NCBI RefSeq assembly: GCF_900100365.1
Contig: NZ_FNKU01000001.1
Span: 2,542,001-2,606,000 of the forward strand
Length of the DNA: 64,000 bases
Source of the DNA: Pseudomonas cannabina
GTDB lineage: Bacteria; Pseudomonadota; Gammaproteobacteria; Pseudomonadales; Pseudomonadaceae
Direction: 5' to 3'
Below, piece after piece: positions 1 through 64,000 of the stretch. Each line of letters opens with the position of its first letter. Position 1 is the first letter of the stretch. A program made the position numbers and the translations under genes. The notes under the pieces were generated by a model, which was given only the letters and a program-made list of their open reading frames with translations, was not told where the DNA came from and did no database searches.

Positions 1-35
1 GCGGGCTGCGCCACGGTTAATCAAACGAGACGGAA

Positions 36-1430
36 ATGACAAGACCGCGTTGGAAAAAGGCTCTCTTCATCGGCCTGCCGCTGGCCCTGGCCATCAGTGC
101 AGGCGCGGGTTTTCTGGCCTGGAATTACGGGCTGCCCGCCGGTTACCCGGTGAAGATCATGAAACAGGCCGACGACCTGCAAGAGCGGATCATTTCCTTC
201 GACAGCCACATCACCGTGCCGATGAAATTCGGCAGCGAGGGCAACGAGGCCGACAAGGACGGATCGGGGCAGTTCGACCTGGTGAAAACCGCCCGCGGCA
301 GGCTCTCCGGCGCGGCATTGACGATCTTCGGCTGGCCGGAAATCTGGAACGGCGACAACGCCCCGCATCGTCCGACCCCCGGCTTTGTCGACGAAGCGCG
401 CCACCAGCAGGAAGTGCGCTACAAGATCATCACCGGCATGGTCCGCGACTTCCCCAATCAGGTCGGCATTGCCTACACCCCGGACGACATGCGCCGCCTG
501 CACGGCGAGGGCAAGTTTGCGATCTTCATCAGCATGCTCAACGCCTACCCGCTGGGCGACGACCTGAACCTGCTGGACCACTGGACCGCGCGTGGCATGC
601 GCATGTTCGGTTTCAGCTATGTGGGCAATAACAGTTGGGCCGACTCCTCGCGGCCCCTGCCCTTCCTCAACGACACGCCCGACGCATTGGGTGGGCTTTC
701 TGAAATAGGCAAGCAGGCTGTGCAGCGCCTCAATGACCTGGGCGTGATCATCGACGTCTCGCAGATGTCGAGCAAGGCGCTGCTGCAGGTCAGCCAACTG
801 AGCCGCACGCCGATGGTCGCCTCGCACTCGGCACCGCGCGCACTGGTGGACATCCCGCGCAACCTCAGTGACGAGGAAATGCAGCTCATCAAGCAGAGCG
901 GCGGCGTGGTGCAGATTGTGGCGTTCCCAGCGTATTTGAAGCCGCTGACCCAGAAAACCCAGGACAAGCTCAACGCCCTGCGCAAGGATTTTGACCTGCC
1001 GCCGCTGCCGAATCTGGCCATGGCGCTGATGCCCGGCGACCCGATCATTACCGTCTGGCCCGAACAGCGCTTCGGTGCCTACGCCAGCAAGCTGTACGCG
1101 ATTCTGGAAGAGGAACCCAAGGCCACGGTCAAGGATTTCGTCGACGCCATCGATTACACGGTCAGAAAGATCGGCATCGACCATGTCGGCATCAGCTCCG
1201 ACTTCAACGATGGTGGCGGCGTGAAAGGCTTCAACGACGTCAGCGAAATCCGCAACGTGACCGCCGAGCTGATCGAGCGCGGTTACGCCGAAGCCGACAT
1301 CACCAAACTCTGGGGCGGCAATTTCTTGCGTGTCTGGGAGCAGGTTCAGGCTTCGGCGCGTCCTGATGCGAAACAAACGAACCTCTCGAACGCCGCTACC
1401 CGATCATCAGGCGAAACCGCTCATGACTGA
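36..1430 (+). CDS. pvdM: PvdM, periplasmic dipeptidase-family pyoverdine maturation protein
   Basis: 464 aa of the membrane (renal) dipeptidase family, required in pseudomonads for periplasmic maturation of the pyoverdine chromophore. The N-terminus (MTRPRWKKALFIGLPLALA, then a hydrophobic stretch to about residue 32) is a signal peptide or membrane anchor. The ATG follows a GAGACGGA Shine-Dalgarno. The region that holds the family's first metal motif (His-x-Asp) reads DSHITVP, so the usual Asp appears to be Thr. HSAPRALVD near residue 265 fits the later active-site His region. The stop overlaps the pvdN start by 8 bases, which suggests translational coupling in a pvdM-pvdN-pvdO-pvdE operon. 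Bases 18-20 (TAA) could end an upstream gene, where pvdP is expected, but too little is visible to call it. Confidence 0.92.
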   Translation: MTRPRWKKALFIGLPLALAISAGAGFLAWNYGLPAGYPVKIMKQADDLQERIISFDSHITVPMKFGSEGNEADKDGSGQFDLVKTARGRLSGAALTIFGWPEIWNGDNAPHRPTPGFVDEARHQQEVRYKIITGMVRDFPNQVGIAYTPDDMRRLHGEGKFAIFISMLNAYPLGDDLNLLDHWTARGMRMFGFSYVGNNSWADSSRPLPFLNDTPDALGGLSEIGKQAVQRLNDLGVIIDVSQMSSKALLQVSQLSRTPMVASHSAPRALVDIPRNLSDEEMQLIKQSGGVVQIVAFPAYLKPLTQKTQDKLNALRKDFDLPPLPNLAMALMPGDPIITVWPEQRFGAYASKLYAILEEEPKATVKDFVDAIDYTVRKIGIDHVGISSDFNDGGGVKGFNDVSEIRNVTAELIERGYAEADITKLWGGNFLRVWEQVQASARPDAKQTNLSNAATRSSGETAHD

Positions 1431-2706
1431 CCGCAGAACCTTTCTCAAGCAGGCCGGCTTACTCGCTGCAGCCCTGCCGCTGGGCTCCAGCCTGGCAACA
1501 GCAGCCGAACCACTAACAGCGTCCGAGCCAATGGCCGCAGACAAATGGGCACGCCTGAAACAGCTGTTCAATCAGGACCCGGACTACGTTCACTTTTCCA
1601 ACTTTCTGGTCACGTCGCACCCCAAACCGGTGCGCGACGCCATCGAGCAACATCGTGCACACATCGACCGCAATCCTGGCCTGGCGATGGACTGGGACCT
1701 GCAGGAAACCGAGCGCCGCGAACATGAGGTTCGGGTCTGGGCGGGCAAGTACCTGAATGCCCAACCCGGCCAGATCGCCCTGACCGGCAGCACCACCGAA
1801 GGACTGGCGATCATCTACGGCGGTATTCATGTACGCCCGGATCAGGAGATCCTGACCACCGAGCACGAGCATTCCTGCACCCGCGACATCCTTAAATTCC
1901 GTCAGCAGCGCGAAGGCACGCAGGTGCGCAAGATTCGCCTGTTCAAGGACCCGGCCACTGTTTCGGCAGACGAGATTATTGGCTCCATCGCCCGCAGCAT
2001 TCAGCCCAAGACGCGCGTGCTGGGCATGACCTGGGTGCAGTCGGGCAGCGGCGTGAAACTGCCGATCGGCGCCATCGGTGATCTGGTCGAAGAACACAAC
2101 CGCAACCGCGACGACAAGGACCGCATCCTGTACGTGGTCGATGGCGTGCACGGCTTTGGCGTCGAGAACCTGGATTTTCCGGACATGAAGTGCGACTTCT
2201 ACGTCGCGGGCACCCACAAGTGGATGTTCGGCCCGCGCGGCACCGGGATTGTCTGCGCCCGTTCGGAGCAGGTCAAAGACCTCACCCCGATAATTCCGAC
2301 GTTCTCGGAAGCCACCGGTTTCAGCACGATCATGACGCCCGGCGGTTATCACTCGTTCGAGCATCGCTGGGCGCTGAACGAAGCGTTCAAGCTGCACCTG
2401 CAACTGGGCAAAGCCGACGTGCAGGCACGTATTCATCAGCTCAACAGCGACCTCAAGCAGCGTCTTCAAGCGCAACCGAATGTCGAGCTGGTGACACCGA
2501 TGGACCCTGCGCTGTCGGCGGGCTTCAGCTTTTTCCGGCTCAAGGGCCAGAAGAGCGACGAGGTGGCCGCGTGGCTGATGAAGCAACGCATGGTGGTCGA
2601 TGCGGTGAGCCGCGACGTCGGCCCGGTGGTACGCACCGCGCCGGGGCTGCTGAACAACGAGGCTGAAATCGAGCGTTTCATGGAGCTGCTCAGCCAGCGC
2701 GCCTGA
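1423..2706 (+). CDS. pvdN: PvdN, Tat-exported PLP-dependent enzyme of pyoverdine side-chain tailoring
   Basis: 427 aa from the ATG at 1423. An upstream in-frame start at 1330 would lie deep inside pvdM and would bury the signal peptide. The N-terminus MTDRRTFLKQAG is a twin-arginine (Tat) signal, and export of the folded, cofactor-loaded enzyme is known for PvdN. It belongs to aminotransferase class V. The PLP lysine is in AGTHKWMFGPRG (K266), and the aspartate that contacts the pyridine nitrogen is in YVVDGVHGFG. In characterised pseudomonads PvdN converts the chromophore-bound glutamate to succinamide in the periplasm. Length is normal for the family and no lesion is seen. Confidence 0.93.
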   Translation: MTDRRTFLKQAGLLAAALPLGSSLATAAEPLTASEPMAADKWARLKQLFNQDPDYVHFSNFLVTSHPKPVRDAIEQHRAHIDRNPGLAMDWDLQETERREHEVRVWAGKYLNAQPGQIALTGSTTEGLAIIYGGIHVRPDQEILTTEHEHSCTRDILKFRQQREGTQVRKIRLFKDPATVSADEIIGSIARSIQPKTRVLGMTWVQSGSGVKLPIGAIGDLVEEHNRNRDDKDRILYVVDGVHGFGVENLDFPDMKCDFYVAGTHKWMFGPRGTGIVCARSEQVKDLTPIIPTFSEATGFSTIMTPGGYHSFEHRWALNEAFKLHLQLGKADVQARIHQLNSDLKQRLQAQPNVELVTPMDPALSAGFSFFRLKGQKSDEVAAWLMKQRMVVDAVSRDVGPVVRTAPGLLNNEAEIERFMELLSQRA

Positions 2707-2756
2707 CGCGCCCGCACTGCATCAACTGTTTCCGTTTACTGCTAGCGAGACCCGTC

Positions 2757-3635
2757 ATGAAAAAAACACTGCTGTCCCTATCCGCCGTGCTCGGCCTGTT
2801 GCTGGGCGGCACCGCCCTCGCCGCTGCGCCCGTTTCGGTGCCCGCGCCGGTGCCCGCGCCCGGTAAGACATTCAAGGACTGCAAGGATTGCCCGGAAATG
2901 GTCGTGCTGCCTGCGGGCACCTTCACCATGGGCGCGCCCGAGGAAGAAATGGGCCGCCAGCCGGACGAAGGCCCACTGCATGACGTGACCTTCGCCAAGC
3001 CGTTCGCCATCAGCCGCTTTCAGGTATTGGCTGGCGAATGGGACGCCTATATCAAAAGCTCCGGTTACAAAACGCCCGACGGTGACACCCGGCCAGGCCG
3101 CGAGTGCAGGGCCGGCAAGCCACGCTACCCGCTGACCGCGCGCCAGCCAGCGGTGTGCATGGACTGGAACGAGGCCAACGCGTATGTCGAATGGCTGTCG
3201 AAGAAGACCGGCAAGCCTTACCACATGGTCAGCGAAGCCCAGCGGGAATACGCGGCACGCGGCGGCAGCAAAGGCTCGTTCCCGTTCCCGATGGACGAAG
3301 GCAAGCCCTACAGCATCGCCAAACACGCCAACACCTACGGCCCGGAAGACGGTTTCAGCTACACCGCGCCGGCAGGCAGTTACAGCCCGAACGATTTCGG
3401 CATCTACGACGCCCACGGCAACGTCTACGAATGGACTGCCGATTGCGAGACCAGCAACTACAACGGCGCACCCACCGACGGCAGCGCGTGGCTGGCCGGT
3501 GACTGCACCTGGAAGATGATTCGCGGCAACGACTGGACCGAAGCGCCGATTTTCTCCCGCTCCGGCAACCGCAACAGCCGCCAGCCCGCTGTGCGTGGCG
3601 ACTGGCTGGGCTTCCGGGTCGCTCGCGACCTGTAA
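2757..3635 (+). CDS. pvdO: PvdO, FGE-sulfatase-fold protein for pyoverdine chromophore oxidation
   Basis: 292 aa. The Sec signal peptide is MKKTLLSLSAVLGLLLGG...ALAAA. It is followed by a formylglycine-generating-enzyme (SUMF1) fold, seen in MVVLPAGTFTMGAPEEEMGR, PVCMDWNEANAYVEWLSKKTGKPY cut by a short linker, YDAHGNVYEWTADC, and the terminal GDWLGFRVARDL. PvdO is known to be needed in the periplasm for oxidation of dihydropyoverdine to the fluorescent chromophore. The ATG has GCGAGA upstream, and the gene lies 50 bases after pvdN and 64 bases before pvdE, consistent with one transcript. Confidence 0.93.
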   Translation: MKKTLLSLSAVLGLLLGGTALAAAPVSVPAPVPAPGKTFKDCKDCPEMVVLPAGTFTMGAPEEEMGRQPDEGPLHDVTFAKPFAISRFQVLAGEWDAYIKSSGYKTPDGDTRPGRECRAGKPRYPLTARQPAVCMDWNEANAYVEWLSKKTGKPYHMVSEAQREYAARGGSKGSFPFPMDEGKPYSIAKHANTYGPEDGFSYTAPAGSYSPNDFGIYDAHGNVYEWTADCETSNYNGAPTDGSAWLAGDCTWKMIRGNDWTEAPIFSRSGNRNSRQPAVRGDWLGFRVARDL

Positions 3636-3699
3636 CGGACTTCATGCGCGCGCCTGTGATGCATGCAGGCCGCACTCACGGACACTGACGAGACCCACC

Positions 3700-5364
3700 A
3701 TGACCCGCAAAACTGAAAGCCTCGCCCGGGAAACCCTGAGGATCCTCAAGCCGTTCTGGTGGCTGGTGGCGTTGTCGACTGTGCTCGGGATCGTCAGTGG
3801 CCTCAGCGTCACCGGCCTGCTGGCCACCATCAATAATGCGCTGAACATGCCCGGCGGCCCCGATGCCTATACCGCATGGCTGTTTGCCGGGCTGTGCGTG
3901 CTGACCCTGGCCTGCTCGACGCTGTCCAACCTGTCGACCAACTACGTCGGCCAGCGCGTGGTCGCCAACCTGCGCCGCGAGCTGGCCGCCAAAGTACTGG
4001 TCGCGCCCATCGAGCAACTGGAGCGCTATCGCTCGCACCGTTTGATCCCGGTGCTGCTCAACGACGTCAACACCATCAGCACTTTCGCCCTGTCGGTCGC
4101 GCCGATGGTGATTTCGTTCACGGTCACCCTGGGCTGCCTGACCTATCTGGCGCTGTTGTCGTGGCAGATTCTGGCCCTGACCGTGCTCACCGTGGTGCTC
4201 GGCACCGGCGCGCAGTACCTGGCTCATGCGTTCGGCATGCGCAGCATTCTGGCCGCGCGTAACAGCGAAGACGAACTGCAGAAGCATTATCAGGCGCTGT
4301 CCGCTGGTGCCAAGGAACTGCGTATTCAGCGCAAACGCCGTCAGCACATGCTCGACGAAAAGATCCACGGCGCTACCGAAAACATCTGCCGCTCGAACAT
4401 TCGCGCCGCCAACATCTTTGTCAGTGCCGAAACCTTCGGCTCGATGCTGTTCTTTGCCGTGATCGGCATGGCCATCGCCTTCCAGGCCATGTGGCCGACC
4501 ACCGAGAAAACCGTGCTGGGCGGCTTCGTGTTGGTGATGCTGTACATGAAAGGACCACTGGAGCGTCTGATTACCGCCCTGCCCGGCATCAGCCGCGCGC
4601 AGATCGCCATGCGCCGCATCGCCGAACTGTCGTGGAAATTTTCCAGCCCCGAACCGCACCTGCTGGTCAGCGACCGCCCTAATTCACTGGCCAATATGCA
4701 GACCCTGGAACTGCGCAACCTGCGCTACGACTACCCGCCGGTCGAAGGCGGCGACGCGTTCCATCTCGGCCCGGTGGACCTGAGCATCAAACAGGGCGAT
4801 ATCGTGTTCATCGTCGGCGAGAACGGTTGTGGCAAGACCACGCTGATCAAGCTGCTGCTGGGCCTGTACAAGCCGCAACAGGGTGAAGTCCGCCTGAATG
4901 GCGAGGCTGTGATTCCGGAGAATCTCGACGATTATCGCCAGTTGTTCACCACGATCTTCGCCGATTACTACCTGTTCGATGAGCCGCTGCAGGGTGAGGC
5001 CGCATTGCCGCAAGACGCCGGCAAATACTTGGAGCGTCTGGACATCGCGCACAAGGTCAGCATCAAGGACGGCGCGTTTACCACCACCGACCTGTCCACC
5101 GGCCAGCGCAAGCGCCTGGCACTCATCAATGCCTGGCTGGACGAGCGTCAGGTGCTGGTCTTCGACGAGTGGGCCGCTGATCAGGACCCGGCATTCCGTC
5201 GGGTGTTCTACACCGAGCTGCTGCCGGAATTGAAGCAGCAGGGCAAGACCATCATCGTCATTTCCCACGACGACCGCTACTTCTACATCGCCGATCAACT
5301 GGTGCGCATGCAGGCGGGCCAGATTGAGGTCGAGCAAGCGCAGAGCCAAACCGCACAAGCCTGA
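3700..5364 (+). CDS. pvdE: PvdE, ABC exporter of the pyoverdine precursor
   Basis: 554 aa from the ATG at 3700 (MTRKTESLARETLRILKPFWW). The earlier in-frame start at 3595 lies inside pvdO. It is a fused half-transporter of the cyclic-peptide exporter family: about six transmembrane helices in residues 20-300, then a nucleotide-binding domain with Walker A VGENGCGKTT, signature LSTGQRKRLAL, Walker B VLVFDEWAADQDP and the H-loop ISHDDRYF. It moves the acylated precursor ferribactin across the inner membrane to PvdM, PvdN and PvdO. It is the last gene of the operon and is followed directly by a strong terminator. Confidence 0.94.
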   Translation: MTRKTESLARETLRILKPFWWLVALSTVLGIVSGLSVTGLLATINNALNMPGGPDAYTAWLFAGLCVLTLACSTLSNLSTNYVGQRVVANLRRELAAKVLVAPIEQLERYRSHRLIPVLLNDVNTISTFALSVAPMVISFTVTLGCLTYLALLSWQILALTVLTVVLGTGAQYLAHAFGMRSILAARNSEDELQKHYQALSAGAKELRIQRKRRQHMLDEKIHGATENICRSNIRAANIFVSAETFGSMLFFAVIGMAIAFQAMWPTTEKTVLGGFVLVMLYMKGPLERLITALPGISRAQIAMRRIAELSWKFSSPEPHLLVSDRPNSLANMQTLELRNLRYDYPPVEGGDAFHLGPVDLSIKQGDIVFIVGENGCGKTTLIKLLLGLYKPQQGEVRLNGEAVIPENLDDYRQLFTTIFADYYLFDEPLQGEAALPQDAGKYLERLDIAHKVSIKDGAFTTTDLSTGQRKRLALINAWLDERQVLVFDEWAADQDPAFRRVFYTELLPELKQQGKTIIVISHDDRYFYIADQLVRMQAGQIEVEQAQSQTAQA

Positions 5365-5381
5365 ATCATCGACATTGAAAC

Positions 5382-5417
5382 GCCCCGCCCGGCCTGTCCG
5401 CGAGCGGGGCTTTTTCT
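5382..5417 (+). terminator. Rho-independent terminator after pvdE
   Basis: The 7-bp stem GCCCCGC (5382-5388) pairs with GCGGGGC (5404-5410), followed by TTTTTCTT. It ends the pvdMNOE transcript and separates it from the receptor promoter about 75 bases downstream. Confidence 0.88.
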
Positions 5418-5491
5418 TGTCCGGAGAAGTGACGCGCGGCCAAAGCGGATAGCCAAGAGCCATCTTTTTTCGGGATTTGTGAAAAATTCAG

Positions 5492-5515
5492 TAAATAATC
5501 GTTAATCGCTTTCGT
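5492..5515 (+). promoter_or_regulatory. PvdS-dependent promoter (IS box) of the first receptor gene
   Basis: TAAAT (5492-5496), 16-base spacer, CGT (5513-5515), continuing TCTCATT. This is the full consensus of the iron-starvation box read by PvdS. It lies about 150 bases upstream of the receptor ATG at 5668, leaving a long 5' leader that encodes nothing I recognise. Confidence 0.85.
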
Positions 5516-5667
5516 TCTCATTAACAGCGAACTGCGTGCCCAGCCATTTCCCCGCGCGGCGCTTTATAAGTTGCGCTTGCCTGCCCGGTCGACGGCTGAA
5601 CCCGACTGCGCAGGCCCGAACAACGCTCCCGATCTCCTTGCCGATACCCACTGGAAAGAGCCAATTC

Positions 5668-7899
5668 ATGCACAACCCGTCACGCCTCACCCCGCTCAGC
5701 AACGCGCTGCTGCTCCGTCAGATGTTCCGTTCCCGGCCATCCATGGCGGCCATGGGTCTTGCGTTCTGCATGCCAGTCGCCCCGCAGGCGCAGGAAGCTG
5801 CCACCGAAGGCTCGGCCACGACGGGCTCGGTCACTCTGGCGCCGACCGCGATCGATTCGCAGTACCTGGGCACGACCACCGACGGCACCGGTTCGTATAC
5901 CACCGGCGCAGTGAGTATTGGCAAGGGCGCGCCGCAGTCGCTGCGTGAAACACCGCAATCGGTGACCGTAGTGACGCGGCAGGTCATGGACGACAGCAAC
6001 CTCACCAGCCTCAGCGATGTGCTGGAAGACACGCCCGGCATCACTTTCCAGTACCGCAACTTTGGCGGTCACGTGTACACCTCGCGCGGCTTCTCGCTGC
6101 TGGCAGAAAGCTTCCTGATCGACGGCATTGGCGGTCAGGGTTATCAGATCACCGGCTGGATGCAGCCGGATATGGCCATTTATGACCGCGTGGAAGTGCT
6201 GCGCGGTGCGTCCGGCCTGCTGGTCGGCGCCGGTCAGCCTGGTGGCGCGGTCAATCTGGTGCGCAAACGCCCGACGGCCGACAACAAGTTCTCGATCACT
6301 ACCCGTGCCGGTTCCTGGGACCAGTACCGTGTCGATCTGGACGGCAGCGGCAAGCTCAACGATTCGGGCACCCTGCGCGGGCGCATGGTCGCGGCCTATG
6401 ACGACAGCGGTTCCTACCTCGACGGCCGCGACAGCCGCACCCCGCTGCTGTACGGCATCGTCGAAGCCGACGTGAGCGATGACACCACCCTGACCATGAG
6501 CCTGCGTCGTCAGGAGCAGGTCATCAACGGCTACTCGATCTACGGCCTGCCACGCTACAGCAACGGCCAGTCGCTGGGCCTGTCGCGTTCGACCAACCTG
6601 GCGCAGAAGTGGAACCGCCACGAGAGCGACATGACCGAGGCGTTCACCGAAGTCGCGCACCGCTTCAATGAAGACTGGACCAGCAAGACGTCGCTGACGT
6701 ATTCGCAGGGCGGGTTTGATCAGACGATTGCGTATGCACGCGGAGCGGTCGATCCGGCTACGTTGGCGGGATCTACTTTCCAGAGCACGCTCTTCCGCAA
6801 GGACGAAGTGAACAGCACTGGTCTCAATAGCCAGTTGGAAGGTAATTTCAACGCCTTTGGCCTGGAGCATCAGGTAACACTCGGCGCTGACTGGTCAAGA
6901 CAGGAGGCCAACTCGCATCAGGCTACTGCGCGGACCCGGTCGCCAATCAATATCTTCGACGTCAACCAGAACGCTTTCGCCAAACCTGCGCGTCCGGCCT
7001 GGACCACCGACATCGACACCACCGAAGAACGCGCGGGGCTGTACGCCAACACGCGTATTCACCTGAGCGAACCCTTGAGTGTGGTGCTGGGCACTCGTCT
7101 GAGCTGGTATGACTACAAGTACGACGTCAAGACCGGAGCGGCAACCAGTTACGAGTCCACGCAGACCCAGGAATTCACCCCGTTTGCGGGCGTTATCTAC
7201 GACATCAACGACAGCTGGTCGTGGTACGCCAGCTATGCCGATATCTTCACACCGCAGGCCAACTATGTAACCGCTGGCGGCTCGCCGCTGGACCCGGCGA
7301 TCGGCTCCAACTACGAAACCGGTTTCAAGGGTGAACTGTTCGACAAGCGCATGAACCTGTCGATGGCGCTGTTCTACATCAAGCAGAAGGATGTGGCCGG
7401 TGTCGACGTAAACACCACTCAGCTCTGCCCGACCAGCTCCGACGGCTCCTGCTACCTGCAGGACGGCATCAGCCGCAGCAAGGGTGTCGACGTCGAAGCC
7501 AGCGGCGAAGTGCTGCCGGGTCTGCAAGTGTTCGGCGGCTATACCTACAACATGCTGCGCAACAACGGTGACTCGGATGTTACCTATGAAACGCCGAAAC
7601 ACATGCTGCGCCTCAACACCAGCTACAACCTGCCGGGCGCCTGGAACCGCCTGACCCTGGGCACCGGCGTGTCGGCGGATTCGGGCTACGAAGTGCCGTC
7701 CAACAAACAGCTGGGCGTCGCCGGCAAGGCCATCTGGGATGCGCGGGCCTCGTGGAAACTGGATGAGAACTGGAAGGTGTCGCTCAACGCCGAAAACCTC
7801 TTCGACCGCAAGTACTACACCACCTCGATCGCCACCGACCGCTCCAACGTCTACGGCGAACCGCGCAGTTATGTCCTGACCTTGCGGGGTGATTTCTGA
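5668..7899 (+). CDS. TonB-dependent ferripyoverdine receptor, FpvA-type without signalling domain
   Basis: 743 aa from the ATG at 5668, which has GGAAAGAG seven bases upstream. The in-frame ATG at 5536 would add 44 residues with no signal-peptide character. The signal peptide is followed almost at once by the plug domain (about residues 75-185, with TPQSVTVVTRQVMDD and GITFQYRNFGG) and a 22-strand barrel ending in YVLTLRGDF with the typical terminal Phe. The FecA/FpvA-type N-terminal signalling (STN) domain of the neighbouring receptor is absent, so this copy should transport but not signal. Identity to the downstream receptor is high across plug and barrel, which indicates a tandem duplication. 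It has its own perfect PvdS box. Confidence 0.9.
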   Translation: MHNPSRLTPLSNALLLRQMFRSRPSMAAMGLAFCMPVAPQAQEAATEGSATTGSVTLAPTAIDSQYLGTTTDGTGSYTTGAVSIGKGAPQSLRETPQSVTVVTRQVMDDSNLTSLSDVLEDTPGITFQYRNFGGHVYTSRGFSLLAESFLIDGIGGQGYQITGWMQPDMAIYDRVEVLRGASGLLVGAGQPGGAVNLVRKRPTADNKFSITTRAGSWDQYRVDLDGSGKLNDSGTLRGRMVAAYDDSGSYLDGRDSRTPLLYGIVEADVSDDTTLTMSLRRQEQVINGYSIYGLPRYSNGQSLGLSRSTNLAQKWNRHESDMTEAFTEVAHRFNEDWTSKTSLTYSQGGFDQTIAYARGAVDPATLAGSTFQSTLFRKDEVNSTGLNSQLEGNFNAFGLEHQVTLGADWSRQEANSHQATARTRSPINIFDVNQNAFAKPARPAWTTDIDTTEERAGLYANTRIHLSEPLSVVLGTRLSWYDYKYDVKTGAATSYESTQTQEFTPFAGVIYDINDSWSWYASYADIFTPQANYVTAGGSPLDPAIGSNYETGFKGELFDKRMNLSMALFYIKQKDVAGVDVNTTQLCPTSSDGSCYLQDGISRSKGVDVEASGEVLPGLQVFGGYTYNMLRNNGDSDVTYETPKHMLRLNTSYNLPGAWNRLTLGTGVSADSGYEVPSNKQLGVAGKAIWDARASWKLDENWKVSLNAENLFDRKYYTTSIATDRSNVYGEPRSYVLTLRGDF

Positions 7900-7948
7900 T
7901 CTGAGTCCAGGCTTTTGATTCTGGCCGAAGGCCGTGATGGAACCCCCC

Positions 7949-8038
7949 GTGGGAGCGAGCTTGCTCGCGAAAGCAATGGTTCAAATACCCTGGTTCCCGG
8001 GGCTGCACCGGACTATTCGCGAGCAAGCTCGCTCCCAC
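7949..8038. repeat. REP doublet (REPIN) between the two receptor genes
   Basis: Two inverted copies of the Pseudomonas REP: GTGGGAGCGAGCTTGCTCGC at 7949 and its reverse complement ending at 8038, separated by about 40 bases. Each arm can fold by itself, and the whole can form a long hairpin. It could attenuate read-through from the first receptor to the second. Confidence 0.9.
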
Positions 8039-8131
8039 AGATTTTTTGTATAACGAGCAAACATCTGCATACCAACAATCACCCGCAAATACATTATCCT
8101 GCACCCTCGATTTCAACGAGCCATCCCTCCC

Positions 8132-10516
8132 ATGCCAACACCCTCCAACCGTCTGCGCACAGGACGCGTGAAAACGTGTGTCTTGCGTCTGGGCGGGCTG
8201 GTGCTGGCATTGGCTTTTCAGGGCGAGGCGCTGGCTGAAGAGTTCGAGTTCGACATTCCCGCACAGGCCCTGAACAGCGCCCTCAAGGAACTGGGGCGGC
8301 AAGGCGATCTGCAAATTCTTTACAACCCCGACGATGTGAGCGGCAAGCTCGGCAGTGCGGTGCACGGCAAGTTGACGCCTGAACAGGCGGTCACGGATCT
8401 GCTGGAAAAAGCCGGTGTGGCGCACAGTTTCGAGGCCAACACCCTGATTCTCGGTGCCGCCGCTTCTGCGCAGCCCATGAGCCTGGGGCCGGTGGCGATC
8501 AAAGGCGACCATTTCGGCATCACCAGCGAGGGCAGCGGTTCGTATGCGGCCACCGGAATCAGCATCAACAAGACCGCACAATCGTTGCGCGATACCGCGC
8601 AGTCGATCACCGTCGTGACCCGCCAGTTAATGAACGACAAGAACCTCACCGGTCTCGACGAGGTGATGGCGCAAACGCCAGGCATTACCTTTTCACAACG
8701 CAATTTCGGCTCTCATGTGTTCAGCTCACGCGGCTTTGCGCTGGAGGACGAGAGCTACACCATCGATGGCGTGGCCGGCTGGATGACCCCGGACATGGAA
8801 ATCTACGACCGCGTCGAAGTGCTGCGCGGCGCTGCCGGGCTGCTGATCGGTGCGGGCAACCCCGGTGGCGCAGTGAATCTGGTGCGCAAGCGGCCGACCG
8901 CAATACCGCAGCTGTCGATCACAACCCGCGCCGGGAGTTGGGACCAGTACCGTGTCGACCTGGACGGCAGCAGTAAACTCAACGAGTCGGGCAGCGTGCG
9001 CGGGCGCTTTGTAACCTCTTACGAAGACCGTGGCTCTTTCATCGACGGGCTGCAAAAAACCGCGCCGCTGCTGTACGGCATTCTGCAAACCGACCTGAGC
9101 GAAGACACCACACTGACCCTGGGCTTGCGCCATCAGAGTGCGGACATTCATGGCTTTTCGATTTTCGGCCTGCCCCGCTACAGCAACGGCAGGGCTGTCG
9201 ATCTGTCGCGTTCGACCTCGCTGGCCCAGGACTGGAATCGCCACCAGACGCGGACCGACGAAGTGTTCAGCGAGCTGGAAACGCATTTTGACGAGAACTG
9301 GAGCGGCACACTGTCGGCGACCCACTCCGAGGGCGCGTTCGACCAGAAAGTCGCCTATGCACAAGGCGCCATCGACCCTGCAACGCAGAGCGGTTCGCGA
9401 CTGGTCAAAACCCTGTTTCGCTCGGACACACTGCAAAGCGACGGTTTTGACAGCCATCTGGACGGTCGTTTCGACGCCTTCGGCCTGACCCACCAGTTAA
9501 CGGTCGGTGGCAATTGGTCCGAGCAAAATCGTGATTCGCGCTATGCCACCGTCAACGCCAATCAGCCGCTGGACATCTTCAACCCGGACCACAACGCGAT
9601 TGCCGAACCTGCGCGCCCGGCCTGGCGCAGTACCGACTACAGCGACAAGCGTTATGGCGTTTACAGCAACCTGCGCCTGAGCCTGACCGAGTCGTTGAGC
9701 CTGGTCATGGGCGGGCGAGTCAGCTGGTATGACTATCAGAGCCAGTCCGCAGGCGTGACCGCTCGCGCCCAGGAGGACAATCAGGTTACGCCGTTCGTGG
9801 GGGTGATCTACGACCTGGACCGCGACTGGTCGTGGTACGCCAGCTACACCGATATCTTTCTGCCACAGAGCGGTTATCGAACCGCATCCGGCGCGCTACT
9901 CGACCCGGCCATCGGTGCCAGCCATGAAACCGGTATCAAGGGCGAACTGTTCGACAAGCGCCTGAACGTGTCTTTTGCGCTGTTCTATGTGAAACAGAAA
10001 GACGTGGCAGTCGAGGACGAAGCCCATGCGGGGCAGTGCCTGAGCAACGACGCTTACGGCACGTGCTACCTCAATGGTGACATCCGGCGCAGCAAGGGTT
10101 TCGACATGGCAATCAGCGGTGAACCACTGCCTGGGTTACAGACCCTGGCCGGTTACACCTTCAACCTTACGCGTGGCAGCGACGGGCAATCGATTTCAGC
10201 AGAAACACCCCGGCACATGGTGCGCCTGTCCAGCAGCTACATCCTGCCCGGCAGCTGGCGTAGCCTGACTGTCGGTGGCGGTGTCTCGGCGCAAAGCGGC
10301 TACTCGGCACACGCGTCGACTCAGCCTATCGACAACCCCGGCCGCGCCATCTGGGACGCGCGGGCCTCGTGGAAAATCGACGAACACTGGTCGGTGGCGC
10401 TCAACGGCAACAACCTGCTGGATCGCAAATACTACAAGGCCACCGGCGACATCGACCGCGGCAACTACTACGGCGACCCGCGCAACTACGTCCTGACGTT
10501 GCGCGGGGATTTTTAG
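8132..10516 (+). CDS. fpvA: FpvA, ferripyoverdine TonB-dependent receptor with signalling domain
   Basis: 794 aa. Signal peptide to about residue 33 (VLRLGGLVLALAFQGEALA). A secretin/TonB short N-terminal (STN) signalling domain follows at about residues 36-107 (FDIPAQALNSALKELGRQ, then KLTPEQAVTDLLEKAGV). Then come the plug (TAQSITVVTRQLMNDKNLTG) and a barrel ending in YVLTLRGDF. The STN domain is the one that contacts an anti-sigma factor such as FpvR, so this copy is the likely signal transducer. No fpvR or fpvI is present in the window. Upstream, CAAAT (8086-8090), 17 bases, CGA (8108-8110) only loosely resembles a PvdS box, so transcription may come partly from the upstream receptor promoter. 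The start-codon context is weak. Confidence 0.93.
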   Translation: MPTPSNRLRTGRVKTCVLRLGGLVLALAFQGEALAEEFEFDIPAQALNSALKELGRQGDLQILYNPDDVSGKLGSAVHGKLTPEQAVTDLLEKAGVAHSFEANTLILGAAASAQPMSLGPVAIKGDHFGITSEGSGSYAATGISINKTAQSLRDTAQSITVVTRQLMNDKNLTGLDEVMAQTPGITFSQRNFGSHVFSSRGFALEDESYTIDGVAGWMTPDMEIYDRVEVLRGAAGLLIGAGNPGGAVNLVRKRPTAIPQLSITTRAGSWDQYRVDLDGSSKLNESGSVRGRFVTSYEDRGSFIDGLQKTAPLLYGILQTDLSEDTTLTLGLRHQSADIHGFSIFGLPRYSNGRAVDLSRSTSLAQDWNRHQTRTDEVFSELETHFDENWSGTLSATHSEGAFDQKVAYAQGAIDPATQSGSRLVKTLFRSDTLQSDGFDSHLDGRFDAFGLTHQLTVGGNWSEQNRDSRYATVNANQPLDIFNPDHNAIAEPARPAWRSTDYSDKRYGVYSNLRLSLTESLSLVMGGRVSWYDYQSQSAGVTARAQEDNQVTPFVGVIYDLDRDWSWYASYTDIFLPQSGYRTASGALLDPAIGASHETGIKGELFDKRLNVSFALFYVKQKDVAVEDEAHAGQCLSNDAYGTCYLNGDIRRSKGFDMAISGEPLPGLQTLAGYTFNLTRGSDGQSISAETPRHMVRLSSSYILPGSWRSLTVGGGVSAQSGYSAHASTQPIDNPGRAIWDARASWKIDEHWSVALNGNNLLDRKYYKATGDIDRGNYYGDPRNYVLTLRGDF

Positions 10517-10568
10517 CAGACTGGCGATCAAGACCGGACGCAGAGCGTCCAGAACAGCATGTCTCCTA

Positions 10569-10673
10569 GTGGGAGCGGACCGGGCGACGCTTCGCTTATC
10601 CGCGAAGGCGGCAGTTCAGACGATATATTTTCGGAGAATGCCTAAGCCCTTTCGCGGACAAGTCCGCTCCCAC
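10569..10673. repeat. REP doublet between fpvA and the NRPS IV 3' end
   Basis: GTGGGAGCGGACCGGGCGAC at 10569 pairs with the inverted copy ending CGCTCCCAC at 10673, in the convergent gap between fpvA and the last NRPS gene. No separate U-tract terminator is evident in this gap, so the doublet may limit converging transcripts. Confidence 0.88.
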
Positions 10674-10770
10674 GGGGGCCGGTATGCCCCTCTATTTACT
10701 GCCGTTTCCCGGCAGACCCAACAAAAGCGAAGTGTCGCCCGATCCGCTTCTACAGGTGGGAGTGCCGTTC

Positions 10771-10783
10771 GTGACGCTCTGCG

Positions 10784-10787
<4 letters not shown>
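10771..10787. repeat. GTGACGC dyad repeat that contains the NRPS IV stop codon
   Basis: GTGACGCTCTGCGTCAC is a perfect 7-bp dyad around a 3-bp centre. The same dyad occurs at 37552-37568, and variants lie in the repeats at 37482-37838 and 45551-45692. The stop of the NRPS gene on the minus strand (10784-10786) lies within it. Confidence 0.75.
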
Positions 10788-19408
<8,621 letters not shown>

Positions 19409-19409
19409 G

Positions 19410-19552
19410 TCAGATACCCGCCATTTCATTCATCATTTTTTCGATATCGGACAAGCCGTCCTCGGTCAGCGACAGGCCACTGCTGGCGAAGGCCTGAATA
19501 AATTCGTTCAATTGCGGTTTCTCGAAAATCAGGCGCAGCGGGATGTCGATCC
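19410..19552 (-). pseudogene. Orphaned C-terminal fragment of NRPS III (end of its last carrier domain)
   Basis: Read on the minus strand from 19552, this non-translated stretch encodes GIDIPLRLIFEKPQLNEF and continues to ...EKMMNEMAGI, ending in TGA at 19412-19410. That is the second half of a carrier domain plus the usual acidic NRPS tail; compare VSLPLRVLFEKPLLGELAAE at the end of NRPS I. It is cut off from its gene by the inserted element. Its stop lies one base before the ATG of NRPS IV (TGACATG), the arrangement expected for coupled NRPS genes. Confidence 0.88.
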
Positions 19553-19644
19553 CTAGGGAGACGCTGATTTATTCTAAAACCCAGCTGTTGCCCCCAGATA
19601 AATCAAGGCCTCCAGAGCGTTGCAGGGACGAAAAATCGAATAAA

Positions 19645-19659
<15 letters not shown>
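19553..19659. mobile_element. MITE-like insertion in the 3' end of NRPS III
   Basis: A short element without coding capacity. The ends are inverted repeats: GGAGACGCTGATTTATTC from 19557 and, reverse-complemented from the right end, GGAGGCGCTGATTTATTC. It is flanked by CTAG at 19553-19556 and 19656-19659; the shared flank extends to TCCCTAGG, so the exact duplication length is ambiguous. A further degraded copy of the end sequence lies inside (19597-19613). A CTAG target and 18-bp ends would suit a non-autonomous IS5-family relative, but the family is inferred. Removing 103 bp restores the NRPS III reading frame exactly. Confidence 0.85.
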
Positions 19660-25968
<6,309 letters not shown>

Positions 25969-25982
25969 TGGGGTCTCTCCTG

Positions 25983-28900
25983 CTAAGCGATCAAATTATC
26001 AATTTCCTCCGCTGATAAACGTTTGAGTGCCTCCAGTGATTTAGTCAATTCGTCCAGTGCATGGTCACTTTCGCCATTTTTTTCTTGCAGCGTGGCGCAG
26101 AAGTCCGCCAGCACCGGCTGCTCGAACAGGTCCTTGAGGCCGACCTCGCGCTGCAACTGCTCGCGGACCCGCACCAGCATCTGCACCGCCAGCAGCGAAT
26201 GCCCACCCAGCTCAAAGAAGTTGCCGCTGCGCCCGACTTGCCCGACCTTGAGCACGTCACTCCAGACCGCCGCCAATTGTTCTTCCAGCTCGCCTTGCGG
26301 CGCGACATAGGCCGCCTGCAACTGACCGGCATCCGGCGCTGGCAGCGCCTTGCGGTCCAGTTTGCCGTTGGCCGTCAGCGGCAGCTTGTCGAGGACGATG
26401 AAATGGGTCGGCACCATATAATCCGGCAGATGCGCCCGGAGTTCGGCTTTCAGGGTTTCACGTAGCGCTTGCTGATCCTGATCAGGCTGGGCCGGCAGCA
26501 GATACGCCGCCAGTTGACCTTCGATAGCCAGCACGACCACTTCGCGCACAGCTGGATGCGCTTGCAGCCGTGCCTCGATTTCGCCCAGTTCGATACGGAA
26601 GCCACGGATCTTCACTTGATGATCGATACGACCCGCGTATTCGATCACTCCCGCAGCTTTATAGCGGGCCAGATCCCCGGTGCGGTACAGACGACCGCCG
26701 TCGTTGGAGAACGGGTCCGGCACAAAACGCTCGGCAGTCAACGCCGCACGGTTGTGATAACCGCGCGCCAGACCGGCATGGCCGATGTGCAACTCGCCGC
26801 TGCAACCCTGAGCGACCGGGTTGAAATCCGCGTCCAGCACGTACCACGACAAATCCGGGATCGCCTCGCCAATCGGGCTGGCCGGGTTTTGCGTGTCGGC
26901 CTCGGTTATCGGGCGGTAAGTGACATGCACGGTGGTTTCGGTAATGCCGTACATGTTGATCAGTTGCGCTGCCTGATCGCCGAAACGGTCGAACCACGGC
27001 TTCAGGCTGGCCACGTCCAGCGCTTCGCCACCAAAGATGACTTTTTCCAGCGACATCGGCGCAGGCGAATCACACGCCACACGCATCAACTGCTTGAACG
27101 CCGACGGCGTCTGGTTGAGCATTGTGACGCGCTGTTCAACCAGCAGCGCATGGAAATCTTCCGGCGAACGGGTCACTTCGCGCGGCACGATCACCAGTCG
27201 GCCGCCGTGCAGCAGCGCGCCGAAAATCTCCCACACCGAGAAGTCGAAGGCGAACGAATGGAACAGCGTCCAGACGTCTTTTTCGTCGAACTTGAACCAG
27301 TTATCCGTGGCGGCAAACAGGCGCATCAGGTTGTGATGAGCCAGCAAGGTGCCTTTGGGTTTGCCGGTCGAACCCGAGGTGTAGATGACGTAGGCCAGAT
27401 TGTCTGGCGCAGTCTGGTTGATCGGGTTTTCGGTGCTGTAGCCGTCCAGCGAATCCGCCAGATCCAGCGTCTGCACGTGTGCAGGAATCGGCAACTGACC
27501 GAGCAAATGCGCCTGAGTCAGCAACAGTTCGATACCGCTGTCCTGCATCAGAAAGCTCAGGCGATCCTGCGGATAATCCGGGTCCAGCGGCACGTAAGCG
27601 CCCCCTGCTTTCAGGATCGCCAGCATCCCCACGATCATCTCCAGACTACGCTCGGCGGCGAGCCCCACGCGAACATCCGGACCGACGCACTGCTCGCACA
27701 GTTTGTGGGCCAGCTGGTTGGCGCGGCTGTTGAGCTGTTGATAGCTCAATTGCTCGGTACCGAAACTCAGGGCAATGGCCTGCGGGGTGCGTTCTGCCTG
27801 GGTTTCGATGCGTTGATGAGCGCACTGCTCGCTCGGGTAACACTGCACGCTTTGCGTCCAGCCAACTGGCAGGGCCAGTTCGCCGAGACGTGCCGTCGCG
27901 CAGGCACTGAGGCTTTGCAGCAGGTGATCGAAATGCGCTGCCAGTTGCAGAATGCCTTCGGCGCTGAAGTGTTGCCGGTCGTAACTGAAGCGTACAGACA
28001 GCACGTCGTTGGCCTCGACCACCAGGGTCAGCGGGTAATGTGCCTGTTCCTGATTGCGCAGGTCGCTGAAGGTCAGGCCCTCCGGCGCACGCTGCAAGGC
28101 GTCGGACACCGGGTAGTTTTCGAACACCAGAATGTTGTCGAACAGCGCCTCGCCACTGTTGCGCGCCCAGCGCTGGAGGTCATACAGCGGTGTGTGTTCA
28201 TGCTCGCGCAGGGCGATGTTTTTCGCCTGCACCTGCTGCACCCAGTCGCCGACGGTCTGTTCCGAACGCGGGCTGGCGATCACCGGCAGGGTGTTGATGA
28301 ACAAGCCCAGTTGCTCCTCGACGCCCGGCAATTCAGCCGGACGCCCGGCCACCGTGGCGCCAAAGGTCACGCTGGACTGGCCGGTGTAGCGTTGCAGCAG
28401 CAACAGCCAGGCCGATTGCACCAGCGTATTGAGGGTCACGTGCTGTTCGCGGGCAAACTCGCTCAAGCGGCGGGTGCCGTCGGCATCGATCAACTGGATG
28501 TAATCGCCATAGCCCTGCTGATCGGTTGATGTGTTGAAGGCTTGCAGCAAGCGGGTCGGCTCAACCAGTTCAGCCAGTTCTGCGGTCCAGAAGCGCTCGC
28601 TGAGGTCGGCGTCCTGATCCTGCAGCCACTGGATGTAATCGCGGTAACGTCCCGCCTGTTTCGTCGGCGCCTGACCGCTGTAGCGTTGCAGCACTTCACC
28701 CAGCAGCCGCGAACTGCTCCAGCCGTCCATCAGAATATGGTGGCTGGTGTAGATCAATTGCCAGCGGTCATCGTCAGTGCGCACTACCGCAAGGCGCAAC
28801 AGCGGCCCCCGCGCCAGATCGAAACCCTGCCGACGGTCGGCCTGCGCCCAGTCATCCAGCCAGCTTTGCGGCTTGCCCCGCGCCTCCAGTTCGACAAATG

Positions 28901-31900
28901 GCAGCATGACCTGACGCTGCACCACCTGCAGCGACTGCTCGCTCTGGCTGACAAAACAGCTGCGCAGCACCTCATGGTTGTCGATCGCTGATTGCCAGGC
29001 TTGCTGGAAACGCGGCACATCCAGCCCGCTGATATCCACCCGCATCTGGTTGATGTAGTTGCCCGCGCCCGCGTCGAACAGCGAGTGAAACAGCATGCCC
29101 TGCTGCATCGGCGACAGCGGGTAAATGTCTTCGATCTCACCGGCCGCAATCGGCAGCGCGTCGAGTTGCGCCTGAGTGAGATGCGCCAGCGGGAAGTCCG
29201 ATGGCGTGACGCCCTGATGCCCGGCGATGCAGTGTTCGATCAACGTGGTCAGCGCCTGCTCGTAGCGACGCGCCAGGGTGTCGATGGTCGAGGCCTGGTA
29301 CACCTCGCGACTGAAGGTCCAGTCCAGTTGCAACTGGCCGTCGAACACCTGACCGTTGAGGCTCAGCCAGTTGCCCAGCGGGCCGTCCTCGCACAGCGCA
29401 ACGCCAACGCTGTCAGCGCTTGGCACCAACAGTGCGCCTTGCTGTTCGTTGAAACTGCCGTCGAACTGGCCCAGGTAATTGAAGATGACCCGCGCCTGAG
29501 GCAGCGCGGCCAATTGCTGCGCAAACGTCGAGTCAGCCATATGGCGCAATACGCCGTAACCAATGCCTTTGTTCGGCACCGCACGCAACTGTTCCTTGAT
29601 CCCGCACAGGCTCACACCCGGCGCAATGTGCGGGGTAAGGCGGACCGGGAACAGGCTGCTGAACCAGCCTACCGTGCGGCTGAGATCAGTGTCTTCAAAC
29701 AGGTCTTCGCGGCCATGCCCTTCCAGCTGGACCAGCACCGACGGCTGCTGGCTCCACTCGCACAGCACTTGCGCCAGCGCGGTCAGCAACAGATCGTTGA
29801 CCTGCGTGCGGTAAGCGGCAGGCGCGACTTTCAGCAGTTTGTGGGTCAGGTCCTTGCTCAGCCACGACGAGGCATGGGCCGCGTCGCGATTGCGCATCGA
29901 GCCGTCAGGTTTGTCGCGTGGCAGTGGCTGATCGGCGCCCTGTAACGCGTGCAGCCAGTAATCACGCTCGGCTGTCAGCTTTTCGCCGGTCGCATACTGT
30001 TGCAATTGCTCGGCCCAGCGCTTGAGCGATGTGGTTTTTGGCGCCAGCGTCAGTGGCTGGCCGGCTGCCAGAGCGGCGTAAGCCTGTTGCAGGTCTTCCA
30101 GCAGCACCCGCCACGACACACCGTCCACCGCCAAATGATGAATCACCAACAGCAGGCGTTGCTCGCCCTGCGGCAGGTTGACCAGTACCGCACGCAATAG
30201 CGGACCGTTTTTCAGGTCAAGACTGCGTTGTGCTTCGTTAGCCAGTTCGGTCAAGCGTTCGGGGCTGTCCAGTTCGTGAACCCAGAGCACTTCGCGGGTG
30301 TTCAGCGCGCCAAAGGTAGCTTGCCACTGGCTGTTCTGCTGCGTGAAACCGAGGCGCAGCGCGTCGTGCTGATCGATCAGCGCCGTCAGTGCGGCTTGAA
30401 GATGGGCTGCATCCAGCAGTTGCAGAGGCTTGAGCATCAGCGCCTGATTCCAGTGCTGACGCTGGGGGATGTCGAGTTCGAAGAAGCGGGCCTGAATCGG
30501 CAACAGCGGTAGCGGACCGCTGACCTGTTCTGCCGCCGCAGCGGGCTTTTTCTCGATCAGTCTGGCCACCGAAGCCAGTTGGCCGATGGTCTGTTTTTCG
30601 AACAACTGCTTGGGGCTGAGCTTGATGCCCTGGCGCTTGGCGCGGGCGATGATTTGCAGGCTGAGGATCGAATCGCCGCCTAGCTCGAAGAAGTTGTCGG
30701 TGCTGCCGACCTGTTCCAGCTTGAGCACGTCGGCCCAGACGGCAGCGAGCTTTTCCTCGATCTCGCCGACCGGTGCGGTGTAGCGCTGTTTGATCACGCC
30801 CGGCTTGGGCAAGGCGCGTTTGTCGAGCTTGCCGTTGGCGGTCAGCGGCAGTTTGTCCAGCAGCAGGATCTGCGCGGGCACCATGTAGTCGGGCAAGCGC
30901 GCCGTCAGTTGCTCGCGCAGGCTGTCGACAGTCAGGCTGGCACCGGCTGCCGCCACACAATAGGCCACCAGTTGCAGGCGGGACTCGTCTTCATCGACAG
31001 GCAACGCAAGCACGCTGACCTGCGCGACAGAAGGCAGAGCCAGCAGCACCCGCGCCACTTCAGCGGGCTCGACACGATAGCCGCGCACCTTTACCTGATC
31101 GTCGGCGCGACCGATGAATTCCAGCAAGCCCTGATGATTGCGCCGCATGCGATCGCCGCTGCGGTAAACGCGGCTGCCATCCTCAGCAAACGGGTCCGGC
31201 ACGAAGCGCTCGGCGGTCAGCGCTTGCTGTCCGAGGTAGCCCAGCGCGACGCTGTCGCCGCCGATGTACAGCTCGCCTGCGACCTGAGTGGCGACAGGGT
31301 TGAGCACGTCATCCAGCACATAAGCGCTGGCCCCCGGCAACGGCGCGCCGACCGGCACCTTAGTGGATAGATATAAACCTTGTGGGAGCGAGCCGGGCGA
31401 CGCTTCGCTTGCTCGCGAAAGCGGTAGTAGAGCCTCAGCCTTTTGCAAACCTGTGCTGGCCTCTTCGCGAACAAGTTCGCTCCCACAGGAAAGGGTGTCG
31501 ACTTCAGAGCTGCAATCAGAGCATAGAGTTAAGCCAGGCACCTCATGGGTCAGCACGCCAACCGTCGTTTCGCTGGGGCCATAGTGGTTGATCACCCGGC
31601 ATACCGGCTTGAGCTGACGGACCTGCTCGACCAGCGCTGGCGGACAGGCTTCGCCGCCGACGATCAGTGCATGCTGCGGCAGCACGTCGGCGGGTTGAGC
31701 GGCTTGCAGCAGCGCAGCCAGATGACCCGGCACGATTTTCAGCACGCCGACCTGATGCTCGGCCATGTAGGCCGCAAAGGCATCCGGGTCGAAACCCAGC
31801 GATTCGGTCAGCACATGCAGCGTTCGCCCCGAACACAGCGCGCCGAACAACACGGTATGGCCGAGGTCGGCGGCGATGGTCGAGACCAGCGCCATGCTCG

Positions 31901-33956
31901 CCTCGGGGGCCAGTTGCAACTGCTCGAGCACGCCACGCACGTAACTGGCCAGCGCGCCCTGGCTGACCACTACGCCTTTGGGCTGGCCGGTGGAGCCGGA
32001 GGTGTGTATCACATAAGCCGCCGAGTCGACTGACAACTCGGTATCAGGACGGCTGATCGGCAAGTCCTGCCACAGCGCAGGCGTCCAGACCAGGCCGTGA
32101 CAACCGGCGACGTTCAGCGAAGTCGCTCGCGCATCGCCTGCGGCACACAGCAGCACCTTGGCCTGGGCATTGCTCAGCATCTGTTGCAGGCGCGCATCGG
32201 GGGCTTTGACGTCCAGCGGCATGTACACACCACCGGCCTTGAAGATCGCCAGCACCGCCGTCAGCCAGTCCAGCGAACGCTCCATCAATACCGCGACCGG
32301 CTGGCCTTCGCTGACACCCAGTCCGATCAAGTGATGGGCCAACTGATTGGCCGCCTGATCCAGTTCCCGGGTGCTCAAGGTGCGGTCCAGGCAACGGGCG
32401 GCCAGCGCATCGGGCTGGCGTTCTACCTGCAGGTTCCAGAGTTGCAGCATCTGAGGCGCGGGCTCGCGCACTTCGCGCGGCAGTTCGACCGCCAACGCGC
32501 CAAGGCTGAACAACGGCGCATCCGGCGCATTGAGCAGCGTTTTAAACATATCAAGCAGTTCAGGAATGAAGCCCTCGACGGTCGCACGTCGATACAGGTC
32601 GCTGGCGTAGGTCATGTCGCCGTGGATCAGCGTGCCTTCGTCGGTAATGTCCAGCGCCAGATCGAAATGCGCACCCTGCTTTTCAAAGGCGTATTCGCTG
32701 ACCTCCAGCCCCGCCAGCTTGAGGGCGGTTTTCTGTTTGAGAACCACGTTCTGGTTGAACTTGGCCTGGAACAACGGGTTGTGCCCCAGGTTGCGCTCCG
32801 GCGCGAGGTGATCGACCAGTTGCTCGAACGGCACGTCCTGATGCGCTTGCGCGCCGAACGAGGTGTCGCGAATCTGCGCCAGCAAATCGAGGTAGCTCAG
32901 GCGCTCGTCTATCTGGCAGCGCAGCACTTGAGTGTTGATGAAGAAACCAATCAGCCCTTCGGTTTCTGCGTGGCCACGGTTGGCGTTGGGCACGCCGATA
33001 CGGATATCGCGTTGCCCGGACTTGCGCGACAGAAACAGCGAGAAACCGGCCAGCACCAGCATGAACAGGCTCATGCCCTGAGTGCGGGCGAACGTATTGA
33101 GCTGCTGCGACAGCTCAGCGCCGAAATCGAAGCGCAGGTGCTCGCCCTGAAAGCTTTGCGTGACCGGGCGCGGGAAATCCTGCGCGGCGTCGAGCAACGG
33201 TTGTTCGTCGCCCAGTTGGCTGCGCCAGTACTCCAGCTGACGCTCGCCCTCGCCCGCTTCCAGCCAGCTGCGTTGCCAGATCGCATAATCGGCGTATTGC
33301 AGCGGCAGCTCCGGCAGCGCAGGGTCGCGACCTTCGCAATACGCCTGATAGCAGTGCACGAACTCCTGAATCATCACGTCCATTGACCAGCCATCGGAGA
33401 CGATGTGGTGCATGCTCACCACCAGCACATGCTCTTCGCTAGCGAGGCGGAACAGATGCGCGCGCAGCAGCGGGCCTTTATGCAAGTCGAAAGGCTGGCG
33501 GGTAAGCGTGGTCACTTGCAGCGCCAGCTCGGCTTCGCGCAGCTCATCGTCAGCCAGCGCGGACAGGTCAATGCTGTCCAGCGCGATGGTCTGGTCGGGC
33601 AGCAGCACTTGCAACGCCTGATCGCCATCGGTCTGGAACACCGTGCGTAATACTTCGTGGCGCTCGATCAGGTGATCGAACGCACGCCTTAGCGCTGACT
33701 CGTTCAGCGGGCCTTGCAGACGCAAACCGGTGGTCATCTTGTAGGCGTCGCTCAGCGGGTCGAGCTGCCAGAGGAACAGCAGGCGCTGCTGAGCAAACGA
33801 CAGCGGGATCGCGCTGAAATCATGACGGCTGACCGGCACCGGCAACAGGCTGAAATCCTTGCCGTCCTCGCGCAAGCGGGCGAGGAACTGTTGGCGTTGT
33901 TCCAGCGAAAGGCCGACAAAACGTTTCGCGATACGTGCAGCAGTGGTCCCGGTCAT
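25983..33956 (-). CDS. Pyoverdine side-chain NRPS II (D-Asp, Thr)
   Basis: 2657 aa. The start overlaps the NRPS I stop as ATGA. Order: C (HHIVSDGWS, about 184), A1 (A3 core about 655), T (GGDSILSLQ, about 1095), E (HHLAVDGVSWR, about 1274), C (HHILMDGWS, about 1739), A2 (A3 core about 2195), T (GGHSLLAVQ, about 2585). My reading of the A1 residues is DLTKIGHVGK (Asp) and of A2 DFWNIGMVHK (Thr). Between A5 (NHYGPSETTVG) and A6 (GELYIGG) of A1 there are about 51 more residues than in the matching domain of NRPS IV. Most of the extra is a translated REP doublet (31382-31486). The frame stays open, but whether the enzyme still folds cannot be told from sequence. Confidence 0.93.
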   Translation of the reverse strand: MTGTTAARIAKRFVGLSLEQRQQFLARLREDGKDFSLLPVPVSRHDFSAIPLSFAQQRLLFLWQLDPLSDAYKMTTGLRLQGPLNESALRRAFDHLIERHEVLRTVFQTDGDQALQVLLPDQTIALDSIDLSALADDELREAELALQVTTLTRQPFDLHKGPLLRAHLFRLASEEHVLVVSMHHIVSDGWSMDVMIQEFVHCYQAYCEGRDPALPELPLQYADYAIWQRSWLEAGEGERQLEYWRSQLGDEQPLLDAAQDFPRPVTQSFQGEHLRFDFGAELSQQLNTFARTQGMSLFMLVLAGFSLFLSRKSGQRDIRIGVPNANRGHAETEGLIGFFINTQVLRCQIDERLSYLDLLAQIRDTSFGAQAHQDVPFEQLVDHLAPERNLGHNPLFQAKFNQNVVLKQKTALKLAGLEVSEYAFEKQGAHFDLALDITDEGTLIHGDMTYASDLYRRATVEGFIPELLDMFKTLLNAPDAPLFSLGALAVELPREVREPAPQMLQLWNLQVERQPDALAARCLDRTLSTRELDQAANQLAHHLIGLGVSEGQPVAVLMERSLDWLTAVLAIFKAGGVYMPLDVKAPDARLQQMLSNAQAKVLLCAAGDARATSLNVAGCHGLVWTPALWQDLPISRPDTELSVDSAAYVIHTSGSTGQPKGVVVSQGALASYVRGVLEQLQLAPEASMALVSTIAADLGHTVLFGALCSGRTLHVLTESLGFDPDAFAAYMAEHQVGVLKIVPGHLAALLQAAQPADVLPQHALIVGGEACPPALVEQVRQLKPVCRVINHYGPSETTVGVLTHEVPGLTLCSDCSSEVDTLSCGSELVREEASTGLQKAEALLPLSRASEASPGSLPQGLYLSTKVPVGAPLPGASAYVLDDVLNPVATQVAGELYIGGDSVALGYLGQQALTAERFVPDPFAEDGSRVYRSGDRMRRNHQGLLEFIGRADDQVKVRGYRVEPAEVARVLLALPSVAQVSVLALPVDEDESRLQLVAYCVAAAGASLTVDSLREQLTARLPDYMVPAQILLLDKLPLTANGKLDKRALPKPGVIKQRYTAPVGEIEEKLAAVWADVLKLEQVGSTDNFFELGGDSILSLQIIARAKRQGIKLSPKQLFEKQTIGQLASVARLIEKKPAAAAEQVSGPLPLLPIQARFFELDIPQRQHWNQALMLKPLQLLDAAHLQAALTALIDQHDALRLGFTQQNSQWQATFGALNTREVLWVHELDSPERLTELANEAQRSLDLKNGPLLRAVLVNLPQGEQRLLLVIHHLAVDGVSWRVLLEDLQQAYAALAAGQPLTLAPKTTSLKRWAEQLQQYATGEKLTAERDYWLHALQGADQPLPRDKPDGSMRNRDAAHASSWLSKDLTHKLLKVAPAAYRTQVNDLLLTALAQVLCEWSQQPSVLVQLEGHGREDLFEDTDLSRTVGWFSSLFPVRLTPHIAPGVSLCGIKEQLRAVPNKGIGYGVLRHMADSTFAQQLAALPQARVIFNYLGQFDGSFNEQQGALLVPSADSVGVALCEDGPLGNWLSLNGQVFDGQLQLDWTFSREVYQASTIDTLARRYEQALTTLIEHCIAGHQGVTPSDFPLAHLTQAQLDALPIAAGEIEDIYPLSPMQQGMLFHSLFDAGAGNYINQMRVDISGLDVPRFQQAWQSAIDNHEVLRSCFVSQSEQSLQVVQRQVMLPFVELEARGKPQSWLDDWAQADRRQGFDLARGPLLRLAVVRTDDDRWQLIYTSHHILMDGWSSSRLLGEVLQRYSGQAPTKQAGRYRDYIQWLQDQDADLSERFWTAELAELVEPTRLLQAFNTSTDQQGYGDYIQLIDADGTRRLSEFAREQHVTLNTLVQSAWLLLLQRYTGQSSVTFGATVAGRPAELPGVEEQLGLFINTLPVIASPRSEQTVGDWVQQVQAKNIALREHEHTPLYDLQRWARNSGEALFDNILVFENYPVSDALQRAPEGLTFSDLRNQEQAHYPLTLVVEANDVLSVRFSYDRQHFSAEGILQLAAHFDHLLQSLSACATARLGELALPVGWTQSVQCYPSEQCAHQRIETQAERTPQAIALSFGTEQLSYQQLNSRANQLAHKLCEQCVGPDVRVGLAAERSLEMIVGMLAILKAGGAYVPLDPDYPQDRLSFLMQDSGIELLLTQAHLLGQLPIPAHVQTLDLADSLDGYSTENPINQTAPDNLAYVIYTSGSTGKPKGTLLAHHNLMRLFAATDNWFKFDEKDVWTLFHSFAFDFSVWEIFGALLHGGRLVIVPREVTRSPEDFHALLVEQRVTMLNQTPSAFKQLMRVACDSPAPMSLEKVIFGGEALDVASLKPWFDRFGDQAAQLINMYGITETTVHVTYRPITEADTQNPASPIGEAIPDLSWYVLDADFNPVAQGCSGELHIGHAGLARGYHNRAALTAERFVPDPFSNDGGRLYRTGDLARYKAAGVIEYAGRIDHQVKIRGFRIELGEIEARLQAHPAVREVVVLAIEGQLAAYLLPAQPDQDQQALRETLKAELRAHLPDYMVPTHFIVLDKLPLTANGKLDRKALPAPDAGQLQAAYVAPQGELEEQLAAVWSDVLKVGQVGRSGNFFELGGHSLLAVQMLVRVREQLQREVGLKDLFEQPVLADFCATLQEKNGESDHALDELTKSLEALKRLSAEEIDNLIA
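31382..31486. repeat. REP doublet inside the NRPS II coding sequence
   Basis: GTGGGAGCGAGCCGGGCGAC at 31382 and the inverted copy ending TTCGCTCCCAC at 31486. This is the same element type as at 7949, 10569 and 37850, but here it is in frame within the first adenylation domain. It encodes CGSELVREEASTGLQKAEAL and onward to SEASPGSLPQ. All four doublets have a similar length (90-105 bp). Confidence 0.9.
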
Positions 33957-36900
33957 GCGCCAAATTCCTCCAGTGAATCCATGAACTGGTCCATGTCGCT
34001 CCAGTCGTTATCCGTGGTGTTGTCGGTCAGCAGCGCCACTTCGGCGGCGAGTTCGCCCAGCAGCGGTTTTTCAAAGAGCACGCGCAGCGGCAGGCTGACG
34101 CCGAGCCGGGTCTTGATCCGCGCAATGACCTGCGCGGCGAGCAGGGAATGGCCGCCCAGCTCGAAGAAGTGATCGTCCAGCCCGACCTGCTGCGTGTGCA
34201 GAACTTCCTGCCAGATGGCGGCGAGGCAGATTTCCACCTCGCTGTGCGGCGCGCGATAACGGGCCTGCAACTGGCTTGAATCCGGCGCAGGCAACACCTT
34301 GCGGTCCAGTTTGCCGCTGGGCGTGAGTGGCAGTTCGGCCAACAGCAATAGATGTGTCGGCACCATGTAGTCCGGCAGGTTGGCTTGCAGCTGGCTCTTG
34401 ATGCGCTGGCGCAGCGCCAGTTGCTCGGCGTCGCTGTTGGCCGCGACCTGCGGCACCACGTAGGCGACCAGTTGCGCACTGCCGGCCAGCGCGACCGCCA
34501 GCACCACGGCTTCGCGCACGTCTGAGCATTGCTGCAGGCGCGATTCGATTTCGCCCAGCTCGATGCGGAAACCGCGAATCTTCACCTGATGATCGACCCG
34601 GCCAATGTATTCGATGGCGCCATCAGCGCGCAGTCGGGCGCGGTCGCCGGTGCGGTACAGACGTTCCCCGGATGCAAACGGGTCCGCCACAAAACGCTCG
34701 GCGCTCAGGCCCGGCTGGGCGTGATAACCCCGCGCCAGACCCGGCCCGCCAATATACAGCTCGCCCACCGCGCCCTGCGGCAGCAGGTTCAGTTGGTCGT
34801 CCAGCACGTACAAACGACGCCCCGCCAGGCCTTTGCCGATCGGCACGCCGCGCCACGACACCTGCTCCGGGGTCAGCGCGCTGCAATCGTGGATGCTCGA
34901 CACCACCGTGGCTTCGGTCGGCCCGTAGGTGTTGAGCAGGCGCACCTGCCCGAGACCGGCCTGCCGCCACAAGCGCAGGCCTTCGACGGCCATCGCCTCG
35001 CCGCCGACGTGAATCTGCCGCAGCGCGCCGTAATGCGCAGGCGGGCTGGCCGCGAAATCCTGAACCAGGGTCAGCCAGTAGGCCGCAGGCAGGTCCGCCA
35101 GGGTCACGCCATGCTCGATGATGGCGTGGTGAAAGGTGGCGCTGTCCCACAAACGTTCATCACGCAGCACCACGGCCGCGCCACGGCACAGCGGTGGGTA
35201 GAACTGCTCGACGAAGCCGTCGAAACTTTGTGTGGCAAATTGCAGCACCCGATCGCCTTCGCGCAGGTCGCTGTAGTCCGCGCCCAGGGTGACGAACTCG
35301 GCCAGTGCGCCATGGCCGATCGCCACGCCTTTAGGCCGGCCGGTCGAGCCCGAGGTGTAGATCACGTAGGCCAGATTGGCCGGATCGATATCGACAACCG
35401 GGTTTTCTGCGCTGGCTGCTTCGCTGTTCATCTGATCGATGCACAGGCACTGAATGCCAGCCAGTTCAGGCAGCGTCGGCCACTGTTCGCTGTGGGTCAG
35501 CAGCAGTTTCAGGCCGCTGTCTTGCAGTACATGGCGCAAACGGTCGCTCGGCGCGCTGAGGTCCAGCGGCACGTAGGCACCGCCTGCCTTGAGCACGGCC
35601 AATAGCGCAACGGGCATGTCGAGCGAACGGCCCAGCGCCAAGCCAACCAGCACGTCCGGGCCGACACCCTGCTCGCGCAGTTGCCAGGCCAGGCGGTTGC
35701 TGCGCTCGTTCAGTTCGCAATAGGTCAGGCGAGGCGACAGGCCTTCACCGGCGAGGATCAGCGCCAGTGCGCCCGGCGTGCGCTGCACTTGCGCCTCAAA
35801 CTGGCGATGCGCGGGGGTGGTGGTGTCGGCCTTGACGGCGCTGTCGACATCCAGCAATTGCGTGCGCTCGTCGGCCGACAGCATCGACAGCTCGGCGATG
35901 GTTTGCAGCGGGTCAGCGCAGACCGACGTCAGCAGGTTGCGCCAGTGCGCGGCCAAACGAGCGATGGTCGGCTGGTCGAAAATGTCGGTGGCGTAAGTAA
36001 AGGCGGCGTTCAGCTGTTCGCCTTCACCGCTGGTAGCGAGCATCAGGTCGCTGGCAGCGGCGTGCGAGCGCTGGGCCAGTGCTTGTTGCTCGGCGGGCAG
36101 ATTGGCCACGCGCAGGCCGCCGCTCAGCTGTTTATCCAGCAAGTCGGCCACCACCGGTTGGTGATTGAACATTACCTGGAACAGCGGATTGTGGCTTTGG
36201 CTACGCTCGGGCTGCAGGGCGTCGATGATGGCGTCGAATGGCAGTTCCTGATGCGCCTGGGCACCGGTCGAGGCATCGCGCACGGTGTGCAGCAGATCGA
36301 CAAAGCGCGTCTGCGCCGTGACCTCGCTGCGCAGCACCTGGGTGTTGATGAAGCAGCCGATCAGGCCTTCGGTGTCACTGCGCGTGCGGTTGGCGATCAA
36401 GCCGCCGACGCGAATGTCGGTCTGCCCGCTGTAGCGATGCAGCAGGCTTTTGAAGGTCGCCAGCAGCACCACGAACAGGGTCACGCCCTGCCGTTGCGCG
36501 AGGGCTTTCAGGCTGCGCAGCAGCTCGGGCTCCAGCGCCAGCTCCAGGCGCGCGCCTTCATGGCTGGGCAACGCCGGGTACGGGCGGTCGGTAGGCAGCT
36601 CGAGTACCGGATGCTCTTCGCCCAGGTGCTTGCGCCAGTAATCCAACTGGCGCTCCTGTTCGCCAGCCTCCAGCCAGCTGCGTTGCCAGACGGCGTAGTC
36701 GCGATACTGCACCAGCAACGGCTGGAAGGGCAGCGGCTTGCCGGCCAAAAGTGCGTCGTAACCGCGCAGCCATTCGTCGATCAGCACGTTCATTGACCAG
36801 CCGTCGGTGATCATGTGGTGCAGGTTGAGCAGCAGCAGGTGTTCCTGCTCGGCGAGGCGCAATACCTGCACGGTAAACAGTGGCCCGCGCTGCAAATCGA

Positions 36901-37363
36901 AGGTCTGCGCCGACTGCTCGGCCATCGCCTGCCGCGCGTTCGCCCAGCGCTGCTCGGGCGGCAGCGAGCTCAGGTCGATCAGGCGAATGTTTACTGGCGC
37001 TGGCGGCGCAACACGCTGAAACGCCCGGTCGCCTTCCTGGCCGAAGGTGGTGCGCAGGCTTTCATGACGCTCGACCAGCGCACTGAACGCCCGCTCCAGC
37101 AGCGGAAGCTCCAGCGGACCATTCAGGCACACCGACATCGGCAGGTTGTAGGCTGCGCTGTGCGGGTCCAGTTGCCAGAGAAACCACATGCGCTGCTGGG
37201 CATAGGACAGCCCGTCGCGCTCGGCCAGCCCTGCGCAGGGGGGAATCGGGAACAGCGCGAAATCCATGTTCTCCTTGTGCATGCCTTCGAGAAACAGGCG
37301 ACGTTTTTCAAGGGGTAACTCGACAAAACGACGAGCGAGTTTCTGGGCGTGTTCGGGGTTCAT
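33953..37363 (-). CDS. Pyoverdine side-chain NRPS I (Lys), single module C-A-T
   Basis: 1136 aa, ATG at 37363 with AAGGA upstream. Order: short N-terminal region, C (HHMITDGWS, about 184), A (GSTGRPKG, about 673; NTYGPTEATV; GELYIGGPGLARGY), T (GGHSLLAAQ, about 1072), acidic tail. My reading of the specificity residues is DGEDHGTVVK, which fits a Lys-activating pyoverdine domain and the known first side-chain residue in P. syringae. The C domain should condense Lys onto the Dab-ended chromophore precursor held by PvdL. It is the first gene of the I-II-III-IV transcript and is preceded by a PvdS box. It overlaps NRPS II by 4 bases. Confidence 0.93.
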   Translation of the reverse strand: MNPEHAQKLARRFVELPLEKRRLFLEGMHKENMDFALFPIPPCAGLAERDGLSYAQQRMWFLWQLDPHSAAYNLPMSVCLNGPLELPLLERAFSALVERHESLRTTFGQEGDRAFQRVAPPAPVNIRLIDLSSLPPEQRWANARQAMAEQSAQTFDLQRGPLFTVQVLRLAEQEHLLLLNLHHMITDGWSMNVLIDEWLRGYDALLAGKPLPFQPLLVQYRDYAVWQRSWLEAGEQERQLDYWRKHLGEEHPVLELPTDRPYPALPSHEGARLELALEPELLRSLKALAQRQGVTLFVVLLATFKSLLHRYSGQTDIRVGGLIANRTRSDTEGLIGCFINTQVLRSEVTAQTRFVDLLHTVRDASTGAQAHQELPFDAIIDALQPERSQSHNPLFQVMFNHQPVVADLLDKQLSGGLRVANLPAEQQALAQRSHAAASDLMLATSGEGEQLNAAFTYATDIFDQPTIARLAAHWRNLLTSVCADPLQTIAELSMLSADERTQLLDVDSAVKADTTTPAHRQFEAQVQRTPGALALILAGEGLSPRLTYCELNERSNRLAWQLREQGVGPDVLVGLALGRSLDMPVALLAVLKAGGAYVPLDLSAPSDRLRHVLQDSGLKLLLTHSEQWPTLPELAGIQCLCIDQMNSEAASAENPVVDIDPANLAYVIYTSGSTGRPKGVAIGHGALAEFVTLGADYSDLREGDRVLQFATQSFDGFVEQFYPPLCRGAAVVLRDERLWDSATFHHAIIEHGVTLADLPAAYWLTLVQDFAASPPAHYGALRQIHVGGEAMAVEGLRLWRQAGLGQVRLLNTYGPTEATVVSSIHDCSALTPEQVSWRGVPIGKGLAGRRLYVLDDQLNLLPQGAVGELYIGGPGLARGYHAQPGLSAERFVADPFASGERLYRTGDRARLRADGAIEYIGRVDHQVKIRGFRIELGEIESRLQQCSDVREAVVLAVALAGSAQLVAYVVPQVAANSDAEQLALRQRIKSQLQANLPDYMVPTHLLLLAELPLTPSGKLDRKVLPAPDSSQLQARYRAPHSEVEICLAAIWQEVLHTQQVGLDDHFFELGGHSLLAAQVIARIKTRLGVSLPLRVLFEKPLLGELAAEVALLTDNTTDNDWSDMDQFMDSLEEFGA

Positions 37364-37418
37364 GGGTGGAATCCTTGCTGAATGGGGCTGACCGTCAGGC
37401 GGGGTCGTATCAACAAGA

Positions 37419-37441
37419 ACGAATTGGCGGGGAAATATTTA
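37419..37441 (-). promoter_or_regulatory. PvdS-dependent promoter (IS box) of the side-chain NRPS operon
   Basis: On the minus strand, TAAAT (37441-37437), 15-base spacer, CGT (37421-37419), continuing TCTTG. It lies about 55 bases before the NRPS I ATG and probably drives all four side-chain NRPS genes. Confidence 0.85.
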
Positions 37442-37481
37442 GACACCGATTGTGCCTCACGCTCCAGTGGGCTACACCCTG

Positions 37482-37838
37482 GATCGGACGCAGAGAGTCG
37501 CACGATAGTTGAGGTGATCGTTCCGCACGCTCCAGCGTGGGAATGCCTTGGGTGACGCTCTGCGTCACAAAGCGGTTCGTCGATGTCAGTTATATTTGTT
37601 CACGGCTCAAGGCACCTTTTCGCCCCTCGGCGAGTCACTTTGATGGGGCCAAAGTGACCAAACCCCTCGGCTCCGTTTCCGGCCCGACTTCGTCGGGTTC
37701 CTTCGTCCTGACAACGCCACCGTGATCGAAAAGCATGTTGTGACCGTGGCTACGGACATGACATAACAACCTGCCACATCAACAAATTGTGACGCAGAGC
37801 ATCCAGAGCGGCATGCCACCGCGGAGCATCGCACGGTA
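37482..37838. repeat. Composite intergenic repeat region upstream of the NRPS operon
   Basis: The gap 37364-38032 (669 bases) has no credible gene. This part opens with a GACGCAGAG...GTCGCACGATAGTTGAG segment and the GTGACGC dyad at 37552-37568. It closes with GACGCAGAGCATCC...GCATCGCACGGTAGTT (37793-37838). Between them (about 37580-37790) is AT-richer sequence with a small dyad, AGTCACTTT and AAAGTGACC. The same family appears at 10771 and 45551. Confidence 0.6.
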
Positions 37839-37849
37839 GTTAAAACCTT

Positions 37850-37954
37850 GTGGGAGCGAACTTGTTCGCGAAAAGGCAGGTACATTCTTCAAAAATGTAC
37901 CTGCTGAACTACCGTCTTCGCGGACAAGCGAAGCGTCGCCCGGTCCGCTCCCAC
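37850..37954. repeat. REP doublet downstream of the hydroxylase gene
   Basis: GTGGGAGCGAACTTGTTCGC at 37850 and the inverted copy ending CCGCTCCCAC at 37954. The centre holds a second dyad (CAGGTACATT / AATGTACCTG). It lies 78 bases beyond the stop of the hydroxylase gene, so it may act as an end-of-transcript structure. Confidence 0.88.
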
Positions 37955-38032
37955 AAAAGCACAATTACTTGAGTTCTGCAGGACCGGGGTATAACGCTGG
38001 CGCGGAGCGTTGGCACGGAAATCAATAAACAA

Positions 38033-39010
38033 CTACTTATCCGAATGCCCCTGCGCCATGGCCACCACGACTTTTCGCTTGCCGGTGAACGGTGCGCGGG
38101 AGTGGGCGGTGAGCATGTTGTCGAGCATCAGCACGTCGTTTTCCAGCCACGGGAAGCTGACGGTGCAGGCGTCGAGTACGCCGCGAATCTCGTCCAGCAG
38201 GGTTTCTTCAAGGGGCGAGCCGTCGCCGTAGTAGACATTGCGTGGCAGGTCTTCTTGGTCCACAACATCGAGCAGGGTTTCGCGCACTTCCGGTTGCAGG
38301 TTGGAGATGTGGAACAGGTGCGCCTGGTTGAACCAGACCGTGTCCCGGGTCACCGGATGGCGGGACACCGCCTGGCAGATTTGCCGGGTGCGCAGTTCGC
38401 CGTCGTCTTTCCATTCGCATTCGATGTTGTGCGCCCGGCAGTACGCTTCCACCACGCGCTCATCTTCGGTGTTGAACACCTGGCTCCATTCCACATCGAG
38501 CCCGTTGCCGTAGTTGCGCACGTACATGAGCTTTTTTTCGATGAAGCGATCACGAATGCGCGCCGGAATGCGTCGGTAGATCTCGCGACTGTCGGCAATC
38601 GGCGTTTCGCCGCCGGTCTGTGCCGCGATCATGCTGTAGAACCAGATCTTCATCGGCCAATCCAGCGTGTAGGCCTGCTCGTTGTGCAGCGGGATGCTCT
38701 GGTGCGCCGGGTATTCGGTGGAGGTATAAACGCCCTTGGTTACGTTACTGCGCGGCGTGGAGCCGAATTCGTAGTTGAGCAGCGGATCACCAAAACCGGC
38801 CGCGAACTCACGAAACACCTCGGCACCGCCAACCTCGAAACCGCGAAACAAGATGCCGCCCGCGCTGTACAGGTGCTCGGCCACCAGCGGCTTTAGCTCA
38901 CCCAGCGCTTCCATCAAGTCCAGACCGGGCTCGGGCGCCTGCACCAGCATGGGCAACGTGCCCGCCCCCGCCAGCAGCGGCCAGATATCCAAACTCAACG
39001 CATGACTCAT
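38033..39010 (-). CDS. SyrP-like Fe(II)/2-oxoglutarate aspartyl beta-hydroxylase
   Basis: 325 aa of the TauD/SyrP dioxygenase family. The iron-binding pair is HNE in SIPLHNEQAYT, with the distal His in DNMLTAHSRAPF, followed by Arg/Lys residues suited to 2-oxoglutarate. Related enzymes hydroxylate Asp while it is tethered to an NRPS carrier domain. Here the substrates would be the two Asp modules of NRPS II and IV, giving the hydroxyaspartates that ligate iron. The ATG has GGGAGAG upstream and the gene has its own PvdS box. It is a single-domain protein, not fused to an NRPS. Another TauD-type role is possible but unlikely in this context. Confidence 0.87.
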   Translation of the reverse strand: MSHALSLDIWPLLAGAGTLPMLVQAPEPGLDLMEALGELKPLVAEHLYSAGGILFRGFEVGGAEVFREFAAGFGDPLLNYEFGSTPRSNVTKGVYTSTEYPAHQSIPLHNEQAYTLDWPMKIWFYSMIAAQTGGETPIADSREIYRRIPARIRDRFIEKKLMYVRNYGNGLDVEWSQVFNTEDERVVEAYCRAHNIECEWKDDGELRTRQICQAVSRHPVTRDTVWFNQAHLFHISNLQPEVRETLLDVVDQEDLPRNVYYGDGSPLEETLLDEIRGVLDACTVSFPWLENDVLMLDNMLTAHSRAPFTGKRKVVVAMAQGHSDK

Positions 39011-39080
39011 GATGTCTCTCCCTCGATGGCAAAAGCGCCCGAACCCCTGCGGTCTGGCGCAACACCCGTGTGCAGATTGA

Positions 39081-39104
39081 ACGTACTTCGCGGCTGAAAA
39101 ATTA
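39081..39104 (-). promoter_or_regulatory. PvdS-type promoter of the hydroxylase gene
   Basis: On the minus strand, TAATT (39104-39100), 16 bases, CGT (39083-39081), continuing TCAATC. It is about 70 bases upstream of the ATG at 39010. It is nearly identical to the box before mbtH. The rest of the gap 39011-39335 (325 bases) holds only the divergent promoters. Confidence 0.75.
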
Positions 39105-39178
39105 GCCGCTCAGCGCCATTTCCATCCCGCCACGCTTCGCCCTCGATACCTCTGAAACAATTTTTTTCATTTAAACGC

Positions 39179-39202
39179 AAAATATTCCTACAGGAATCCC
39201 GT
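39179..39202 (+). promoter_or_regulatory. Probable PvdS-type promoter of the fpvGHJKCDEF operon
   Basis: AAAAT (39179-39183), 16 bases, CGT (39200-39202), continuing TCTCATT. The -35 element is one base off consensus. The -10 side (CGTTCTCATT) is the same as in the boxes before the first receptor and pvdG, which supports the call. Confidence 0.65.
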
Positions 39203-39335
39203 TCTCATTCGTCTTTAACTGAATGCGAGGCTTTATACCGCCCGCGCGTACAGACCCGCACGTAAAGAACCTGTACCTAAAACAGGGAGCCCGGCCTTGC
39301 GCCCGCTCTACATCGTGAATCGAGATTGTTTATCC

Positions 39336-40550
39336 ATGTCGAAGAAGTCCCGCTCAAAAATCTGGTTTCTCGTCCACAGCTGGCTGGCCCTGCCCATCTG
39401 GTTCTTCGTGCTGATCGTCTGCGTGACCGGCACGCTGGCGGTGATCAGCAAGGAAATCATGTGGCTGGCCAACCCGGAGATGCGTGACAACCGTCCCTCC
39501 GACGATGCACAACGCATGAACTTCGAGCAGATTCGCGCCACCATCGAGAGCAACGAGCCGGACCTGATCGTCGGCACGATCATGCAACCTGACGGCGATT
39601 ACTTCGCCCTGAGCGTGTTCGTGACTTACCCGGACGGCCGCTCGGTGCCGGCTTACGTCAACCCTTACACCGGGGTGATTCAGGGCCTCACGCCATCATT
39701 TGACTTCCGCCGCTTCACCCGTGCCCTGCACGGCTGGTGGCTGGTGCCATTCACCAATGGCTATTCGTGGGGCTGGTATCTGGTGTCGATTCTCGGCCTG
39801 CCGCTGCTGGCGTCGCTGGTGACCGGGCTGGTGGTCTACAAGAAATTCTGGCGTGGCTTTTTCAAGCCCGTGCGTTTCAGCCAGGGCCCGCGGATTTTCT
39901 GGGGCGACATTCATCGGCTCAGCGGCGTGTGGTCGATCTGGTTCATCGCGGTGATATCCATTACCGGCACCTGGTTTCTGATTCAGGCGATCCTGGGTGA
40001 TAACCAGATCAGTATTTCCAGTAAATCCCAGGTCGCGTCGATCATCCCGCACAGCGCCGTGCCGCTGACCGCCGACGGCAGCCCCGCGCCGACCATCAGC
40101 CTGGAAAAGGCCGTGGCCATCGCCAAGGAGCGGATTCCAGGCCTTGAAGCGAGCTTCATCACCCCGCCGTTCAATGCCAACAGCAATATGCAGGTCGGCG
40201 GACGCAGCTGGTATCCGTTGATGTTCCAGACCGCCGAAATCAACCCGTACAGCGGCGAAATAGCCGCCTCGCACTTGCTGTCGGACCGTAACAAGCTGGA
40301 GTTCGTCACCGAATCCATGCGCCCGCTGCACACCGGCGACTTCGGCGGCATCTGGATCAAGCTGATCTGGGCGTTCTTCGGCCTGTTGCTGAGCATGATG
40401 GTCCTCAGCGGCCTGTTGATCTGGAGCAAACGCACCGCAATTGCGACGCTTAACGCCCTCAAGCGTGAAGCCAAAACCAGGCCTGCCGCGTACACCCCGG
40501 AACCCCACACCTCGCCACTGGCGACCCGCACCCCGGAGAACAGCCTGTGA
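39336..40550 (+). CDS. fpvG: FpvG, PepSY-associated inner-membrane protein of pyoverdine iron reduction
   Basis: 404 aa from the ATG at 39336 (MSKKSRSKIWFLVHSW). An in-frame TTG at 39297 has a well-spaced GGGAG and would add 13 residues, so the start is uncertain. It is a PepSY-TM protein: transmembrane segments near residues 10-35, 145-170, 205-230 and 355-375, with conserved histidines in LVHSWLALP, LHGWWLVPF and DIHRLSGVW. In P. aeruginosa the homologous fpvGHJK products work in the inner membrane to reduce and free iron from ferripyoverdine in the periplasm. Here the gene opens the same eight-gene order. Confidence 0.86.
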   Translation: MSKKSRSKIWFLVHSWLALPIWFFVLIVCVTGTLAVISKEIMWLANPEMRDNRPSDDAQRMNFEQIRATIESNEPDLIVGTIMQPDGDYFALSVFVTYPDGRSVPAYVNPYTGVIQGLTPSFDFRRFTRALHGWWLVPFTNGYSWGWYLVSILGLPLLASLVTGLVVYKKFWRGFFKPVRFSQGPRIFWGDIHRLSGVWSIWFIAVISITGTWFLIQAILGDNQISISSKSQVASIIPHSAVPLTADGSPAPTISLEKAVAIAKERIPGLEASFITPPFNANSNMQVGGRSWYPLMFQTAEINPYSGEIAASHLLSDRNKLEFVTESMRPLHTGDFGGIWIKLIWAFFGLLLSMMVLSGLLIWSKRTAIATLNALKREAKTRPAAYTPEPHTSPLATRTPENSL

Positions 40551-41089
40551 GCAAGGTCGCTGTCGCACCACCTGCGTCGTCGCTGAGCCGTTTCTGGCAC
40601 AAGTGGCGCTTCCACATCAACGTGCTGCTGGTGCTGATCCCGCTGGGTTTCATGCCCAAATACTTCTCCGACGTCTCGCTGGATCGCGGCGATCAGGGCC
40701 TTGGCCAGCGCGAGGTCGGCGAGATTCAGGTCGGCCCGTGGAGCCTGCGTCTGGCAGAGGATCGCAACGAAGCCCCGCGCCTGTCCGGCCCGTCGGGCTA
40801 CATGAAAAGCTTCAACGCCGCGCTGTGCAACGCCTGCATCGACCGGGTCAAGGCCACGTACCTGCGCATCGGCAAACCGCGCAGCCTGCGCACCGCCGGG
40901 GTGATCTTCTTCGGCGGCGGCTATCGCATGAGCGCGTTCATGCAGATTCCTGAAAACACCAGCCCCGACTCCGACCTGTGGATCACCATGGAAGGTTGGG
41001 ACGGCGCGGTGCATCAGACTTCCATCCCTCTGCACCAGGCCTCGCCAACAACCGTGGCGTGGCTGAAAAAACAAGGAGCCAAACCATGA
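40547..41089 (+). CDS. fpvH: FpvH, small membrane-anchored partner of the iron-release complex
   Basis: 180 aa, GTG start overlapping the fpvG stop (GTGA), with GGAG upstream. One predicted transmembrane helix lies at about residues 20-38 (FHINVLLVLIPLGFMPKYF). The rest is probably periplasmic and has a CNACIDR pair of cysteines. I recognise no enzyme motif. The assignment rests on its place between the PepSY-TM gene and fpvJ, as in P. aeruginosa. ATGA overlap with fpvJ. Confidence 0.8.
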   Translation: MSKVAVAPPASSLSRFWHKWRFHINVLLVLIPLGFMPKYFSDVSLDRGDQGLGQREVGEIQVGPWSLRLAEDRNEAPRLSGPSGYMKSFNAALCNACIDRVKATYLRIGKPRSLRTAGVIFFGGGYRMSAFMQIPENTSPDSDLWITMEGWDGAVHQTSIPLHQASPTTVAWLKKQGAKP

Positions 41090-41448
41090 GTGCCCGCCCT
41101 TCCCTGCGCTGGCTGACGGCCAGCGCCCTGTGCCTGCTTGGCCTGAGCGGCAACGCCCTGTGCCTGCTTGGCCTGAGCGGCAACGCCCTGGCGCATAACC
41201 CGATGTGCGAATGCAAACAGATCGACAACGAGCAGATCCGCTGCACCGGCGGTTTTTCCGACGGCAGCGGTGCGCCGGGCGTGACGCTGGACGTGATCGG
41301 CTACGACGAAACCATTCTGGTGCCCGGCAAGCTGGGCGAGGACTCGACCGTGACCTTCAAGCGCCCTGCGTCCGAGTTCTACGTGCTGTTCGACGCAGGC
41401 CCCGGTCACGTGGTGGAAATCGATCAGGCGGATATCCCGACCCCATGA
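41086..41448 (+). CDS. fpvJ: FpvJ, small exported protein of the iron-release operon
   Basis: 120 aa from the ATG at 41086, overlapping fpvH as ATGA. It has a Sec signal peptide, then a short periplasmic domain with a CEC pair (NPMCECKQIDNEQIRC) and a beta-rich tail. In P. aeruginosa FpvJ is a periplasmic partner of the substrate-binding proteins FpvC and FpvF. The hydrophobic core of the signal peptide is duplicated here (10 residues, from an exact 30-bp tandem repeat at 41131-41190), which makes it unusually long. ATGA overlap with fpvK. Confidence 0.8.
   Translation: MSARPSLRWLTASALCLLGLSGNALCLLGLSGNALAHNPMCECKQIDNEQIRCTGGFSDGSGAPGVTLDVIGYDETILVPGKLGEDSTVTFKRPASEFYVLFDAGPGHVVEIDQADIPTP
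41131..41190 (+). repeat. Exact 30-bp tandem duplication in the fpvJ signal peptide
   Basis: Two identical 30-base units, 41131-41160 and 41161-41190, each encoding CLLGLSGNAL. In frame, so only the signal peptide is lengthened. Confidence 0.95.
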
Positions 41449-42017
41449 GTGCGGCCACCCGACAAATCGTCCGTCCGGCAGGTGCCGGGCATGAAACCCT
41501 CTATGTCCTGCTGCTGTGCCTGCTGATTCTTGCCGCTGCCGCCAGCGTGGTCAGCCTGCACCGCAAAACACAGGACGTGCAGAGCATCGCCAGCCATCAA
41601 CTCGATGCACGCCGCGACCTGACCGCTGCCGAACAGGGCATCTACGCCGACCTGCGCGTAACGCTGGATGAGATTCGCTTGCTGACAACAGAGCAGCAAA
41701 CGCCAATCACCCCACAGCAGCTGGGTGAAGAAGGCTTTGCACCGTTCGCCCAGGACGCCAGTTCGGTCAGTCGCGGCGGTCATGTCTGGCAAATGGTCGA
41801 GCAGTCCTATCTTGGCCTGAGCCAGACGCCGAGCGTGGCCGGATCGTTTCTGATGCGCGTTGACTCATCCCTTGGCGAGCAGCCCGATATCTGGATCAAC
41901 CGCAGCGCCTCGATCACCGCAGCAAGCAACCTGGGTGACAAGGCCTTGATCGATGCGGGCTGGAAACAGGTCGTCGCGCAATTCGACGCTGGCGTGACCC
42001 GTCAGCACCCGCACTGA
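41445..42017 (+). CDS. fpvK: FpvK, small bitopic protein of the iron-release operon
   Basis: 190 aa, ATG at 41445 overlapping the fpvJ stop. One transmembrane helix (TLYVLLLCLLILAAAASVV, about residues 18-36), then a periplasmic domain without recognised catalytic motifs. Identified by operon position, matching the fourth gene of the P. aeruginosa fpvGHJK set. 35 bases separate it from fpvC. Confidence 0.78.
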   Translation: MSAATRQIVRPAGAGHETLYVLLLCLLILAAAASVVSLHRKTQDVQSIASHQLDARRDLTAAEQGIYADLRVTLDEIRLLTTEQQTPITPQQLGEEGFAPFAQDASSVSRGGHVWQMVEQSYLGLSQTPSVAGSFLMRVDSSLGEQPDIWINRSASITAASNLGDKALIDAGWKQVVAQFDAGVTRQHPH

Positions 42018-42052
42018 CACTCCGCATTCCTTTGAAAGAAGACCGCTTGCCC

Positions 42053-42985
42053 ATGCCTATTTCATTCAAACGCCGCCCTTTCCTTCGCGTTCTGCTGGTG
42101 AGCCTGTTCGCCGCCGTGCTGGCACCCGCAAGCTTCGCCGCCGACCCGGCCAAGCGCCTGCGCATCGGCATCACCCTGCACCCGTATTACAGCTATGTGA
42201 GCAACATTGTCGGTGACAAGGCCGAAGTGGTGCCGCTGATCCCGGCCGGTTTCAACCCGCACGCCTACGAACCCCGTGCCGAGGACATCAAGCGCATCGG
42301 TTCGCTGGACGTGATCGTGCTCAACGGCGTGGGTCACGACGATTTTGCCGACCGCATGATCGCCGCCAGCGAAACCCCGAACATCAAGACCATCGAAGCC
42401 AACGCCGACGTACCGTTGCTGGCCGCCACCGGGGTTGCAGCGCGTGGCGCCGGTAAAGTCGTCAATCCGCATACGTTCCTGTCGATCAGCGCGTCCATCG
42501 CCCAGGTCAACAACATTGCCCGCGAACTGGGCAAGCTGGACCCGGACAACGCCAAAACCTACACCGCCAATGCCCGCGCGTACGGCAAACGCCTGCGGCA
42601 GATGCGTGCCGACGCCCTCGCCAAACTGACCAAGGCGCCCAACGCCGACCTGCGCGTGGCCACGGTGCATGCGGCCTACGACTACCTGCTGCGTGAGTTC
42701 GGCCTGGAAGTGACCGCCGTCGTGGAACCGGCGCATGGCATCGAACCCAGCCCGAGCCAGCTGAAAAAGACCATCGACCAGTTGCGTGCGCTGGACGTGA
42801 AAGTGATCTTTTCGGAGATGGACTTCCCGTCCACCTACGTCGATACCATTCAGCGTGAATCGGGCGTCAAGCTGTACCCGCTGTCGCACATTTCCTATGG
42901 CGAATACACCGCCGACAAGTACGAGAAGGAAATGGCCGGCAACCTCGACACCGTGGTGCGGGCGATTCAGGAGTCCGGCGCATGA
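42053..42985 (+). CDS. fpvC: FpvC, metal ABC transporter substrate-binding protein
   Basis: 310 aa from the ATG at 42053. A TTG seven codons earlier is in frame but less likely. Signal peptide to about residue 29 (VLLVSLFAAVLAPASFAA). It is a ZnuA/PsaA-type solute-binding protein (cluster A-I); likely metal ligands are H70 (FNPHAYEP) and H140 (VVNPHTF), with further acidic residues in EMDFPSTYVD. In the pyoverdine system it takes part in iron release and passes iron to FpvDE. Overlaps fpvD as ATGA. Confidence 0.88.
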   Translation: MPISFKRRPFLRVLLVSLFAAVLAPASFAADPAKRLRIGITLHPYYSYVSNIVGDKAEVVPLIPAGFNPHAYEPRAEDIKRIGSLDVIVLNGVGHDDFADRMIAASETPNIKTIEANADVPLLAATGVAARGAGKVVNPHTFLSISASIAQVNNIARELGKLDPDNAKTYTANARAYGKRLRQMRADALAKLTKAPNADLRVATVHAAYDYLLREFGLEVTAVVEPAHGIEPSPSQLKKTIDQLRALDVKVIFSEMDFPSTYVDTIQRESGVKLYPLSHISYGEYTADKYEKEMAGNLDTVVRAIQESGA

Positions 42986-43695
42986 CCGCTGCACAGCACC
43001 TCGACATCGTCAGCCAGGGGTCGGCTATCGAGTTCAATCAGGTGAGCCTGACGTTAGGGCGCACCACGATTCTCGACCGGGTGCATTTCAACGTGCGGGC
43101 CGGCAGTGTGCACGCACTGGTCGGGCCGAACGGCGGCGGCAAAAGCTCGCTGATCAAGACCCTCCTCGGGCAGACACCGCATCAGGGCCAATTGAGTTTG
43201 CAATGGCCTGCCGCGCCGGGCCTGATCGGCTACGTGCCGCAGGCGCTGGAGTTCGACCGGGGCCTGCCCATGACTGTGGACGATTTCATGGCGGCCATGT
43301 GTCAGCGGCGTCCGGCGTTTCTCGGTTTGTCGAAGCACTATGCGGCAGCGATTGGCGAAGCCCTGGAACGGGTCGGCCTGCAGGACAAGCGCAAACGGCG
43401 CATGGGCGCGTTGTCGGGTGGCGAACGGCAGCGCGTGCTGCTGGCGCAGGGGCTGATTCCGGCGCCGCAATTGCTGGTGCTGGATGAGCCGATGTCGGCG
43501 CTCGATGAAGCAGGCATTCAGGTGTTCGAGCGTTTGTTGGGTGACTGGCGTCGCAGCGGCATCACCGTGCTGTGGATCGAGCATGATCTGGACGCGGTGC
43601 GGCGGCTGGCGGATCAGGTGACCGGGCTCAATCGCCGGGTGCTGTTCGACGAGCCTGCCGCCACGGCGCTGACGCCGGAGCGCCTGCTGACGTAG
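42982..43695 (+). CDS. fpvD: FpvD, metal ABC transporter ATP-binding protein
   Basis: 237 aa. Walker A GPNGGGKSS, signature LSGGERQR, Walker B LLVLDEPMSALDE and H-loop WIEHDLDA are all intact. It is a ZnuC-like ATPase that would power the FpvE permease. Translationally coupled to fpvC. Confidence 0.9.
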   Translation: MTAAQHLDIVSQGSAIEFNQVSLTLGRTTILDRVHFNVRAGSVHALVGPNGGGKSSLIKTLLGQTPHQGQLSLQWPAAPGLIGYVPQALEFDRGLPMTVDDFMAAMCQRRPAFLGLSKHYAAAIGEALERVGLQDKRKRRMGALSGGERQRVLLAQGLIPAPQLLVLDEPMSALDEAGIQVFERLLGDWRRSGITVLWIEHDLDAVRRLADQVTGLNRRVLFDEPAATALTPERLLT

Positions 43696-43733
43696 TTTTC
43701 TGCTCATCCCCGCAATGACGGGAGCACCCTGTG

Positions 43734-44633
43734 ATGGATTACGAAACGTTTCGCCTGTTCATTCAGGGCCTCGCCTCATCCGGTTATCTGCCCGAAGCGC
43801 TGGCTTATGGCTTTGTGGTCAATGCGCTGCTGGCCGGGCTGCTGATCGGCCCGGTGCTCGGTGGTTTGGGCACGCTGGTGGTGGTCAAGCGCTTTGCGTT
43901 TTTCTCCGAAGCGGTGGGCCATGCTGCACTGACCGGCGTGGCCATCGGCATTCTGCTCGGCGAGCCCTATACCGGCCCATATGGTGCGCTGTTCGGTTAC
44001 TGCCTGTTGTTCGGCATCGTCCTCAATTACCTGCGCAACCGCACCGGGCTGGCGCCGGACACGCTGATCGGCGTATTCCTCTCGGTGTCGCTGGCGCTCG
44101 GCGCGAGCCTGCTGCTGGTGCTGGCCGGCAAGATCAACGTGCACATTCTGGAAAACGTGCTGTTCGGCTCGGTGCTGACCGTCAACGGCAATGACTTGCT
44201 GGTGCTGCTGATCGTCGGTACGCTGGTCATGGGTCTGAGCCTGCCGCTGTACAACCGCATCATGCTGGCCAGTTTCAACCCGCAACTGGCCGCAGTGCGC
44301 GGCGTGGCAGTGAAGACGCTGGACTACCTGTTCGTGATTCTCGTGACGCTGATCACCGTCGCGGCGGTGAAAGTCATCGGCGCAATCCTGGTCGGTGCGC
44401 TGCTGGTGATTCCGGCCGCAGCGGCCAGGCTGCTGAGCCAGTCGCTGAAAGGCTTCTTCTGGATCTCGGTGGCCATCGCGACCGTCAGTACCTTGTGCGG
44501 CATTTTGCTGCCTATCGTCTTCGACCTGCCGGTGCCGTCAGGCGCGGCGATCATTCTGGTGGCAGGCGTGGCCTTCGCCCTGGCCGCGATCGCGCGCGGC
44601 ACACTGCCCGGCCTGAAAGGGAATATTGGATAA
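43734..44633 (+). CDS. fpvE: FpvE, metal ABC transporter permease
   Basis: 299 aa from the ATG at 43734, with GGAG nine bases upstream. A GTG directly before it (43731) is an equal alternative. ABC-3 family permease (ZnuB-like) with about eight hydrophobic helices, including VVVKRFAFFSEAVGHAALTG near the N-terminus. Forms the inner-membrane channel with FpvD. fpvF starts on the base after its stop. Confidence 0.89.
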   Translation: MDYETFRLFIQGLASSGYLPEALAYGFVVNALLAGLLIGPVLGGLGTLVVVKRFAFFSEAVGHAALTGVAIGILLGEPYTGPYGALFGYCLLFGIVLNYLRNRTGLAPDTLIGVFLSVSLALGASLLLVLAGKINVHILENVLFGSVLTVNGNDLLVLLIVGTLVMGLSLPLYNRIMLASFNPQLAAVRGVAVKTLDYLFVILVTLITVAAVKVIGAILVGALLVIPAAAARLLSQSLKGFFWISVAIATVSTLCGILLPIVFDLPVPSGAAIILVAGVAFALAAIARGTLPGLKGNIG

Positions 44634-45563
44634 ATGCCTACTTTACGCACATTGACCCTGGCGCTGGCCCTGACCGGCCTGTTCAGCAACAGCCTGCATG
44701 CCGCCGACGCCAAAACCGATAGCTCGCAACCGGTACGGGTGCTGGCCAGCCTGCCGATCACCTATGGGCTGGGCGAGATGCTGCTCAAGTACAGCGGCGT
44801 GGTGCTGGAGCGCGCAGCGGCTGCCAATCTGCCGGGTTCGCGTCAGACGGCGTATTTCACCGGGCGCGGGGCTGATGCTTTGCGCGGGCTGGCGAATAAC
44901 GCCGACGCAGTGATCGGTTTGCGGTCGATCTGGGCGGATGACCCGCTCTACCCTAATGCCCGCCGCAGCAATATCCGCATCGTCGAGATTGATGCGGCGC
45001 GGCCGGTGGATGGCAGCCTGCCGGGGATTGCCGTGCAGCCTGGGCTGGGCACCGACGGGCTGAACAGTCAGCCGTGGCTGGCGAGCAACAACATGGGGCG
45101 CATGGCCGATGTGCTGGCGGCGGACCTGGTGCGTCTGGCACCGACGGCCAAGCCGAAGATCGAGGCCAACCTGGCAGCGTTCAAGCAGAAGTTGCTCAAG
45201 CTGAGTGCCAGCAGCGAAGCGGCGCTGGCCGGTGCCGACAATTTGAGCGTGGTGAGTTTGTCGGATCGCTTTGGTTACTTGATCAGCGGGCTGAACCTGG
45301 AGCTGATTGACAGCCAGGTGCTGACTGATGAACAGTGGACGCCCGAGGCGCTGAGCAAACTGGGCACCACCCTCAAGGATAACGACGTGGCGCTGGTGCT
45401 CGATCATCGTCAGCCGCCAGAACCGGTCAAGGCTGCGATTGAAACGGCAGGCAGCACATTGCTGGTGTTGGGGATTGATGGCGCTGATCCGCTGGTCGAA
45501 CTGCAGGGCGATATTCAGGGGATTGTAAAGGCACTGGCTGGGAGCGGGAACGTCGCACGATAG
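44634..45563 (+). CDS. fpvF: FpvF, second periplasmic substrate-binding protein
   Basis: 309 aa, signal peptide to about residue 24 (LALALTGLFSNSLHAAD). It is a distant member of the metal-binding ABC solute-binding family. In P. aeruginosa FpvF binds pyoverdine and ferripyoverdine together with FpvC. The ATG abuts the fpvE stop (TAAATG). The C-terminus (GSGNVAR) and the stop codon lie in a repeat element that begins around 45551, so the natural end may once have been different. Last gene of the operon. Confidence 0.86.
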   Translation: MPTLRTLTLALALTGLFSNSLHAADAKTDSSQPVRVLASLPITYGLGEMLLKYSGVVLERAAAANLPGSRQTAYFTGRGADALRGLANNADAVIGLRSIWADDPLYPNARRSNIRIVEIDAARPVDGSLPGIAVQPGLGTDGLNSQPWLASNNMGRMADVLAADLVRLAPTAKPKIEANLAAFKQKLLKLSASSEAALAGADNLSVVSLSDRFGYLISGLNLELIDSQVLTDEQWTPEALSKLGTTLKDNDVALVLDHRQPPEPVKAAIETAGSTLLVLGIDGADPLVELQGDIQGIVKALAGSGNVAR

Positions 45564-45692
45564 TTGAGGTAGTTCGGATTATCGTTCCGCACGCTCCAGC
45601 GTCGGAATGCAGTTCGCGACGCTCTGCGTCGCAAAAGAGGACGCGGAGCGTCCGCAACGGCATGCCGACGCAGAGCGTCGCACGATAGTTGA
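45551..45692. repeat. Composite intergenic repeat overlapping the fpvF 3' end
   Basis: CGTCGCACGATAGTTGAG occurs at both ends (45551-45568 and 45675-45692). Between them are several dyads: GCGACGCTCTGCGTCGC, GGACGCGGAGCGTCC and CACGCTCCAGCGTCGG. Same family as the repeats at 10771 and 37482-37838. Its hairpins lie between the convergent fpvF and mbtH genes and may serve as a bidirectional terminator. Confidence 0.8.
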
Positions 45693-45697
45693 GCCAA

Positions 45698-45916
45698 TCA
45701 GGCCGTCTGGGCTTCCATCTTCTGGCGCAGGCTCAGGGGGCGCATGTCGGTCCAGACTTCTTCGATGTAGGCCAGGCATTCTTTCTTGAAACCGCTTTTG
45801 CCGACGGTGCGCCAGCCGTTGGGGATAGCTTTGTAGTCGGGCCAGATCGAGTACTGTTCTTCGTGGTTGACCACAACTTGAAAGACGATGTCTTCCCGAT
45901 CGAATACTGAAGTCAT
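45698..45916 (-). CDS. MbtH-like protein, NRPS adenylation-domain chaperone
   Basis: 72 aa, ATG at 45916 with GGAG upstream. It contains the MbtH signature [19 protein letters not shown] followed by VGKSG and the C-terminal half of the motif ([12 protein letters not shown]). MbtH proteins bind adenylation domains and are needed for their folding or activity. One copy probably serves PvdL and NRPS I-IV. It has its own PvdS box, which overlaps the end of pvdH. Confidence 0.95.
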
Positions 45917-45976
45917 TGCTGCTCTCCGAGGTTGTTCAGTGCCGCTGCGCCAATTCGCAGCCGCTATAGGGATTGA

Positions 45977-46000
45977 ACGTATCGCTACGTCGAAAAATTA
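45977..46000 (-). promoter_or_regulatory. PvdS-type promoter of the MbtH-like gene
   Basis: On the minus strand, TAATT (46000-45996), 16 bases, CGT (45979-45977), continuing TCAATC, about 60 bases before the ATG. The TAA stop of pvdH lies within the TAATT element. Confidence 0.75.
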
Positions 46001-47410
46001 AAGCTGGGCGACGGCGGCGTTAAGCGCGCGGCCGAAGATTTCCGCCACTTCGTCGATCTGCTCGGCGGTGATCACCAGCGGTGGCAGGAAACGCACCACG
46101 CTGCCGTGCCGACCGCCCAGTTCCAGAATCAGCCCGCGCTTGAGGCATTCGCGCTGGATCAGCGGGGCCAGACGGGCAAACACCGGTGGATGACCTTGCG
46201 CATCGCGCGTACCCGCAGGATCGACCAGTTCCACACCCAGCATCAGCCCGCGACCACGAATGTCACCCAGTTGCGGGAAGTCGCGCTGCTGGGCTTGCAG
46301 ATGACCGACCAGCCGCGCGCCCATCGCTGTCGCGTGCTCACACATATTGTTTTGCTGGAGATAGCGCATCACCGCCGAACCGGTGGCCATCGCCATCTGG
46401 TTGCCGCGGAAGGTCCCGGCATGCGCACCCGGCAACCAGGTGTCGAGCCAGGAACGGTAAACCACTACAGCCAACGGCAAACTGCCGCCGATGGCTTTGG
46501 ACATGACCACCACATCGGGAATGATCCCGGCGTGCTCAAAGGCGAACATCTTGCCGGTGCGCGCAAAACCGCTCTGGATTTCATCGACGATCAGCGCCAC
46601 ACCGGCTTTTTCAGTGATGCGCCGCACACCGCGCAGCCAGTCCAGATCAGCCGGAATCATTCCGCCCTCACCCTGTACCACTTCAAGAATGACCGCTGCG
46701 GGCAACTGCACGCCGGCTTCCGGGTCGTTGAGCAGGTTTTCCAGGTAGTGCAGGTTGGCACGCACGCCCTGTTCGCCACCCAGCCCGAACGGGCAGCGGT
46801 AATCGTAGGGATACGGCAGAAACTGCACGCCCGCGCTGAGCAACGCACCCAGCGGCTTTTTCGGCCCCAGACTGCCCATCAGGCTCAACGCCCCCTGGCT
46901 CATGCCGTGATAACCGCCCTGAAACGACAACACGGTGCTGCGCCCGGTGGCAGTGCGCACCAGTTTCAACGCAGCTTCCACCGCATCGGTACCGGTCGGG
47001 CCACAGAACTGGATCTTCGCGTCATTGGCCAGCGCTGGCGGCAGCAGGCCGAACAGGTCCTGCACGAACTGGTCTTTGACCGGCGTGGTCAGATCCAGGG
47101 TGTGCAGCGGCAATTCATCGCTGATCACCTGCTGGATCGCTTCGATGATCACCGGATGGTTATGCCCCAGCGCCAGCGTGCCCGCGCCTGCCAGACAATC
47201 GATGAAGCGCCGCCCTTCGACGTCCTCAACGTGAATGCCCTTGGCACGCTTGAGCGCCAGCGGGATGCGCCGTGGGTAGCTGCGCGCATTGGATTCCTGG
47301 CGGTTCTGCCGGGCCAGCAATGGCGACTCGTCGAACTGGTAGAGCCTCTCAGCCGCTGCCGGGGTAACCCGGGTCAGTTGATCATCGATAAACCTGGTAG
47401 CGACTGACAT
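45998..47410 (-). CDS. pvdH: PvdH, diaminobutyrate--2-oxoglutarate aminotransferase
   Basis: 470 aa from the ATG at 47410 (MSVATRFIDDQLTRVTP), with GAGGG upstream. An in-frame ATG at 47464 lacks a Shine-Dalgarno. Class III aminotransferase: the PLP lysine is K305 in VVMSKAIGGSLPL, the ring-contacting Asp is in LIVDEIQSGFARTG, and FCGPTGTDAVEAALKL binds phosphate. It makes L-2,4-diaminobutyrate from aspartate semialdehyde, and Dab is the third residue loaded by PvdL. A PvdS box lies 87 bases upstream. Normal length. Confidence 0.94.
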   Translation of the reverse strand: MSVATRFIDDQLTRVTPAAAERLYQFDESPLLARQNRQESNARSYPRRIPLALKRAKGIHVEDVEGRRFIDCLAGAGTLALGHNHPVIIEAIQQVISDELPLHTLDLTTPVKDQFVQDLFGLLPPALANDAKIQFCGPTGTDAVEAALKLVRTATGRSTVLSFQGGYHGMSQGALSLMGSLGPKKPLGALLSAGVQFLPYPYDYRCPFGLGGEQGVRANLHYLENLLNDPEAGVQLPAAVILEVVQGEGGMIPADLDWLRGVRRITEKAGVALIVDEIQSGFARTGKMFAFEHAGIIPDVVVMSKAIGGSLPLAVVVYRSWLDTWLPGAHAGTFRGNQMAMATGSAVMRYLQQNNMCEHATAMGARLVGHLQAQQRDFPQLGDIRGRGLMLGVELVDPAGTRDAQGHPPVFARLAPLIQRECLKRGLILELGGRHGSVVRFLPPLVITAEQIDEVAEIFGRALNAAVAQL

Positions 47411-47496
47411 TTGTGCAGCCCTCAATACGCTGGTTGAATGACCTGATGCATGACCAAGGGCCATGCCGGTTCAGGCGTTTATTCCTTCTCTTGAAA

Positions 47497-47520
47497 ACGC
47501 GCCAGCGCGCTGCGGATTTA
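47497..47520 (-). promoter_or_regulatory. PvdS-dependent promoter (IS box) of pvdH
   Basis: On the minus strand, TAAAT (47520-47516), 16 bases, CGT (47499-47497). It lies between the pvdL stop and the pvdH start, so pvdH need not rely on read-through from the 13-kb pvdL. Confidence 0.82.
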
Positions 47521-47573
47521 CACCCGGTAACGAGTTTTTTATCCACAACGCACGTGCGCCGACCAGAGGCTGA

Positions 47574-50500
47574 TCAGAACCCTTCAAGTTCCGCCATCAA
47601 GTCCGCCAGCCGGTCGAATTTCTGCTCGTCGACCTGCGCGCCGCCGAGGCTTTGCAGATGTTCGGCCAACGCCTGAACGGTGTTGAATTCGAACATCGCC
47701 CGCAACGGCACGTTACGTTGCAGCAGCTTCTGCGCACGGGTGACCACCTGTGTGGCCAGCAACGAATGCCCGCCCAATTCGAAGAAGTTGTCAGTGATGC
47801 CCACCCGCTCGACCTTGAGCACATCGGCCCAGATAGTCGCCAGTTGTTGCTCCATTTCAGTTTGCGGCGCGAGGTATTCCTGCTGCGACTGGCTGACGTC
47901 CGGCGCAGGCAGGGCCTTGCGGTCGAGCTTGCCGTTCGGCGTCAGTGGCATCGCGTCCAGAATCACCAGATGCGCAGGCACCATGTAGTCCGGCAGGCTG
48001 GCCTTGAGGTGGCTTTTAAGCGCATCTCGCAGCGCGTCATGATCCTGCGTGGCAGCGCGTGGCACCAGATAGGCCGCGAGCACTTTGCCCAGCGCACCCT
48101 CGATGTCCAGCACCACTGATTCGCGAATCGCCGGATGCTCCAGCAAGCGGGTTTCGATTTCGCCCAGCTCGATGCGATAGCCACGAATCTTCACTTGGTG
48201 ATCGACCCGGCCGACGTACTCCAGCACGCCGTCCTTGCGCCGCCGCGCCAGGTCGCCGGTGCGGTACAGACGCTCGCCCGGCGCGCCGAACGGATGCGGC
48301 ACGAATACCGGCACCGTGCGCGATGGATCCGCGACGTAACCGCGACCGACACCGGCCCCGGCGACACACAACTCACCCACGGCACCTAACGGCACAAGGT
48401 CCAGAGCGTCATCGAGCAGGTACAGGCGATTGTTGTCGGTCGGCGAACCGATCGGCAGATACGCGCTACGTGTGGAATCCGCGTCAACGCGGAAGAACGC
48501 CACGTCGTCGGAACATTCAGCCGGGCCATAGGCATTCACCAGCCCGATAGCCGGGTAGCGTTGCAGCCACTGGCTGGCCAACTCAGGCGGCATGGCTTCG
48601 CCGGTCGGCAGCAGCCAGCGCAGGCTGTCGAGTGTGGCGTGCTGTTCGGCGAGCAGGCCGGTAATCAGCGACGGCACGCTTTCCAGCACGCTGATGCGCT
48701 GCGCCTGCACATGCGCCAGCAGCGCCTGCGGGTCGCGAGCGATGTCGTTCGGCACGATGTCCACCCGCGCCCCGAACAGCGGCGCGGCAAGGAACTGCCA
48801 GACCGAAATGTCGAAACTTTGCGAAGCGGTCTGGGCGATCACATCGCTGTCGCTCAGGTTCAGGTACGGCACCTTGCTCAACTGGTTATTGAGCATGCCG
48901 CGCTGTTCGACCATCACGCCCTTCGGCAGCCCGGTGGAACCGGAAGTGAAGATCACGTAAGCCAGGTTATCCGCCGCGCTGTAGCGACCCGGATTGTGCT
49001 GCGCTGATTCGCTCCGCTGCACGTCTTCCCAGACCCGCAACTGCGGACGATCGGACTCGGGCAGCGCATCGAGCAGCGCCCTGCCCTGTTGCAGGCAATC
49101 CGCGCTGCACACCAGCACCGGCGTGCGGCTCTGGGCGATGATGCCGCTCAGTCGCACATTCGGCAGCGCAGGGTCCAGCGGCAAGTAACCAGCACCGGCT
49201 TTGAAGCTGCCGATGATCATGCCGAGCAATTCAGGCCCGCGCTCGGCCAGCAAGGCCACCGGCTGATCGAAGCCGACTCCGGACTCGATAAGCGCATGGC
49301 CCAGACGATTGCTGGCGATATTCAGTTCGGCGTAGCTGACTTCACGATCCAGATAACTGACTGCAATGCGCTCGGGATGCGCCGCGACCTGCGCCTCAAA
49401 CAGTTCGATATAGCTCTTGTCCAGCGGGTAAGCGTGCTCGCTCTGGTTGCAGCCCTCGAGCAGGAATGCGCGCTCCTGCTCACTGACCAGCGCCAGCTCG
49501 GCCATGTCGCCATGGAAACCTTCGATCAGCGCCAGTAGCAGGCGCTTGAACTCGCCGAGCATGCTCTGCACGGTGGATTCGTCGAAATAACGCTGGTCGT
49601 AGGACAGGTGCAGGCCCAGGTCATCGCCCGGATAGCAGACCGCCGTCAGCGGGTAATTGGTGTGAGTGCGGCCGGAATCCGAGGTGGCATTGAGGCTTTG
49701 CGCACGGTCCAGTACCGAGACTTCCACCGGCGCGTTTTCGAACACGAACAGGCTGTCGAACAACGGCTGGCCCTTGGGCAGTTCGCTGTTCTCCTGAATG
49801 GTCACCAGCGGCAGGTATTCGTACTCGCGCAGCTGCATGTTGCTGTCCAGCAACTGTCTCAGCCAATCTCGAACCGTGCAGCGCTGCTCGTCACTCGGCA
49901 TGCCGACCCGCAGGGCTATGGTGTTGATGAACAGGCCGACGGTGCGCTGCATCTGCGGCAATTCCACCGGTCGCCCGGCCACCGTAACGCCGAATACCAC
50001 GTCGCGATCACCGCTCATGCGCCGCAAGGTCAAGGCCCACGCCGCCTGGGCGAAGGTGTTGACAGTCAGTTGATGCTGCTGAGCCAGTTCGCGCAGTTGT
50101 GCGCCGTCGCGCTCATCAAGACGGGTGTAACAATCGCCCACCACCATGCCGCCGCTGTCACCGGCATGTTCACGCAGGAACGGACGGTCGCTGGGGATCG
50201 GTGTCGGCCGCTCGAAGCCGCGCAGGTTGTGCTGCCACCAGTCACGCGCCTGAGCCAGGCCACGGCGTTGCAGCCAGCCGATGTAATCGCGATAGCGCGG
50301 CGCAGGCGTCAGTTGTGCTTCACGCCCTTCGCCCAGCGCGGTGTAAAGGTCGAAGAAGTCGTTCATCAGCAGCGAACGGCACCAGGCATCGATGAGGATG
50401 TGGTGGTTGCTCATCATGAACCAATAGCGCGCTTCATCGACGCGGGTCAGGCGCAGGTGGAACGGCGGCTGATTGAGCAGATCGAACCCGGCCTCGCGCT

Positions 50501-53500
50501 CGGACTTGAGCAGGGCCTGCAAGCGCGGCTCTTGCTCGTCTGACGGTACCTCGCGCCAGTCCAGATAATCAATCGGCGTGCTGCCCGGCTTGTGGATGAC
50601 CTGCAGCATGGTTTCGCCAATGTCCCAGCAGAACGAGGCACGTAGCGCTTCGTGGCGGGCAATCACTGCCTGCCAGGCCTGGGCAAAACGCTCCGGGTCG
50701 AGCGCGCTGTTGATGCGGTAGCGGTCCTGCATGTAATACAGGCCGGTGCCCGGTTCCAGCAGGGTGTGCAGCAGCATGCCCTCCTGCATCGGCGTCAGCG
50801 GGTATACATCCTCAATGTGCGTAGCGGCGACCGGCAGCGCGTCGAGTTGCGCCTGATCCAGATCGGCCAGCGGGAAGTCGGAAGGCGTCAGGCCGCCGCT
50901 GCCGTTACTCAGGCAATGGGCGATCAGCGCCTGCAACTGGCTCAGGTAGTCCTGCGCCAACGCTTCGATAGCAGCAGGTTGATAACGCTCGGCGCTGAAG
51001 GTCCAGCGCAACAGCAGTTCGCCGCCATACACCTGGCTATCGATGCTCAGCTCATTGGGCAGCGGCGCGTGCGGATCATGGGCCGCGCCCGTCGATTCTT
51101 CCAGCGGGCGGAACAGCGCATCGTCGGCAAAACTTTGGTCGAACTGGCCGAGGTAATTGAAGGTGATCGGCGCCACCGGCAGCGCCTGCATGACGGCCTT
51201 GCTGGCAGGGTCGGCCAGATAGCGCAGTACGCCATAACCGAGGCCTTTGTGCGGTATCTGGCGCAGTTGCTCCTTGATGGCCTTGATCGAGTCACCCGGC
51301 GCTGCATCGGCAGCCAGTGCAGGCGTGAGGCGCAGCGGATAGGCACTGGTGAACCAGCCCACGGTACGGGTCAGGTCGATGTCGTCAAACAGGGTTTCGC
51401 GGCCGTGACCTTCCAGCTGGATCAGGGTCGATGGCTGCCCGCTCCAGCGGCAGACCACCTGCGCCAGCGCTGTCAGCAGCAAGTCGTTGACCTGAGTGCG
51501 GTAGGCGCTGGGGGCCTGTTGCAGCAGTTGCCGAGTGCGCTCGGCATCCAGCCGCACGCTGACCGTTTGCGCATGACGATTCTGCTGCCCGCCCTGCGGG
51601 TTGTGGCACGGCAGATTCGTCGCAGGACCGCTCAGCTGGCGCTTCCAGATGCGCAGCTCTTCACGCAATGATTCGTTACCCGCATACGCCTGCAAGCGTG
51701 CCGCCCAGTCGCGGAACGAACTGGTCTTGACCGCGAAACGTACTGATGTAGCGTCGCTCAACTGGCGATAAGCCGTTTGCAGATCATCCAGCAGCACACG
51801 CCACGAAACGCCATCGACCACTAGGTGGTGAATGACCATCAGCAGGCGTAGCTGGCCCTGCGGCCCATCGACCAACAAGGCACGCAGCAGCGGGCCGCTG
51901 TGCAGATCGAGGCTGCGCTGGGTATCGGCGTACAAGGCCGCACATTCGGCCATGTCGGCGACGCGCGCCTGGATCAGCAGGGTTTCGGCGGTTACGGCGC
52001 GGTGCTCGGCCTGCCACTTGCCGTTTTGCTCGACGAAACTCAGGCGCAATGCGTCGTGCTGTTCAAGCACGGCACGCAAGGCCTGCTCCAGCGCACGAGG
52101 ATCGAGCGCGCTGACCAGCTCCAGCACCAGTGACTGATTCCAGTGCTGGCGCTGCGGGATCGGCGTGTCGAAGAACCAGTGTTGAATCGGCGTCAGCGCG
52201 GACGCACCTTCCAGCAGGCCCTGCTCGGCCTGAATCAGTTCACGGGTGGTCGCCACAGCGGCCAGGGTCTGCACGGTCTGATGCTGAAACAGGTCACGTG
52301 GGCTGAAATGAATGCCCGCCTGACGCGCGCGGCTGACCACTTGAATCGACAGGATCGAATCACCGCCCAGTTCGAAGAAGTTATCGTTGACGCCGACTTT
52401 CTCCACATTCAGCACCGCGCACCAGATCGCCGCCAGTTGCTGCTCCAGCTCGCTGGCAGGCGCGATGTAGTGCTGACGATTGAGTTCCGGGTCCGGCGCA
52501 GACAAGGCGCGGCGATCCAGCTTGCCGTTGGCGGTCAGCGGCATGCTCTCGAGCAGTATCAGATGCGTCGGCACCATGTAATCCGGCAGTTGCGCCTTGA
52601 GGTGCGCTTTCAGCGATTCACGCAATTGCGCCTGCTGTTCATCGCCCTGCCCGGCCACCTCACTGACCAGATAAGCGGCCAGTTGCTTGCCCGACGGCGT
52701 GTCCAGCGCCAGCACCACGGCTTCGCGAATCGCTTGGTGTTCCAGCAGGCGGGTTTCGATTTCGCCCAGCTCGATACGGAAACCGCGAATCTTTACCTGA
52801 TGGTCGATACGGCCCACGTATTCCACCAGCCCGTCGGCGCGCTGACGCACCAGGTCGCCGGTGCGATACAGACGCCCGCCGTTGCTGGCAAACGGGTCGG
52901 CCACGAAACGCTCGGCGGTCATGCCGGGACGCTGATGATAGCCCTGCGCCAGACCGGCACCACCGATGTACAACTCGCCACTCGCACCCTGCGGCACCAG
53001 CGCCAGGTCGGCGTCGAGAATATAGGCCACGCGCGCGCCGACGATACGCCCAATCGGCACGCTGGCTTCGCCTTCCTCCAGTTGCTGCGGCGCCAGACTG
53101 GCCAGTGGCATGACCACGGTTTCAGTCGGGCCATAGGCGTTGAAGAACAGTTCCGGCTGAAAGACTGCACGAATGCGCTGCAAGTGTTCGCCGGTCAGCG
53201 CTTCGCCGCCGGTGATGCACATGCGCACCGGCAAGGTCTGGCCCTGAGTCGCCAGCCATTGCGCCAACTGGCTGCCATAACTGGGCGTGAAACCAAGAAT
53301 ATTGACCTGCTGCTCACGAATCAGCGTGCAGATTTCTTCGGCGTCCCACTGGCCCTGAGCACGCAGCACCACACGCGCGCCGCTGAGCAACGGCACCAGC
53401 AGGCGCTCGGTGGCGGCGTCGAAGTTGATCGAATAGAAATGCAATTCGCAGTCATCAGGCTGCATGTCGAAACGGCGGATGACCGCTTGGCAATGCATGG

Positions 53501-56500
53501 CGATTTCACCGTGGGAAACCACCACGCCCTTGGGCTTGCCGGTCGAACCGGAGGTGTAAATCAGGTACGCCTGATGCTGTGGCAGGCTGATGAACGGCAG
53601 TTCATCGGACGAAAAAGACACCAGCAGCGGCTGATCATCTTCCAGGCACCAGCGAGCAACACCGGCAGGCAATTCGCCCAGCGCGGTAAACAACGCTCGA
53701 TCGCTCAACAACAGACCGACGCCGCTGTCTTCGATCATGTAGTGCAGGCGTTCCAGCGGGTATTCCGGGTCGAGGGGCACGTAAGCGCCACCGGCCTTGA
53801 GGATCGCCAGCAAGCCGACCACCATGTCCAGCGAGCGCGGCAGCGCCAGACCGACCCGCACCTGCGGACCGACGCCACGTTGGCGCAGCATTCCGGCCAG
53901 TTGGTTGGCGCGGCCGTTCAGCTCGGCGTAACTCAGGGTTTCACCGGCAAAGGTCAGCGCCGCCGCCTGTGGGCGCAATCGGGCCTGCTCGGCGAACAGG
54001 CTGTGAATGCAGTGATCGAGCCGTTGTCCGCCAGCTTCAACGCCGAGGCTGTCGAGCAATTCTTGACGCTCGGCGTCCTGCAACAGCGGCAGTTCACTCA
54101 GGCGCTGTTGCGGATCGACGAGCAACGCTTGCAGCAGGTTGAGCCAATGTTCGGCCATCTGCGCGATGCGCGGCTCGTCGAACAGATCGGTGCTGTAGGT
54201 CAGGCAGCAACCCAGGCGGTGATCCAGCTCGGTGACTTCGAGGTTGAGGTCGAATTTGGTAGCCCGCGCATCGTTGACCAGGTAGTCGACAGTCATGCCC
54301 GCCAGCTCGCGACTTTGCTGGAATTCCCAGCGCTGCACATTGCACATCACCTGGAACAGCGGGTTGTAGGCCGCGCTGCGTGGCGGTTGCAGGGCTTCGA
54401 CCAGATGATCGAAGGGCAAGTCCTGATGCGACTGGCCTTCGATGACCGTGTGGCGCACCTGTTCAAATAACTGCGCGACGCTCATCTGCCCGTCGAGCTG
54501 CACGCGCAGCACCTGGGTGTTGAGGAACGCGCCGATCAGCCCTTCGCTTTCCGGACGAATGCGGTTAGCCACCGGCGCGCCGATGCGCAGGTCATTCTGG
54601 CCGCTGTAGCGATAGAGCAGCACCGCCAAGGTAGCGGTCATGGTCATGAACAAGGTCAGCCCGTTGCGGGCGTTGAACGCGCGGACTTTCGCGGCCAATT
54701 CAGGATTCAGGTCGAAGCGGTACAGCTCGCCCCGATGGCTTTGCACAGGTGGACGCGGCCGGTCGCCGGGCAGTTCCAGCAGCGGGTGTTCGTTGCCCAG
54801 TTGCGCGGTCCAGTAGTCCAGTTGGCGCTGGCGTTCGCCGGCTTCCATCCACTGACGCTGCCAGACGCTGTAATCGAGGTACTGCACCGCCAGCGGCTCC
54901 AGCGGCGACGGCTTGCCGTCAAGAAACGCTTCGTAGAGCAGGCCCAGCTCGCGGGCGAAAATATCCATCGCCCAACCTTCGGTGACGATGTGGTGCAAGG
55001 TCAGGACGAAGTAATGCTCCAGCTCCGCAGCCCTGACCAGACAGGCGCGCAGCAACGGCCCGGTTTCCAGGTCAAAGGGCTGGTGCGCCTCGCTGTCGGC
55101 CAGCGCCTGAATGCGCTGCTGACGAACCTCGGCAGGCAGCGCCGAGTAGTCCTGCCACTGCACGCTCAGGCCGGTCTGTTCGGAGACTTTCTGGCAGGCC
55201 ACGCCGTTGACGCTCGGGAACGTAGTGCGCAGGGTTTCGTGGCGCAGGATCAAGGCTTGCAGCGCAGCCTCGAAACACTCGATATCGAACACGCCGTTCA
55301 AACGCGCCATGCCGCCGACGTTGTACGCCGGGCTGTCCGGTTCCATCTGCCAAAGGAACCACATGCGCTGTTGCGAATAGGACAGCGGCACCGGCTGACT
55401 GCGATCGACGCTGGCAATCGGTTGCAGGCTGTTGCGTGCGCCTGACTGCTGAAGGGCTTGAACCTGTTCAGCGAATGCGCCCAGCTCGCTGGCCTCGAAC
55501 AGCGCGCGCAACGGTAAATCGATGTCGCAGGCCTGACGCACCCGGGAAATGATCTGCGTGGCCAGCAACGAGTGCCCGCCCAGCTCGAAAAAGTCATCGC
55601 GCAGGCCGACACGCGACACGCCCAGCACCTGTCGCCAGACAGCGGCGATCTGCTTTTGCAGGTCGGTGTGCGGCTCGACGTGTTCGCGGGTCTGCCATTG
55701 CGGCTCGGGCAAGGCCCGGCGATCCAGCTTGCCGCTCGGGCTCAGCGGCATGCTGTCGAGGCGTACCAGTTGCGCCGGGACCATGTAATCCGGCAGTTCC
55801 AGCGCGAGAGCCGATTTGATGCGCTCGGCCTGAACGTCCTGCCCGGCTTCGGCGGTGTAATAACCGATCAGTTGTGGGCCAGCGGCGGTATCACGCACCA
55901 GCACGGCAGCATGACCAACGCCTGGTTGAGCCAGCAGGCGGGCTTCGATTTCCTGTGGTTCGACGCGGAAACCACGCAGTTTGACCTGCTGATCCAGACG
56001 CCCCAGATATTCCAGCACACCGTCAACCGCCCAGCGCACCAGATCACCCGTGCGGTACAGGCGTTCGCCCGGCTGGCCCAGCGGGTCGGCGATAAAGCGC
56101 TCGGCGGTCAGGCCCGGACGGTTCAGATAACCACGCGCCAGGCCGATCCCACCGATGCACAGCTCACCGGCCACCCCGCGTGGCAGCGGGTTCAGCTCGC
56201 TGTCCAGCACCCGGCACAGCACGTTGCCCAGTGGACGACCCATCGGCGAGCGCGGGCCATCGGCACGCTGGCAGTGCCAATGGGTGACGTTGATCGCGGT
56301 TGCGGTGGGGCCATAACGGTTGTGCAGTTGCACATTCGGCAGTTGCTCCAGCACCCGGTTGCGCAGTTCGCCTGGCAGCGCTTCGCCGCCGGAAAACAGG
56401 CGACGCAGGCTGCTGCACTGCTGCGTCAGCGGTTCGTCGATGAACAGTTGCAGCAAGGGCGGCACAAAATGCAGCGTGGTCACGGCGTATTCGTTGACCA

Positions 56501-59500
56501 GTTGCGCGATGCGATGCGGATCACGGTGTTCGCCGGGGCCTGCCAGCAGCAGGCGGCTGCCGGTGATCAGCGGCCAGAAACACTCCCACACCGACACGTC
56601 GAAGCTGATCGGTGCCTTTTGCATCAGCACGTCGCTTTCATCCAGCGCATACGCGGCCTGCATCCATTGCAGGCGCTCGGCCAGGGCCGCATGGGTGTTG
56701 CCGACGCCTTTGGGCAGGCCGGTGGAACCGGAGGTGTAAATCACGTAGGCGAGGTTGTCGCCGTGCAGGTGCAGGCTCGGCGCGCTGGCTGGCCAGTTGT
56801 CCAGATGCAGCGTGTCCATCGCCAGCGTGCAAACGCCCTCGGCACTCGGCAGGTCGCCGAGCAGATGGCTCTGGGTCAGCAGCAATTCGACCCCGCTGTC
56901 TTGCAGCATGTAGGTCAGCCGATCCGTCGGGTAATCGGGGTCCAGCGGTACATAAGCGCCACCGGCCTTGAGAATCGCCAACAGGCCGATCAACAGCTGC
57001 GGCGAACGCTCGGCGGCAATCGCCACCTTGATGTCCGGGCCGACGCCCTTGTCGCGCAGGTAATGCGCCAGACGGTTGGCCTGAGCATGCAGGCTGGCAA
57101 AATCGAGGCTGCCGCCCTCCCACACCAGCGCAATGCGCTCGGGAGTTTGCAGCGCCTGACGCTCCAGCTGTTCAGGCAACCAGCTTTGCGCCGGCGTGCA
57201 GGCGGCGGCGCTCCATTGCGCCTGTTCGGCCCACTCGTCAGCGCCGAGCAATTGCAGGTCGCCCAGCGCGACCTGCGCCTGCTGGCTAACCTGGGTCAGC
57301 ACCTGAACATAGTGCCGGGCCAGACGCACAATGGTGTCGCGCTCGAACAGCTCGTCGGCGTAGTCGAAGGACAGGTTGAGGCGACCGTTACGGTCTTCTT
57401 CGCTGTGCAGTTGCAGGTCGAACTTGGCCTCGCGGCTGTGCCACGGAAGCTCTTCGGCAAGCAGCCCCGGCAGCCGGCGCAAGGCGCTGAGGTCGCGTTG
57501 CTGGTGGTTGAACATGACTTGAAACAAACCATGCTCACGCGCCTGCGGGAAGGCTTCGACCAGCTGTTCGAACGGCACGTCCTGATGCGCTTGGGCATCG
57601 AGTGCGGTCTGGCGGGTCTGAGCCAGCAGGGTCGAAAACGGCAGGCGCGGGTCCAGTTGCGCACGCAGCACCAAGGTGTTGATGAAGAAGCCGATCAGCC
57701 CTTGGGTTTCATGGCGCGGACGATTGGCACCGGGCACGCCGATGCGGATGTCGGTCTGCCCGCTGTAGCGATGCAACAGGGTCTGAAAACCGGCCAGCAA
57801 CAGCATGAAGGGTGTCGATTGCCAGGCTTGCGCCGTGTTGCGCAGCGCAGCGCTCAGATCGGCGCTCAGGCGCAGGCTGTAACGCGAAGCGCTGTGTTGC
57901 TTGCGTGTAGAACGCGGGTGATCGGTGCTCAGCGTCAGGGTCGGCTGCTCATCGCCCAGTTGCTGTTTCCAGTAACCCAGCTGGCTCTCAGCCTCGCCTT
58001 GCGCCAGCCAGTCACGTTGCCATTGGCCGTAGTCGGCGTAGCGCAGCGGCAAAGGTGTCAGTTCCAGGGTCTGACCTTGAACAGCCGATGCATAGAGGCG
58101 CGAGAACTCGTCGATCAGCACATTCAGCGACCAGCCATCGGCAATGATGTGGTGCAGCGTGACCAGTAACTGATGCTCTTCTTCGTCCAGTTGCAGCAGC
58201 GTAACGCGCAGCAACGGGCCGTTGTGCAGATCGAACGGCAGGCGCGCCTGCTCTTCGCGGATCGCCAGCGCACGCGCTTGGCGCTCTTCGCTGGGCAGTT
58301 CGCTGATGTCTATGGTGTGCAGCGGGAATTCGCCCGCTGCGTCGATGCGTTGCAGGGCCACGCCGTCCTGTTCGTAGAACCGCGTGCGCAGTGATTCATG
58401 CCGCTCGATCAGGCGCTGGAAGCTGCTGCGCAATGCCTCGACATTCAGCTCGCCGCGCAGGTGCAGCCCACCGGGAATGGTGTAGGCGCTGCTTTGTGGG
58501 TCGAGCTGCCAGAGGAACCACAGACGGTTCTGCGCCAGCGATTGCGGCAGATGCTCGTTACCTGGCAGGCGAGCGATAGCGTTCTGCGTCTGAATGCTGC
58601 CTTGCGACGCAGCGATCTGCAGCGCTTCGACCTGCGCAGCAAAGGCGGCCAGCGTCGGTGCTTCGAACAGCAGGCGCAGGTTCAGGTCGATGCCCAGCGT
58701 CTCGCGCAACTTCGCAACGACCTGAGTCGCGACAATCGAGTTGCCGCCGAGCAGGAAAAAATGGTCGTCGGCGCTGACCTGCTCGCACTGCAACTGCTCG
58801 CACCAGACGCTGGCAATCTGCGCTTGTAGTTCCGAGCCGGTGCTTGAAGTGTGGCTTTGAATGGTCGTACCGAATGCAGGAAATACGGCATAGCTGTCGA
58901 GGCTGCCATCGGCCAGACGGGTGCGGCAGGCCGAACGCTGCAGCTTGCCGCTGGACGTCTTGGGTAACGCGCCCGGATTGAGCAGCACGACAACGCTCGG
59001 CGCTTCCTGGAAGGCTTCGGCCACGGTCTGCCGGATGAGTTTGATCAGCGCTTCGGGCGGCAGGATTTTCTGTACGCTGCGACTGATTTCGGCGGCAATG
59101 CCGATGCCTTCACTGCCGTCCTGATTGACAGCGAACGCAGCAATGCGGCCTTTGCGCACCACATCGATTTCGCGCTCGATGACCTTCTCGATGTCTTGCG
59201 GGTACAGGTTGTGGCCACGCACGATCAGCATGTCTTTCAAACGGCCGGTGATGTACAGCTCGCTATGCCGCTGGAAGCCCAGATCACCGGTGCGCAGCCA
59301 GGTCTGGCCGTCATGCTGGACGAACGCTTTGGCGGTGGCTTCAGGGTTGCGCCAGTAACCGTGGGCGATGCTCGGCCCACTGGCCCAGACTTCGCCAATG
59401 CTGTTTTCAGCCAGCACCTTCAGGGTGACGGGGTCGGCGATCAACACGCCATGCCCCGGCTGGCCGCTGCCGCAGCTCATCACCGGTTGGCCGTCGCCCG

Positions 59501-60584
59501 GCTCGGCCACATTGCGCGCCAGGGCCTGCGCATCCAGACGCAACGAAGGAATGCCCTTGCCGCGCTTGCCGCCGGCCACATACAGCGTGGCTTCGGCCAG
59601 CCCGTAAGAGGCCATGAAGCTGTCCGGCGTGAAGCCACAGCTGGCGAATTTCTCGGCGAACGCATTCAGGCTGTCTTCGCGGATCGGCTCGGAACCGGAA
59701 TACGCCACGCGCCAACGGCTCAGGTCCAGCCGCTCCAGCGCCGAATCGCTGACCCGTGCGCTGCACAGTTGGTAGGCGAAATCAGGACCGCCACTGATGG
59801 TGCCGCCGTATTCACTGATCGCCTCCAGCCAGCGCAACGGGCGCGTGAGGAAGTAGGCCGGCGCCATGAGGATGCACGGCACGCCGCTGAAAATCGGTTG
59901 CAGCAGGCCACCGATCAGGCCCATGTCGTGGTACAGCGGCAGCCAACTGACGATCACGTCGTCCGGGTTGACGTCGATGCCGAAGCCATGACGAATCAAC
60001 AGTTCGTTGGCGACCAGATTGCCATGACTGACCTGCACGCCTTTGGGCAAGGCCGTCGAGCCGGAGGTGTATTGCAGAAACGCGATGTCGTCGGCTTGCA
60101 GTGGCGGACCCTGCCAGCCATCGGCCGACGCACTGTCCAGCGTATCGACGCACAGCAGTGGCGGCGCATCGGCGGCGGCCAGTTCGTCCATCTGCAACAA
60201 AGCGGGTTGCACGTCGGAAGCGGTCAGAACCAGACGCGGCTCGGCATCGGCAATGATCGACAGCAGTCGCTCCTGATGGTGGCGACGGTTGGATTCCGGC
60301 GGGTAAGCCGGCACCGCGATCACACCGGCGTACAAGCAGCCGAAAAACGCAGCGACGTAGTCCGGGCCGCTGTGGAACAGCAGAATCGCCCGATCCCCTG
60401 GCTCGGCCTGGCGTTGCAGCGCAGCGGCAATAGTTCGCGCGCGCAGGTCCAGATCACGGTAGGTCAACACCAGCCCTTGGGTTTTCTCGTCGGTGAGAAA
60501 GCGCAGGGCCAACCGGTCCGGCGTTTGCGCGGCGCGACGCTGAAGGGCTTGAGCCAGGGTGTCGGGGAGTTCAAACGCATCCAT
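47574..60584 (-). CDS. pvdL: PvdL, chromophore NRPS (acyl ligase, Glu, D-Tyr, Dab)
   Basis: 4336 aa, close to the usual PvdL length, with no frame break. Order: fatty-acyl-AMP ligase (about 1-590), T (GGNSIVATQ, about 616), C (HHIIADGWS, about 813), A1 (A3 about 1285), T (about 1671), C (HHIVTEGWA, about 1867), A2 (A3 about 2345), T (GGDSILSIQ, about 2741), E ([11 protein letters not shown], about 2918), C (HHILIDAWC, about 3394), A3 (about 3878), T (about 4272). Specificity residues as I read them: A1 DVWHFGRINK, A2 DAEGIGAVMK, A3 DIWELTADDK. By family knowledge these positions load Glu, Tyr and Dab. The enzyme starts pyoverdine assembly with a fatty acid that is removed later in the periplasm. 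Unusual: A5 of A1 reads NRYGPTATA (no PTE), and two C domains deviate from HHxxxDG. It lies 95 bases after pvdG, with AGGAA before the ATG. Confidence 0.95.
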
Positions 60585-60679
60585 GATGGGGTTCCTGCTA
60601 GATTCGGCGTGCCAGATAAGATCTGAATGTCAAGAAAGACGCGCGCATCGGGGAACGGGCGCGCGTGAGGCCTAAACGG

Positions 60680-61438
60680 TCAACCGGCAGCCCGGTTCAA
60701 CTGCCGTGACGCGCTGTTGCGCCAACGGGCCAAGTGCTGCTCGGAATAGCGCCGCAGATGGCGAAGCAATTGCGCCTGCTCGTCGACCAGATAGAAGTGA
60801 TGACCCTCGAACATGTCCAGCGAGAAGCCGGTGCAGGTTTCTTCCTGCCAGTCGAGCAGCTCCTCGACGCCGACGCTGTCCTGTTTGCCGCCGAAGACGT
60901 GAATCGGCACGCTCAATGGTTCGCGCTGGCCGTACACAAAGCTGCCGCAGAGCAGAAAGTCGGCGCGCAGGATCGGTAGCATCAACTGCATCAGCTCTTG
61001 ATTGGCGATGATGTTTTCGCTGGTGCCCTTGAGTGTGCGCAGTCGGGCGATCAGTTGTTCGTCGGTCTTGGCGACGGCGTATTCGCTGACATCGCGGCGC
61101 ACCGGGCCGGCAGTGGCCGACGCAAACAGTGCCAGCGGCGCAGGCAGCCCGCGTTCGCGCAAAACATGCGCCAGTTCGAAGGCCAGCAAACCGCCCAGGC
61201 TGTGGCCGAACAAGGCATAGGGTTTGTCCAGCTCGACGCTGATTTCGTCGGCCAACTGGTTGGCCAGTCGCACGATGTCGGTTTGCAACACTTCGTCCAT
61301 GCGCATGCCGCGACCGGGAAGCTCAAGCGGGCGCACGTTCAGCCACTCGGGCACTTTGCGACGCCAAGGGCTGTAGAGCATCGCGCTCGCGCCAGAGAAA
61401 GGCAGGCAGAACAGCGTCAGGCTCACAGACGGATTCAT
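60680..61438 (-). CDS. pvdG: PvdG, type II thioesterase of pyoverdine synthesis
   Basis: 252 aa from the ATG at 61438 (MNPSVSLTLFCLPFSGAS). An upstream in-frame start at 61531 gives a sequence without family character. Alpha/beta-hydrolase of the external NRPS thioesterase type: catalytic Ser in FGHSLGGLLAFEL, Asp in the IHVFGGKQDSVG segment, and His in FEGHHFYL. Such enzymes clear stalled or misprimed carrier domains. Its own Shine-Dalgarno is poor (GACGG), and the start overlaps the stop of a 21-codon ORF with a strong one, so translation may be coupled. Probably cotranscribed with pvdL. Confidence 0.92.
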   Translation of the reverse strand: MNPSVSLTLFCLPFSGASAMLYSPWRRKVPEWLNVRPLELPGRGMRMDEVLQTDIVRLANQLADEISVELDKPYALFGHSLGGLLAFELAHVLRERGLPAPLALFASATAGPVRRDVSEYAVAKTDEQLIARLRTLKGTSENIIANQELMQLMLPILRADFLLCGSFVYGQREPLSVPIHVFGGKQDSVGVEELLDWQEETCTGFSLDMFEGHHFYLVDEQAQLLRHLRRYSEQHLARWRNSASRQLNRAAG

Positions 61439-61500
61439 GGCAGAACCGTCCGTCTGGTGGCGCGGATGTAAAAGCGGCGAGGCGCGTGATCGAGACGCAT
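61435..61500 (-). CDS. Putative 21-residue leader peptide overlapping the pvdG start
   Basis: ATG at 61500 with a strong, well-spaced AGGAG (61511-61507). It encodes an arginine-rich 21-mer beginning MRLDHAPRRFYIR. Its TGA (61437-61435) overlaps the pvdG ATG as ATGA. It lies downstream of the PvdS box at 61559-61582. No relative is known to me. It may be a coupling device for pvdG translation rather than a functional peptide. Confidence 0.5.
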   Translation of the reverse strand: MRLDHAPRRFYIRATRRTVLP

Positions 61501-61558
61501 GGGGTTCTCCTGAGGTATTCCCTGGCCGCAACCACGGTCGGGCCTGTCACCAATGAGA

Positions 61559-61582
61559 ACGGATGACGTCTGCAAATAATTA
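61559..61582 (-). promoter_or_regulatory. PvdS-type promoter of pvdG-pvdL
   Basis: On the minus strand, TAATT (61582-61578), 16 bases, CGT (61561-61559), continuing TCTCATT as at the first receptor and fpvG. It lies about 60 bases before the short leader ORF and 120 before pvdG. No second box is visible in the pvdG-pvdL gap. Confidence 0.75.
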
Positions 61583-61654
61583 GTGAGGGTGCCCATTGCG
61601 GGCGCGCGGCAGGCAAGCCTGCACTTTTAAAGTGCGCTGATTTACTTTCGCATT

Positions 61655-61683
61655 TGACAATAATTATCATTAAGGCTAATTTG
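61655..61683 (+). promoter_or_regulatory. pvdS promoter with Fur box
   Basis: The -35 is TTGACA (61655-61660), followed by a 17-base spacer and TAATTG as a possible -10 (61678-61683). A Fur box, GACAATAATTATCATTAAG at 61657-61675, covers the -35 and spacer, so iron-loaded Fur should block RNA polymerase. This makes pvdS the iron-sensing entry point of the locus. Confidence 0.82.
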
Positions 61684-61755
61684 TTGCCCCATGTGACGGC
61701 GCTGCTCCTCCCGCAGCCCTCCCCCCCCAATAGACTTTGTAGCAAGGTGAATTCC

Positions 61756-62292
61756 ATGACGGAACACGTATTCACAGGCAAGTGCGACTCACCCTTACTC
61801 CAGGCATTCGTCGACAACTACTTGCTGCTGGTCAAGATCGCGGCGCGCATTGTTGGCTGTCGGTCGCGTGCCGAGGACATCGTGCAGGATGCGTTCTTCA
61901 GATTGCGTTCAGCGCCGCAGGCCACACTGACCTTCAAGGCGCAGCTCAGCTATCTGTTTCAGATCGTGCGCAACCTGGCCATCGATCATTACCGCAAGCA
62001 GGCACTGGAACAGAAATACACCGGCCCCGAGGCCGAGGGGCTGAATGTGGTGATTCAGGGTGCATCGCCAGAAACTTCGCACATCAACTTCTCCAGCCTG
62101 GAGAAAATTGCCGATGCCCTGAGTGAACTGCCACCGCGCACCCGTTATGCGCTCGAGATGTATCGCCTGCATGGCGTGCCACAGAAGGACATCGCCAAGG
62201 AACTAGGCGTGTCGCCGACGCTGGTCAACTTCATGATCCGCGACGCGTTGATTCATTGCCGCAAGGTCAATGGCACTGGAGCTGAAGCCTGA
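61756..62292 (+). CDS. pvdS: PvdS, ECF sigma factor of the iron-starvation class
   Basis: 178 aa from the ATG at 61756 with AAGGTGA upstream. The earlier in-frame ATG at 61654 lies within the promoter. Region 2 is visible as SRAEDIVQDAFFRLRSA and FQIVRNLAIDHYRKQ. Region 4 is LSELPPRTRYALEMYRLHG followed by a helix-turn-helix (PQKDIAKELGVSPTLVNFMI). It directs RNA polymerase to the IS boxes listed in this window. Its activity is normally restrained by the anti-sigma factor FpvR, which is not encoded here. Confidence 0.96.
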   Translation: MTEHVFTGKCDSPLLQAFVDNYLLLVKIAARIVGCRSRAEDIVQDAFFRLRSAPQATLTFKAQLSYLFQIVRNLAIDHYRKQALEQKYTGPEAEGLNVVIQGASPETSHINFSSLEKIADALSELPPRTRYALEMYRLHGVPQKDIAKELGVSPTLVNFMIRDALIHCRKVNGTGAEA

Positions 62293-62313
62293 CGGGGGCG
62301 AACAAGGCAGACG

Positions 62314-62346
62314 AAAAAAATCCGGAGCAATGGCTCCGGATTTTTC
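62314..62346. terminator. Bidirectional terminator between pvdS and the SnoaL-like gene
   Basis: The stem AATCCGGAGC (62319-62328) pairs with GCTCCGGATT (62333-62342), with an A-run before and a T-run after, so it can end transcripts from both convergent genes. Confidence 0.87.
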
Positions 62347-62370
62347 GTTTCGGCCTTTACAGACGCTGGA

Positions 62371-62895
62371 TCAGCGGCTGACCTGATACTCAGGCTGCAC
62401 TTCCGGCATTGCCGAGGAGTGGTGGTTGAGAATCTTCCACTCGTTGCCAATGCGGTGGTAGAGGAACGAATAACGTGCCTGTACCTTGGTTTTCTTGCCA
62501 TCCGGCGCCGTCAGGGTGAAGGTGTAGACGCCATTGTCCGCAGCGGCGTCAGGGCCCAAGCGACGGATCTCGCGGTAGTTGATCTCGCCAATCGGCTTGA
62601 GGGCCAGGAAGTGATCGAAGTAGTCCTTGATCTCTGCCGGAGTGGCGCGCACCTTGTTGGAAACCGTGGGCTGCAGGACCGCGTCTGGCGTGTACAACGA
62701 CGCTACGGTCTGCGAGTTGCCGGTCTGCAGGGCCTTGTTCCAGCGGTCGAACAGACCGGCGATTTCTTTATCGTTCACGTTGTTTGGCGTCTCGGCCACC
62801 ATGCGGTAGGTGTAGCCGGACGGTTCGGCAGCAGCCTGAACCATCGGGGCAGTCACAGCCAGCATCAGGGCCAGGGCGGTCAATTTGGTTTTCAT
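62371..62895 (-). CDS. Exported SnoaL-like (SgcJ/EcaC, NTF2-fold) protein
   Basis: 174 aa with a Sec signal peptide (MKTKLTALALMLAVTAPMVQAAA). The mature part shows the NTF2/SnoaL pattern: EIAGLFDRWNKALQTGN, VASLYTPDAVLQPTVSN, IKDYFDHFL, then beta strands ending in YHRIGNEWKILNHHSS. This is the DUF4440 / CaMKII-association type. The ligand is unknown. It faces pvdS across a shared terminator. No PvdS box is seen upstream, so membership in the pyoverdine regulon is doubtful. Confidence 0.8.
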   Translation of the reverse strand: MKTKLTALALMLAVTAPMVQAAAEPSGYTYRMVAETPNNVNDKEIAGLFDRWNKALQTGNSQTVASLYTPDAVLQPTVSNKVRATPAEIKDYFDHFLALKPIGEINYREIRRLGPDAAADNGVYTFTLTAPDGKKTKVQARYSFLYHRIGNEWKILNHHSSAMPEVQPEYQVSR

Positions 62896-62945
62896 CGCTA
62901 TTCTCCTACGGGGATCTGTTCAGGGATTCAGTGAGGGCTACTTTG

Positions 62946-62966
62946 CCCGCCCCGCCCCGCCCCGCC
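62946..62966. repeat. Short (CCCGC)n simple repeat
   Basis: About four units of CCCGC in the divergent gap upstream of the SnoaL-like gene. It could slip in replication. Confidence 0.7.
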
Positions 62967-62988
62967 ATCGGCCAACCGGGGTTATCTG

Positions 62989-63008
62989 CATCTGCCGATC
63001 GGCAGATG
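62989..63008. promoter_or_regulatory. Perfect 20-bp palindrome between divergent genes, possible operator
   Basis: CATCTGCCGA at 62989-62998 is followed directly by its exact reverse complement, with no spacer. It lies about 90 bases from both divergent start codons (62895 and 63098). The form suits a dimeric regulator. It is shaped somewhat like a LuxR-type box but does not match one I can name. Confidence 0.5.
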
Positions 63009-63097
63009 GGCTTTAACACCTGATACAGTTCTAATGGCGTCACTTCTGTTGCACCCGTGTTGCGCCCGCGCGGCCATCCACCCTCGCTGGAGTCCTT

Positions 63098-64000
63098 ATG
63101 CAAAGCCCACCACACGATCCGGCAAGCGCGCTGGCCATTCGTAATCATTATCGTCAGTCGCAAAGTCGTGCGGCGCGGCTTCGGCTGCTGGTCGATACCG
63201 GTCAGGAACTGACCCAGTTACCGCCCGCAGCCATGCGCCAGCGCGTGTTGCAACGCGCTTGCGCGTTCGTGGCCATGGATCATGGTCTGCTGCTCGAATG
63301 GGAAGCGGACGGCGGCGTGCAGAAAACCGCCAGCCACGGCGGTGAAGAACGCCTGAACACCCTTGAAACGACGGCCGACCCGCTGGCTATCGGCCCGCAA
63401 TGGCTGGAGCGGCCCGGCACCGACATGCCTTGCGTGCTGCTGCTGCCGTTGCGCGGTGCTGAGGACGGCTCGTTCGGTACGCTGTTGCTGGCCAACAGCG
63501 TCGCCATCAGCGCGCCCGACAATGAAGACATCGAGTCGCTGCAACTGCTCGCCACCCTGCTCGCTGCGCACCTGGAAAACAATCGCCTGCTCGACGCGCT
63601 GGTGGCCCGCGAACGAACCATGTCACAGCTGGTTCGCCAACTGTTCACGGCGCAGGAAGACGAACGCAAACGCGTCGCCTACGACCTGCATGACGGCCTG
63701 GCCCAGCCCCTTGCCGGTCTGCACCAGCGCTTGCAGGGTTTTGCCGGTCGCTGCCCGGAGCTGCCTGAACCGCTGAACGCCGATCTGCAAGCCATCCTCA
63801 AACTGGCGCAGCATTGCGTTGGCGAAGGACGGCAACTGATCAGCGGCCTGCGTCCGGCCGTGCTGGATGACTTCGGGCTGTGGCAGGCCGTCGACAAAGA
63901 AGCCGATCGCCTGCGTGAAGCCGGAATCGTCGTGCAATGGGCCTCGCGCTCGCTGGTGCGCCTGCCCAGTCACCTGGAGATCGCACTGTTTCGCATCGCT
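63098..64000 (+). CDS. NarL-family sensor histidine kinase, N-terminal part (runs off the window)
   Basis: 301 codons are visible, with no stop before the window edge. Start ATG at 63098 (MQSPPHDPASALAIRN). Residues about 40-165 form a GAF-like domain (RACAFVAMDHGLLLEWE, CVLLLPLRGAEDGSFGTLLLANS). The HisKA_3 dimerisation segment follows, with phospho-acceptor H198 in DERKRVAYDLHDGLAQPLAG. LISGLRPAVLDDFGL is typical of this family. The ATPase domain lies beyond the end. No transmembrane segment is visible, so it is probably cytoplasmic. A LuxR-type response regulator is expected downstream. Confidence 0.88.
   Translation, partial: MQSPPHDPASALAIRNHYRQSQSRAARLRLLVDTGQELTQLPPAAMRQRVLQRACAFVAMDHGLLLEWEADGGVQKTASHGGEERLNTLETTADPLAIGPQWLERPGTDMPCVLLLPLRGAEDGSFGTLLLANSVAISAPDNEDIESLQLLATLLAAHLENNRLLDALVARERTMSQLVRQLFTAQEDERKRVAYDLHDGLAQPLAGLHQRLQGFAGRCPELPEPLNADLQAILKLAQHCVGEGRQLISGLRPAVLDDFGLWQAVDKEADRLREAGIVVQWASRSLVRLPSHLEIALFRIA

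What the first reader, a model, noticed from the sequence alone, without database searches (positions are those of the whole stretch)
19553..19659. A MITE-like element truncates the last carrier domain of NRPS III
The sequence shows an approximately 99-bp element with 18-bp inverted ends flanked by CTAG, inside the final carrier domain. The frame now ends IHTGLGRR-stop. Deleting 103 bp (19557-19659, one flank copy included) rejoins IHTGL to GIDIPLRLIFEKPQLNEF and the acidic tail up to a stop one base before NRPS IV. The lost part is the second half of the carrier fold, so loading of the Ser residue should fail. I infer that the strain may be pyoverdine-deficient or make a stalled product.
Basis: partly seen in the sequence, partly recalled or inferred. 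Interest (0 to 1): 0.86.

Follow-up and report, generated by a model that had tools for sequence, protein, structure and literature searches.

The report
Mobile DNA scrap breaks siderophore synthetase
A 99-letter mobile DNA element, present in about 250 very similar copies in this Pseudomonas, has jumped into the gene for one of the enzymes that build its iron-scavenging pigment and cut off the enzyme's end, so the strain has probably lost the pigment.

Summary
CTAG (19553-19556), a 99-bp element (19557-19655) with 18-bp inverted ends (one mismatch) and a second CTAG (19656-19659) interrupt the last carrier domain of pyoverdine synthetase III. Eight of eight aligned relatives lack the insert. 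The frame here loses its last 46 residues and gains two; the Pfam carrier match covers positions 3-46 of 67, against 2-66 in three relatives.

The element behaves like a true MITE. The genome has 254 hits to its left end. Of 115 copies examined (a biased sample), 98 have identical 4-bp flanks and 111 have YTAR on both sides. Its likely motor is a 1,209-bp IS5-family element (about 94 matches) whose outer 10-11 bp match the MITE's ends. Of 398 Pseudomonas genomes, only this one and one other (two hits) carry it; 48 Pseudomonas plasmid records also do.

Deleting the orthologous gene in P. syringae 1448A abolishes pyoverdine (PMC3207962, passages), so loss is likely but untested here. Both receptor frames and the other four synthetase frames are open, and three achromobactin-type synthetases are present: a non-producer genotype. 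Gene inactivation by MITEs is known; this burst is the notable part.

The parts
19553..19556 (.). left copy of the 4-bp target repeat (CTAG)
   Evidence: sequence; 98 of 115 examined copies have identical 4-bp flanks
19557..19655 (.). 99-bp MITE
   Evidence: 254 left-end hits in the own genome; 42 of 42 listed full-length matches 100% identical (where 40 of 248 candidates were scored)
19557..19574 (+). left terminal inverted repeat, 18 bp
19638..19655 (-). right terminal inverted repeat, 18 bp, one mismatch to the left one
19656..19659 (.). right copy of the 4-bp target repeat (CTAG)
   Evidence: sequence
19645..25968 (-). interrupted pyoverdine side-chain synthetase III: C-A-T-C-A and a half T domain, 2107 aa
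   Evidence: ORF; Pfam; PF00550 3-46 of 67 against 2-66 of 67 in three relatives
19410..19556 (-). orphaned 3' end of synthetase III (second half of carrier domain and tail), now out of frame behind the element
   Evidence: read against the relatives
10784..19408 (-). synthetase IV, two modules and thioesterase, open (frame from 19429)
25983..33956 (-). synthetase II, two modules with a third condensation-type domain, open
33953..37363 (-). synthetase I, one module, open
47574..60584 (-). chromophore synthetase (PvdL-type by size, position and the 1448A layout), 4336 aa, open
   Evidence: NF004282 over 1-4335
45998..47464 (-). diaminobutyrate-2-oxoglutarate transaminase (PvdH; gene name recalled)
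   Evidence: NF005393 over cut-off
5536..7899 (+). first TonB-dependent siderophore receptor, open
   Evidence: TIGR01783 over cut-off, full model length
8132..10516 (+). second TonB-dependent siderophore receptor, open
   Evidence: TIGR01783 over cut-off, full model length
1330..2706 (+). PvdN, pyoverdine-tailoring periplasmic protein
   Evidence: NF051467 over cut-off
3595..5364 (+). cyclic-peptide export ABC transporter (PvdE; gene name recalled)
   Evidence: TIGR01194 over cut-off

Best explanation
A MITE, moved in trans by a resident IS5-family transposase (inferred), inserted into a CTAG target inside the last carrier domain of pyoverdine synthetase III and duplicated the 4 bp (shown by the empty site and the target repeats). 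The net gain of 103 bp shifts the frame and brings a stop inside the element, so the enzyme loses the second half of its last thiolation domain and its C-terminal tail (shown). The last module then cannot hold or hand on the growing peptide, the assembly line stops before synthetase IV and the strain makes no functional pyoverdine (inferred). It keeps open receptor genes and three achromobactin-type synthetase genes, so it can probably still obtain iron (inferred). The insertion is one of about 250 similar copies, many identical, and is therefore probably recent.
For: Empty site in 8 of 8 aligned relatives (also the paired hit blocks). Truncated PF00550 match, 3-46 of 67 against 2-66 of 67 in three relatives. 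254 left-end hits, control 0. YTAR flanks on both sides in 111 of 115 copies and identical flanks in 98 of 115. IS5-family element with the same outer ends and the same A/G difference, about 94 matches. Cluster identity from PvdN, exporter, transaminase, receptors and synthetase layout. Ortholog deletion abolishes pyoverdine in 1448A (PMC3207962, passages). Achromobactin-type synthetases: three, open.
Against: No phenotype data for this strain. The cofactor serine of the truncated domain is kept. In P. aeruginosa some crippled synthetases still released a truncated product (PMC4535683, passages), so a stalled peptide, not silence, is possible. Only one genome of this species was examined, so fixation is unknown. 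No transposition was shown. Not every accessory pvd gene was checked.
Confidence: 0.85

Rival explanations
1. The insert is real, but the shortened enzyme still works in part: the half carrier domain, or a carrier domain elsewhere, hands the peptide on, giving reduced or variant pyoverdine or a released truncated peptide.
For: The cofactor serine is kept. Some crippled synthetases of P. aeruginosa still released a truncated product (PMC4535683, passages).
Against: A third of the Pfam domain is missing, as is the tail towards synthetase IV. Deletion of the orthologous gene abolished pyoverdine in 1448A (PMC3207962), though that was a whole-gene deletion.
Confidence: 0.1
2. The interruption is an assembly artefact or a variant of only part of the sequenced population.
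For: Repeats of 99 bp with about 250 copies can mislead assembly; no reads were available.
Against: Exact CTAG repeats at both ends and clean flanks that match relatives without rearrangement are what a real insertion leaves.
Confidence: 0.03
3. The repeat is kept for a function of its own, such as an RNA hairpin or regulatory palindrome, and is not a transposable element.
For: As RNA it folds strongly: -48.6 kcal/mol, z -5.96 against 200 shuffles, because the ends pair.
Against: No Rfam match, no promoter- or terminator-like site, flanking repeats that change with the target and ends that match a resident IS.
Confidence: 0.02

Closest known systems
MITEPsy1 of P. syringae pv. phaseolicola (Bardaji et al. 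2011, PMC3189936; passages seen)
   Same: About 100 bp, 18-bp inverted ends, 4-bp target repeat (CTAG or YTAA), linked to an IS5-family element (ISPsy2), frame-shifting insertions that change or break genes; shown there to transpose.
   Different: End sequence differs (GGAAGGTCTGAAAAAGCC in the paper's table); 6 copies in 1448A against about 250 here; a different likely partner.
MITEPsy3 of P. syringae pv. actinidiae biovar 3 (PMC6053426; passages seen)
   Same: Short P. syringae-group MITE in many copies (78) with gene-breaking insertions.
   Different: 102 bp; its authors suggest ISPsy25 (IS630) as mover. Its sequence was not compared here, so a relation is open.
IS5-family element of this genome, 1,209 bp
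   Same: Outer 10 and 11 bp of the two ends match the MITE's, with the same A/G difference; YTAR-type flanks.
   Different: Carries a transposase gene; the inner sequence is different.
[quoted passage not shown]
   Same: Insertion element linked to loss of a biosynthetic cluster in natural strains.
   Different: Other phylum and product; the paper itself was not seen.
Pspph1925 knockout of strain 1448A (PMC3207962; abstract and passages seen)
   Same: Same synthetase lost; no pyoverdine; achromobactin as fallback.
   Different: Laboratory whole-gene deletion, not a natural insertion.

Membership tests
MITE (bacterial) | Short element with terminal inverted repeats, too short for a transposase | tested here: met
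   99 bp, 18-bp ends with one mismatch
MITE (bacterial) | Target-site duplication | tested here: met
   identical 4-bp flanks in 98 of 115 copies, YTAR on both sides in 111 of 115; 45 of 50 and 50 of 50 in a smaller set
MITE (bacterial) | Many similar copies at unrelated places | tested here: met
   254 hits; 259 with a shorter pattern
MITE (bacterial) | Ends shared with an autonomous IS in the cell | tested here: met
   outer 10-11 bp shared with the 1,209-bp IS5-family element
MITE (bacterial) | Moved in trans by that transposase | not testable with these tools
   needs a trap assay
MITEPsy1 | End sequence of MITEPsy1 | tested here: not met
   ends differ
MITEPsy3 | Sequence of MITEPsy3 | not tested
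   record not fetched; sizes differ, 99 against 102 bp
Pyoverdine side-chain synthetase (Pspph1925 type) | Third of four contiguous side-chain synthetases, two modules without epimerisation | tested here: met
   domain counts and order, compared with the layout in PMC3207962
Pyoverdine side-chain synthetase (Pspph1925 type) | Second module activates Ser | not tested
   taken from PMC3207962 for the ortholog
Pyoverdine side-chain synthetase (Pspph1925 type) | Complete last carrier domain | tested here: not met
   PF00550 3-46 of 67 against 2-66 of 67 in three relatives; hence an interrupted copy of the gene

The most novel reading that the evidence does not exclude
This genome is in the middle of a live MITE outburst, driven by about 94 copies of one IS5-family element, that is remodelling the gene content of a P. 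syringae-group strain. It has made the strain a natural pyoverdine cheater: synthesis broken by one recent insertion, both receptor genes and a secondary siderophore cluster kept. The target was opened by a silent Leu-codon change that created a CTAG.
Probability: 0.45. Interest if true: 0.55.

Novelty: new member of a known kind. Interest (0 to 1): 0.42.

Why it matters
Pyoverdine is the main siderophore of the fluorescent pseudomonads; a single and apparently recent lesion makes this strain a natural test of life without it. The MITE has about 250 copies here, against 6 for MITEPsy1 in strain 1448A and 78 for MITEPsy3, although other bacterial repeats reach more (711 ERIC copies in Photorhabdus, PMC10969869). 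With its likely 94-copy partner in the same cell it is a good system for asking how non-autonomous elements burst, which targets they take and which genes they break.

Tried and rejected
MITEPsy1 as identity: rejected on end sequence. The ISPsy2-like element (340-aa frame, ends beginning GGAAACTCTGAAAAAG) as partner: rejected, because its ends resemble those of MITEPsy1 and not of this element. Element carrying its own CTAG: considered because relatives have CAAG or CCAG at the empty site; rejected because flanks vary as CTAG, TTAG, TTAA and CTAA. RNA family, promoter or terminator: nothing found. Phage origin: no match in the phage collection. Yersiniabactin as second siderophore: two matches to the salicylate synthase model, neither over its cut-off. 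My first consensus of the IS5 loci mixed strands and was useless; it was redone with orientation. A codon-usage test of whether MITEs lie in genes was trained on window genes and called 61 of 66 copies non-coding on both sides and 375 of 436 unoccupied sites of the same loci likewise; it scored the window's own insertion as coding on one side only. I judged it biased against AT-richer DNA and report the open-frame test instead.

Biases: L001-L030 are top-scoring copies (40 of 248 candidates scored), L031 is the window's own place, and L142-L201 were chosen from the 100 places listed, all of them with zero mismatches to a pattern that includes one flanking G. The shares of identical copies and of TAG targets are therefore inflated.

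Full report
What is there. The window carries CTAG (19553-19556), a 99-bp element (19557-19655) and CTAG again (19656-19659). The arms around it are 23 nt and 96% complementary; the element's own ends are GGAGACGCTGATTTATTC and, on the other strand, GGAGGCGCTGATTTATTC. On the minus strand the third side-chain synthetase of the pyoverdine cluster reads ...FFELGGHSLLATQLIARIHTGLGRR and stops inside the element.

Empty site. I searched 57 genomes and 398 Pseudomonas genomes, own genome included in both, with 700 bp around the site. In many of the nearest relatives there are two hit blocks (query about 1-257 and 353-700) that overlap by 6-8 bp in the record, which is the picture of an empty site; the closest, G347, is 97% and 93% identical in the two blocks. 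The window itself is not named; I place it in the P. syringae group from these relatives. An alignment of the window with eight relatives shows continuous sequence in 8 of 8. Their target reads CAAG (2) or CCAG (6) where the window has CTAG; in the coding direction this is the third base of a Leu codon (CTT, CTG, CTA), so a silent change probably gave this lineage its YTAR target before the insertion (inference).

Effect on the protein. Four relatives translated at the same place (L088, L092, L094, L095) continue GLGIDIPLRLIFEKPQLNEF... to MNEMAGI-stop, 46 residues beyond the point where the window's frame goes on with RR-stop. Pfam PF00550 matches positions 3-46 of 67 here (40.3 bits) and 2-66 of 67 in three relatives (57.9 to 61.4 bits). 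The cofactor serine is kept; the second half of the domain and the tail towards synthetase IV are lost. The whole frame is 2107 aa, against 2154 aa in Pseudomonas sp. KUIN-1 (L094).

Identity of the cluster. The window encodes PvdN, a cyclic-peptide ABC exporter, a diaminobutyrate transaminase and two TonB-dependent siderophore receptors, a 4336-aa chromophore-type synthetase and four contiguous synthetases with 1, 2, 2 and 2 modules, the last with a thioesterase. Six of ten proteins were named; four had no match. This is the layout of strain 1448A, where the modules were assigned Lys, D-Asp, Thr, Thr, Ser, D-Asp, Ser, deletion of any of the five synthetase genes abolished pyoverdine, the mutants made achromobactin, and neither siderophore was required for disease in bean (PMC3207962, abstract and passages). 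Three IucA/IucC-type synthetases, the kind used for achromobactin, are present with open frames; no match to the salicylate synthase of the yersiniabactin type passes its cut-off. The other four synthetase frames and both receptor frames are open. Not every accessory gene of the cluster was checked. Keeping receptors without making pyoverdine would fit the cheater type studied in natural Pseudomonas communities (PMC5583256; only the start of the abstract in the listing).

The element. A 30-mer of its left end has 254 hits in the 6.39-Mb genome (122 forward, 132 reverse), the reversed control none; a 25-mer has 259. Among 57 genomes only the own one has the 30-mer; among 398 Pseudomonas genomes 2 have the 25-mer, this one and G347 with two hits. 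It also lies on 48 plasmid records, all Pseudomonas, best places 80-100% identical, 47 of them covering at least 80% of the query. In 91 loci I found 115 distinct copies: 94 identical to the window's copy, 98 with identical 4-bp flanks, 111 with YTAR on both sides (selection biased as told in Tried and rejected). YTAR occurs 59 times in the 64-kb window, CTAG 11 times, the insert's own flanks included.

The motor. PF05598 has 141 matches in the genome. By my count of the listing, 88 score 68.8 bits and 6 score 65.5 bits, and I take these 94 as one type; most have a 338-aa open frame, some are shorter and one has an internal stop. Aligning 17 of these loci gives a 1,209-bp element with flanks of the form NTAg and ends GGAGGCGCTG... 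and GGAGACGCTGA.... Outer 10 and 11 bp are those of the MITE, including the A/G difference between the two ends. Identical elements annotated as IS5 family lie on P. syringae-group plasmids: 11 of the 12 listed records are 100% identical, of 55 with a match. That this transposase moves the MITE is inferred. No further match to the MITE ends at up to 3 mismatches, apart from MITE copies, was seen in the 30 transposase loci examined.

Where copies go. Of 66 copies with no other element end within 240 bp, 19 lie where a frame is open for 240 bp on both sides in the same phase; unoccupied YTAR sites of the same loci give 157 of 436 and window YTAR sites 27 of 54. With 180 bp the MITE figure is 24 of 68, with 120 bp 37 of 73. 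Another 45 copies were set aside at 240 bp because an element end was near. Copies are thus not strongly depleted in open frames relative to nearby sites, but they sit in DNA of lower GC (mean 51.4% in 500-bp flanks, against 62.3% for the window). The insertion in the GC-rich pyoverdine cluster is not typical of the sample. 23 of 115 copies abut another element end across a shared 4-bp target. How many genes are broken was not determined.

Comparison with known elements. It works like MITEPsy1 (PMC3189936, passages) but has different ends and a different likely partner, so it is not MITEPsy1. MITEPsy3 (102 bp, 78 copies; PMC6053426, passages) was not compared by sequence. I found no paper that joins a MITE to pyoverdine loss: the search for 'pyoverdine', 'miniature inverted-repeat' and 'pseudomonas' listed two papers, which I did not read; the searches listed none whose title or abstract start says so. 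Most subscription journals are not in that library.

Verdict. Observation confirmed, interpretation supported; the phenotype stays an inference with support from the ortholog's knockout. Insertional inactivation by a MITE is a known kind of event; the copy number and the resident partner make the element itself the more interesting part.

Noticed in passing
own genome, C1 and smaller contigs: Heavy transposase load: 141 matches to PF05598, among them about 94 of the IS5-family type with the MITE's ends, 10 of an ISPsy2-like type and 35 with a 494-aa open frame of another type.
   Followed up: partly
own genome C1:518219 and 519432; 3285661 and 3286874; 4628495 and 4629708: Pairs of the IS5-family element lie exactly 1,213 bp apart (1,209 + 4), as if tandem copies shared one 4-bp target; 23 of 115 MITE copies abut another element end in the same way.
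   Followed up: partly
L004, L007, L008, L012: Several MITE copies lie directly at the end sequence of ISPsy19 (GAGGGTGTAGA as given in PMC3189936), which seems to create a YTAR target at its border.
   Followed up: no
window 1-64000: CTAG is rare here (11 in 64 kb, against 375 GATC), which limits the element's best targets.
   Followed up: no
plasmid hits H54-H56: Three Pseudomonas plasmids carry a 100% identical match (94% of the query) at a gene annotated as a CesT-family type III secretion chaperone.
   Followed up: no
own genome C1:1733566-1741359: Three IucA/IucC-type siderophore synthetases with open frames (602, 624 and 637 aa), probably an achromobactin cluster.
   Followed up: partly
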